From positions 20,547,687 through 20,611,686 of the forward strand of contig OX387184.1 of the NCBI GenBank assembly GCA_947561395.2: a stretch of DNA of 64,000 bases. The letters are read 5' to 3'. This DNA comes from Buxus sempervirens (taxonomy: Eukaryota; Streptophyta; Magnoliopsida; Buxales; Buxaceae). Position numbers and translations under genes: made by a program. The notes beneath the pieces were generated by a model. That model ran no database searches. It was not told where the DNA came from and saw only the letters and a program-made list of their open reading frames with translations. Shown one piece after another: positions 1 to 64,000 of this stretch. Positions within the stretch are counted from its first letter, which is position 1. Each line of letters begins with the position of its first letter.

Positions 1-1290
1 TTTGATGCCCAAAGAGCCTCTCTCCTTTTTCCATATTTACCTATATATCTCATTCATCCTGTGAATCAGTCCTCCACAGCAGATTTGAGGTAGATGATGG
101 CATGTATAATGCATAAAAATTGAGAAAATGAGGGAACCAAAAATAAAAGCAGGAAAAAGGGAGGAGAAACAATGAGGGTCACTCTGTGAGGAAATGGGAC
201 CCCACTGCCCAAAATGCCATAGAACACGATAGGAGAGAACTACAGAAGAATGATTCGTCTTTGCCCGACATTGATATCTGAACATCTTTTCTGACTATCT
301 TCTCAGATAGCCCATTTAACCTAAACATAATAACATAGACAAGATAGAAGAGGGAAAAGAGACATAGCCCTTCACGTGGGCTTGTGATCTTATTCCTTCC
401 AAAGGACAGCTTTGCTTTAAGGAGGGTCGAATTCTTTCAGGCTAGTGGGTGACATGTACCACGCGATTGGGACCTATAAGGGCTGTATATCTTGATGCTG
501 CTGCTGATGGTTGTGCCGTGCACACCCTAGCAATATCATGGTCTCTTGACTTTCTCTGCAGGAAGAGAAATGGCTTAGTATATGATCATATACTTAATTT
601 GTTAAAACCCACTGAATTTTAGGTATTTTATGCTAGGTATAAGCCTATAAAGGTAAACCCATAAAATCTTGTAAACATATCTTGGAAATTGGAATACACA
701 GTAGATAAACCTGTCCATGAATGCTTAATCAAATGTACTTATTGGGTATGTCCTAGCTAGTGTTGTAAATCTAACTAGGACCACCCAAAGGCTGTCTGAC
801 CCAACCCATATAAGAGCCCGAACTGAGCATTTAGTTTGTGTTTGCGCTTGGGCCAGTTTCATTTATGACTGGAAACTGAGTTTGGGTTGGATTCAAGCTC
901 ATACTATACAACCCAAAAATCCCAGTCCAAACTAACTTATATACATAAATATATACATTTATGTGCACATATTTATCTACTTAAAAAAAATTACCTATCT
1001 TTTTGTGGTTAACTTCTTCAATATTTATCTACTTAGATTAAAAAGAATTTTAATGATAAAAAAAACATAAAATTAAATTACCAATCTCATAGAGTTATAT
1101 GTTTATAGTTATCTTCTTCAGTACTTATCAACTTAAAGAATTTTAATAAAAGAACATAAAATATTTTTAAAAATATGATGTAATTAATTTCGTAAGATAT
1201 TTTTATTTTGTCACAATGTATTGTTAAGTAATAACCTAAATAATTCCCTTCATAGAAAAGAAAAAAAAGGAAGTATGTTATATAATTTTT

Positions 1291-1480
1291 AATATAATAA
1301 TTATGTTATTATTTTACCTTCTTATATTACTATAAGAAAATTATAAATTTAATTGGACAAGGGTTTTGGATTAAAGTAGGAGAATTATAGTATAATAATT
1401 ATGTTATTATTTTGCCTTCTTATATTAATATAAGAAAATCATAAAATTTAATTGGACAAGGGTTTTGGATTAAAGTAGGA
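1291..1480. repeat. Tandem duplication of about 91 bp
   Basis: Two adjacent near-identical copies, 1291-1381 and 1389-1480, both end in TTAAAGTAGGA. They differ by a few substitutions and one extra A. Tandem duplication in AT-rich sequence is the simplest reading; no coding content is seen. Confidence 0.85.
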
Positions 1481-1737
1481 TTCTCTTTTTGTTTTGATCC
1501 ATTAACATGGAAGTCAAGGTAAAAACAATTTAATATGATAAAATAATATTTATGAAAATCGTATAAAATAAAACATTTAGATAGAATTCAATGACATCTA
1601 TTACTATATATTAAAGTAAACAGGTTCGGTCTGACGTGGCAACCTTGGGCAGCCTCGGGTATCCGAACCTCTACTGTTTTGCGCTCTCTTCCCCTTTCTC
1701 TCTTAAGATGGCAAACCTTTTTTTCTCCACATTTTAA

Positions 1738-1905
1738 GTTTTTAAATCAATAGTTTTTTTTTTTTTTTGGATTTTATCCTTTTGGTGGGGTACGTGGCAT
1801 GTAGAGAAAATTTTAAATTTTTTAATTAAAATTTTAGGTTTTTATCCTTTTAAAAATCACAAAATGGCGTTCCATATTTTAAGTTTTTAAATCAAAAGCT
1901 TTAGA
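1738..1905. repeat. T-rich block repeated at 31885-32150
   Basis: Phrases such as TTTTATCCTTTT and TTTTAAGTTTTTAAATCAAAAG occur here and several more times at 31885-32150. The two blocks flank the F/B nest, so they may be parts of one local T-rich array separated by the insertions. Identity is inferred by eye. Confidence 0.5.
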
Positions 1906-1907
1906 CC

Positions 1908-2812
1908 CTGATTGGTTCAATGAATTGGAATTGGAATTAAGAATTATAATTCCAATTCTAATTCATCAAGAATTGGAATTGGGTAGAATTGAAATTATTG
2001 TGATTAGATGGCAAGAGAATTGAAATTTGGAATTACAATTCCATGAAGAATTGATTTAAAATCCAATTCCACTGATTGGATGAAATTATGAAGAATTGAT
2101 TTGTATCATTCCCATGTTAATAATAACAACACAAGTGACTGATTATCATGACTTATCAAATCTATATTTTAAATATAGTTCTCTTAAAATCTCATTATCT
2201 CCTATAGGCCCTTTCTCAATATATTTTTCGTAATGCCAAATTGTAATTGATGTAATAGTACAAACAAGTGCATGTAAAAGAATTTTTTTCTTCTTCTCTT
2301 TTGTATCATTTTCAGCATGAGTACCAACCAATCTATTATCCATCTGTCAAACAAAAAATTGAATATTAAACAACATATTAATCATGCACATTGTAATCAT
2401 CCTTCATAAAAATCAATCTCTCCTAATGAAACCGCATTTGCATAAAAGATAGAAAGATTTACACATGAGCATCACCGTTTATAATCCACTAAAAAAGGAT
2501 TAATAAATAACACATTAACGGATTAATTTCAACAAAATCAATCAAATCCCTAAAAATCCACCAATTCAAGAAAAAGCAAGATATTCATAATCACACGAAT
2601 TAACATCAAAATCCAACAAATCTAGATCAGATTGATTGAAGGGAAAGAAACCCTAATGTTGGGAGAACGTGATGTGCGTGGGTATGGTGAAAGGAAAGAA
2701 GGGATTACTGGGAACATCGAGCAACAACAGAATTAGCAATGGAAGAGAGACTTCAAGGAGCTTTGGTTCATGATATTCTCCAATATACCCAAACTGCTCT
2801 CCATTGGAGGAG
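1908..2812. mobile_element. Possible PIF/Harbinger-type element, left part
   Basis: The sequence TTA then GACCCTGATTGG at 1908 looks like a TTA target site with a terminal inverted repeat, followed by AATTCC/GGAATT-rich sequence. Matching inverse sequence (AACCAATCA and AATTCCAATTCC runs) lies near 31797-31860, beyond the F and B insertions. A short minus-strand ORF (2146-2343) with an intron-acceptor-like end lies inside. The right end is not resolved because it runs into a 25-base C tract, so both class and extent are inference. Confidence 0.3.
2146..2343 (-). pseudogene. Short ORF, possible Harbinger transposase N-terminal exon
   Basis: A 65-residue minus-strand ORF with a Lys-rich stretch and the phrase IWHYEKYIEKGP, which recalls the N-terminus of some plant PIF/Harbinger transposases from memory. 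On its sense strand the ATG follows a pyrimidine-rich stretch ending in CAG, like an intron acceptor. No catalytic DDE region is present nearby, so it could not act alone. It could equally be a chance ORF. Confidence 0.25.
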
Positions 2813-2912
2813 TGTAGACACCTCAAATTACACCAGTGGGAAATTTGAAAATATAAAGGTCTTTTTTATGTTTTGACCAAAGTCAAATTTTGGCAAAAAG
2901 GAAAATGTGAGT

Positions 2913-3189
2913 AACCGAAAATTTATTTCGGTTATTATTGGTTTTGGGTATAACCGAGAAGAGATTTCTGGTATGTGCAAATTTGCTTTTAACCGAAATT
3001 TAACTTTGGTTCATTCCAGAAAGATCTGGCGAATATTTGGTTGTTAGGCTACATCACTAATTTCGCGTGGGTGTAATAGAATTGCTACCGAAATGCAATT
3101 TCTGTTATGCTTTATTTTGTTGATAACCGGAATTTTATTTCGGTTATAAGCCTGTTTTAGTATAACCGAACTGTGTTTTCGGTTATACT
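2913..3189. repeat. Hairpin array of LTR F (TAACCGAAA/TTTCGGTTA)
   Basis: About six inverted repeats share the arm TAACCGAAA. The first has 9-bp arms at 2913-2921 and 2927-2935. The last has perfect 12-bp arms at 3159-3170 and 3178-3189. Intermediate copies near 2947, 2989, 3088 and 3123 are imperfect. The array lies about 200 bp upstream of the TATA box. Confidence 0.85.
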
Positions 3190-3384
3190 ATTTTTGCTTC
3201 AAATTGAAAAACCCTGTGAGATCTCACTTATTTGCAGCCATAACTGTGTCTGGGAGGTGGGAATTCTCCAATTTAGCCTCCATGATTGATCCAATTCCCT
3301 CCATTCATGCTTAGGGGATGAGTTGGAGGGTTTTAGACACTTTTTTGTGTCTACCCTTGTGACTATATATCCCTTGGCCTTGCC

Positions 3385-3393
3385 TATAAATAG
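3385..3393 (+). promoter_or_regulatory. TATA box of LTR F
   Basis: TATAAATAG within GCCTATAAATAGG, the same promoter context as in LTRs D, G1, G2 and (minus strand) J. Confidence 0.75.
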
Positions 3394-5382
3394 GAGGATC
3401 CTCCTCAAACAAATGGCTGGAGAATTGGAGTTCTAAGGCTTTAGAAGAAGAAGGGAAACTCTGCCCAACTTGCTGCTCAAGTCTTTCAAGCACTCAAGGT
3501 TGCTTGTTTCTTCTTCTTTTATTTACATTCCAGCAATCTCTCCTTCTACCTTTCTGTAGTGTAAAGCCTCTATGTGTTTGTAGACCCAAACCACGTCCAA
3601 AGTACCTAAAGCATCCTCTCTAGTCATAAAACGTGAAGAGACAGCTTGGGGAAACGGGCATTGGTATGGATCCTTAGGCTTAGAACCATTCCTTGTTTGA
3701 TTTTGCTTATATTGATATGAGATTGTTGTTTGCATGTGTTTCAATTTCAACATCTGGAGAGAGGACATGGATCTATGCTCCATAGCATAAGATCTTAACT
3801 CTTTCCTAAAATCTAGTTTCCTACACATTTTCATGCACACATCACCTGATTTTTGTCAAAATAGGTTGAGATTTATGGACCTACCATGCTCAATATGGTA
3901 GGTCTAGAATCAAAGGCCTTAAATCAAACTTCTCAGGACTTTGTGCATCAATTTCAAGTGATTTTATCTATTGGAGATGACCTCATGGTCTAATCTCCCT
4001 ACATTGGGCATGTTGCTCTACTTTGGGTGTTTTTGCACTACCTCTCCGATCAATGAGAAATTTGAGCCAAATTCGTACCCTACATCTTTTTGGAGGTTTT
4101 CCAACCATCTTTCAAGTGAATTTAAATCAGTTCATATAGATCAAACACACACAGACAATGTTTTGGCTCATTTTTGCTCAGATTTTTCAAACTAGGACAG
4201 CACCTGTACCCTGTCTTGGAACACTCATAACTTCATCATCTGGATGAATTTTTTAGTGATTTTAAAGACATATGATAGGTGGATATGTCTAGTTATTGTC
4301 TGTAAAATTTCAACAATTTATATGGAGTGGATTTTTGATACCATCTGATCAAAGTCGACAGGTCAATTCGGATCAGATTACTGAACTTGTCACTTTGATC
4401 GAGCACCATTTGCTCATTTTTAATCCGATTGGAGTGATTCTAATTTCAGTGTTTTCATTCTCCAGTCTATTTTCAAGTCCAACTGATATCAAGAGTTTTT
4501 CCTTTGATTTGTGTCTTGTGTGTTTGATTGACTCAGAGCTGCTCAGTAGTAGAGTTCTAAGTTAACCTGTGATCCTCTGGGCATGTTCCAGAGGTAACAC
4601 AAGTCACAAATGGATGGAGTTTTGTATGAGGTATATTTCATTCAAAAGATGGTACCTCATACTTCATTCATGTAAGTTTTCAAGGATTTATATGGAGCTG
4701 ATCTTCCCAAATTGGTTTTCAAAGTTGCCTACTTATCACTTTTCTGGTTTACAACAGTAGATTTTGATGAGTGTTTCTCCATCGTTTTTAATCAGATTGA
4801 GCTGATTTTTTTACTGAGTCTTCTACTTCATATAAGATTTCAAATGGCTTTGGTTTGACTCAAATTGGATTTAAATTGAATGATTTATGAATGGTTGAGT
4901 TTTCCAAGCTTGAATGGCTTAATATTGAACCAATTTTTCAGATTTGTCTTGATTTGATTTTCTTCAAGTTTTATGTTGATTTTCACTTAGTCATAATGTC
5001 TTAGAGGTGATGCACTCATGGAGAGAGTCCAGGATTAATTGTACTACTCTTAGGAGAAAATCATACAAGTGTCTGTTCCCTTTTAAGCATTTTTGAATGA
5101 TGTTAATTAGCAAGCACCTATTCGAGCATGAACAGCATATGGCAACCGTCTTGTACGGATGAGTGGGGGTGCTTAACACCTTCCCCTGCTCATAACCTAA
5201 TCCCCTTACCCGATCTCTGGATTTAACCACGAATTAGAGCTACTTTTAGCTCTATTTTTCTCTTTATGATCCCTTTGGTGTCCATTCACACCTTAATTTG
5301 AATGGTGGTGGCTCCAACCCTTTAACAACCCCGTGTGATGATCAAGAAGTCATTGAGGTGATTTTCCATGTCTCACAAGGAG

Positions 5383-5546
5383 TTAAGTCAAGTTAAAGCC
5401 GTCTAATATTCTACGCCCCAAGTGCAGGTTAAATGAAAAACCAAGAAAGGCATCAAGCATGGAATAAGGAATTGCATTTCAACTGGGAAGAGAGGAGAAC
5501 GATAATAACCTTTGGCCTTTTTTCCTTTCAACCGATCAACACACAT

Positions 5547-5585
<39 letters not shown>

Positions 5586-6018
5586 AGGGAAGAGAGAGAG
5601 AGAGAGCAGGGAAGAGAGGAAACGGAAGAGGTTCCTACTACTAAGGATCGGTTCATGGTTGTGTGGGGTTTGTTTTTCGTGATTTCTGTTAAGCTTACTA
5701 TATGTATAGTTTATATATTTAGTTACGTTCAGTTGGGTATTCCAAGAACAAAATCATGGGTTCTTCTAGGAGTTGCAGAAGAGAGAAAACAGGGGAGAGA
5801 GGAAACGGAAGAGAGAAATCAGGGGAGAGAGAAATATAGAAGAAGGGGAGAGAGGAAACAAAAGAGATAGAGGGATGAGAGAGAGGGGAGAGAAGAAGGG
5901 AGAAGATATGTACCAGTCTCTGCACCAACGAGGAAGAGAAGAACGAGATTTGGTAGCTTCGCAATACCAGCGAGGAAGAGGAGAACGAGATTTGGTAGCT
6001 TCTTTATCGGGCTTCTAT
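5383..6018. other. Segment between LTRs F and B with GA microsatellite
   Basis: Contains a (GA)n run at 5552-5584 and further GA-rich sequence to about 5900, which opens spurious ORFs on both strands. A 50-60 bp tandem duplication near 5930-6005 repeats GAACGAGATTTGGTAGCTTC. No recognised protein. With B removed it continues at 31667. Confidence 0.6.
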
Positions 6019-6323
6019 TGTAAAATCCCTAATTTTGAAGCAAATAAAAATTATATTAGTTTAATATCTTAAATAAAATCTAATTAGTGGTTTTTGCAGA
6101 AAAGGTGACCATATGGCCTTAAATTTGAATCCGGGTGGACCAGCTTGGAGATCTTTTATTTAGCAAGGTAAGAAAAATTTTGTAGTGTTAATATGAGGGT
6201 TAAGTGGGTTGCTGATGTGGAATCTAATGTGAAAAATAAATAAATAGGTTGTTGTAGTAGAAGAGGTGTGGTGGAGTGGCACACCATGCGATCATGAACA
6301 AATTTGGTCTGCTGGGCGGCAAC

Positions 6324-6332
6324 TATAAAAGG
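6324..6332 (+). promoter_or_regulatory. TATA box of LTR B
   Basis: TATAAAAGG about 305 bp into the LTR, followed by a GA-rich leader-like stretch. Confidence 0.6.
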
Positions 6333-7678
6333 CTGAGAATTCAGTCGAGGTTTTTTTTCAGTGGTCGATCTAAATTGGGTGCTCTCAGAAGAGAAGAGAA
6401 GGAATTAGGGTGAGAGGCCAGATCTGGAGTTTTGTTGAGCTGCTCAAGGAGAAGTTGCTGTGATAGTGATTTCTGTCCAAGAGGAGAGAAGAGAGAACTT
6501 CAGCCGCATCTGAGTAAGGCCGACAACCTGAAATCTGAGCAGGTATGTGTCTTCTTTAAAAACAGTAGGAATTGGCATTAGATTGAGGTTTTGTTTAGGC
6601 CCTATGGTGATTAGAAAATCAGATCTCAGATCTGATTTCTACTTTTCAGATTGTATTTTCAATGGAGCAGAGGAAGAGGTCGACTGGAAATTTAATTGGA
6701 TTTGGGAGTGTTCTTGTCGACTGAGAGAGTTCAGAATTTTGGATTGCTTAATCAAGGTAGGTAGCATAATCTAATTTTCGGATTAGTTGTTTTTTTCATG
6801 AAATGGATTTCGTTTTACACCTGTTAAAGATTGTTTTTATGTGATCTGATCTGGCGTTCCAGATCTGGTTATTGCTTAAATGTTGATGGAATGAGTTGTT
6901 TAGCATGGGCGACAGGTTGAAAGTAGTAGGTTTTTTTTCCTGTTGTGAATGGTTTATAAGTAGCATGAATTGATGTGTTGTGAATGGTTTTCTGAATAAG
7001 CATAAGTGAGTTGCCTTTCCCTGTTCTTGGTTAGTCATAGACGTATGGCAAGTTTTGGTTCTGCAGGTGGTGCAAACCAGAAATATTAAAGTAAGTTGTT
7101 GTTTTCAATAGGTAAATTGTATGGTATAGAGAATGTAGGACAGGTAATTGAGTGGATTAGAATCCATTGGGGTGAAATACTTACTGGCATTGCAGAATTT
7201 TGAAATGAATAATTATGAGTGGCCACTGTTTGTGTTATAGTATTGTAGACACCCCAAAATTGCACGATTTTTGATAAATCTTGAAGGAGAGAAATATTGT
7301 ATTGGAATTTTCAATTCTTTGCATTGGGTTTGAGATCCTTAACCCATTTGAATCCAAAACCGCAAAGGAAAAGGCCCGAATTCAATCTTTTGTGCAAAGT
7401 CAAACTTTTTCCGGCTGAATTTTGTTGACTTTTGACCCCAGAAAATGAAATATTTTTAAAAGCTAGATTTCAAGATAATTTTTCCCGGTAATCAGGTTTT
7501 TAGCCATGTTATTGCATAAAAGAATTTTTTGAGATTTTAAATCTTGACGAATACCTTGGTTTTAACATGTTGAATCTTTTTACCGAACCTGAAAAATCGA
7601 AATTTTGCCTAGAACTGGAAAGTTGACTTTTTATTCACTTGTAATTTGGGTCTGGAACTATTTTTAATGGATTCAAAT

Positions 7679-7783
7679 GGGGGGGGGGGGGGGGGTGTTT
7701 GCTTATTTACATGTAATATCTTAAGTAAATGGAGATTAAAAAATACGAGGACATTTACTTAAACGATATTACATGTAAATAAG
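7679..7783. repeat. G tract plus 29-bp palindrome, shared with LTR L
   Basis: Seventeen G at 7679-7695 are followed by an inverted repeat with arms 7702-7730 and 7753-7783, beginning CTTATTTACATGTAATATC; the second arm has a 2-base insertion. A related module (13 C and a palindrome) sits in inverse orientation at 51583-51680 in the unrelated LTR L. Behaviour is MITE-like, but no target duplication was established. Confidence 0.75.
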
Positions 7784-7821
7784 TATTGCCTGTGTTAAAA
7801 TTGGGATAAAAGCTTCTTTTT

Positions 7822-7970
7822 TTGTATCCGACAGATAATGTCAGATACAAAGCATCTTTATTGTATCCGACAAATAATGTCGGATACAAGTAGCCCTTAA
7901 TGTATCCGGCAATATATGCCGGATACACATAGGCGCTAGTGTATCCGGCCTGACATGCCGGATACACTAG
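7822..7970. repeat. Hairpin array of LTR D (TGTATCCG/CGGATACA)
   Basis: Four inverted repeats: 7822-7850 (12-bp arms, one mismatch), 7861-7889 (perfect 12-bp arms), 7901-7927 (11-bp arms) and 7936-7970 (perfect 14-bp arms starting CTAGTGTATCCGGC). Arms share TGTATCCG while loops differ. The array ends about 160 bp before the TATA box. Confidence 0.9.
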
Positions 7971-8131
7971 TTTTGCTCAAAATTAGGGTTTTCCGAGAGC
8001 TTTCACCTTTTACCATCATATCCCTCATTAAATGAGTGGAAATCTCGGAAATAGCCTTAAGGTTAAGGTTGGTGGGCTATGGACATTATGTTGTGTCTAC
8101 CATCTCTCCAACCCTAACCCTAGCATTTGCC

Positions 8132-8140
8132 TATAAATAG
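8132..8140 (+). promoter_or_regulatory. TATA box of LTR D
   Basis: TATAAATAG in GCCTATAAATAGGAG; same context as in LTRs F and G. Confidence 0.75.
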
Positions 8141-8482
8141 GAGACTCCTCCTTAAGCAAATGGCCATTAACTCTCTTGCCAACAATTCTTGCTAAGAAGA
8201 GCTCCGAGAGAAGAGGGAAATCGCTGCGGAAGTGCTTCCAGAACCCAGGTAAGCCTCAAACCTCTTTTTAATTTTTGTTTTTACATTTAGATCTCTTCTT
8301 CTACCTTTCTGTAGAATAAGGCCTTGATGTGTGTATGAAAACCCTTCCCCGGCTCAAAGTATCTCAAGACTCCCCCTAGCCGTAAAACGTGAAGGCGGGA
8401 TCTAGGAGAAACGAGACTTGGGATTGATCCTAGTACTAGAACCTCTTTTGAATAAGCCTTTTGAATCTTTGAAAACCGTTCT

Positions 8483-8746
8483 ATATTCAAAGTACCCCAA
8501 GATTATCTTGAAGAACCGTGTTTAACGGGGAGAGAGAACTAAGGGAAACGATAATGGAACGGAACCCTAGGTTGTTCTAGAACCCTCTTTTTATTGATCT
8601 AACATGCATGCTATGAGCCTTGTGGTTCAATGAAAACCCGTTCATATTCAAAGTACCCCAAGATTATCTTGCAGAACCGTGTTTAACGGGGAGAGAGAAC
8701 TAAGGGAAACGATAATGGAACGGAACCCTAGGTTGTTTTAGAACCT
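8483..8746. repeat. Direct duplication inside LTR D
   Basis: Copies 8483-8585 and 8644-8746 (offset 161) are nearly identical and contain AACGGGGAGAGAGAACTAAG and GGAACGGAACCCTAGG. The equivalent part of LTR G is also duplicated, so duplication of this downstream module recurs. Confidence 0.85.
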
Positions 8747-11700
8747 TATTTTGATTGATATGAATGCATACTATCTTTGCTACATTGTTGGAATGGTTTT
8801 TACACCTACACATACATAGCACGTGATTTTGGCGAGATAGGCTCATATTTCGGATTTATTGCATTTATTGTGATAAATCTGAAATAAATAGCCCCAAGCA
8901 ATTCTGGAATGTTTTCAAATGATTTTCAAAGGATTTGGATTAATCTTGCACGGATCACCCACACTTTATCACTATTTGGAGTTGGTTTTCTTCAAAAATG
9001 GCTTAACTTAACAGCAACTGTACCCCGACGTCGGACACTCATAACTTCATCGTCCAGATGAATTTTGGAGTGATTCTAGAACCAGGTGAAAGGTGAGGCT
9101 GTCTAGTTTAGGCCTACCAAATGTCATGAATTTCTATCAAGCGGATTTTTTACACCTCTCTGTCGAAGTTGATAGGTCAGTTCTGATCTGAATACAAAAC
9201 TTGTCACTTCGACTGAGCACCATGTGTTCGTTTTAAGTCCGATTCGAGTGATTCTTATTTCTGGGCACTCCTCTATGAGTCTATTTTCAAATCCAGTTGG
9301 TCTCATAATTGTTTGACTCCATTTGTATCGTGAGCAACAGATTTACTCAGAGCTGTTCATCAGCACTTTTCTGGGTAAATCTGTGATCTTCGGGGCCTGT
9401 TCAGGAGACCACCCAAGGCACATCCGAATGAATTTTTGTATGAGACTAGTTTCATCTGAAAGATGGCCATATAGACTTCACTCACACCAAAGTTCATGAA
9501 TTTATATGGAGCAGATTGTTCTAGATAATTTTCCAAACTTGCCCACTTGTCACTTTTAATCGTCTCCAGCAGCAACTTTAAAGGAGCATAACTCCTAGGC
9601 TTTCAACCGGATCTACTTGAAATTTTGCATGAGTCTTTTATTTACCATAATCTTTCAAATGGATTTGGTTTGATTCAATTTAAAATTGGATTTGAATGAT
9701 TTCAAGACAAATGGCATTACTTTTTACCAAATTTCCCGGACTTGATTCAACGTGGTTTTGTGTAACTTTTGCTTTGATTTCCATCTTTTGGTGATGTTAC
9801 AGAAATGATATTGACATAAGAGAGGATCTGGAATCCATTTGGATCTTCATGTGAAGATATCATACATTTGTCCTTTTTCAAGGTTTTTTATGATTTTTAG
9901 CAAGCTTTCTTACTTTTTTGCATGAACAAACACTTGGCAACCACCTTGTGTGGGTGAATGGGGGTGCCTAACACCTTCCCCCGTTCACAATCTAATCCCC
10001 TTACCCATCTCTGGATTTGATTTTCAAGTAGGGTTATTTTTACCCTAGAATTTGCCTTTTAGCTATTTTTGCCTATCTATAATCTTTTGGTGTCCATTCT
10101 CACCCTATAATTTTGAATGGTGGCGACTCTCCCACTTTTTGCGTTGAGCCCGTGTGCAGACGAAGGGGGAATCATCCCGGTGATTTTTCCCATGTCTCAC
10201 AAGTATGAAAGACTTAATTAAACTCAGCATAGGTCAAATATATAAGGTAGAGGTTTAAGATTAAGGTGGAGGTAAATTAGGAGTGAAGCTAGATCAATTT
10301 TAAGGAAACCTTTAATTGTTACATAGGCTGGAAATGAAATAGGTGGTTGGCGCCCAAGTTGCTGATCATGGCCGAGTGGTGCCAGTCCACCTTCAATTCT
10401 ATAGTTGTTGTGTTTCAATCTAAGTGCAGTCCTATATTTATAATTGTGGTAAAATACAATTTGGGAACTTCTTAGGAAACCTATGTAGTAATAATTTGCT
10501 GAAAATCACATTTTATAGTGGAGTTGGCGCCCATACCATCTGCTCTAGTGCCAGGGTAAAATTCAGCATAACAGTCAATGGTTTAACATCTAGTGGATGG
10601 TTCATTGAAGAATCATTCTAGAGAATTAATATGAGAAGCTTTAAGAACTTCTTGAGTATATGTAGAGAGGCTGAAATAGACATTATAAATGAAGTAATTG
10701 ACAAACACTTCCTCTAAGAACTGTAACTAATTAGTAGTCTTAGGCTGATGAGATTAGAAGTAAAGGAGTTCAGAAAAACTGAATTACAAAGAATTGAATT
10801 AAGGGACTCTTGAGACCAGCAGTTTGGAAGTTGGCGCCCAAATCAAATCTTTGTTAGCTGGTGCAGCTAATTGGTTACATAAACACCTCTTGGTTATAAA
10901 ATTTTTAGGAGCTAATCTATGGGTTTTAAGATCCTAAAATCTGTTGTAGAAGAGTTAATTACATGACTAAGGATTCGGTTATTGCTAGTAGACTAATGGT
11001 TAGATGCTGCTGTTGCCACATTTGTTAGAGGTCGGCAGCAAACTCAAACACTTTAAATAGTGTTATTGGTTACAAAGTTCAGTAGGGGCTTGCTCATGAG
11101 TCAATTAGAAGTCAATTTAAAGCATGTATGAGTGAATTTACTACCTATTGGTGTGAGTGTCAAGTGCTGTTATAAATTGACAGCAGCCCTTGTTTCTGTA
11201 CCTTATATTTTATTCCAATGTCTAATTGAGGAAATCTAGTTGGGGAAATCAACTAGGATCATTTAAGGGACTCTTGGAAAATAAAAGAAGGCTGGGTTTG
11301 ATAAATTAGTTCATATTCAAGATGGAAACCAGCAATCTAAAGTCAATACGTGGGAAGTTTATGAGTCCTGGAATTGGTCCAGCTCATACACCTTGTGATT
11401 GTAAAACCCATATGGAGGCAATATCTAAAGGATAAATGGGAGTTAAAGAAAAAGAGCTGGAGGAAAATCTAAGGGCTGGAAATTGGGGGTATGCTCAAGT
11501 CTTAAGTTGGGAAAAACAGAAAATATTAGGAGTAATGAGTGGAGGGTTATCATCAAATCTGAACTTCTATTTAGTCTTTATATTTTGTAAAACTTACTAG
11601 GGAAAGATACTTAAAGGATAAATCATAGATGATAAAAGGGGATTGGAGAGCAATAGTAAATGCTGAAATGAAAGTACTAACTAAGATTCTAGATAAAAAT

Positions 11701-11974
11701 AAGAGAGTTAAAGGAAGAAATGAGAATATTAGACTAAATAAAAGTAATGTGGGTATAAATTCTTCTTGTGGTCTATGGTTTGAGTTAAATCAAGTTATTC
11801 AGGACTAAGTTTATTAGATAGTGAAATTTTGGATTTCTACTCTCAGATTTATTGATTTAACCGAGATTTAGCAAATTTTACTAACTTTTGACAAAAAAGG
11901 AATTTTAAGCACTATTTTGGTAAAAAAGGATTTTATATGAGATGTTTTGAGAAATAAATCTGATTTTTGGGATT

Positions 11975-12108
11975 CTCCATATATTTGGAGGATAGTGATG
12001 TGGTCATGATGAGAAATTATTATTTTACTTCCGTGTATTTCGGAATGAGTTTTGGAACCTCTTCATGTACCTTGGAGAGAAGATATTTTTACTCCATGTA
12101 TCTTGGAG
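11975..12108 (+). repeat. Covarying hairpin array, LTR B left part
   Basis: Four 5-bp hairpins with 6-7 base loops: CTCCA/TGGAG at 11975-11990, TTCCG/CGGAA at 12029-12045 (loop TGTATTT), CTTCA/TGGAG at 12061-12077 (loop TGTACCT, one U-G pair on the plus strand) and CTCCA/TGGAG at 12092-12108 (loop TGTATCT). The loop is conserved while stem pairs change together. The array resumes at 27975 after element A. Confidence 0.85.
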
Positions 12109-12927
12109 GGTGATGTTGATGGATTGGCACAGATAAATTGTAACATTTGCGGATTTTATTAAATAAATAAAATAATTCATCTTGGATTTTAGGATATATT
12201 TATTTAGGTGATGAGATGGAAGGCCAAGATTAAGAGTTTTGTTAAAATCTAACGGTGGATGATCCATTACAAAGGTTAGTATCATTCAAAATTTTATATG
12301 GATTGTGATTGGCTGGTTTGTTTGTGTGATGTGGGGTGGTGAAGCATGGAATCATTCATTTAAATAGGATTATTAGGGTGGAGCATGCGGTTGAGACTTG
12401 GTTTGGAGTTGTGTTTGTGCAAGTGCGGCTGGAGAAAAAGGGACGAAGAAGTGAGGAACGAAAGCTGTGCTTGGGGGGTTACTGTTCCATTGCATGTAAG
12501 TAGTGACCCTTCTAGAAATCTACATATGCTTGGTTTCATCGTTAAACAACAATGCTTTTGACTTTCTTGCAATGCATGTTTTTGGACTGATTTTTCATAT
12601 TCTAGAAATGTGTTAAGGATCTAGAGGGTTTGCTTATTGTTTTACCTGTTAAATGCATGACCTTACTATGATTCATGATGGAAATAAGAATGAGAAGAAG
12701 CTGCTGGTATGGTTGTCGGCAGGAAATAATCTGAGTTTTTGTCTTGGAAGAAAGACAACCAACAACGTGTGATGAGATTTCAGATTCAAGAAATTTTGTG
12801 GAATTAGAAAAAGGTGGGTTCGTTAGAATGAAAGAGGGTGTACAAGTGAGCACATTCCAGCTGGAAATGGGACTGTTAATGGGGAGATATAACCAGGGAA
12901 GAAAAATAAGAGAGTTGCAGAAAACGT

Positions 12928-12977
<50 letters not shown>

Positions 12978-14411
12978 AAAACAGAGTTGGTTGCAGGGAA
13001 GAAATAAGAGAGGAATAACTTGATAGGGGCTATGTGGCAATCATGAGAGAATAAAATAAAAGAAGAGAATCGAATGAAGGAGAAAAAGAGGGAATTGGGG
13101 TTGGTTGTTTCCCACGGAAGAGAGAGAAAGAGGAGATGGGTGCATTGTTGAGTCAAAGATTCATGGTTGTTGAATTGTTATTATAATACCAACAAAGAAA
13201 TTGGGTAGAGGACGAAAGGTGTAGAGAGAGACAAGGCAGGAAGCAGTCATGAAAGAAAAACAGAAAAAAAAGGAAGAAAATTAGTTGCAGAAAACGTAAT
13301 AGTTGAAAAGAAAAAAATGAGCTACTGTGTAGTGCAGAGTGTATGTCGATTAGGAATTGGTCTGGTTCTTTGAGATAAAAGAGAGAGAGAGAGAGAGAAA
13401 GCAAGAATAAAATAAAAGAGAAAAAGAAATTGAATGAGGGAGACAAGTATGCCAGGTTGGGGTTGATTTGCTTTCTACGGAAGAGAGGGAAGGAGAGGGG
13501 TCGTTGATGCAGGGTGTTAATTTGTAAATTAGAAATTGGTTTAGGTTGCTTTGCTGTTTCAAAATCTTAAAGTCAAAGGAGATATTTAACTCCACATTCA
13601 CCCTTGTTACTCTTGGAAAATTACGATTGCTGAAAGAGAAAAGCTTACACCTATGTACGCCACTTGCATGATAATTGGGTAAATAACTTTACAGATTGTT
13701 GAACTTATTACAAATTATGTGGAAAAGGTTTATTACAATGGAACTATTTACTTTTTGGTCATATGGCTTTAGTACAATGCATGTTTTTATTGAACAATTG
13801 AATCACCATTGATGTGAGATCCGTGAGTATTAAAAAGGTATTATTATTGGAATATTTGTATACTGTAACGCCCCGGATCCGTGTTCTTCATTAAAGATAT
13901 AACACGTCTCCTGGGGGTTAGTTAAGGGTCTCAATAATGGTGATCGCTGGATAATCACCCACATTTTATATCACATCAGAGTGCACAATTCAGAAATTTC
14001 TATCTAGGCAAGTTATGAAATCATCACATACATCAGATGGGCCCAAGTTTACTATCTTATTACAATTCCTCAAATTCAACTTAACAAGTTTAAGACCGAA
14101 CAACCTGCTGGACTAAGGTCGGTAGTAATAATCCTCCTCCCTATATGTATCAGCCGGATCTACCCCCGTAGGCACCTCACCACGAATATCTGAAAAACAA
14201 AGCAACAACGAGAGAATGAGATACGAATATCTCAGCGAGTGACACATGCATGCAGAAATAGTTAACACAGTTATAAGACATGCTTCGACAAATAACCAAC
14301 GATAAAAACAACATAATTCTGATAACAACTCAAACCAGGTCAATGTTATGCATATGGTTACATTGATTAATTTACATGCCAAGTAAACACTCCACACCTC
14401 CATGTACACAG

Positions 14412-14530
14412 TTCCGGCCTACTCAGGGTTTCAAAAACTCTGAAATGACGGCCTACTCAGGGTATCGTCATCCAATGCCAGCCTACTCCGGGTATCGGCA
14501 CTGACAACCAGGCCTACTCAGGGTATCTGG
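14412..14530 (-). repeat. Hairpin array of LTR C with conserved 15-base loop
   Basis: Four units share the plus-strand loop GCCTACTCAGGGTAT (small variants), flanked by different stems: TTCCG/CAAAA at 14412-14436, ATGACG/CGTCAT at 14445-14471, TGCCA/CGGCA at 14476-14500 and CCAG/CTGG at 14508-14530. The three non-Watson-Crick positions become G-U pairs when read on the LTR sense (minus) strand. Confidence 0.85.
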
Positions 14531-15070
14531 CTGCTCTACACTAGTCGTGGCAACACACGTGGCCATGCAATTACACCAACAAACACATATCATCACATTA
14601 CTAAGCTTAACAAGGATCCATGGGAAGCTAAACCCAAACCGATAAATAACCGTTTAAAAATCTGCATTAGTACACATCACCCGTGGTCCCAACCAGAACA
14701 TCAACTCACACAAGTGTTCCAACCAGAACATCAACTCACACAAGAAATCAAGTAAATAATATTTACAACTTAATTCAAAACTTGCCATCAAAACGGGGTT
14801 TAATAAATCAAATCAAGTACCAAACAGTGCATGCTTCAAGAGGACTAAAATAAAGCCCTAGTATGTAGATATCCCAAACATCCTCGACTTATTTCCCCAC
14901 ATCTACTTCATAAGCCTTTACTAAACCTAGGATCTATCTTCAATGTTCTCACAAGCAAATTTTTATCTCTAATGTCGTAAAATATTTTTTGGGTAAGTGG
15001 TCGAAGACCCTCTAGCATCCAAAACCCCTTGGTTTTACGAAATTATAGGATTCGGCAAGAAAAACAACTG

Positions 15071-15306
15071 GGCGCTCACTTCCCTAAGTGGGCGCCAGGT
15101 AGGCACCAAGTGGGCGGTGACTCATTTCATGAAAATGAGGCTGGCGCTCACTCGTGGACGAGTGGGCGCGAGCCAGGCGCCAGACGGGCGCGAGAAGAGC
15201 ACGAGAAGGGCACTGGAAATTGAGGTAGGCGCGAGCTGAGCGCAGAGTGGGCGTTAGCTCGGCGCCGGGTTACATTTCTGGGCGCTTACTTCCCGAAGTG
15301 GGCGCC
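15071..15306. repeat. GC-rich inverted repeats in LTR C
   Basis: Three strong hairpins: 15071-15096 and 15281-15306 (arms like GGCGCTCACTT) and 15144-15169 (arm GCGCTCACTCGT). Each has one T-G position on the plus strand, which is A-C on the sense strand. Local GC is far above the surroundings. Similar GAGCGCC/GGCGCTC pairs occur in LTRs H and E. Confidence 0.8.
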
Positions 15307-16082
15307 AAGTGGGCGGTGACCCACTGCGACTTTCAGTTCTCTGTTAATCCCAGAACTCCAACTCTGGCTGAATTTTTCCTGCCTGTAACTACTTATCTAG
15401 CCTCCCAACACTCCCAGGATACATTCAAACCTATTTTGGATTTAATCTAACATGATTTCCAATTATCCCCAATTCCACTGTACAAAACCCTCCGTAACTG
15501 TTTTTGCCCAGAAAACACCGAGAATACTTCAATCATAAACAATGCATTCATTCAACCAAATACACGAATAAACCCGAAACCTCAGTTGTAAAACAGTGCC
15601 ACTCACCTGTATGCGCTTAATCCCAGAACAACAGCTTCTTCCAAAATCGGCCGAGCACGACTCCGGCTGCGCGCGAAGATGAAATGGTAGCCGAACAATT
15701 CCTCTGCTCGCGAGAGAGATAACCCGCAGAAATCCGACTCCAATGAACTCCTAGCAGTCCTTCCGAGTCTTGCTCTTCATGGAATAACCCCAATCGCCAT
15801 TACAGCCGCAATCGCCAAATCGCCCAGCCCTCTCCAGCTAACGAGACTAACGAAAATTACTTCCGTAAGTTACGCGTATTCCTACAACCCAAACCCTACT
15901 TTCCCTTTTTGGTATCTTTACCTCGCGAGACAATACGCCGCTTGATAACTTTCCCTTTTTCCTTGATCCTATGCGCGCTCGCCCACTGGAAACCCTACAT
16001 ATTCCGCATCCACTTACGTTAATAAGCAGACACTATACTTTAATAATAATAAAATAATAATATAAATTTTTCCAGAAAAACG

Positions 16083-16130
16083 GCTATATAACGCCTGTAC
16101 ATACGAGTATGGGCTAAGCCCTCAAACCAC
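16083..16130 (-). promoter_or_regulatory. TATA-containing dispersed motif in LTR C
   Basis: On the minus strand the sequence carries GGGCTTAGCCC, then TACAGGCGTTATATAGCC. It lies about 100 bases into the sense LTR, so TTATATAG may be its TATA box. Close copies occur in the CACTA element near 33868, 48708 and 49628. Confidence 0.55.
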
Positions 16131-16402
16131 AAAAATCACCTGATAAACACAGTATATATATATATATATATATATATCAAACTGAATAACTAAATAAATA
16201 AATAAACTCACCAAAAATCAAGGTCTTACATATACTATATTAATAATAATTAAAAATGTGTATCTGTTGCAGTGAACCATATTGATATTGAATTGCAATA
16301 TAATAACACTTTAAATTTATATATTATATATATGTGTGGTGTGTGGGTTACTTGGGAAAGTGGTGGCTTCGGCTTGCATAGGCTTTCATGATGGTTTTCT
16401 CA

Positions 16403-16751
16403 CCCGTGTATCTCGGGATAAACCAGGTTCCTCTCCATATAACTTGGATTGAGGATTTGATTTCCCCATGTATCTTGGGATGAACTCTTGATTTCCTCCA
16501 TGTATCTTGGAGTTAGGTATTATGCAATGATTGGCAATATTGGAATGGATTGGTTATATATCTTGATTTTGGCTGTAGTGTCTAGCAAGCATAGCTATGT
16601 GTGGAACCATGCATTAGCTAAGTAATGAAATGGGCTGGTCTTTGTTTTAGGTTAATCCCGTGTTCCATGTATGCGTACCACCATGTACCTTGGTGAGGCC
16701 TTCCTGTATCTGGTTGTGCTGCAGCGACCCGTACCACCGTGTATCTCGGTG
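16403..16751 (+). repeat. Covarying hairpin array, LTR A
   Basis: Six hairpins with 7-base loops TGTATCT, TATAACT or TGTACCT: CCCG/CGGG at 16403-16417, TCCA/TGGA at 16434-16448, CCCA/TGGG at 16465-16479, CTCCA/TGGAG at 16496-16512, CACCA/TGGTG at 16679-16695 and CACCG/CGGTG at 16735-16751. All stems are fully paired although their sequences differ. Confidence 0.88.
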
Positions 16752-17540
16752 AGGTCTTTCTTTATGTTATCGTTGGAGTCTGATTGGGTTGTACTTGCCA
16801 ACCCACTCCTGTATCGGGTTTGGGTGCTCCGCAATAAGTCGATGTCCGAAACCCAGAGTAGGCCGGCTTCGCACATAAGTTGTGAGGTGGCAAAAATTGG
16901 AATGGGTAGTCGACCTCTCAAAGAAGTCTAATTTCATGAGTCCTGTGAGATAGCAATGTGAATTGTGGACTATATTTGATATGAAAAAGGTTGGTGGATT
17001 TACACAGGATGTTGTTTTTATCTCTGTAACCTCATGAAAGGTTTTGATAAATTATATGACTGCGTTTTCTTGCATGCATGTTACTGCTTACTGGGATTTC
17101 GATCTCATCAAACGTTTTCAAATGTTTTGTTTTCAGACTATCCAGGTGATAACGATCCTGAAGGGGTAGATCATTAAAGGGTAGAGGATCTGGTTGGAGA
17201 CGACTCAGGCGATCCTTACTGTTGATGTAGGGTGTCTTTTTGGACAATGCTTTATTCTATTGACTTGTTGCTTTATGGATTTTTTTTTCTTTTGTTAGTA
17301 AAATGGGTTGGTAGTTGACCTTGTTCCAGACTTTATCGAGGATTTTATCTAGTATTGGGATGTCATGATTCTACATTTTGGTAAAGGTATTAATATTTGA
17401 CTTTGGATTTGCGTACTCTGATGTATTTGATCTTAGTCAGGATTTAGTTGTTGTATATTTTGGCTTACAAGGCTCACGTCTTGGGCTTGGATTTATCTTA
17501 TTAAGAATAAATCTGGGTCCGGGGCGTGACACCTAAAGGA

Positions 17541-17551
17541 GGTATCAGAGC
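17541..17551 (+). other. Primer binding site of element A
   Basis: GGTATCAGAGC, 11 of the 12 bases TGGTATCAGAGC complementary to the 3' end of plant initiator-Met tRNA. It starts nine bases after the LTR end, slightly further than usual. Confidence 0.8.
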
Positions 17552-17685
17552 ATAATTAGGATCCTCAATCCTAGGTAGTTGAAAGCCTTAGGTTGGTTAT
17601 GGGATGTGTGTTCGTTCGATAGAACCTTTAACTTTCATAGATGAGTGATTCCTAACTTGGATTCATCTCTTGTTTTGCAGTTGAA

Positions 17686-18642
17686 ATGGCTAGACGACGC
17701 AATTTGGAGGGTATCTATGCTGAGGCTCCAGCTGCTGAGGCCCCAGATATGGATGAGCAGATGGGGCAGGTTTGGAGAGCCTTGGGATAAGTGTCTACTC
17801 TGTTGAACAGAGAGGCTGAGGAGAGACAGAGACAGAATCAGGATATTGGGGCACAGCAGAGATTCCATAGGCAGGGACAGTCTTCTATCTCTGAGTTAGA
17901 GCAGTTCAGAAAGATGTCTCCACCTAGCTTCCAAGGTTTACCTGATCCTATGGAGGCTGAGAAGTGGGTGATGAGGATAGAGAAAATTTTTACTGCTATG
18001 AGATGCCCAGAGGATAGGAAAGTAGAGTTGGCTACTTTCATGTTGGAGGGGGAAGCCGAGTTTTGGTGGCAAGGAGTCATTAGAGGAATTGGAAATGCGG
18101 GTCAGCTATCTTGGGAACAGTTTAGAGATAAATTTTATGAGAAGTTCTTCTCAGAAGAGGTGAGACTTCAGAAGGAAGGGGAATTTATGACTATTTCTCA
18201 GGGTAGCATGACCGTGACGCAATACGAGGCCAAATTTTCAGAGCTAGCTAGATTTGCTCCCCACATGGTTGAGGATGAGGCCAAGAAGACTCGTCATTTT
18301 CAGAGAGGCCTGAGATCCGACATTCGCAGCAGAGTGTCTGTGTTGCTGTGTACTCAGTTCATGGACTTGTTCCGTAGAGCTACAGTAGTCGAGAGGGAGA
18401 TGGGCTTGAAGAATTTTGAGCCGAGCAGATCAAGGGCCCCAGCTAGACCAATATCTGATCATAAGAGGTTCTATGCAGGAGATAAAAGGCAAAGGACGGG
18501 TTTTGGTGATCCAAGGAGGGGCACTATGGCTAGTGGGAGTTGTACTAGGTGCGGACGATCCCATCTGCCAGGGCCGTGTTTTGCACCTTTTGGGGCATGC
18601 TTTAGATGTGGACAGCATGGCCATAGGATTTCAGACTATCCA
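17686..18642 (+). pseudogene. Element A gag, 5' part
   Basis: Reading starts at ATG 17686 after a short leader; the first residues are Arg-rich. A retrotransposon gag core follows, with the family-typical FWWQG, SWEQFRDKF and QRGL segments (about 17920-18400). Then comes a basic tail and a zinc-knuckle region (18598-18639). An in-frame TAA at 17788-17790 breaks codon 35; it could come from CAA by one transition. The CCHC knuckle has Cys at 18598 and 18607 and His at 18622, but the final Cys position (18637) is TAT, Tyr. Solo LTR H cuts the frame after 18642, and the frame resumes exactly at 21949. Gag would coat and package the RNA. Confidence 0.9.
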
Positions 18643-19769
18643 TGTAACGCCCCGAATCCGGGTCTCTTTTTTTTTCATTTTGACTCGGATCAAGGCATTA
18701 ACTTGTGGTACATTACAGTCAGTTCAAATATAAGGAAATAAAGAACTAAGATTTATCAGAGTGCTAGGAAGCTTAAATCATTTATTAGAAACTGAATCTC
18801 CCTATTACATCAATTAATCAAATGGAAGGCAACTACAAATTAACTAACTCTTAATATCCTACCAAATAATCTATTATGATTCCAATAAAATAAATACAAC
18901 TATATAAAATTATCCTACTCTTTTCATATGGAATTTCTAGACTTCAACCCACTATCTGTCTAACCCGTGGCGTCCTCTCCAAGATGACCTGAAAAGTAGA
19001 ATATGAAGTAGGGGTGAGATACAACTATCTCAGTAGGTAACACTATGCATGAGGAAATAGTTTATACATATAGAAAATAACAGTGGTTTCATGCACGGTA
19101 AAATAGGCGAGTAATTACAGTCAATGAGATAAACGAATAATCACGATAAAACAAACATTTAATCAATGCCCGAATTTAAAAGAAGTTAATCAGGTGTGTT
19201 TCATTTCAATTTAAAGGACAATGTATTATATTTCACATTCCCATGATTTCTGGTTTATTTTCTGTAGTGTCTTCTTAAGAGCAGTTCCACATTTTATTCG
19301 TGATTCCATAATATTCCATTTTAACAGTTCTCCTTAAATCATAGCAATTCTATTCAGTTATGGCATTTCAATATTTCCTTTTTAAATAAACAATCCATCA
19401 TCCTGAGAATCAATCATCATATCAGTAATAAAAGCCAACCTTCAGGTAGTAGCCTATCTCTACCATAGAACGCAAACACGTAGTATCCACACAAGCTCCG
19501 CAGGAGAATGCACATCTCTAAGACTACAGGTACCCCCTGCAGGAGACAGCATAACTCTACCGCAGGATGTGAACACCTAGCATCTACCTCTACCGTAGGA
19601 GATAGCTTCCTCACCTTCCAGTGGTAACTCACACACCCATCCTCCATGTGGGATGCAATCACGCATAATCACATCTCCCCCACATGAGGTATCTCTCCTG
19701 TAGGATGCAATCCATCGGAAATACATCTGCCCCACAGGAGGTAATGAATCTCTCCCGCAGGAGGTAATG

Positions 19770-20178
19770 TCTCCGCCACCAAGCGGGTATCTCCGCCACC
19801 AAGCGGGTTATCTCTGCCACCAAGCAGGTTAGGGTCTCCGCCACCAAGCGGGTTAGGGTCTCCGCCACCAAGCGGGTTATCTCTGCCACCAAGCAGGTTA
19901 GGGTCTCCGCCACCAAGCGGGTTAGGGTCTCCGCCACCAAGCGGGTATCTCTGCCACCAAGCAGGTTAGGGTCTCCGCCACCAAGCGGGTTAGGGTCTCC
20001 GCCACCAAGCGGGTATCTCTGCCACCAAGCAGGTTAGGGTCTCCGCCACCAAGCGGGTTAGGGTCTCCGCCACCAAGCGGGTATCTCTGCCACCAAGCAG
20101 GTTAGGGTCTCCGCCACCAAGCGGGTATCTCTGCCACCAAGCAGGTTAGGGTCTCCGCCACCAAGCGGGTTATTAATA
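19770..20178 (-). repeat. Tandem hairpin array CCGC/GCGG and CTGC/GCAG with CACCAA loop
   Basis: About 18-24 base units (CTCCGCCACCAAGCGGGT and CTCTGCCACCAAGCAGGT types) repeat roughly twenty times. Both stem positions change together between the two unit types while the loop CACCAA stays fixed. The last copy near 20183-20196 has TGGC/GCCA. The array opens minus-strand ORFs of low-complexity protein, which I do not treat as genes. Confidence 0.9.
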
Positions 20179-20838
20179 AAGCTGGCCACCAAGCCATCAC
20201 ACAGATAATTCTCAATTCCATTATTATTTCTAACATATTAGGTTCATGTTCAAAGTCCGGTTCTAAACAGTTCCCCAGTTTATTAATCATAATATTTTGT
20301 TCAGTATATAAAAATATCTTCAGCATGATAACCCAATTTAGTGTTAGGTAGATATTTAATTAAGTAAGAAATTTGATGCATAACACGTACGCTAGAGTGC
20401 GGTTCTAATCATGTATTAATTACATTACTACTCAATTGTTTAACAGTATAGGTGAGTGGTTTTTAAGGTAATACAATTTAATTAAGATTCGGTTATAATA
20501 TACAAAATTTTCAAGTTTGGATGCAGTGGAAGGAATTCACGTACATAGCATGATTTTAATTTGGTTTGTGTTTTTCAAGTTATTAAGGTTTAGTCATGGT
20601 CAAAAAGACAAATAGAAGTATTTAGGTTTTAGTTTAAGTCAAATAAAGTAAAAAGGGAGTTATTACAAATGAGTGTTAGTGACTAAATTTTAATAAAAGT
20701 TATTAATAATTAGGCTTGTAATGATTGCAACCATAAAATTGTGTTTTACAACGACCGCCTAGGATCGCTAGAGTAACGAGTTGGGCGGTCTTCAGCGGTA
20801 GTGCTTTTCGGAAACGCGTGATTTGGTTTAAATAACAC

Positions 20839-20938
20839 GAGCGCCGAGCGACCGTCAGGGCGATCTCGGGCGCTCAAAGTTTTTTAACTAACGCCGAACA
20901 TCGCCTAGGAGCGCTGAGCGCAGGCGAGCTCGGCGCTC
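20839..20938. repeat. GC-rich inverted repeats in LTR H
   Basis: Two hairpins: GAGCGCCGAG at 20839 paired with 20865-20875 (one bulged G), and GAGCGCTGAGC at 20909 paired with 20928-20938 (one T-G). They resemble the GGCGC hairpins in LTR C. Confidence 0.7.
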
Positions 20939-21948
20939 TAACCAAAATGACGAACTGAGTTTCTAAACATCAGATTTTTGTGTTATAATCGCTTTTGAAC
21001 TTCATATAAATTAATATAAATCAATATACACACGTTTACAACATAGGAGATCATGCAATCGAATCGAATAACCTCATAAACACAAAAATCGTTAAAACGA
21101 AGTGCCACCTACCTCCGTCCGCTCACGATCCTTTCTTCTTCCAACCAGAGACTTCCTCTCCTCTTCGCAGGCAAGAGATGTTCCAGGAATGATGAGAAAC
21201 CAGAGATATGCCTCTTCCTCCTTCTCGGTCTCCCTTTCTCTCTCTCGTTCTTCTTCTCTTCCGCCGCAACCCCAAACTTCAATGCACAAGACATCCTACG
21301 AATGCAACTAAAGATGTTAAACCCTATTTTTATTCCTCCCTGATCCCACGCATCTCCCTAGGATCCGGTTCCATACTTACCCATCCATTAGACTTAATAA
21401 GGACCGTTAATCCACTCTTTCCTTGATATCTCACGATCCAACGGTTAGATCTGCGTCAAACTCCAGATCTCATCTATCAGTGTGATCATCTATAATTATA
21501 ATTAATATCCTTCAATAAAATTCTGATCTCCTCGACTTCAGGCTTCAAATCAAACATAATTACCAATATGCCATTATTCCAATTACTAAACTTTAAATAT
21601 CATTGTTAATAGACAATCTAAACCCCAATTAAATCTATTAGTATTTCTCAAGTCTAATAACAAATTTTAATTAATGTATTTAATTATTTACCGATAATTA
21701 ATGTGAATTGACCGAAATACCCTTCTCTCAATATTTTCACATCTACCCATTCAATTTCTCCCGAAATTTCCAAGTTTATTCTCTTTGTCATTATTAGTCC
21801 GTTATACATCCCGAATGAATTATAAGTACCGCAAATCATTCCTTTATATTAAATCCCCAATTTATTTTGATAAATTCATTGACACTCCAAATATTCGTAT
21901 TAAATTTTTATTTATTTATTTAGTGAAAATTCGGGGTTTTACAATCCA

Positions 21949-23074
21949 CACCCCTCTTCGTACCAGCCATTACAGATTAGGCATACCCCACAGGCTGAGG
22001 TGCAGGCCCCTCCTCCCAGATTTCAGAGTGGATTCCAGGGGCAGCGATCTGGGCAGAAATCTGCGTTTGGTAAGAAGCAGATTGGGAGGCCAGGACCAGC
22101 TGGTAGAACAATACAATCAGGATCGGGCCAGAGACAGCAAGCAGCAGCCCCACGACGCCAGCCTACTCAGGGTAGAGTATATGCAGTTATAGCTCGGGAC
22201 GAGCTGGAGACCCCGGAACTTGTTGGAGGTATGGTTTATGTTTGTGGTCGTACTGCTATATGTTTATTTGATTCCGGAGCTTCCCACTCCTTTGTTACTC
22301 CTATGTTTGCTCGTCGTATTGGATTGTCACCTGAATTTATGGATTCTGTGTTATCTGTACATTCCCCCTTGGGTGAGTCAGTTAGTGTTCAGACAGTATA
22401 CCGTGATTGCATGGTTAGATTGGGCCCGTTAAAGTTATCAATTGATTTGATTAGTCTTAAATTTGGGGACTTTGATGTGATTTTGGGAATGGACTGGTTG
22501 GCTAAAAACCATGTAAGCATTGATTGCTTTCAAAAGACCATCACAATTAGTTTGCCTGAGCAACCAGTGTTGTGTTATATTTGTGAAGGGTTGAAAACCC
22601 GTATTAGTTTGGTAGCTTCTCTTGAAGTGGATGAGGATAAGGCAACAGAAGTCAACCTTGTAGACGTTCGTGTGGTTAGGGAATTTGTAAACGTTTTTCC
22701 TGAGGATTTGCCAGGATTGCCGCCTCAAAGGGAGATTGATTTTAGGATTCAGCTCCAACCCGGTACACATCCTATCTCCAAGCAACCATATAGGATGTCT
22801 CGGTCTGAATACCAAGAGTTAAAGAAGCAGATTGATGAACTGCTAGAGAAGGGGTACATTAGACACAGTTCTTCACCTTGGGGTGCACCTGTGTTGTTTG
22901 TCCAGAAGAAGGACGGGTCGATGAGGATGTGCATCGATTATAGGCTGTTGAGTCAGGCCACTGTGAAGAATAAGTACCCACTCCCAAGAATAGATGATCT
23001 GTTTGATCAATTGAGAGGACCAGCATGGTTTTCAAAGATCGATTTGAGATCTGGATACCATCAGTTGAGGGTAG
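21949..23074 (+). pseudogene. Element A gag end, protease and RT N-terminal part
   Basis: Continues the gag frame from 18642. A Gln/Arg-rich gag tail leads to a retropepsin with active-site LFDSGAS (Asp codon 22270-22272) and the conserved GMDWL. The RT start follows, with [11 protein letters not shown], the [13 protein letters not shown] segment and [13 protein letters not shown]. No stop lies within this part. Solo LTR I interrupts immediately after LRV at 23074 and the frame resumes at 26757. Protease would cut the polyprotein and RT copy the RNA; the gene as a whole is dead because of lesions elsewhere. Confidence 0.93.
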
Positions 23075-24118
23075 TGTGCGCGCGTGGGAAACGCGGCACG
23101 GGGTAATTCGGAGTCGCCACCGCCTGATGGGGTGCAGGCGGACACTTGGGTGCCTAAGTTAGTCTATTTAGGGCTTTTGGTCTGCGGCTTGAGATTCCAA
23201 GTTTGGTTCTCGGTTGTGGTCTGGGGAAGTCCGTAAACACCCCAGTCCACCCCGTCGGATGACGGGTCCCGTGGGTTCCCTGGTCTGAGTCAGCTTTATT
23301 TTGGTTTCTCACCCGATTCCTAATCCGGCATGACATTAGGTTAGGTCTGTCGGGACCACCTGAGTGGTGTGGGTCCCTTTATTTGATTTTATCTTGCTTT
23401 AGTTTAGGCAATCTGAGTCGGATTGGGTGGGCCCCGTTGGAAGGCCCATGGTGTCCCTGGTGGGCTTCGGTGAGCCCATGTGCCTCTGGTGGGCCTCTGC
23501 CTAAGCCTAGGAGGCCCTTTGAGCTTGGGTGTAAATGAATTGATTTTACTTAATTTATTCAAGTTGGAGGCTTAGTGATTTTCATACAATGGGCCTGCCT
23601 TGGTTTGCGGGCCCCTGGGTGGGCCTCCATGATGGACGCCAAAGTGTTTTCAATTTATCTTTATTTAAATTTCGCAAGATATTTTGGACATTGGGCCTGG
23701 GGCCCGTAGTCCAATTCCGGGCTTGAAAGCCCGAATCTCATGAAGTTAGGGTTTAAACCCACACTTGGTTTTGGTTAGGGGGCTTTGGCGGGCCCGATAG
23801 GCCCTAGCCCTGGGTCTCGGCCAAACCATGCAGTTCATGCACTCATTTCACATTACAAGGCGCGGGTGGGCCGCATTGGGTTTGGCCCATCCGATTAGAT
23901 CGGTTAATTTCAATTAATCTTGCTTAAGTTGCATGCTTTGGTGTTCATTGGGCTTGGTGGGCCCCGTTGGAAGGCCCACTAGTGTGCCAAGTTGGACCGG
24001 TTGGTCCCAGTCCCATCTTGGGTTTCCGGGTGGCCCGGAAACCCTATTGGTTCAATGGGTTATGGTTCAAATCACTCAAAAATTCGGCTGGGGATCACAA
24101 AAGTACAAAAACACATTT

Positions 24119-24268
24119 CTGTGTGTATCTGGCAACTCAGGCCGGATACACAGAGTCTGCAGGTGATCCGGCCAGAGTGGCCGGATACACAGGGATTATA
24201 AGTGATCCGGCCTCCGTGGCCGGACACACACAGTCTACAGGTGATCCGGCCTGAGTTGCCGGATCACC
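24119..24268. repeat. Downstream hairpin set of LTR I (GATCCGG/CCGG)
   Basis: Inverted repeats with arms like GTGATCCGG, GTGTATCTGG and GGCCGGATACAC. The set lies downstream of the TATA box in the sense direction. Equivalent sequence is at 39439-39508 in LTR K. Confidence 0.8.
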
Positions 24269-25661
24269 TCAAGATGGTCTTTTTTTGGATTTCTGGCACT
24301 GGGGTTGGGTTTTTAGGCTCCTAGGGATGTTCTGGGGGTCGTGTGGGCTCCTGTGTGAGCCCACGATGGTCGAGGGAAGCAGAAGACCACACTTTTGGTC
24401 TCTTATGGGGTTTTCACAACAAAGGGAGGAGGTAGGATGAGGGAGATGGTTCTCTCCCACTTCTGCCTCATGCAAGGACTAAACAGGGACCAAGGAGCCC
24501 CTGTTTTGGCTTCTGATTTCGCACAAGATAGCAAGCTCCATATGGGCGAAGAATAAAAACAAAACAAGGATTGGTAGCATGCTTAGAGCCTAAACACTCA
24601 ACATACACATTTCCATATACCATGCACGTACATCAGCAATTTATGCATCTAGCTCATGTTAAAGGACGATAGTGAAACCCTTAAAGCGATCTAGCATGAT
24701 CCTAGAGTAGGGAACCCAAGCATGCATTCGAAAGATACCCTAAACCAACATGATGTACACTAGCACTTGCAAAATACATGCTGCAGATACACATGGCAGC
24801 ACCTAAAAAAGGGGGTAAGCATGCTACATATGGGCTGGAAATAATGGAAAATGGGGTGGGGGAGCATGGCCGTGGGATCACACACACACACCTACACTAT
24901 CATGAAGATGCATACTCACATGCTCAAGCTTCAAAACATGGAAGATGGGGGGGCATACAAACATTCAAAGAAGCAACCAAACAAAGATAACAAGAATGAG
25001 AAAAAAGAAGCAACTCCAAGAAAGGAAATGTGGGGGATAATATGGGATACAAAAGAGGTATGATAAGAGGAACACTCTCCTCTTTTAATGGGGGAAACCA
25101 ATGTAAAAAAAACAGAAAAATATAGCAACTTATCACAGCCTTTAGACCCCTTTTTTTTATCAACCAAAAACCTCCTCTTCCTCACTCAAGACCACACTTG
25201 GTCTCCCTTATCTTTAAGGACCCTCATGCCATGAAAACCAAAACAAAATACATACAAACCCTTTGGAACAAATTGATTTGGGGCACGGGAGAACCGAACT
25301 CATGAAAGACCAAGAAATGCACTCATTCTTATATATTTGACGTAAAACATAATGAGAAGCAATACCTTGAGGTTGGAATCCTATTTGGGGATGTGTTTGA
25401 GTCTCCTTGAGACAAATGAGGTGGCTGGAGCTCCTCCTTTTGCCACCAACCGCAGCTAGTCTCCTCTTGCTTGGATGGAAAATGAAGAGGAAGAAGAGAA
25501 GAGGAAGTGGAAGAGCTCAAAGAGATGCTTCAATGGGTTTTTGGGAGAGAGATGGGAGCTTTGGAGAAGAAAAATGGTGGGAGCAAAAGCTTGCTCAAAG
25601 AAGTGAGAGAGGAACCTCAAACAAAAAATGAGCCGACCCCCCTTTGTGCTAGGTATTTTTC

Positions 25662-25669
25662 TTTTTATA
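25662..25669 (-). promoter_or_regulatory. TATA box of LTR I
   Basis: TATAAAAA on the minus strand, immediately downstream (sense direction) of the palindromes at 25752-25851. Confidence 0.55.
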
Positions 25670-25751
25670 AGCCTTGACTAAAATGCAATTATTCTTGCAT
25701 TTCAACACCAAAACCCTAATCCTTTCATTTCATGCCACCTTTTTAAAACAT

Positions 25752-25851
25752 AAGCAATGATTATGAATCATTGCTTTCTTTTCTTAGCCTCCAAGTAAAC
25801 TTGGAGGCTAAGTTTGCTTGGACGAATTCTCCACATGGAGAATTCGTCCAA
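25752..25851. repeat. Three perfect palindromes upstream of the LTR I TATA box
   Basis: Three hairpins lie end to end: 25752-25776 (11-bp arms starting AAGCAATGATT), 25783-25812 (13-bp arms starting CTTAGCCTCCAAG) and 25818-25851 (15-bp arms starting TTGGACGAATTCTCC). All arms are perfect and loops are 3-4 bases. Confidence 0.92.
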
Positions 25852-25959
25852 CCATTTATATTTATTTTTTTTATTTTTCTTTTTTTCTTTATGTACTTAA
25901 TTCATTTGCCTTTTCTTTACTATTTGCCACGTGTGCAGTTTTTTCAGAAACTTTGACTG

Positions 25960-26640
25960 CCCACAACTCGCTCGTCTGATATCCAATTTTGGTAAACTTA
26001 GTGGCGTTGGAATCAGTGCGAGATTCCCTATCCACTGAATTTCAGTTTAGCAGCAAACTCGAGTTTTTTAACAGCAGTGCCGAGCCGCGTCCGGGAGCCG
26101 ATTTTGCTCATATTTCCTTATCCGGGACACCGATTCCAACAAACTCAGTTGCATTGGAACCGTGTCGAGATTCTCTGTCCAATGGCCTAGGGGTAGGCCT
26201 CTGGATCGGATTTTAGCAGAAAGTCAAATTTTGGCTCTGCTCAAGTTTGACCGCCCGCAGAACCTTCATCCGGACTCCGATTCCTGCAAACTCAGTTGCG
26301 TTGGAACCGTGTCGAGATTCTCTATCCAATGATATAAAGCAAGGTCTCTGGATCGGATTTTAGCAGAAAGTCAACTTTTGGCTCTGCTCAAGTTTGACCG
26401 CCCGCAGAACCTTCATCCGGACTCCGATTCCTGCAAACTCAGTTGCGTTGGAACCGTGTCGAGATTCTCTATCCAATGGCATAGATCATGATATTTGGTA
26501 CGGAATTCGAGGAAAAGTCAACTCTCGGCTTTCCCTTAAGTTTGACCGCCCTTAGATCCCTCATCCGGATTCCGATTCCTGCAAACCCAATTGCGCTGGA
26601 ATCATGCCGGGATTCTCTATCCAATGGCATAGATCAAGGT
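25960..26640 (-). repeat. Subrepeats of about 130 bp near the sense start of LTR I
   Basis: About five degenerate tandem copies contain ATCCGG, TTGCGTTGGAA, CGAGATTCTCTATCCAATG and AAAGTCAA. LTR K has about three copies (36870-37240) and J about two (36150-36400). Confidence 0.8.
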
Positions 26641-26756
26641 GGCCAAATTTTATCTGATTAAAAGGTCAACCTTCCACCCCTCAGGGTTTGACCTTTTAGT
26701 CGGGTTCTGCATTTCTGGCTTTTTTGGGAGCGCAAAAATGAGGTGCTTACAGGTAG

Positions 26757-27585
26757 CACCAGAGGATGTGGAGAAGACAGCATTCCGATCGAGATATGGC
26801 CACTTTGAGCTCTTAGTCATGCCCTTTGGGTTGACGAATGCCCCAGCTGCATTCATGGCCTTGATGAATCAGATATTCCACCCTTACTTGGATAGTTTTG
26901 TGGTAGTTTTTATCAATGACATATTGGTATACTCTCAGAGTGAGGAGGAGCATGGGAATCATTTGAGGATCGTATTGCAGACTCTTAGGGAGCACCAGTT
27001 GTATGCCAAATACAGCAAGTGTCAGTTTTGGCTGCAACAAAATCCTTTCTTGGACACATTATTTCTGGAGAAGGCCTTTCAGTGGACCCAAGTAAAGTCC
27101 AAGCAGTGTCAGATTGGCCTAGACCGAGCAATGTTTCAGAAGTCCGCAGTTTTCTCGGTTTGGCTGGATATTATAGGAGGTTTATAGAGGGATTTTCCAA
27201 GATTGCAGCTCCTTTGTCCCACTTAACCAAGAAGGCAATAAAATTTGTGTGGGATGAAAAATGTGAGCAAAGCTTCCAAGAATTGAAGCAAAGACTGACT
27301 TCGGCTCCAGTCTTGATTATTCCCTCTGAAAATGAATGATTTACCATTTACTGTGATGCATCTAGAGTTGGACTCGGATGTGTTCTCATGCAGCAAGGTC
27401 GGGTTGTATCTTATGCTTCTAGGTTGTTGAGACCACACGAGAAAAATTACCCTACTCACGACCTAGAGCTCGCTGCTATTGTGTTTGCCTTAAAGATTTG
27501 GAGGCACTATTTATTTGGGGCACAATTTGAAATTTACTCTGATCATAAAAGTTTGAGATATCTCTTCTCACAAAAGTTTGAGATA
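26757..27585 (+). pseudogene. Element A RT C-terminal part and RNase H
   Basis: Resumes RT in the same frame as 23074, with [12 protein letters not shown] and the polymerase box. The box reads FINDIL where FIDDIL is expected: codon 26915-26917 is AAT, so one catalytic Asp is Asn. A frameshift lies between about 27031 and 27046. The thumb/connection then gives [16 protein letters not shown] at 27337-27339 precedes RNase H, whose CDAS (27355), LELAAI and SDHKSL segments are visible. The frame then runs into a junction with 3' LTR sequence at about 27586. Integrase is absent. Confidence 0.93.
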
Positions 27586-27831
27586 TTTCTTTTGTTAGTA
27601 AAATGGGTTGGTAGTTGACCTTGTTCCAGACTTTATCGAGGATTTTATCTAGTATTGGGATGTCATGATTCTACATTTTGGTAAAGGTATTAATATTTGA
27701 CTTTGGATTTGCGTACTCTGATGTATTTGATCTTAGTCAGGATTTAGTTGTTGTATATTTTGGCTTACAAGGCTCACGTCTTGGGCTTGGATTTATCTTA
27801 TTAAGAATAAATCTGGGTCCGGGGCGTGACA
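27586..27831 (+). repeat. Truncated 3' LTR of element A
   Basis: These 246 bases are identical to 17286-17531 of the 5' LTR, ending GGGGCGTGACA before TSD TAAAT. The first roughly 2.8 kb of the 3' LTR is missing. Just upstream AAAAGTTTGAGATAT is present twice (27547-27561 and 27573-27587), a typical sign of repair-associated filler. Confidence 0.92.
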
Positions 27832-27974
27832 TAAATTTGTTTGATTATTTTGATTATCAGTTTTAGGTCTAGATGGTATAGCTCGGTGTGGATCCACATT
27901 TGTCAAGTTAAGAGCTAGGTAGTGGAATAGATTGATCTTTGCTAGTTGTAATACCTTGTTCGCGCACGCGTTTC

Positions 27975-28068
27975 CATCGTGTAGCTCGATGAGGCCTTTT
28001 CTGTATCTGGTTGGCTGCGGCTATATTAGGATAGTTCATGCCAACCCATTTCTGTATCTGAATGGGTT
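27975..28068 (+). repeat. Covarying hairpins, LTR B right part
   Basis: CATCG/CGATG at 27975-27991 with loop TGTAGCT, and AACCCATT/AATGGGTT at 28043-28068 enclosing TCTGTATCTG. They continue the LTR B array seen at 11975-12108, split by element A. Confidence 0.82.
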
Positions 28069-28800
28069 CACCCGCAATAAGTCGATGTCCGTGTAGCTCG
28101 GCTTCGCTCATAAGCCGGGAGGTGGCATAGTGAGTTTGGTTTTAAACTAGTTAAAGGCAATTTATTTCATGAGTCCAACATGGACTTATTTCTAATAAGT
28201 GCACATTTTGGTTTTCGATTATTCAGTGATTGTTAATGTAAAACCCCGAATTTTAACCTAATAAATAAATAAATAATAAATAAAAGAAAATATGAGTTAA
28301 GTGAAGATTTAGATGGTAAGTAATTCAAATAAGTCATAAGTTGTAAATAAAGAAAGAATTTTAATGAAATTAACCTAAAAGAGTAAAAAGAGTATTTTGG
28401 TAATTTTTAGAAAAGGGTAATTAATAATTAGATCCTTAAATAATAACTAGAATTAGAAAATAGAAGGAAATAATTTATTTTGACAATCTAGAAATTAAAA
28501 GAAATTAATAAAAAGCCTAAAAGTGGGACAAAGGGTAATTAGGAGATTTCACGTCTTAATTTGGGGAAAATAAGGTTTTAGGTGATAATAATGTTTAATT
28601 AAATGTTTTGCATGAAAATAGGTTATAAATAGGAGTTTAGATAATAAGAAACTTAATTAGTATTGTTTAAGTAGAAAAATAGAAGGTGGAGAAAAAGTAG
28701 GAATTAAATTAGAAGGATTAGGCTTTAACTAGACCATGGTTGGGTTAGCCCAAATTAAACTAGATAATTAGGGTTGGTTTAGGATTTCTAAAGCTCAGTA

Positions 28801-28810
28801 TAAATAGGAA
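28801..28810 (+). promoter_or_regulatory. TATA box of LTR E
   Basis: TATAAATAGG about 565 bases into the LTR, followed by a GA-rich leader. Confidence 0.65.
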
Positions 28811-30131
28811 ACTAAGGTTAGACAAGAGGGAATTTTCGTGGGTTCTTCTGGAGAGAAAAGAGGGAGAGAAAGGAAGGAGGTTTCTAATGGAGGTGTCTTA
28901 CCAGCCAGCATCAAAATATGATCGGGGAAAATCCGTACGGTGGATCGCCTTCAAATTTGGAGGTTTTGTTCATCACTGATGGAACTACATTGTGTACGGT
29001 GAAGATTTGAATTGAAAGAGTCTAGCTTGGTGAGTTTGGGAGCAAAAGTCAGGTCCAGAATTAGAAGTTTCAATGGAAGAAGGATTTAGCGTATAAGGCA
29101 AGTAGTAACCCTTGGAAAACGTGAGGAATTGCATGATTTCGTTTTCTGTGATTTAATATTGATTAAACGGATTAGTCGGAACAGTATTTACATGGAATCA
29201 AATAGGTTATATGTTATTGATTGGTATTCTTGAAGGATTTGTTGAAATAAAGAAGAAAACTTGGTTTAATCATGAAAATAATTATAGGATGGTATTCAAT
29301 TAAGAAGAATTAATCTAAAGGGCTTTAGGAATGTTTTAGAATGTTATTAGATTAATTTAGACCAAAGAACCATATGGCAAAGGCATAAAAATCCGAACTT
29401 TAGAAATCTGGAAATTTCTGTTTAATTTTGCACGAGCACCTAGGATCGCCCAGCCCTGTAGAGGTAGGCGCTCTGTTCAGATTTTGCAGATTTTGGGAAT
29501 TTTGTAATAGGAATAATTATCCAATAAATTTTCTGATTAGTTAAGCATGTTAGCATCTTTATAAGGACCTAATTAGGCTATAAAAATTATAAAATTAATT
29601 TGGAAATATTAAGCAATAAATTGAAGGTTATAATGAAAGGATTGTTTATAAAAGAGTCAAAGGGTATGGATATTGCTAGAAATAATACTACTGAAATTTA
29701 TAGTTTATAAACATCTTTTAAACTTTATTCTAGGTCTGTAGAACATGCTGGAAAAATAAAATACTGAAAATTCAAATAGAAACTAGCTTAGGTGCTAAGG
29801 TAGGAAATTGGATTCTAATAAAAGGGATTAATAAAGAAAACTCTAAGTAAGATTGGATTTACTTTATTTTGAGCTTTAAATAGGAATATTGGCTACTGGA
29901 ATTGCATAAACTCAGATTTTATCGGATTTATGATACTTGAGTTTTATTTTGAATATAATTGGAAGAATTGCATATGTTATTCTGAAAATGCCTATAATTG
30001 GATTTGTTATGATTGAATCATGATTTTCACATGGAATAGAATACTTGGGTATGGATTGGTATGTGGTATGATGTTGTTCTCTTTAATTTTACGGTTGGGT
30101 GATACGGCTTCTGTGGTTGAGTTGATACCAA

Positions 30132-30192
30132 CTTTTACGGCAGAGATGGGTAATCCTCTGTGTAGAGATGTGTAATCCTTTACGGGTAAAAG
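30132..30192 (+). repeat. Branched hairpin in LTR E
   Basis: An outer stem CTTTTAC (30132-30138) pairs with GTAAAAG (30186-30192). It encloses CAGAG/CTCTG (30141-30160) and TAGAG/CTTTA (30163-30182), whose loops are ATGGGTAATC and ATGTGTAATC. The second inner stem has one G-U pair on the sense strand. Confidence 0.75.
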
Positions 30193-31666
30193 TGTGTATG
30201 CCTCCTACATTAGCGTGTCCTCCCGTATGTGGTTTTATCGTGGTTTGTGTTAGTGGGCTTAGCTGTATATGGATCCATAGTTTTGGCTGGTTAGCTAAGT
30301 GGTATTTAGTTTGGGTTGAGTTACTCCTATATGCGAGCGCGCTTCCCTTTGCAAGTTAGTTTGCTCTGGGAATGTCCTATGTCTGGACGGACACCCCGGT
30401 GAGCCGCAGGTGATTCCCTGTACATGTGGATAAGCGACCACACTCCATGTATTGATTCTGGTGCTGCATGCTGGTGGTACGTCCAACTCTGCAGGGTTCG
30501 TGTGCAATAAGTCGGTGACTACGGCTCTTGCCTAAGCTGCGCTGCATGGGGCTGGAGTATCATTAAGTAGCACTGCCCCTAAGCCGCACAGTGGAATAGC
30601 AGTTAGTCGAGTGTCATCTCAAATACTTATCATCTTTGTGAGTCCTGCAATGGCACGTGTTTTATCGCCTTATTTGTAATGGTCCTGAATAACTGGGATT
30701 TCTCGTCTTATCGTTGATTAATCGAATACCTCATGACTATTGCTTACATTGGACTGTTTCAAATTGCATGCACCTGCTACTTGCTGAGATGTAAATCTCA
30801 CTCCGTTTTCCCCTATTTTTCAGGTTGCTTGGAGAGATCACGAAGATGGGGTTTTAATTTGATGGGTAGAATTGTAATTGGTATTAAGGTCACATGTTGA
30901 TTAAATAAACTTTTTGTAAACTGAATTGATATTATTGAATAAAGAATTGTTTTTATTGGCCACCATAACTCTGATGTAATTAATTAGTAGTTTTTAAAAT
31001 TATTGTGAATCTTGGTTTGTATCTGACCCCAGCTTCGTGGTAACACCTCGAGTTTGGTTGTTGAACCGGACTTGGGTTGTTACAATAGTGAACCGGGTTC
31101 AGGTTGGATGCCGGATTGCACTGACCCGGGTTCGGGGCGTTACAGTTAAGATATTCCTTTATCAGTATATGTTGGTTTCGGATTATTCGGCTTAACCGAT
31201 AAGGTTGGATGTTGTTATTAATGCATGGTTATTTCAGGAGCATGTTTGAAAACTGTTAATAAATGTTTTTATGCATGCATGTGCTACCTGCTGATATATT
31301 CGCATCTCATTCTGTTTGTTTTGTTTTGTTTTTCAGATCCCGGTGAGGACGATATCCGTGGGGTTAAGCCAGTTGCGGATTACCCCGAGTATAGGGGAGA
31401 GGATTATTTTGTTGAGTGACATTTGAGAGATATCCTTAGTTGTTGATTTCTTTTGATATAGTGAGTAAACTTTGAATTGTAATTCTTCCTTTAATTGTGG
31501 ATTGGTGATTGGATTATTGACGAACTCTGATATTGTTGTTGATGTTAATAAAATGAAATTTCATGTCTTTTACATTCTGATATAGATCCTGCGGTTGTAT
31601 TATCTAACACCTCGGGTACGAGTTACGGTTCCGATACGTAACCCGGATCCGGGGCGTTACATCTAT

Positions 31667-32170
31667 CGTGCTTCTAATTCTCTATCTTGTATCCCCGATT
31701 ATCTCAATTTAGTAGGGAATTAGGTAACTTCAAAAATAGCCTATAAGCTAATTCTACGGAATTAGCTTTCAATTCAAATTCCAAATTCCAAAAGTTTAAC
31801 CAATCATAAGAATTGGAATTGGGAACCCAATTCCAATTCCAATTCGTACCCCAATTCCACCCCCCCCCCCCCCCCCCCCCCCCCATATGTTAAGTTTTTA
31901 AGTCAAAAGTTTTAAGGATTTTATCATTTTAAAAATTTTAGGGTTTTATCCTTCTAAATATAAAGATGACATTCCATATTTTAAGTTTTTAAATCAAAAT
32001 TTTAACGGATTTTAGGGTTTTTATCCTTTTAAATATGAAGATGACATTCCTTATTGTTTCATATTTTAATTTTTGAAATCACAAGTTTTAAGGATTTTAT
32101 CCTTTTAAAAATAAAAAGAAATTTCGGATTTTATCCTTTTAGAATGAGTTGGGGTTGGTTCGGGATGACG
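31667..32170. other. Segment between LTRs B and L with 25-base C tract
   Basis: Contains AATTCC-rich sequence, a run of 25 C at 31860-31884, then T-rich repeats related to 1738-1905. The long homopolymer may be miscounted in assembly. No coding region seen. Confidence 0.6.
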
Positions 32171-32511
32171 TGTCGTGTAAGACCCGGGAATTTTAAGAAG
32201 TTTCAATTAAGAATAAACAAAGATTAAAGGAGTTAAAAGTGGTTAAAGGATTTAATTAGAGTAATTAACTCCAATTGGTTTGATTGGGTTGGGTTGGTTG
32301 TTTGGGTTTTGGTTTTACTTTAAATGAATAAAATGGCTTGGGTTTGGTTTAATTGGATTCGGGTCATTAAATTGGTTCAGCTAGTTTAAGAGCAGTATCA
32401 AATTTATTTGATGTTTAAGAGAACCCACGGGTTCTTTGTTTTGACAGACAGTGAGAAGAGAAAGGAAAACCCGCAGACACTACAAAAAAGTGAAGAATTA
32501 GCGACACACTT

Positions 32512-32869
32512 TTAGCGGCGGTAAGAATATTCCGCCGCGAAAAGGGTAATTACCGGCGGTCATCATGGTTTCCGCCACTGAAAATTAATACCGGTGCAAA
32601 AATCGTATGGCGCTAATTTTTTGCGCGCGAATAATCTTTAGCAGCGGTATTTACCGCCGCGATATCAAGTTTTAGGGGCGGTAACATAGATACCGCAGGT
32701 AATAAGTTGGCGGGAACTCCCGCCAAAAGAGAATCCTTTACCGGCGGTATGTGGCTGACGGTAATTATACTTTTTGGCGGCGGTACCATGGTACCGCCGC
32801 TAAAAGTTGTCGTTTGGGTGACGGTAATCATATTATTAGCGGCGGTAACTTTGTACCGCCGCTAAAAGT
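32512..32869. repeat. CACTA 5' subterminal repeats
   Basis: Multiple copies of AGCGGCGGTA and its inverse TACCGCCGCTA. Palindromes include 32778-32803 around GGTACCATGGTACC and a pair at 32841-32867. In En/Spm the subterminal repeats bind TnpA. Confidence 0.9.
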
Positions 32870-32934
32870 CCATTCGAGTAAAATCCCTAATTTGAACTCT
32901 GTTTCCCTGTTTCATCTCTTCCGCGAAAATTTGA

Positions 32935-33560
32935 TTTTTGCTGTCGCTGTCGCGTTGCCGTTGCCGTTGCTCGTCGCCGTCACCGTCGCTCGTCGCCGTC
33001 GCAGTCACCGTCGCTCGTCTCCGTCGCCGTCACCCGCGCCCTCACCGTCGCCGTCGCCCATTGCCGTGGCCACCTGTGGTTGCTCGTTGCCTCCTGCCGG
33101 CGAATATTCCGTCACCGTGGTTCATTGACATCGCAGTTGCCGGAGCCCGGTGCCCATTGCCGTCGCCATTTGCTGTCACCGTCGCCACCGTTGCTGTCAT
33201 TGGAAGTATCCATTGCTGGTCGCGATTGCTCGTTGCCTCCTGCCGTCGCCGGAGCCCATTGCCGTCGCCGTCGCCATCTCCATTGCTCGTTGCCTCCGGC
33301 CAGTATCACTGCCTTGCTCATCAAGGGTTTTGCCTTCACGTTCTTCGTCAACTCCGGTAAGCCATGTCCGGCCTCGGTGATTCATTTTTTTGTCGCAGTC
33401 CTGTCTTCTTATTGTTTTCGTTTCTACTCGATCCATGATTGTCATGTGCTGCGCCGTCGCACTTTCCGACGCCATCGCCGTTGCTCATCGTTGTCGCAGT
33501 TTTTGACAACACCGTTGCTCGTCGCCTCCGGTATCGCTGCTCACGTCCTTCATCAACTCA
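32935..33560. other. GC-rich low-complexity region next to the CACTA 5' end
   Basis: GCCGTC/GTCGCC-like repeats with long ORFs in several frames on both strands, none with family motifs. A downstream unit resembling TTCTTCGTCAACTCCGGTAAGCC occurs twice (about 33341 and 33551), with GTAAG and GTAAA splice-donor-like sites. It may be untranslated leader or captured sequence; function unknown. Confidence 0.5.
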
Positions 33561-34790
33561 GGTAAACCATGTCGTTAGTGATGTGCTCTATGTTCCTAAT
33601 AACATGATTTCTATTGGCAATAACCTGTTTAGAGATGATATCTGATTTCCATTGGCAATAACCTATTTTGATTCTCTATGACTGCCATGATTCTGAATAT
33701 TGTCAATTTGTGATAACAAGAGGCTATGCTAGATTCCAGTATGTAGATAGGCTGCCTCCCTGCATTTTTAGTTTGTGAATGTTCGTTCTGGAGAAGTTAG
33801 AGGTCGAGTAGATGATGAATTTGAGACTTTGTACAATTCTTTCTTCAGTCGCCTTGAGTTTGAGGGCTTAGCCCATTCTTATAAATACAGGCGTTATATA
33901 GCCGTTTTTCCGAAAATTTAGGATTAGAATATAACTGTTTTGGTCTTTGTATATATGAAATTGGGTTTCTAGTTAAGGTAGTTAGTAAAAATTCCATTGA
34001 TGTATGAAATTAGAAAAGAAAAAACTCTAGGTAATTTTGATTCTATTAATAGTATACTGTGCGCACCTAAATCTAGATCGCACACGGGGCGCACGTGGTG
34101 TTCGTGCGTGCCTCGGGACTTCCGGAGTCGCCACTGCCTGAGAGGTGCAGGCAGACACGGTGTTTGCCCTATACGGGTCTAAGTCTGGTCTGCGGCTTTT
34201 CAGAGTTCTAGCTAAGTCCTCGGTTACGTCCGGGGAAGTCCAAAGACACCCCGGCCCACCCCGTCGGTTTGACGGGTCCCTCGGGTCTCCCTGATTTTTT
34301 GAGTCAATCTCACCCTTCCTAGGCCAGCATGCTGCTCTATTTGGTCTGGTGGGACCCTCTGGAGGTGTGGGTCCCTTTTACTTTGATTTTATCTTTTTTA
34401 TTTATCTAAGTGAAATGGGTCGGACCCGGGTCCCGTTGGAAGACCCGTGGGCTGCCATGGTTGGGCCTTAGGCCCAGTAGGGTTATTGGGTAACCCTTTT
34501 TGGTTATTTAAATTTTATTCATTTACATTTTTTATTTGGGCTTGGATTTGGCCCATTAGCCAAAGGTCAAGGGGCCTGGGCCTGTTTATTGAAAACAGGC
34601 CTGTTATAGGCCAGTCAAAAGTGGGCCACTCAAGTGGGCCCAGGGGGTCTTGGTGGGCCCTTCTAGGCCCACAGTCCAAAAGTGGGCTAAAAATAGCCCA
34701 AGCAATATATGGAATTAGGTCAAGTTGGTTCGGGTCGGAACAGATCCAACCGGGCCGGAAAATTATGTTTTTTACATTATTTTTACATCT

Positions 34791-34899
34791 GCCCGTAGTT
34801 GTTATACGGGCTGGCCTTGTCCGTAAATGCAACACGGTTCAGGCCTGCCCGAATAGGAAATACGGGCATGCCTAGACCGTAATGCTTCTACGGGTGTCG
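34791..34899. repeat. Downstream hairpin set of LTR J
   Basis: Inverted pairs of GCCCGTA and TACGGGC plus degenerate forms (TCCGTA, ACCGTA). Same word as the upstream set at 35736-35951 in this LTR. Confidence 0.75.
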
Positions 34900-35713
34900 C
34901 CTAATTTTACAGTTTTACATTGTTTTTGGCCGGGATCATTCCGGCTAACTTCTTGGGAGGTCCGGCGACTTCAACAGAGGCTCCAACATATCTACAGTAA
35001 AGCACATGTTCGCTTCTTGGTTCTTTTCTTCTTTCATTCTTCATTCTCCCCTTTTCCTTAGATCTTCATGCCATTGTCCTTTGAATGAAAAGCATTAAGA
35101 CTTCCTCACTGTTGTGCCAGGATCACGACCAAGGTTCCACATTCACCCATGAGTGATGAAGATGATGAAAGAACAATTCATCTTTTACAAAAATTATCTT
35201 ATAAAAACTAAGGTCATTTTATCTTTAGACGATATTTCCTTCATTAAGTCTTTGACGAATCCTCTCGTTTCGCCTTCTAAATGAAACTTACCCTTTGTAG
35301 TAGGAAGCTCAAAGTCATATCAAACAACAAAACAGGTGAGAAGAAGTAGAGAAGATATTAAGCAAGAAAATCAACTTGAAAGTATTGATTTTATTAGAAC
35401 ATAGAATTACCGGTAGTATTTCTTTACTGTTACCTTCTTTCCTGAATGTATGGTGGTTCTCCGGATGATTTCTGCAGCGCTTCCGCACTCCTGTTGATTC
35501 TCAAAATTGAGCTGGGCAGAGGGGTTCCTTATCCTAAGTTAGGAAAGAATGAAGGGAAATAGCAAACGGGCATTATCTAGGGGTAATTTGGGTATTTCTG
35601 GGGTTTAGGATTGGGGTGGCAGCACTTGGACAGAGGTTGGCCGTGGCTAGCAGGAGAGGGAGAGGGAGGAGGCCTTTGGAGATCAGGCTTCTTCAAATGA
35701 GGGGGTGGCCTCT

Positions 35714-35722
35714 CTATTTATA
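35714..35722 (-). promoter_or_regulatory. TATA box of LTR J
   Basis: TATAAATAG on the minus strand in GCCTATAAATAGAG, matching LTRs F, D and G. The upstream hairpin set begins about 14 bases away. Confidence 0.75.
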
Positions 35723-35735
35723 GGCAAAATTTTCG

Positions 35736-35951
35736 TGCCCGTACTTGAACTACGGGCATGCCTTGCCCGTACTTCAAGTACGGGCGTGCCTTGCCCGTAA
35801 TTTTAATACGGGCGAAAAACGCACATTTCCAAATCTCGCAAAATCAGCCGTACGGGACGCGTGTCCCGCCGTACAGCGACACGCGTCCCCTTCTAGAAGC
35901 TCGCCCGTATTTGAAATACGGGCATGCCTCGCCCGTACTTCAAATACGGGT
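35736..35951. repeat. Upstream hairpin array of LTR J (GCCCGTA/TACGGGC)
   Basis: Six inverted repeats. 35765-35785 and 35903-35923 have perfect 10-bp arms around a single centre base; 35736-35758 has 8-bp arms. An unrelated perfect 12-bp pair starting GGGACGCGTGTC (35854-35865 with 35878-35889) sits in the middle. Confidence 0.92.
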
Positions 35952-37463
35952 CAGCACGTTTTTTAAATGCTGGATTTGAAACACTTTATTAAATTTGATT
36001 TTTAAACGGATTTTATTCGATTTTAATGATTATTATATTAAAATATCTTCAGATATTCATTAAAATATTATTAAACAATTATTTTATTTATTTTATTCAT
36101 TTATTCTGCCTTTTTGCTGCTATTTTGCCACATGGGCAGTTTTCTTGAAACTTCAACTGCCCATAACTTCTTCATTCGGTGTCCGATTTCAGCAAACTTA
36201 GTGTCGTTGGAACCGGCTCGGAATCACCTATCCACTGGGATCAAGTTTGGCAGCTGAATTGGGGTTGAACAAAAAGTCAACTTTTCGCTCCCCAAAAGAT
36301 TGACCGGCTCATAACTTTCTCATCCGGACTCAGATTCTAGCAAACTTAATTGCGTTAGAACTGTATCGAAATGCTTTTTTCAATGAGATGAAGTTTGATG
36401 GCCAAATTTACTTGAATCAAAAAGTCAATTTTTGACCCCCTCAAGGTTTGATTTTTAGTTTGACTTTTCATTTTTCTTCATTTTGGGGGTGCAAAAATCA
36501 GGTGCTAACATATACTTTTGTGTTTTTCCCTAATTTTTATGAACAGTAAAATGGAATTGATTTTTATTTATTTTAAAAAATCACTAATTATTAATTATCA
36601 AGAATTTCAAGATTTAATCTGAATTATGTTAAAAATATCACTTAAAACTATTTTTCCAAAAGAAATAAAAAAAAGGATGTGTTGAAAATTGCAAAACCCT
36701 AAACGAGGCAGAAACTAAGAAACCTTATGTTGAAAATTGGAGAAAGGAAGGCTGTAAGCACCTCATTTTTGCGCTCCCGAAAAAGCCGGAAATGCAAAAC
36801 CTGGTCAAAAAGTCAAACCCTGATGGGTCAAAATTTGACCTTTTGATCAAGTGATAATCTGTCACCTTGCTTCATCTCAATGGATAGAGAATCTCGACAT
36901 GGTTCCAACGCAACTGAGTTTGCTGGAATCGGAGTCCGGATGAGGGTTCCGCGGGCGGTCAAACTTGAGGATGAGCCGAGAGTTGACTTTTCCTCGATTT
37001 CCGTGCCAAATACCTTGCTCTATACCATTGGATAGAGGATCTCGACACGGTTCCAACGCAACTGGGTTTGCAAGAATCGGAGTCTGGATGAAGGTTCTGC
37101 AGGCGGTCAAACTTAAGGGAAGGCCAAAAGTTGACTTTTCCTCGAACCCCGTGCCAAGTGCTTAACCCTATGTCATTGAATAGAGGGCTCCGATACGAGT
37201 GCAACGCAATTGAGTTTGCTCAAATCGGAGATCAGATGAAAGAGATATGAGCTGTCGAGGTTTCCGGGCAGCAAAAGCCGGAAACTGCACACGTGGCGCA
37301 GGAACTGCACACGTGGCTGCCAACGCAGCGAAATATCTCGGGGGCTAAATCTTGAATATCCAAAAATCTCAAGGACTAAACAAAAATTCGTACGGGGCAA
37401 TCCGTAGATATCCAAAAGTGTCAAATCGGTCAAGTCGAAGGGCAAATCCGTAATTTTTCAATT

Positions 37464-37710
37464 TGTATCCGGTCAAATATACCGGATACACATATCCTTG
37501 TGTATATCCGGACTCCAAGGCCGGATACGAAGATTTGCTCGGCGAGATTCGCGCCGATTCCCAGACAAATTCGCGGCAGAATCAATTTTTGCCAATTATT
37601 ATGTTTTGTATCCGGACTCCAAGACCGGATACAAAGGCAGCTTAGTGTATCCAGCCTTGGAGGCCAGATACACATGGTATATAGTGTATCCGGACTCCAA
37701 GTCCGGATAC
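37464..37710. repeat. Upstream hairpin array of LTR K (TGTATCCGG/CCGGATACA)
   Basis: At least five inverted repeats share GTATCCGG. The first has perfect 10-bp arms 37464-37473 and 37481-37490. Later copies have the near-constant loop core ACTCCAAG. The array ends about 12 bases before the TATA box. The word matches that of LTR D. Confidence 0.9.
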
Positions 37711-37721
37711 ATTAAGAAAGT

Positions 37722-37729
37722 TATAAAAG
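37722..37729 (+). promoter_or_regulatory. TATA box of LTR K
   Basis: TATAAAAG immediately after the hairpin array. Confidence 0.65.
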
Positions 37730-39438
37730 GGGGCAGCAGCCCCCTTTCCAATGGTTGCTTGACTTTGGCTCTTTCTCCCCTTTTCTTCTCCATCCGAACC
37801 CCTCCTTTTTGAGTACTTTTGGACTCTACCAACCCCACTCCATCCCAAGAGCATTAAATCTCTTCCATTCCTCCCTTTCTCCACCCTCCTACTAACACAA
37901 AGGAGTACCATAGCTGCTGTTGGGGAAAAGGTGTGTGCACAAAGAATCTCAAGCGGCTGTACCTGCTCAAGGGAACATCTCCACCTTGCTCAAGGGTTCA
38001 AGAACCCCCAGGTAATGTTCTCCATTAGATTCTACCTCACATATATGAAAATGGTGTCTTTCTAAGCAAATTGATGAGCATGTTTTTTCTTGCTATAAAT
38101 CTGTTAAAAGTGTTTGCATGGCATGAGTTTGCCCTTCATTTTATCACATGGGAGTCTTTAAAGGTAAAAGAGTCCCCACATTTAGTCCATCCCATTTGGA
38201 GTCTCTTTAACCTACGGTTTTCTTTTCTTTCTTCATTGTGGTTTCTAGCAGTTTTTTATCCATTAAGGGAAGGAGCATGTTCCTTCCTAACTTCTTGCTA
38301 AAACATCCAATGTATCCCCCATAACACCCCCACTTACCCTTCTTAATCTCTCTTTTCTCACCCTCTTTTTGGTAATTTTTCTAGGCATTTTCAAGGCTGA
38401 CCGTACCCCTCCATGTTTGCTGTTTTTTTTTTTTCTTTTCTCTTCTCTTGGTTAAGGTTATAGCATGCATATAATCCCAGCTAGGTGGTGTTCTGCCCCC
38501 CAAGTTTGTTGCTGCCCCAGATATCTATAGCATGGTTTCATTTTGGTTTGTTTATGCATGCATGCTATGTTAGCTTTCTGAATTTTTCTTTTGAGATTGG
38601 GGAACATGTTCCCTATCTCCGGTTATTTGCTATTAATGAATCCAAGAGTGCATGCTCCCTCCCCCACAGTCCCCAAGCACTTCCCGTCCCCATGAACATG
38701 CTTAGAACCCATCCAAAACCCACATTGTTGGCTGCTGTTTTTTTTTCTTTTTCTCTTCTTTGCTACAACAGGTTATCTACTTGGTTAATATGTTTGTTCA
38801 TGTATTTAGTTTTCTTGTTCCCACACTATAGGCACACAAGCTCCCCCCAGATTACATGCATGAGACACCCTTTGTTAGGTAGTCCCCCACCCCACTTGCC
38901 CATTATTTCCAACTCATGAAAGCATGCTGATCCCTCTCAAATGGTCGCTGTTGCGGTAGATTCTCATCTGTTTGTACCCTCAAATCAGTCCCCAAAGTGC
39001 CACGTGTGAGTGCCATCAAACTCCACGCATCCCTCATCCCCTTAGTAATGTTCTAGTGCTTGAATGTTAGCTACTGTTTTTTAGTCTTGCTGTTCCTCAC
39101 TTCATGACATGCGGATTCATGCGGTTTTTTGGTTTAACTTGAGGTGCATGTTTGCTAGACTTTAATGGTTGGCGGATTAATATTGTGAAGTCATGAAATG
39201 TGGGGTGCTAGGACCTCATCTCATTGCTGGTGGTTGCTGGAAATGGAGGGCAGCAATCCCATTGCCCTCCCCTCTCTCCTTTGGCTAGCTAAGAATCCAA
39301 GAAAAGAAGCCAAGAGGGGAGATCCCCAAACCTGAACCAATGTGGGCCCATCCGAGGGCCCACATGACTAGTAGAAGGCCATAGGAATCCCCTGGAAACC
39401 ACCCCAACTGCCAAAATCCGAGAAATGGCCATTTTGGT

Positions 39439-39508
39439 GTGATCCGGCAACTCAGGCCGGATCACCTATGGCCTATGTGTATTCGGCAACTAAGGCCGGA
39501 TACACACA
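39439..39508. repeat. Downstream hairpin set of LTR K
   Basis: Two inverted repeats, GTGATCCGG/CCGGATCAC and GTGTATTCGG/CCGGATACAC, with loops CAACTCAGG and CAACTAAGG. Equivalent to 24119-24268 in LTR I. Confidence 0.85.
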
Positions 39509-40559
39509 GAAATGTCTTTTTTGTGTGTTTGATGTTTCTTGCCGAATTTTGGGGTGATTTAAGCCAAACCAATTGAACCAATAGGGTTTCCGGGTCACCC
39601 GGAAACCCAACTCAGGACTTGGGCCAACCGGTCCAACTTGGCACACTAGTGGGCCTTCCAACGGGGCCCACAAAGCCCAATGAACCCCAAAGCATGCTAA
39701 TTAAACAACTTAAGTAAAATGAGCCATTTGAACCGGGCGGGCCAAACCCAATGCGGCCCACCCGTGCCCTGTAATGTGTAATGGACATATGAATTGCATG
39801 GTTTGGCCGAGACCATGGGCTAGGGCCTGTCGGGCCCACCAAAGCCCGCTAACCGAACCAAGGAAGGGCGCAAACCCCAACTTCGAAGCAATGGGCTCTC
39901 AAGCCTAAAATCTGGACTACGGGCCCTAAGCCCAACATCCAACCCACCTGGGTGAATTTAAATAAGATAAATTAAAGACATTTTGGCAACCAACATGGGG
40001 GCCCACCCAAGGGCCCGCAAATCAATGCCGGCCCGCTTCTTGCATGGAAATCACTTAAGTATCCAACTTGAACAAACTAAATAAAACCAACACACTTAAC
40101 CAAAGCCCACAGGGCCTCCTAGGCTTAGACAGAGGCCCACATGGGCACATGGGCTTACCCAAGCCCACCAAGGACACCGTGGGCCTTCCAATCGGGCCCA
40201 CCCAATCAGACTCAGACAATTTAAGTTAAGCAAAGATAAAATCAACTAAAGGGACCCACACCACTCAGGTGGTCCCGCCAAGACCTAACTTAAATACCTG
40301 CTGGATTAGGAATCGGGTGAGAACCAAGCAAGAGAGCTGACTCAAAACCAGGGAACCCACGGGACCCGTCATCCGACGGGGTGGACTGGGATGTCTACGG
40401 ACTTCCCCAGACCACAACCGAGAACCGACTTAGAATCTCAAGCCGCAGACCAAAGCCCTAAATAGACAAGATTAGGCACCCAGGTGTCCGCCTGCACCCC
40501 ATCAGGCGGTGGCGACTCCGAATTACCCCGTGCCGCGTTTCCCACGCGCGCACAAAGGC

Positions 40560-42376
40560 AATGTGTGTTGAGGAAGGTTTATGCTTGAGCATCACTGCTT
40601 TTTGGTATGTCATGAATTGGGTATTATATATTGGCCTATGTGAATGTTAAAACTAGCTGATAACTGAGCTTTCTTTGAATTTGATCATCCTACTCACTTG
40701 AATGTTTAGCTTTTTCTGTTATATATGCTTCTTAATTTTGGAGGACTATTATAATTAAAATCAAACAGGCTATAGATGTATTCAGTGATTGGTAAATGCT
40801 TAATCATAAAGCCAATTACCTTAAAAAATTGAAATTCCGTAACCCTATAAAAAAAATTTAAATATTCAACTTTTTCAAAGAATGTAAAAAGGGAATATAA
40901 TTGATTTATGCAAAGGTAAAGTAAGAAATATGGAACTTCTTCTTAAAGGGTAAAATTGTCAATTTTCCATCTTTCCCACTTGCCACGAACTAGTTATTAT
41001 AATTATGATGATGTATTAAGGGGCTAATTTGATGGGTTCCAAGTTTTCTAACAAGTAATAGGACTATCTATATAAGTGCAACACTACACTTATATAGATA
41101 GGAAAAAGATGTTAGACGGATGGTAAGGGAAGAAGTGGGAGGGAACAATTGCAAAATTGTTTAAGTTTTAAATGACTGAGACAAGGATGTCTATTTAATC
41201 CCTACAAAAATTAGTCTTAACAATGGGCATTGTTGTAAAAAAAAAAGAAGAACATAAAAATTGTCACAATTCCCAAGGAGGCACCTCGCGTTATATACAG
41301 TATTACTTTGATTTATGGATTCCAATTTTCTCATTGGAAAAAAAGGTGGTAGGCATGTTAATTAGTAGTACCCAGGGGTGCAACTTGGTCCAATTTGATT
41401 CGGTTGACCAAACCAAGGTTATGACTACCAACCCAAAACCAAACCAAACCCAAATTGAGAATTGACTATCCTAACCTGAACACCAAACCGGAAAAAAGGT
41501 AAAACCATAAACCCAACCCAAATTACACATCGGTTTGACTGTTGATTATGACCTCCATATATTAATTGAAATTCAAACGAGTGTAGACCCTTGAGGTTTT
41601 GTGAATTGAACCAAAGACAAAAGAAACTGTCAAGGGCATGGTTAGCTAAAACATCTGCTACCATATATACACATTTTGTGCATATATGCATGTGTTTGTG
41701 AATATATAAGAAAGTGATTAAAGTCCTCTCAATATATATTTTGCTATGAATATAATTTACCCTTTTAGGTTTCTAACAATCACACTTTCTCCCTTGAGGT
41801 TTCTAAAATATCAATTTACCATTTGAAGTTTTTTGTATGTAACAATCTCTCCTATTTTAGACATTTGTTCATTAGAATCATACATGTTCCCTATAATTAA
41901 AAAAAATGTTAATTGATTTGTCCCTCTTATTTACATGTAAGGGTAAGAAAGCTTTATCTATGCTTTGAGTACCCAAAATACCCTCCTTGGAGATGTGAAC
42001 TACGTTTGGTTTTTTTTTTTTTGTTACAATTGTTAAAATTTTAAGAGCCAAATCTTTTAAGGTTCAAAAGGATCTCAATTGGAATTTTAATGGGCATCAA
42101 AATGAGATATCTCGGCATATCCTATTTACTCTATTTCAAAAGAATGTTTTAAATTGATGAATATTCACGTTACCATACACTATTAACAAATATGTTATAT
42201 TGTAATTTAATTTGAATTCAATAATGATTTAAGTCTTATAACAATAAGACTTAACTGACAAATTGTGTACAAAGTTTTGAAGTTGAATATATATGCAAAG
42301 TTTGGTGTAAGGCTTGTACAATGGTTTGAAATTTTGCAGAAGGAAATTCAACATATTTCTACAAGTGTACGAACAA
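40560..42376. other. CACTA upstream region before the transposase gene
   Basis: AT-rich, with no recognised coding sequence. It contains a perfect 15-bp inverted repeat at 41064-41101 and a (CCAAA)-rich stretch near 41396-41530. It probably holds the transposase promoter, but no clear TATA box could be fixed. Confidence 0.5.
41064..41101. repeat. Perfect 15-bp inverted repeat
   Basis: Arm CTATCTATATAAGTG (41064-41078), 8-base loop, inverse arm 41087-41101. It lies about 1.3 kb upstream of the transposase start, inside the CACTA element. Confidence 0.9.
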
Positions 42377-45300
42377 ATGGATAGAAGTTGGATTCAGCTG
42401 TCTAGGTATTCATTATGTTATTATTTAAAGGTTTTAAATTCAATCCCAAAGCGTCATATATAAATTAAATAAATAATGATGTAATGTTGGTGAAATAGGA
42501 TTAGTCAAGAATATCGAACTGGAGTTCGGGATTTCATCAAGTTCGCTTATGATCGTAGAGCAACCATTAATGGGATGATCAAGTGTCCCTGTCCGAAATG
42601 CAATAATGTATTGCTTCAAAGTGAGGGGGCTGTATATGATCATCTGATATGCAACGGGTTTGATAAATATTACACAAACTGGTATCATCATGGAGAGGAA
42701 TTCCATATAGCAAGTTCATCTCGGGATGATACTGGAGACGGTGGTCATGATGCACATTTTGAAGGTGGTGATGAAATGAAGACTATGTTAAAAGATATTC
42801 TTGGGGTCCATGGCGAAGGTGGTGAAAGAATGTCTGCAAGTTCACCGCAGTGTCCATCAACAGACACTGCAAACCAGGATTATAGTAAATATGAAAAACT
42901 TTTATCGGATGCTGATAAAGAGGTAATCCCTGGTTGTAAAAGACACACGAAATTGTCATTCGTCCTCAAAATTTATGAAATAAAGTGTCGAGGTGGGTGG
43001 AGCAATAATTCATTCAGTGAATTGCTTGATGCTTTGAGAGAGGTATTTCCTGAGGGGTCAACGTTGCCAGAGAATTTTTCTCAGACGAAGAAAATGATAT
43101 CAGATTTAGGTTTAACTTACAACAAAATAGATGCATGCCCGAACGATTGTATGTTGCTTTGGAAAGATTCATCTGAGAAACAATCTTGTGATATCTGCGG
43201 TACATCTAGATGGAAATCCGAGGACGCGTACTCGGATAAGAAGGGTAAGAAGAAGCCAGCAAAAATTCTCAGGCACTTTCCGTTAAAACCACGTCTCCAG
43301 AGGTTGTATATGTCGTCCAAAATTGCTAATGATATGAGATGGCATGCAGAGGGCCGCACTGTCGATGGAATGATGAGGCATCCAGCAGATTCTTTTGCTT
43401 GGGAATCTCTTGATGTGATGAACCCTACGTTCAGTTCGGATCCTCGTAATATTCGGCTTGGCTTAGCAACTGATGGGTTTAACCCATTCCGGACGATGAG
43501 TATATCGCATAGCACTTGGCCTGTTATTTTGATCCCGTACAACTTGCCACTGTGGTTATGCATGAAGCAGCCTAATATGATTCTCTCTTTATTGATACCA
43601 GGGCCTCTTGGTCCAGGAAACGACCTTGACATTTACTTGAGACCTTTAGTAGATGAGTTGAAGGACTTGTGGACTTCTGGGGTTGAGACCTATGATGCAT
43701 TGAGGAAGGAGAAATTTACTTTACGTGCGGCATTGTTGTGGACGATCAGTGATTTTCCTGGGTATGCTATGCTTTCCGGATGGAGCACAAAAGGACGATA
43801 TGCATGTCCTTCTTGTCACAAGGATACATGCAGCTATTATTTACGTAACGGAAGAAAGCACTGTTATATGGGTCATCATCGGTTTCTGCCTCCTAATCAC
43901 AGATTTCGAAAGCAAAAACAATCTTTCGACGGTACTATTGAGACAAGGGAAGCTCCTAGTTCATTAGCAGGCTTCCAGATATTGGATCAACTGAGGGACA
44001 GTTCAAATATATTTGGAAAGCGTAAGCGTGGAAGAAACAGTGCAGAAAGTGGCATGCCATATAATTGGAAGAAAAAAAGTACCTTTTTTGAATTGTCGTA
44101 TTGGGCAAATAACCCCTTAAAGCACAATTTGGATGTAATGCATATTGAGAAAAACGTCTGTGATAATATAATTGGTACATTGTTGAATATCGAGGGGAAA
44201 TCTAAGGATAATCTCAAAGCACGTTTGGATTTGATAGATTTTGGTGTTAGGCATGAACTTCATCCAGTTATATTGCCTGATAGAAAGAAAGCATGTTTGC
44301 CAGCCGCATGTTATTCGATGGATAAGCGTGAAAAGGATGTTTTCTGCAAAGTATTGAAAAGTTTGAAAGTCCCTGATGGATATGCCTCCAACATTTCAAG
44401 GCGTGTAAGTATTAAAGAGTCTAAGATTTTCGGCCTTAAAAGCCATGATTGTCATGTGCTAATGCAACAACTCTTGCCTCTTGCTATTCGAAAGGCATTG
44501 CCGAAGAATGTAGCAGCTGTTCTAATAGAGTTGAGCAACTTCTTCAGAGAGTTGTGCTCTAAAGTTTGCGATGCTGATGACTTTAGGCGACTTCAGGAAC
44601 GTATAGCGCACGTGCTGTGCGAGATGGAACGGATTTTTCCTCCAGCGTTCTTTGATATTATGGTGCACTTGCCAGTTCATTTAGCGGATGAGGTGATGCT
44701 AGGTGGACCTGTTCATTACCACTGGATGTATCCAATTGAGAGGTTTGTTATGCACAATCTCAAGTTACACCAGATTGTACCATTAATTGATTGTTATCCG
44801 TTAAATTTGAAAATGGAACTCTTCTAAATTATAGATACTTATCTACTTTGAAGTCGTATGTACGAAACAAAGCTCACCCGGAAGGATCAATTGCAGAAGG
44901 ATACATTGCAGAAGAGTGTTTGATATTTTGTTCTCGATACCTCTCAAATGTGGCATCTAAAACAAACCGACCAGTGAGAAATGTTGATGATAGTGCGATT
45001 GGCGGTGCCCAGTCCTTTAAACTATCAAATATTGAATGGGCACAAATAAATCGTCATGTGCTTTTCAATGATGACAGGGTTGCATCATATCAACAGTAAG
45101 ATATTGATGCTTATGTCCTCCATTGCATAACCCAGTGCGATGCTTCGATTGGATGGATTAATTGTCTTATTTTTATTAACTTGCAGGACTCATCTTGCTC
45201 TTCTTAGGATGTCTAAGCCTAAAGCAAGTCTTCATGAACTACAAAAGAAGCAAAATGAAGAATTCCCACAGTGGTTTAGGGATCATGTGAGTAAAAATTT

Positions 45301-46122
45301 CCACGTCCGGTTGGTGTTTATATAGTTGTTATTATTAATTTTTTTCCCTTCGAATGTTTTAACATCTTCGGTCCCTGTGAATAGGTTGCAACATTGAAAA
45401 ATTCAAAAACTAGTGTACCCGAGGAAGTTGTGTTGCTCTCGCAGGGCCCATACTCTTATGCAAAAAGGCTTAAGGGTTATATAAGTAATAGATTTCGGTT
45501 TTGCATATATGAGAAAGATAGATCAGCAAAAAGTCAAAACAGTGGTGTTGTTGTGAATGCAAGCACTACTAGTTATGCAAGTGCTAAGGACAAACGGCCA
45601 ATAACAAGCAACATCTCTTACTACGGACGTCTAACTGATATAATCGAGTTGGTGTATTCGGAGTGCCTCACATACATATTATTTAAGTGTGATTGGGTAG
45701 ATGTTACGGCACAAGGAAGGGGAATTAAGACTGATGAGCTGGGGTTCACACTTGTGAATTTCAAGCGCTTATTGAATACGGGGCAGCAAGTGTCGAATGA
45801 CCCATTCGTGTTTGCAACCCAAGCTGAGCAAGTTTTTTATGTACCTGATCCAGTCGATGAAGAATGGAACGTTGTTGTAAAGACCAAGCCTAGGGACTTG
45901 TTTGATGTTAGAGAAGTCGTCAATGATCAATATATGGAATGTGAATCATACAGTCCACAAGATCTAGCGGGTCGTGGAGATGATTTAGATGGTGTGAGCT
46001 GGGCGAGAGCAGATGTACCTGCAATAACAGTTGATGCTCCTCAAATGTTGGAGAAACAAATTCCTCCCACTCACGATGCTTCAAACGAAGACGATTCAGA
46101 TAATGTTGAAGATGATTATTGA
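42377..46122 (+). CDS. CACTA transposase, TNP2/TnpD type, five exons
   Basis: Predicted exons: 42377-42405, 42499-44742, 44835-45095, 45187-45286 and 45385-46122, all with GT-AG introns of 91-98 bp and matching phases; the product is about 1123 residues. Exon 1 gives the N-terminal MDRSWI typical of the transposase-associated domain, continued by SQEYRTGV and KCPCPKC in exon 2. The TNP2 domain (residues about 310-545) shows ATDGFNPF, IPGPLGPGNDLDIYL and SGWSTKG. A DUF4218-like part (about 660-810) shows HYHWMYPIER continued across the intron by YLSTLKSYVRN. DUF4216 follows (about 950-1025), then an acidic tail. The ATG at 42377 was chosen because exon 2 alone lacks the N-terminal motif. No internal stop was seen. 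In En/Spm the TnpD class cuts and joins the element ends. Confidence 0.9.
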
Positions 46123-46170
46123 TATATGGATTGTATAAAGGTCAACTAACAATGCTTTGTATAAGGATGG

Positions 46171-47019
46171 AAATTCCTTTTATCTGCAGCATTATAATTC
46201 CCTTTGATTTTTTGCAACTTCCATTGTATTTATTATAAGTCTTGTGATTATACAGGTGTCATGGATGAATCTTGATGGATATATCTTTACAATCGTACCG
46301 ATTGATCATGATTGGAAGGAAGTGACATTTCCTTTGTCCCTGCTTCATCCTCTTCAAATAGAAAAGCAATGCTTCAGTGAAAGTTTGAAACCATAAAGTC
46401 TATTAAATAGAAAGGGAACATGTAAATCTCTCAGCTTTAGTCCTTTCTTTTTGGTTAAATGCCATATGCTTTAGTGAAAATCTGAAATTGGTGAATGTTT
46501 AAGAGCTTGTGATGCATAGCCTTTGCCATCATGCCTATTGAGATTTTTTACAGAGATGACTTTCAGCTGATTGGTCTTTACATAGCAAACCCACCTCTTT
46601 CATCAATTTTAGTAAACTACCTCTTTGATCAATTATAGTAAACTACTTTGATCTACTTATTAACATGAGATTGCACTTGATCCTTCTTCTATCTTGATTT
46701 AATGAACATATAGCTGTCTCCTAGTTAATGGATTTGGTTTTCAATTTGTGAGGGATGCATCAAGCGTCCTATCTAGTGGAACTATCTAGAAGTGTGCCTT
46801 TTTCCGTGAGTTGTAAGTTGTATCCTTTTTCCAATCAATTGTCACACGATGTAACTTGGGCCTTTTTAATTGTTTAATATAATGTGCATTATTGTTTGAT
46901 CATTATGAACTTTGAAGAAAATTCCTTTTATCTGCAGCATTATAATTCCCTTTGATTTTTTGCAACTTCCATTGTATTTATTATAAGTCTTGTGATTACA
47001 CAGGTGTGATGGATGGATC
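46171..47019. repeat. 101-bp direct repeat around the TnpA start
   Basis: 46171-46271 and 46919-47019 (offset 748) match with about three differences. The second copy contains the TnpA start codon. The first copy has ATG at 46261 followed by TGA after three codons. Confidence 0.9.
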
Positions 47020-48561
47020 GACCGATGCGGCTGAGGCCTCCTCATCTTCTACGAGGAGGACTAGAGGTCCCACGAGGTGTGTAGATGTACATCGTCTACC
47101 ACCTGGTCAGAAATTCCATGTTGAGGTTGATGATATGGGACAGCCGGTTGGAGAGCATGTCTCCAAATTATCGAATTATTTGGGGAAATTAGCCCGGGAT
47201 GGTTCGTTAATACCATTGATCCACAAGACATGGAGAGAGGTATCTGATGATGCCAAAATGAGCGCATGGCATCGTGTACAGGTAAAGCATTCACAACCTA
47301 TTGTAAATGTTTTGAATTTGTTCACTACTTGTTTCAACTGTTTGATGTTTGTTGTTTATAATCGTTGTTATGTCATGCATTTTTATGCAGAGTAAATTTG
47401 ACGTTGATGATAGCTTGAAGAACTTCGTTTTTCATTCTATAAATAAAAAATGGAAAGACTACAAATCAGAGTTGAAGCGGAAGTATTATGATCCGTATGC
47501 AACAAATGAGGAAAGATTTAGAAATAGTCCTCCATCGGTGGTTGAAGCACAATGGAGCGTACTTGTGTACCACTGGGGTGAACAAGAAGCTCAGGTAAAT
47601 ATTTTTCTTCTAAATGCTATTGTAGGTTTATACCCAAAAAAAAAAAATTTGCTATTGTTGGTTTTTAGCATATAGTAGATTTGTAAAGCCTTAATTAATT
47701 AATTTTTTTTATGTATCAGGCCTTGTCAGATCGAAATCGTAACAATCGTGCTCAGCAAACGCTAGCACATACAGCTGGCACTCGAAGTTTTGCTCGAGTT
47801 CGAAAGGAGAAGGTATACACACTTGTTAAGGACTTCAAGCTAACTACGGATGACTTATACCTTTGCATCATTTTCATGCAGGAATTGTCGGGGCGAGCAG
47901 AGACCTTCATCCATACGCATCTACGGAAGGACGGTTCCCCGGTTAGCGAGGATGCTGGAAATAAGATAGTAAGTTGAATTAAAATTATCAGTTAATTAGA
48001 TGCAATAATTTCATGAACAGCATATTTTTAAAGTTATTCACATATTTTTTGCAGGAGCAAATGAGAAATCTTATGGCTGCTGGCACACCAGATGGTACCT
48101 CTTGTGATGACATCTACACACAGGTCATGGGACCTGACGCCCATGGTCGGGTAAGATGTTGTGGGATGGGCGTTACTCCCACTAAAATGTGGGGCTCCTC
48201 CTCAAGCCGTCAAGGCGTTGATGCGCAAGAACTAAATAAACTGAAGGAACAATTGGAAGAGGAGAGGCGACTACGAGAGGAACAATTGGCAGAGGAGAGG
48301 CGACTACGAGCGGAACAAGCTGAGCGGTCTAACAGAGATATGGAGCGGGCTAATAGACAGATAGCAGAGCTTCAACGTTTATTTTATTCATTTGCGGGAC
48401 AGGTAGTATGCATACAATAATTAAAATAGTTTTCACTTTTTTACATTATCTTAATATGTACATTTAATGAAAAGTAATTACTTATATTATAGGCTGGACA
48501 ATCATCAGGTGGGGATGATACTCCACACCAAATGCCAGACAGCCCTCCTGATCATTGCTAG
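47009..48561 (+). CDS. TnpA-like protein (Transposase_24), six exons
   Basis: Predicted exons: 47009-47281, 47391-47594, 47720-47812, 47882-47968, 48055-48402 and 48493-48561, all GT-AG with phase-0 joins; 357 residues. The intron after 47812 is 69 bases and in frame, so it could be retained. The central part shows WREVSDDAK, KKWKDYKSELKRKYYDP, HTAGTRSFARVR and THLRKDGSPV, matching the plant Ptta/En-Spm Transposase_24 family. The C-terminus is a Glu/Arg-rich coiled coil (about 48220-48390) with an internal 33-bp tandem repeat. It lies about 0.9 kb after the transposase gene, same strand. TnpA-class proteins bind subterminal repeats and bring the ends together. Confidence 0.85.
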
Positions 48562-48659
48562 AACATTTCCTAGAACGTGAGTATTTTTTCAGTTTAGTTT
48601 ATTCAATATAGTTTTGTATGAGTGCTTATATCTACATTTATGTGTGTGAGTGCATCTGT

Positions 48660-49846
48660 GTATGATAAACTGTGTTTATTAGGTGATTATTTGTGATTGG
48701 GGGCTTAGCCCATTCTCGTATGTACAGGCGTTATATAGCCGTTTTTCTAAAAAATTTTAGGATATTATTTTTGTGTCTAGTTAGTTCTAAAGTTGGGATT
48801 TGAATAAATTTGGTATTTTAAAATTGTTCACAGGTGTGTTACTGCTCATCATCTGTTTCTTTATCTGGTTTTGCAGCATAGCAGATATTTATATTTTCAT
48901 TGGTTAACAATAGAACAAGAAAAAATATTAGTATCCAAACTTTTCTGTCTAACTCCATTTATGGGTTCCTAATGGTAGATCTGAGTTCTTATTGATTTCT
49001 TCACGTGTTAGAGTTATTTTTGTTTTCTTTGGCTGAATTTGGTACTCTTTTGTAGATTTATTGTTTAGGGAACTTATTGTATTATAGTCTTCGTTCTGTG
49101 CCCATTTAAATGCTTATTTAGGTTCCTAAACAATCCCTAAATTTTTAATAGCTCACTAATAGTGTCCATTATAGGGGCATTTTATATTATATTTTCATTT
49201 TGATTCTTAGATTCAGTGTTTATTATGTGAATTTTTAATAGACATTTGAAATCGCCTGTCGAGGTATGTGATCTCGTATGTATATATCCTCAAATTTAAT
49301 CTCATTTTTTCAGCTATTGGATGTATTTTAGTTATTTTACCTATTGGTTTTTTTTCCGTACTTTTCTAAATTTGATCTATTTTCAAGTTTTTTTCATATG
49401 ACATCTCCTGTGTGGGGATTTGATTATTTGAAGGCCATTTTTTTTTCATGTGACATCTTCTGTGTGGGGATTTGATTGTCAGATTAATTACAGTCCTTTC
49501 AATATTCTAGAACTGTCATTGGAATTTTGAAGTATATGCATGAGAAATTTATTAGAATACTCATATCTTATTATGTTCTGTATGATAAACTGTGTTTATT
49601 AGGTGATTATTTGTGATTGGGGGCTGAGCCCATTCTCGTATGTACAGGCGTTATATAGCCGTTTTTCTAAAAAATTTTAGGATATTATTTTTGTGTCTAG
49701 TTAGTTCTAAAGTTGGGATTTGAATAAATTTGGTATTTTAAAATTGTTCACAGGTGTGTTACTGCTCATCATCTGTTTCTTTATCTGGTTTTGCAGCATA
49801 GCAGATATTTATATTTTCATTGGTTAACAATATAACAAGAAAAAAT
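48660..49846. repeat. 267-bp direct duplication downstream of TnpA
   Basis: 48660-48926 and 49580-49846 (offset 920) differ at only about two positions. Each copy includes GGGCTTAGCCC or its variant, and TACAGGCGTTATATAGCC. High identity suggests a recent duplication. No coding content seen between or within them. Confidence 0.92.
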
Positions 49847-50354
49847 TGCCTTATTGCAACTAATTGTGTTAGCAATAAGAATCCTGTATTTTCATCACAA
49901 TTTGTTTGAAAACTTTATCTTCAGTCAAAATATTACTAAGTTTTTTCATTTGCAGACAATTTTCTAGTTAGCTTAAATGGGATTGCATGCCATTATTGAG
50001 CTTTCCTTGGCCTTCTTGTATTACTGATTTTTGTTTTATTTTTCAGGTTGAGCAGCTCCTCAAGGACCAAATCATTATGGATGCATATGATCTATTGGAG
50101 TATTTTTGTTTGAATTCATCATAATCAACCTTCTCTACATCCTTAGAAACAAGTATAACTCTTCTATATAATTCTTAAATGTTCTACTATAAATGAATAG
50201 TTAGTGGTGGAATGCTGTATATAGTTCGATTACTTTTCATTATTTGGTGGTATGCTGTATATAGTTTTTTTTTACTGCTAATAGGTTATATCAGGTGTAT
50301 TTAGAATGAATGGAATAGACTAACTAACCATTGTTTAGCAAGTACAGGTGTTAC

Positions 50355-50838
50355 TTTTAGCGGCGGTAATTATTACCGCCGCTAAAATATTTTAGCAGGC
50401 ATAGACTTTTACCGGCGATTAAATTTCGGACGCTAAAGTGTATATAGCGGCGGTAAATCTGCCGCCGGTATATGTTTGGAATATTTACCAGCGGTAATAT
50501 TAACCGCCGGTAAATCTTGGAGCAAAAGCGGCGGTGACAATTACCGCCGGAATATATGAGCATTAAGCGGCGGTAACATTTCCTGCTGTAAATGGGGAGC
50601 ATCAGCGGCGGTAGTATTACCGCCGGAAATTGTGGGGACGGTAAAGTATCGACATTTTGCGGCGGAAAGTTCGTCCGGTCGTGGATTTGTATTCATGACC
50701 GGCGGGTATATATTGCCGCCGCTATTTCAGCCGCTAATTCAATCACTGACGGCAGCGCCAGCGACGCTTTGTCTTCCGGCCGGTAATTGTTTTAGCGGCG
50801 GTAACCTTGTTATTAGCGGCGGTTCGTTACCACCGGTA
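50355..50838. repeat. CACTA 3' subterminal repeats
   Basis: Many copies of AGCGGCGGTAA and TTACCGCCG. The first unit is a nearly perfect palindrome: arm TTTTAGCGGCGGTAAT (50355-50370), one T, inverse arm 50372-50387. Counterparts of the repeats at 32512-32869. Confidence 0.92.
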
Positions 50839-51582
50839 AAAATTGGATTTTTTGTAGTGAGAAGAAGGAAAAGAAAAAGAGAAGAAAAAGGAGAAGAATA
50901 GAGGAAGAAGGGAAACTCTTAGCTTGGGTTCGCACATCTCCAAGTAGCACCCTTCGAACTATTTCTGCGAAGAAATTTCTGTTTTAAAAGGAAACCACGT
51001 TTCACCAGGGTTATGCGATGTTGAGGTTTTATTGTTTGAATTGCATAAAACTAGTTGGGAATATTTAGATGTTGTTTCTTGAGTGTTCCTTGAAGATTTT
51101 CGTGCCTTAAACTGCTGTGATTTGAACTCTAGACTAAAATTTCATATTTGGGCATTTTAGGGTTCAATTGAGGAACGCCAGAGATTTTGTCATCTTTTAT
51201 GAGTTAAATTGTTTTAGAATCGTGTAAAAAGTATACCCCCAATGATTTAGAAGTTGTTCCCAACGTTTTAGAACCATTAAACCAAGATTTGGTAGTGAAA
51301 TCTTAGAGAAAAACCCCAAAAATCACGTCTTTTGCATAACCTGTGAAAACCCTAATTTTGGCCTAGCGCCTAAAGTTGAGCTTGAGCCCCCAGCCAATTT
51401 TAACACCAAAAACCTAGCGCCTGAAGCACCGCTCAAATGACTGTTAAAGCGCCCAACCTACGTTTTATGAACCCGAGAGCTAAATTAGGCCGCCCGAGCG
51501 ACCCTTCGAGTGCCCAGCCCAGGAAAATGCCATTTTGACAGTTGTTCACCATTTTTCTTCCCAAAGCCTTCTGCATAGCACC

Positions 51583-51680
51583 CTTATTACATGAAAGATA
51601 TTCAAATAAATGTCCTGTGTATTTATTGGTCCATTTACTTAACTCTTTACATGTAAATAAGGTTTTACCCCCCCCCCCCC
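51583..51680. repeat. C tract plus palindrome in LTR L
   Basis: An inverted repeat between 51583 and 51661 (CTTATTACATG and CATGTAAATAAG ends) is followed by 13 C at 51668-51680. Related in reverse orientation to 7679-7783 in LTR D, with some shared flank. Confidence 0.7.
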
Positions 51681-52590
51681 TTTGGAACCAATAAAAATAC
51701 TCCCAAGGTCCAATTCCCAACCAATAAAAAGTCAACTTTTCAATTCATGCCTAAATTTCCAGTTTTCCCCATTTTTATCAAAAGCCACTTTTTGAGTTTG
51801 ATACCCAAATGAGTGATTCAAAAGCCCATAAATTTTCAAAAGACTTGTTCATCCTTCATGAGACTACAGCCATAATTTGAGCCCGAAACTCCTTGTAGGT
51901 TTGTCTAAAAAAATTATATACCCAAAAGTCAACGTTTTCACCAGACTTAGAATATTTTTGAGGTCCAAAACTCTTTGTCTCGGAATCTATTGATTTTTGG
52001 TATGGTGACCTTATTAAGGATCCTAAGACTATCCCATTCATCCAAAACGTGTTTTGAAGATTTTAGGACATTCATCTTGACTGATTTGGATTTGTGAAAA
52101 CGAGGATTGAGAACTCTTTTGTTATTTGAATGATGAAGCTGAGGCTTCTTGTGGACTTGCAAAAAGGGGCTGAGAGCCCATGGCAACCCATAAGGCAATG
52201 AAGCCTAGGGATTTAAAGGAAAGTGAACAAGAGTTTTACTCGAGATTGGTTTTTCATAAATTGTTTTACTGATTTAGCATTGGTTTGTTTTATTATTTGG
52301 TGTTTCTCGGTTTTGTAAAGAAATGATGTTTCTGAAAATAAACTTACTGAGTTGTAAACCATGCTAAGATTGTTGAACCGTGGTTTGGTGGGCTTGGTTG
52401 TAGAATGGATCCATGTCTAAGCCAGGTAGTGTGTTGGGATAACTTGTGTGAAAAGTTTTACTCTTGTCCAGCATGTGATACACAGTTTTGGGGGTTGTGT
52501 ACAGCCGTTCACCCTAGCTCGTGAGGGGCCCAGGTTGTGAACTTGCATCCACCTCAGAATGTGCCACAGCAACCCGTAAAGTCAACTCGA

Positions 52591-52638
52591 TGGTCTCATA
52601 GAGATGAGATCACTAACTTGATGGTCTATGAGAGATCA
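52591..52638 (+). repeat. Hairpin pair in LTR L
   Basis: TGGTCTCAT/ATGAGATCA at 52591-52612 (9 bp) and TGGTCT/AGATCA at 52622-52638 (6 bp). Each has one G-U pair on the sense strand. They belong to two tandem units with GATGGTCT and GATCACTAAC. Confidence 0.8.
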
Positions 52639-53215
52639 CTAACCCGCTAACTAGTTCGACTGGGTTGTACTTGCCAGCTCATGCATGTCTCATGCTTGAG
52701 TGATCCACTTGGGAAGAGCGATCCTGGCTAGATTTTTCCCTGTAAGTCGTGAGGGGGCGAATTGGACATGAGATTTTACTGAGATCGTGATTTGGATTAA
52801 TCTGGTTTTAAACTACTGAACGATTTAGCCATGTTTGACAAGAATGAGTTTAAATGGAATATTGTTTATATGAGCATGCTATATGATTATTTGAAAATTA
52901 CATAACATGTTCTTATCATGCATTGTGCTACTTACTGGGACATTAGTCTCACGCATGTTTTGTTTTTACCGGTTTTGTTTTCAGATCTTGGCAAGGACGA
53001 TACTGACGGGTAGATGCTTGGTTTATGTAAGTTGAGAATTGTGATACTGTATTTTTGTATTTAGTTTGGTAATGTAGTTGACTTTGGTTTAGTAGAATAT
53101 TGTTCATTTCATGTTCTCCTTCACTTTGGTATATCGATCTTTGATGAAAAAGATAACCCTTTGGAGATGAGTTACGGTTTCGCTACGTAACTCGGATCCA
53201 GGGCGTTACATGTCG

Positions 53216-54549
53216 AACACTTATTGAAAAACCAAGTTAACAAATCTATTTTTCTTACTTCTTAATCTGCCCTTTGCAAAATCGTTTCGCTACCTGGTAG
53301 TATTATTATTACTAGAAAAAGATAAGATAAGAACAAATTATCCTATTTCTTTTTTCTTTCAAGTTTCACTCTAAAGGATAAATTTTTTCATTAAAATAAT
53401 ATGAAACAAAAACGTTAGATATACTTCCATAATTGGTAAAGATTTTATTTTCTTTAAGATTTGCTTCTAAATTTTTTTTAAAAAATTTAGTAACACTTTA
53501 AAAAAGGATAAGTTATTATTATTGATATAAAATTTAGGATAAGAACTAAATAAAAATTATTCTCATGCAATACTAATTAATAATCTAAATAATCTCTTAC
53601 CAATAAGAAAAAAAAGATTTATTATTATTCTGGGGTTCTACTTTTCTAATTTTCTTTTTTCTTTCCTTTTTTTTTTGTTTGGGATTAGCTTATTTTGATT
53701 TTTATTAGATAAGGATTTTGAATATAATCATACGAATCATGAGATAATGTAGGACTCTGAAGGACAAATATTTTACATTTAATAAATAAAATATCTTTTT
53801 CATTTCATGCTATTCTTACAGAGATTTTAACTAAAAAAAATAAAGAGGATTCATTCCTTGAAGTTGCGAATCTAACATAAAAAAAATATTTTCCCTTTTT
53901 TTAAAATTTTTTTAAGATTGAGGATTTTGTAATCTAAATGGGGAAGAGGATTTGTACTTGTTTTTAAATATTACTATTACATATATTGATCTACTTAAAA
54001 TAATTTTTATAAATTAGTAAATTTTAAAAAGTAAATTATAGTAAATATAAAAGCAAATTACTAACTAATATAGGATTAATATATATGGCCTTATACTAAA
54101 AGTAAATAATTTTATAATAAAAATATAAAGGTAAATATAGTAAATTAATAAAAATTATCCCTATGCAATATTAATTAATAATCTAAATAATCTATTAGTA
54201 GTTAATTAGAAAAAGATTTAGGATTTCTACTCTTTTTTAAAAACTAGTAATATAGATATAGATGTACTTAAAATAATTTTAATAAATTAATTAAAAAAAA
54301 AAGTAAATTACATTAGTAATATAATATAACAAACTTCTATAAGATATATTATGGGAGAGTTTGATTATCTTTGGCTAATCTAAGGATGAATTTTTTTGGC
54401 ATACTTTGCTTTGCTTTAAGAAAAAAAACATAATTACATGTATTATATTAGTGAATACTTAAAAAATGAACATGTTAGATTATTTAGCGTTAATCTTTCA
54501 TTTTTTAACTTTACTAATTTGAATGAGTTTGATTATCTATCTAAATACC
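53216..54549. other. AT-rich segment between LTRs L and G
   Basis: No recognised gene. A phrase with AATTAATAATCTAAATAAT occurs at about 53572 and 54174, suggesting a diverged duplication. Confidence 0.6.
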
Positions 54550-54651
54550 TGTAGACACCCCAAATTGCACTACAAAAGGAGAAAATAATGAAAACATTAA
54601 TTGAAATTTAAAACAGGCCAAAAATGCATGAAAATCAATAACTTGAGCCTT

Positions 54652-54765
54652 GCCCGTATTATATCTACGGGCTAAGCGCGCCCGGATTTTGTATACGGGC
54701 ACGCAGCGCCCGTAATATATATACGGACACCATTGGACCGTAAATCATTTACGGGCGCATCAGAC
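54652..54765. repeat. Hairpin array of LTR G1 (GCCCGTA/TACGGGC)
   Basis: Four inverted repeats. The first has perfect 7-bp arms at 54652-54658 and 54666-54672; the others are imperfect. Same word as LTR J and the element G leader (59418). Confidence 0.85.
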
Positions 54766-54956
54766 TCGTGCGAGTTTTATTCTTCTCTCGATTTCTGAGC
54801 CTTATCTTTAGTCCAATATCCCTTTAAATGAGCGAATTATATCTTTTATTCGTTCCAAATATCTTTGTGGATAAAGGATGGGCATGATCTTGTGTTTAAC
54901 TCAAACTGAAACTCTATCTTGCCAAACCTTGGACCAACCATACCCCTGTGTTTGCC

Positions 54957-54965
54957 TATAAATAG
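54957..54965 (+). promoter_or_regulatory. TATA box of LTR G1
   Basis: TATAAATAG in GCCTATAAATAGAGG, about 190 bases after the hairpin array. Confidence 0.75.
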
Positions 54966-55506
54966 AGGGCCTTTCCTCAAGCAAAAGGCCACGAAAATTT
55001 GAAGTCTAAGAAGCTCCAAGAGAAGAGAGGAATCCCTGCTGCCCTGCTTGCTTAATCCAGGTAAGTCCCTTTTCCCTTTTATTTTCTGTCTTCAATTCTA
55101 GATGTAATAGGATTTTCTCCTTTTTTATAGAATAAGGCCATCTTTTGTATTTGTATTCCAAAACTTGTCTCTAAGTACCTCAAGAGTCTCTCTAGCCGTA
55201 AAACGTGAAAAGAGAGCTAGGGGAAAAGAGAACAGGTGGATCCCTAGAATAGAACCCCATATCTGTTTTTCTCCTTTTTTTAGAATAAGGCCTCTGATTG
55301 TGTTTGTATACCCAAACCTATCTACAAGTATCTCAAGAATCCTCTCTAGCCGTAAAACATGAAGAGAGAGCTAGGGGAAAAGAGAACAGGTGGATCCGTA
55401 GGGTGTAGACACCCCAAATTGCACTACAGAATGAGAAAATAGTAAAAACATGTAATTAGAGCTTAAAACAAGTCAAAAATGCATAAAAATTGACTAAGCA
55501 GGCTTT

Positions 55507-55583
55507 GCCCGTATTGCACTCACGGGCCGGTCGCGCCCGAGCTCTCTCTACGGTCAGGCGCGCCCGTATTGAAAATACGGTCA
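55507..55583. repeat. Hairpin array of LTR G2
   Basis: GCCCGT/ACGGGC pairs at 55507-55527 and 55561-55580, with degenerate copies after. Diverged from the G1 array but at the same place relative to the TATA box. Confidence 0.8.
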
Positions 55584-55811
55584 CTGTTGGTCCGTAATTC
55601 ATTTATGGTCACTAAAGACTCGTGCGAGTTTTATTCTTCTCTCGATTTCCGAGCTTTATCTTTAGTCCAATATATCTTTAAATGAGCGAATTACGTCTTT
55701 TATTCGCTGAAGCCACCTTGGTTGGCTATGGATAGGCATTATCTCTGTATTTCACTCTATCTTAAGGATCAGGATATATCCTTCTGGACCAGCCTTACCC
55801 CTGTGCTTGCC

Positions 55812-55820
55812 TATAAATAG
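55812..55820 (+). promoter_or_regulatory. TATA box of LTR G2
   Basis: TATAAATAG in GCCTATAAATAGAGG. Confidence 0.75.
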
Positions 55821-58165
55821 AGGTGAGATTCTCAAGCAAAAGGCCACGAAATTTTGAAGAATCAAGAGCTCCAAGAGAAGAAGAGGAACCCCTGCTGCTT
55901 TGCTTGTTCAATCCAGATAAGTCCCTTTTCCCTTTTATTTCATATTTCAATTCTAAATGTAATAGGATCATCTCTATTGCTGTAGAATAAGGCCATCTTT
56001 TGTATTTGTATTCCAAAACTTGTCTCTAAGTACCTCAAGAGTCTCTCTAGCCGTAAAACGTGAAGAGAGAGCTAGGGGAAAAGAGAACAGGTGGATCCCT
56101 AGAATAGAACCCCATATCTGTTTTTCTCTTTTTTTATAGAATAAAGCCTTTGATTGTGTTTGTATACCCAAACCTATCTCCAAGTACCTCAAGAATCCTC
56201 TCTAGCCGTAAAACGTGAAGAGAGAGCTAGGGAAAAGAGAACAGGTGGATCCGTAGGGTAGACCCCCATGTGCTCAAATCTGTGAGATGTGGTTGTTTTA
56301 AATATCTTGATCATGTTTTAATGCTTTTTATGATGAATCTGAATGAATAACATGAATCCATGATGTTTATAGCATGAGATCCCTACTTTTTTTATAAAAT
56401 TTGGATTTTCCACATATTTGCACCTACAGCACTATTTTCGTGATTTTTGTGATATTAGGCTAGGATCCTGGATTTATCATGATCAATATGGTAGATCTAG
56501 ATCCAGAAGCCTGAAAATAAATTCTATGGTTTCATGAAGTTGTTTTTGAATCCTTTTTCATTATTGAGAGAAGACCCTACGGTCTAAATTCTCCCCTTTT
56601 GATGTTCTTCATCAACGTGGGTATTTTTGGTTTTGATTTTCAGATTTAATGTGAAATTTGGGCTTTACATATGTCCTGGACTATTCAAGTTCAATTTTGA
56701 AATATTTTATAAAAATCATATTTTTCTAGATTTCTAGAATTTAACTTGAAGCCAGATTTTTGGATTTTTCACTTTAAATTGATTTTATTCGATTTTATCT
56801 TAATTTTATTTTGATCATGAAACCCTAGGAATGGTATGATCATATTTGAAAGTTCTGGATCAATCAGGCTATTCATATGAAAAAACCATACAATTTTTGT
56901 CTTTTTTGTGATTTTTCCTGATTTTATAGCAAGCTTTTTCCTTTATTTTAACATGAACAATACCTGGCAACCACCTTGTGTGGATGAATAGGGGTGCCTA
57001 ACACCTTCCCCTGTTCATAACCTAATCCCCTTACCCATCTCTGGTTGTTTTTTTAGGAGGGTTATTTTTACCCTAAAATTGCCTTTTGTGCTTATTTAAT
57101 ATTTTGGTGTCCATTCACACCTAAATTGAATGGTGGTGACTCTGTGTTTTATTTAAATCCCATGTGATGATTGAGGAAGACAAGGATTTTTGATTTTTTC
57201 CCATGTCTCACATAGGGTAGACCCCCATGTGCTCTAATCTGTGAGATATAGTTGATTTGAATATCCTGATCATGTTTTAATGGTTTTTATGATGAATCTG
57301 AATGAATAACATGAATCCATGATGTTTATAGCATAAGATCCCCACTTTTTTATAAAATTTGGATTTTTCACATATTTGCACCTACAGCACTGTTTTCGTG
57401 ATTTTTGTGATTTTAGGCTAAGATCCTTGATCTATCATGATCAATATGGTAGATCTGGATTCAGAAGCCTGAAAATAAATTCTAGGGTTTCATGATATGG
57501 TTTTTGAATCCTTTTTCATTATTGAGAGAAGACCCTACGGTCTAAGTTCTCCCCTTTTGATGTTCTTCATCAACGTGGGTATTTTTGGATTTGATTTCTT
57601 GATTTAATGTGAAATTTGGGCTATACCTATATCCTGGACTATTCAAGTTCAATTTTGAAATATTTTATAAAAATCATATTTTTCTAGATTTCTAGAATTT
57701 AACTTGAAGCCAAATTTTTGGATTTTTCACTTTAAATTGATTTTATTTGATTTTATCTCAATTTTATCATGAAACCCTAAGAATGGTATGATCATATTTG
57801 AAAGTTCTGGATCAATCAGGCTATTCGTATGAAAAAACCATACAATTTTGTCTTTTTATGATTTTTCATGATTTTTATGGCAAGCCTTTTTTCCTTTTAA
57901 CATGAACAATACCTGGCAACCACCTTGTGTGGATGAATAGGGGTGCCTAACACCTTCCCCTGTTCATAACCTAATCCCCTTACCCATCTCTGGTTTTTTT
58001 TAAAGAGGGTTATTTTTACCCTAAAATTGCCTTTTGTGCTTATTTAATATTTTGGTGTCCATTCACACCTAAATTGAATGGTGGCGGCTCTTTATTTTAT
58101 TCAATCCCATGTGATGATAGAAGAAGTCATTTATAGATAATTTAATTTTTTCCGTGTCTCACAAC

Positions 58166-58183
58166 TGGCGACTCTGCTGGGGA
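58166..58183 (+). other. Primer binding site of element G
   Basis: TGGCGACTCTGCTGGGGA starts two bases after the LTR end. Its complement ends CCA as a tRNA 3' end would; Tat/Ogre elements are reported to use tRNA-Arg (from memory). Confidence 0.8.
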
Positions 58184-59417
58184 CTTGTGGATTTGAGCCT
58201 TTTGGTGTTTGTTCATGTTTTTTATTTTTTTGATTTGCTTGCTATTTTGTGTTCTTAAGCATGTTGGGTATGTTTTAAATCTGAATTATTGCTTAAGAAT
58301 TCATGGGGGTAGAAACATGCTTAATTTTGATTTATATGATTGTTTCTAGAAACATGCGTAGGGGAGGTTCGTTTTGCTGAACCATGTTTATTTCTTGCTA
58401 TATTTTTATAATAGCATGTTTTAATTTTCAGCATGATCTCCATGATGATTTTTGGTGTATAACATGATCAGATGTTTGCATTATTGGATAATTTTTATGA
58501 GCATGTTTTAGGTGCTATAGGTACTGCTTTGTGTATTTGTTTACTTTATATATACTTTCCTATTATGCCTTGGTTTGTATATGCATGGCTACGAAAAGAG
58601 TGGCAAGGGTTTGGGACGTTGTGAATGCACCCTATTTTTACAATGCACTGTGCACATTTTATTTTTTACACAGCCTACCCTTAACCTATAGGAATTTGAA
58701 CCCAAATGTGTGTAGCTTGGCGCAACGAGGTCGATACTTCGGAAAGTGAAAGTGAAAACATTCACCTTAGAACTTTGGGCCAATGATGTGATGATAACGT
58801 GGATCTGTGATTCGATTCTGGTCATCAGTAGGCTTGAGTTCTAAGTTGCCATTAAGCCAAAACCCAAAGCCCCTACACTTGAAGGTGGAGATACACGTTT
58901 TTTTGGCTAAAGTATACAATTACGTGAGGATATGGGTTTGTAATTGTGGGAAGGCCGTTTGCATGGTGCGCAAGCCAAGGCATAATGCGGATGCCATATT
59001 GAAGGTAAACAAGGTAACAAGGTAACCTTAATTTTTGCATTATTTTCATGTCATAGGGGTGGCATGGTGTCCATCACTTTGGGATAAAATTGGTCCCAAA
59101 TATGCATGTTTTCTAAAATTGGTGTAGCCCATAGGAGGAGTTTCTAACTCTGTTTAGAATCAATCCTACCCAATGTTCATACAAGAGGCAACGAAAGGGT
59201 ACCAAATTCTTGAATATGGTATCAATTAGGAGGGTACATGTGCCCTCCTAAACATGTGTTTTTGCAAAAAGGCCAAGGTCCACTTTGGGACAGTTTAGAA
59301 GCTTTGCAATGGGTGAACCGTATGTTTGGATGAGCAATCAAAGTGATCAAACCATGTAAAAACTGGAAAAACATAAAAGAACTCCGTAAAACCGCATTTA
59401 GTACACGAGCTGGGCTC

Positions 59418-59520
59418 GCCCGTATTGGTTATACGGGCTGGGCTCGCCCGTGTTTTCCATACGGTCATGGCCTGCTCGTAATTTGAATACGGGCAAGGCC
59501 GGACCGTACTGTGTATGCGG
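59418..59520. repeat. Leader hairpin set of element G
   Basis: GCCCGTAT/ATACGGGC at 59418-59438 (perfect 8-bp arms), then imperfect copies. The same word as in the U3 of LTR G1, G2 and J. Confidence 0.82.
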
Positions 59521-59644
59521 TCTTGGCGGAAAATTCAATTTTAATTAGTTTTTCCCACTAAATCTTGTTCCTTTAACCTTTAAATAATGATAAAGGGAAA
59601 TGAGTTTGAATCAAATGCTTCAAACAAAATTGAGAGAAAATCCT

Positions 59645-60545
59645 TTGGGCCTCTGAAAGCCTTTGAATTTCAGACTTTTTCTCAAAACTCTTTGGACCTC
59701 TGAAAGCCTTTGAATTTCAGACTTTTTTCTCAAAACTCTTTGGGCCTCTGAAAGCCTTTGAATTTCAGACTTTTTCTCAAAACTCTTTGGGCCTCTGAAA
59801 GCCTTTGAATTTCAGACTTTTTCTCAAAACTCCTTGAGCCTTTGAAAGCCTTTGAATTTCAGACCTTTATCAAAAATCCCTGGGCCTCTGAAAGCCTTTG
59901 AATTTCAGACATTTTCCAAAAATATCCCTGGGCCTCTGAAAGTCTTTGAATTTCAGATCTTTTTCTTTTGGGCCTCCGAAAGCCTTTGAATTTCAAATCT
60001 TTTTCCTTTGGGCCTCTGAAAGCCTTTGAATTTCAGATCTTTTTCCTTTTGGGCCTCTGAAAGCCTTTGAATTTCAGATCTTTTGGGCCTCTGAAAGCCT
60101 TTGAATTTTAGATCTTTTTCTTTTGGGCATCTAAAAGCCTTTGAATTTCAGATCTTTTTCCTTTGGGCCTCTGAAAGCCTTTGAATTTCAGATCTTTTGG
60201 GCCTCTGAAAGCCTTTGAATTTCAGATCTTTTTCCTTTCGGGCCTCTGAAAGCCTTTGAATTTCAGATCTTTTTCCGTTTGGGCCTCTGAAAGCCTTTGA
60301 ATTTCAGATCTTCTTCCTGGGGCCTCTGAAAGCCTTTGAATTTCAGACCTTTATAAGAAATCTTCGGGCCTCTGAAAGCCTTTGAATTTCAGACCTTTTC
60401 CAAAAATATCTTCGGGCCTCTGAAAGCCTTTGAATTTCAGACCTTTTCCAAAAATATCCCTGGGCCTCTGAAAGCCTTTGAATTTCAGACCTTTTCCAAA
60501 AATACCCCCGGGCCTCTGAAAGCCTTTGAATTTCAGATCATTTTC
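59645..60545 (+). repeat. Tandem array of about 21 hairpin-bearing units
   Basis: Units of 35-48 bases with core CTCTGAAAGCCTTTGAATTT. Within the core CTGAAA and TTTCAG form a 6-bp stem with loop GCCTTTGAA. Only the linkers after CAGA vary in sequence and length (ACTTTTTCTCAAAACT, TCTTTTTCCTTT, CCTTTTCCAAAAAT types, in blocks). Not a CRISPR array: linkers are repetitive. Confidence 0.95.
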
Positions 60546-60682
60546 TCTTTTTGTGAGACCTGTTGGAAGCCCTAGAATATTCCAACAATTCTAAAAAAAA
60601 AGAAGCAAATAAAGAAACAAAATCCAAACTTGTGTTCTCCCAGCTTGCACATAGGCATTCATTGGCATGTGAATGAGATTAA

Positions 60683-61294
60683 ATGGGCACTGATATTTTC
60701 CTTTATTTTTTGCTAGGTACCAATACACTTGCAATCATAGCTCCTGTAACCAGATCAAGAGCTCGAGCCATGAATCCCATTGAGACTAAAGCTTATGCTC
60801 TTCACCCAGATATTGTCTTGCTTCAGGAGCAGGTGGCAGGACTAGCACGAATGCTAGAAAACATACTGTCGGTGCAGGCCCAACAAGTGCAAGCCCAAAA
60901 TCAAGCATCCACTTCCAACCCAGCACCTCCACCCCAAATCAACATTCCACCTCCAGTTCAACCTATTCCTGAACCCACCCTTGAACCTATACTGGTCAGG
61001 GATGAGACAGTGGAATCAGAAAAAGCTAAGGAAAAAGAAAGGATGAGGGAAGAAGTTGAAAGGAAGTTCATGCACAGACTTGAAATGATCCAAGACGAAC
61101 TGAGGGAAGTAAAAGGGGTGAACAACTTCGGGGGCACCAATTTTGAAGACTTGTGCCTATACCCCAACGTTAACCTGCCAGCTAAGTTCAAATGCCCAGA
61201 CCTAGACAAATATGATGGCACTGGCTGCCCCATGAGCCATCTGAAACTGTACTGTGGTACCCTATGCCAGTTCGGGTGGATGAGGGCGTCTTGA
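60683..61294 (+). pseudogene. Element G gag, N-terminal part
   Basis: ORF from ATG 60683; VTRSRARAMNP near 60741 may be the true start region if the acceptor at 60717 is used. The order is a predicted coiled coil, a Pro-rich linker, a charged KEKERMREEVERKFMHRLE segment and the gag core opening PAKFKCPDLDKYDGTGCPMS. The frame is lost near 61275-61285 and stops at 61292; the following gag core continues in another frame, so a one-base indel is the simplest cause. Confidence 0.85.
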
Positions 61295-63057
61295 TTCAGC
61301 TCTTTCAAAGAAGCTTAACTGGAACGGCGTTGAAATGGTTCGCCACTTTAGACCACGGAAAGATCAAAAGATGGAAGGACCTAGCAGATGCCTTCCTAGC
61401 TCAGTACCGGTTCAATTCGGAGATTGTGCCAGATAGGTACGATGTAATGAGGATGAGTAAGGGAAGGGATGAATCCGTGAGACAGTATGCCAAGAGATGG
61501 AGGGAGACGGCCTCTCAGGTCAGGCCACCCATGCTAGAGCAGGAAATGATTTCCACCTTCATTAGTACGCTGGGTCAACCATTCTACAGCCACCTGGTGG
61601 GTCAGACCACCACTAATTTTGCGGCTTTGGTACAAGTGGCCGACCAAATCGAAGACGGAATCAGGTCAAGTAAAATAATTGACCACTTTGCTATGGTCAG
61701 TCAACAGGACCCCAGTCTGAAGAAAGGAGGCGGGATAAAGAAGAATGGGAACAAGAAAGAAGGGGAGGTGAACATGGTGCAGCCACCATCGAGCCCTAAC
61801 AAGCCCATACAAATCAATATACCTGCTCATTTTCCTACTCCATCTGCTCCATCTACCCAAGCCCCTATGAGGGTTAATGTTCCAGTAGCACCCTCAGACC
61901 AAAAGAGGGTTTTTACTAAAGAGGAAAAGGATGCCTATTTCGCAGCAAAGAGAAATAGGGTTTTCACCCCTATTCCAATGACTCCTTCTCAGTTGCTGCC
62001 CACTTTATTGAAAGCAGGGTATATCACTTTAAGAGAACCCAATCCGAATGCATCCAAGGGGAGAAATTATGACCCCTCCACCACTTGTGATTTCCACATG
62101 GGTGCACCTGGGCACTCTACTGACAAGTGTTGGCCGTTGAAACATGCCATTCAGGATATGCTTGACCAGAATACCCTGTCTTTTAATACAGGGGCTCCTA
62201 CTCCTCCTAGAACAGATATTGGACAAAACCCTCTGCCTCAGCATCACGGGACAGGCCCATCTAATGTTATAGGTGTCATCTCTTCTGATAAAATAACCTT
62301 TGACCCATCCCAGTTAATTGCTCCTATAGGGACAATGGTCAAAGTGTATTTTGACAGAAGAAATGAGGATAAAGAAATAAATGTGATTTCAAAAGGAAAT
62401 GAGAGTGCTGCTGAGAGCATTAGCTCCTCTCTGGACCGGGTCTCATCTCTCATGGCCCAAATGAATATAGCCAAATCACCTTTGGTTATTAATTGCAATC
62501 CATCCACCTTTACTTCACCCATTCAATCAAAACCACCATTGGTCATAAATAGTGATCATCTCAATGCATCAGTCACTTCTGCAACCTCTCAACCAAAACA
62601 TTGTCCACCATTGGTTGTTGATATTCCTATTACTCAGAACTCATCATCCAAGTCCAAACTTCCTCCCTTGGTGATAAATGTCCCTAAGCCTTCCTACTCT
62701 GAATCGGCTGTACCATGGAACTACAGTGAAGGCTACACCACTACATTCCCTGCAGCTGAGGCAGAAAGCAAGAAAGAAGTGAACCACATGATGAGGTCAG
62801 GAAAATGTGTAGAGGTGGAAGAAAAGCAAAAGGAGACAGAGAAAGAAAAGGAAGAAGAGAAAAATAAAGAAAAGGCCAAGGTAGGGGAAGATGCCCCTCA
62901 GGTAACTAGCAGTGAGGTTGCTGACCTCATTAAAATCATAAAAAAGAGTGAGTTCAATGTTGTCAAGCAGTTGAACAAAGTCCCTGCCCAGATCTCAATA
63001 CTGGGCTTATTGTTAAATTCTGAAAAACATAGGGACTCCTTATTAAGGATACTTTAG
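61279..63057 (+). pseudogene. Element G gag, main part
   Basis: Continues gag in a shifted frame. The retrotrans_gag core shows LIQLFQRSL, LKWFATLD and AFLAQYRFN (61290-61420). A zinc-knuckle-like C-x2-H-x5-H-x4-C follows at 62086-62130, then a low-complexity linker with repeated PPLVIN/PLVVD phrases, and SEFNVVKQLNKVPAQISIL before a TAG at 63055-63057. In related elements this region runs on without a stop, so TAG is either a lesion or a read-through point. Confidence 0.88.
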
Positions 63058-63066
63058 GGGGCCCAT

Positions 63067-63983
63067 GTGCCTAAAAACATTGAACCAGACCAACTAGGCC
63101 GGATGGTTGGGCAGATTTTATCCCACAATGTTATAACTTTTTCTGAGACTGAAATCAGCCCAGCAGGGTGCCATCATGTTGACCCTTTACACATAGCTGT
63201 GCTCAGTAAGGGTTGCATGATAGCCCGGGTTTTAATTGATAATGGGTCAGCTCTGAATGTCTGCCCGTTAATAACATTGTAAAGCACGGTCTGGAGCAAA
63301 ACAAAATAAAACAAAATGGAAGAATCATAAGAGCATTTGACAGCTCTAAAACACACTCCCTAGGGGAGGTTGAACTGCCGGTCACTATTGGACCGTATAT
63401 TTTTAACATCACATTTGAAGTGATGGATATACCTGCAGCCTTCAACCTACTCCTAGGAAGGCTGTGGATTCATACAGCTAGGGCTATACCATCTACCCTC
63501 CAACAAAGAGTCAAATATATCAGAGGGCAAAAGGTGATTACTGTCCTAGCTGAAAATTTGGTTCCTCCCATGTGGTCCCTTGATGTACCCTACATAAACA
63601 TGGAAATGACTGCTGACAAGATAGCATTTCACTCTTTCCAGTTTGAAACCATGAATTTTATACCAAGGGGGTATCAGGAAAAAGAAGGAAAGTTAACCTG
63701 TGCTGAGAAAATGGTTAAGAATGTGCTGGAAAAGTACAATTTTCACCCTGGAAAAGGTCTGGGGGTTAACCTGCAAGGAAGGATAGAACCGATAAAGGTT
63801 AAGAAGATGGTCCACAGAGCAAGATTGGGGTCCAGGCCAAGGAACTGGAGAAGACAGAAGGAAATGGAAGACATGAAATTCCCTCACATCAGGGAAACTT
63901 TTCCAAAGCTTTCTCACATGATTCAGCTGTCTCCTCCCCAGGATCAGTCCAAACCCCCATACTATAACATCAATCCATTCTAG
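63067..63983 (+). pseudogene. Element G protease and G-patch region
   Basis: In frame with gag after the TAG. The aspartic protease segment has IDNGSALNV (63235-63261). The frame breaks at TAA 63280 and resumes at about 63282 in another frame with RAFDSS, IPAAFNLLLGRLWIHTARAIPS, then a G-patch-like GKGLGVNLQGR near 63751. It ends at TAG 63981. The rest of pol lies beyond the window. Without further copies it is unclear whether the final stop is natural. Confidence 0.85.
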
Positions 63984-64000
63984 AAACCCAAGTCCTCAAC

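Follow-up and report, generated by a model that had tools for sequence, protein, structure and literature searches.

Results

Nested LTR retrotransposons at the locus

The 64,000-nt stretch of Buxus sempervirens DNA analysed here (the window) is dense with nested retrotransposons. Five LTRs or elements within it have TG...CA ends and matching 5-bp target-site duplications, the 5' start of LTR A being less certain, and the five LTRs all start with TGTAA and finish with GGGGCGT(G/T)ACA. The features are as follows.

6019-12138, 27837-28236 and 31150-31661, forward strand: LTR A, an older solo LTR in pieces, with TG...CA ends and the duplication TCTAT at 6014-6018 and 31662-31666
12139-27831, forward strand: element B, with the target-site duplication TAAAT at 12134-12138 and 27832-27836
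12139-17531, forward strand: 5' LTR of element B (LTR B), beginning with TGTAACATTTG after TAAAT, ending with GGGGCGTGACA and followed by GGTATCAGAGC; interrupted by solo LTR S and bearing a hairpin array at 16403-16866
13864-16230, reverse strand: solo LTR S, within LTR B, duplication TATAC
18643-21943, reverse strand: solo LTR E, within gag of element B, duplication ATCCA
27586-27831, forward strand: truncated 3' LTR of element B, 246 nt identical to the last 246 nt of the 5' LTR
28237-31144, forward strand: solo LTR D, within LTR A, duplication GTTAA

In a profile search the open reading frames of element B match PF03732, PF08284 and PF00078, that is, gag, protease and reverse-transcriptase domains, as well as PF19259 (Ty3_capsid). 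On the basis of the last match, rather than of a tree, we class the element as Ty3/gypsy rather than Ty1/copia, and it may belong to the Tekay/Del chromovirus lineage. Its 3' part appears to be deleted, and the GGTATCAGAGC that follows the 5' LTR is presumably the initiator-Met primer site. Since LTR A was interrupted by the later insertion of element B, as the TAAAT duplication indicates, the hairpin groups at 11975-12108 and 27975-28101 are parts of one LTR. The arrays of LTRs B, S and E, described below, occupy the second half of their LTRs, at about 63-77% of the length in LTR B, 72-77% in LTR S and 53-65% in LTR E. No Rfam family matches the window at its gathering score.

Elsewhere in the window, a transposase gene with Transposase_21 and DUF4218 domains, presumably of CACTA type, lies at 42575-44827. 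A block of 65-75 nt, GGGCTTAGCCC...ACAGGCGTTATATAGCCG, recurs with small variations in solo LTR S (16063-16127, reverse strand) and at 33854-33924, 48691-48763 and 49611-49683, and a 268-nt direct repeat, 99% identical, is found at 48659-48926 and 49579-49846, its copies starting 920 nt apart.

One loop on many stems

LTRs A and B contain the following hairpins, written as 5' arm, loop and 3' arm, all on the forward strand.

11975-11990, forward strand: CTCCA-TATATT-TGGAG, 6-nt loop, LTR A
12029-12045, forward strand: TTCCG-TGTATTT-CGGAA, LTR A
12061-12077, forward strand: CTTCA-TGTACCT-TGGAG, LTR A; one T.G pair, seven pairs if extended
12092-12108, forward strand: CTCCA-TGTATCT-TGGAG, LTR A
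16403-16417, forward strand: CCCG-TGTATCT-CGGG, LTR B; aligns with 12029
16434-16448, forward strand: TCCA-TATAACT-TGGA, LTR B; aligns with 12061
16465-16479, forward strand: CCCA-TGTATCT-TGGG, LTR B
16496-16512, forward strand: CTCCA-TGTATCT-TGGAG, LTR B; aligns with 12092
16679-16695, forward strand: CACCA-TGTACCT-TGGTG, LTR B; aligns with 27975, and the identical 17-mer is the replacement found in genomic copies L056 and L064
16735-16751, forward strand: CACCG-TGTATCT-CGGTG, LTR B; lies in a tandem duplicate of the unit at 16679
16846-16866, forward strand: CCG/CGG arms enclosing the S-type loop AAACCCAGAGTAGGC instead of TGTAGCT, LTR B
27975-27991, forward strand: CATCG-TGTAGCT-CGATG, second piece of LTR A
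28043-28068, forward strand: AACCCATT-TCTGTATCTG-AATGGGTT, second piece of LTR A
28089-28101, forward strand: CCG-TGTAGCT-CGG, LTR A

An earlier note on this DNA had described twelve of these hairpins, all of which are present where it placed them, 12061-12077 with its one T.G pair; the hairpin at 28089 was missing from it. The accompanying claim that every stem is paired holds for the twelve chosen, but not for the loops that were omitted, at 16259, 16557, 16705, 16790, 16810 and 28002, which have poor Watson-Crick stems. The spacers of the A and B arrays are mostly unalike, and it is mainly the hairpin that recurs. The same CCG/CGG stem presents TGTAGCT in LTR A (28089) and the S-type loop in LTR B (16846), and this loop is seen again in the genomic copies L029, L031 and L081.

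We also searched without guidance for any loop that recurs within 1.5 kb on three or more different stems, G.U pairs being allowed. The forward strand yielded arrays B, E and A and, at 32018 and 53849, two unrelated clusters of three members each; the reverse strand yielded B (in two registers), E and a further array, S (in two registers). One of ten shuffled controls gave a cluster. When G.U pairs were disallowed, only B and E were returned, and none of five shuffles gave a cluster. The two additional arrays are these.

14409-14534, reverse strand: array S in solo LTR S; the 15-nt loop A(T/A)ACCC(T/G)GAGTAGGC on four hairpins whose stems all differ
19773-20196, reverse strand: array E, 19 hairpins with the loop TTGGTG on the stems CCGC/GCGG (12), CTGC/GCAG (6) and TGGC/GCCA (1)

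Every 4-bp stem of array E is perfect. The hairpin model picks out a single weak candidate in solo LTR D, at 30443-30463 (E 2.2); by eye, short hairpin-like units (e.g. CTCT-GTGT-AGAG) are also found at 30090-30230 in this LTR, like part of the region around array E. Overall hairpin density was discarded as a test, as arrays A and B are not among the density peaks.

Other palindromes of the window are built differently. Tandem palindromes of the form ATCCGGC...GCCGGAT (7826-7963, 24127-24264, 37467-37708 and 39442-39501) show the opposite pattern, with mostly kept stems and variable loops, and some paired stem changes occur among them (GAC/GTC, GGT/ACC). In hairpins of the form GCCCGTA...TACGGG(C), at 34791-34810, 35737-35950, 54652-54672 and 59418-59437, the stem is again kept and the loop variable, and dense GC-rich palindromes surround TAGCGGCGGTAA...TTACCGCCGCTA at 50350-50830.

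Stem arms covary within the window

Fifteen sites lie within one mismatch of TGTATCT in three hand-chosen stretches. Their own flanks form 3.80 of 5 Watson-Crick pairs, as opposed to 2.18 with swapped flanks, and none of 20,000 permutations reached as high a value; when two mismatches are allowed there are 28 sites, many of them unpaired, and the own-flank excess persists. In the alignment of the 15 sites (14 distinct rows) two-sided changes occur at all five stem pairs, with 22 two-sided cells where 8.1 ± 2.4 are expected (0 of 500 shuffles as high), and sliding the stem partners out of register reduces every measure of covariation. The motif TGTA[TCG][CT]T is flanked by a stem of at least four Watson-Crick pairs at 8 of its 15 occurrences in the array stretches versus 0 of 54 elsewhere in the window. 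Flank swaps, shuffles and this count together rule out chance palindromes. The loop is never inverted in the arrays of the window. For array S with its LTR B relative, two-sided changes are seen at six of eight outer pairs, in five rows only, and for array E the pair count was equalled in 23 of 500 shuffles, a weak test in which 7 of the 19 hairpins, with three distinct rows, were used.

LTRs A and B can be aligned through the array, so that their hairpins are comparable slot by slot. Among four well-formed hairpin pairs 9 of 40 stem bases differ and three pairs have changed on both sides, while 18 of the 20 stem pairs are still paired in LTR B; in simulations, three double changes have P = 0.001-0.006 and the number still paired P = 0.01-0.10, the range reflecting the share of transitions. 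The idea that the loop is kept while stems change finds little backing in this comparison: changed columns amount to 12 of 67 in stems, 8 of 49 in loops (one replaced loop included) and 43 of 228 elsewhere, so the loop rate is barely below that of the rest, and we do not retain loop conservation at the level of A and B columns.

A high-copy family with the same pairing

In the 676.5-Mb assembly (247 contigs), the core pattern CCRTGTATCTYGG has 2,687 matches versus 41 for the reversed pattern. We took 59 stretches around the first 100 listed places of the 2,687, all on contig C1. In the first 40 copies, oriented by the pattern, TGTATCT occurs 181 times in sense, 75 of these being pattern matches, versus 3 times in antisense, and the 106 sense sites outside the pattern have 268 of 530 Watson-Crick cells versus 179.6 ± 9.2 on permutation. 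In all 59 copies, which are mutually related so that loop sites are not independent, 35 of 307 loops outside the pattern sit on perfect 5-bp stems, where 2,000 permutations give 2.58 on average and 8 at most. There are 13 distinct perfect 5-bp stems, many recurring across loci. At one orthologous slot (36 sites from 31 loci) pair 1 is GC 25 times, AT 8 times and otherwise 3 times, pair 3 is TA in 23, CG in 11 and CA in 2 cases, and pair 4 is AT in 34 and GC in 2. The covariation of stems proposed in the earlier note is thus borne out both in the window, by flank swaps and two-sided cells, and across the 59 genomic copies.

Beyond this genome, two anchors had no match in viral contigs, and plasmids likewise gave no match. 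Fourteen viral-contig matches to a short degenerate pattern and one bacterial match were taken as chance.

Time depth, exchange of modules and decay

At the slot that precedes AGGYCT, two large supported groups in a tree of 33 rows are distinguished by their stems, CACCA/TGGTG in one and CATCG/CGATG in the other, and a separate group of two rows has CGTCG/CGACG in one of its copies. Covariation at this orthologous slot mostly follows deep branches of the tree. Two members of the CATCG group, L056 and L064, have CACCA/TGGTG stems instead. The hairpin that they carry is the LTR B 17-mer of 16679, loop included, and differs by five changes within 13 nt, while the adjoining sequence on either side is that of their own group and clade mates. 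The most plausible reading is an exchange the size of one hairpin, and what had looked like a double compensation is counted here as replacement of a whole hairpin. Since hairpins also move as units, stems can stay paired without selection.

A comparison of recent copies used 249 of 1,023 orthologous pairs, at about 10% flank divergence. The stems are identical in 111 of the 249. One-sided changes comprise 59 A.C, 42 G.U and 8 other cells, and two-sided cells are paired in 81 and broken in 14 cases, but 78 of the 81 contrast CACCA with CATCG-type stems and represent one replacement counted many times, since each of the 40 listed of the 43 such pairs involves L056 or L064. Beyond this replacement, one other two-sided change is seen, in L060, with one-sided changes alongside it (40 of 43 listed). 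The excess of one-sided changes indicates that old copies decay with little regard to pairing, and the copies compared here are probably dead. That one-sided stem changes are the commoner kind between recent copies comes close to the outcome, stem mutations as often unpaired as paired, that the earlier note had set against its own reading.

It is possible, if on the doubtful side, that a mutational mechanism without structural selection made the arrays, with template switching during reverse transcription or replication copying one arm of a hairpin onto the other or swapping whole hairpins between co-packaged RNAs, so that complementarity would be kept mechanically. The complete LTR B 17-mer inside the flanks of another subfamily in L056 and L064 agrees with such a mechanism, although an exchange with another copy fits equally well, and template switching can create stems and multi-base compensations at once, as reported in part of PMC8794818. 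Template switching alone, however, does not account for the fact that one loop recurs and does so in a single orientation (181 versus 3), even if loop inversions are rare in that part of PMC8794818 too. Moreover, copying of an arm predicts perfect pairs, yet four G.U stem types are present at 3-11 loci each, and L060 provides the only other two-sided change among the pairs listed in the recent comparison. The array pattern could nevertheless be in part a by-product of template switching at hairpins.

Strand and molecule of the folded form

In the window the non-Watson-Crick stem cells of arrays A/B and S lean towards G.U, with 16 G.U versus 1 A.C where swapped flanks lead one to expect about 18.5 versus 7.8. 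The genomic copies do not uphold this suggestion of a sense RNA: hairpins with one defect have 38 G.U, 28 A.C and 32 other mismatches (18, 19 and 22 when only distinct ones are counted). Among imperfect stems common to at least three loci, four types have G.U, one has A.C and four have other defects; every one of the four G.U types (3-11 loci) can be reached in a single step from some perfect stem that is seen. Those common to at least two loci comprise four G.U, four A.C and six others. As G.U is not clearly above A.C in genomic copies, and shows no excess between recent ones (42 versus 59), the counts do not favour sense RNA over DNA. Nor is array B unusually stable overall, with folding z-scores of -0.28 in sense and -1.42 in antisense, and in array S unusual stability is confined to the antisense strand (-0.02 and -2.91). 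In about 120 nt of sense context, prediction assigns a probability above 0.6 to 6 of 17 stems in A/B and to 1 of 4 in S, the hairpins at 11975 and 28043 having entered this count in a wrong register.

The structure may conceivably act as DNA instead, as hairpins in single-stranded cDNA or as cruciforms, with a part in reverse transcription, integration or chromatin. The lower antisense z-scores and the lack of a clear G.U preference in genomic copies fit this alternative, but cruciforms with 4-5-bp stems and 7-nt loops are generally weak and the stem cells of the window do lean towards G.U, and we consider it improbable. According to the earlier note, selection on a folded RNA (or on a DNA cruciform) follows from the paired substitutions. 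The covariation on which it built is real; the implication, however, is not automatic, given the replacement of hairpins as units, the one-sided changes in recent copies, the absence of a clear G.U preference and an array that is not unusually stable.

Discussion

The hairpins are real and not due to chance, and their covariation stands at the level of the family. The array of loop-presenting hairpins is genuine and found throughout the family, and it evolves by duplication, by paired change of stems and by at least one exchange of a whole module. It is very unlikely that trivial paralogy, in which recent duplicates of a few palindromes simply inherit their pairing, is the full explanation: tandem duplication is plain (in the 16679 and 16735 units, and in array E, whose 19 copies have three stem types) and many stems recur across loci, but a single palindrome could not have passed on as many as 13 distinct perfect 5-bp stems, nor the two-sided differences seen at orthologous slots, and swapping flanks among the hairpins keeps their make-up yet breaks pairing.

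The best explanation of the arrays, to which we give a probability of about 0.45, is that the hairpin modules are kept in the transcript of the element as a putative multi-site recognition element, presumably acting as RNA and read by a protein. On this reading, the second half of the LTRs of a high-copy Ty3/gypsy-type element holds a row of short hairpins. Each would consist of a stem of 3-8 bp that needs only to pair and that presents a loop to be read, TGTATCT in the A/B family and, in LTRs related to these, ATACCCTGAGTAGGC or TTGGTG. Since the genomic RNA of an element includes every part of its LTR sequence, the simplest use of such an array would be to provide several copies of one RNA recognition site. 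The putative reader is most likely the element's own Gag/nucleocapsid, in packaging or dimerisation, or else a host RNA-binding protein. Modules would multiply by tandem duplication and would at least once have been exchanged whole between subfamilies, and after insertion the copies would decay without constraint. A more speculative extension, which we find rather unlikely, is that the arrays form a modular RNA address of exchangeable hairpin cassettes in which the loop alone is the code, such that a candidate packaging specificity evolves by exchange of cassettes. The identity of a subfamily would then change either by a loop swap on a kept stem, as in CCG-TGTAGCT-CGG versus CCG-AAACCCAGAGTAGGC-CGG, or by a swap of the whole hairpin.

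LTRs are commonly regarded as rapidly evolving DNA in which few parts are conserved, and little is known about the RNA signals of plant LTR elements. A covarying array with thousands of core matches in one genome would give these elements an RNA signal that can be tested. The combination of deep covariation with module exchange also calls for caution, as covariation counts in repeats may reflect exchange as well as selection. A search of the open-access literature, covering titles and the openings of abstracts, found no account of constant-loop hairpin arrays in LTRs.

Several known systems resemble the arrays in part. Tandem units occur in LTRs as the minisatellites of plant Ty3/gypsy elements, and array E resembles one of these, whereas A and B differ in that their spacers are mostly unalike and mainly the hairpin recurs. 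Mitochondrial double-hairpin elements and the bacterial REP/BIME repeats are likewise small palindromic modules that multiply with paired stems, but they are not parts of LTRs, and REP-like repeats conserve the stem, unlike the LTR arrays. Ty1, which belongs to the other LTR superfamily, offers an LTR-retrotransposon RNA structure with a role in dimerisation and packaging such as the one proposed here. Its 5' RNA holds a region of kissing-loop dimerisation and packaging, according to part of PMC5454406; the kissing loops of Ty1 are specific, whereas the LTR arrays present one loop on many stems. The template-switch hairpins described in part of PMC8794818 gain several compensations per event inside a hairpin, as do L056 and L064, but they concern RNA genes in which the opposite arm is copied, whereas in L056 and L064 the hairpin of another subfamily replaces the old one, loop included; in the same part of that study, its authors regard the case for maintenance of short stems by template switching as circumstantial. 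The packaging signals of RNA viruses (STNV, HBV, enteroviruses, HCV) likewise consist of several stem-loops with a common short loop motif, and in HBV several stem-loops share the loop motif RGAG, as given in part of PMC7612645. Viral packaging signals are dispersed over the genome and backed by binding and assembly tests, whereas the hairpins described here are clustered in an LTR and are not known to be bound. The LTR arrays nonetheless fit the pattern of packaging signals in having multiple stem-loops, a shared loop motif and variable stems.
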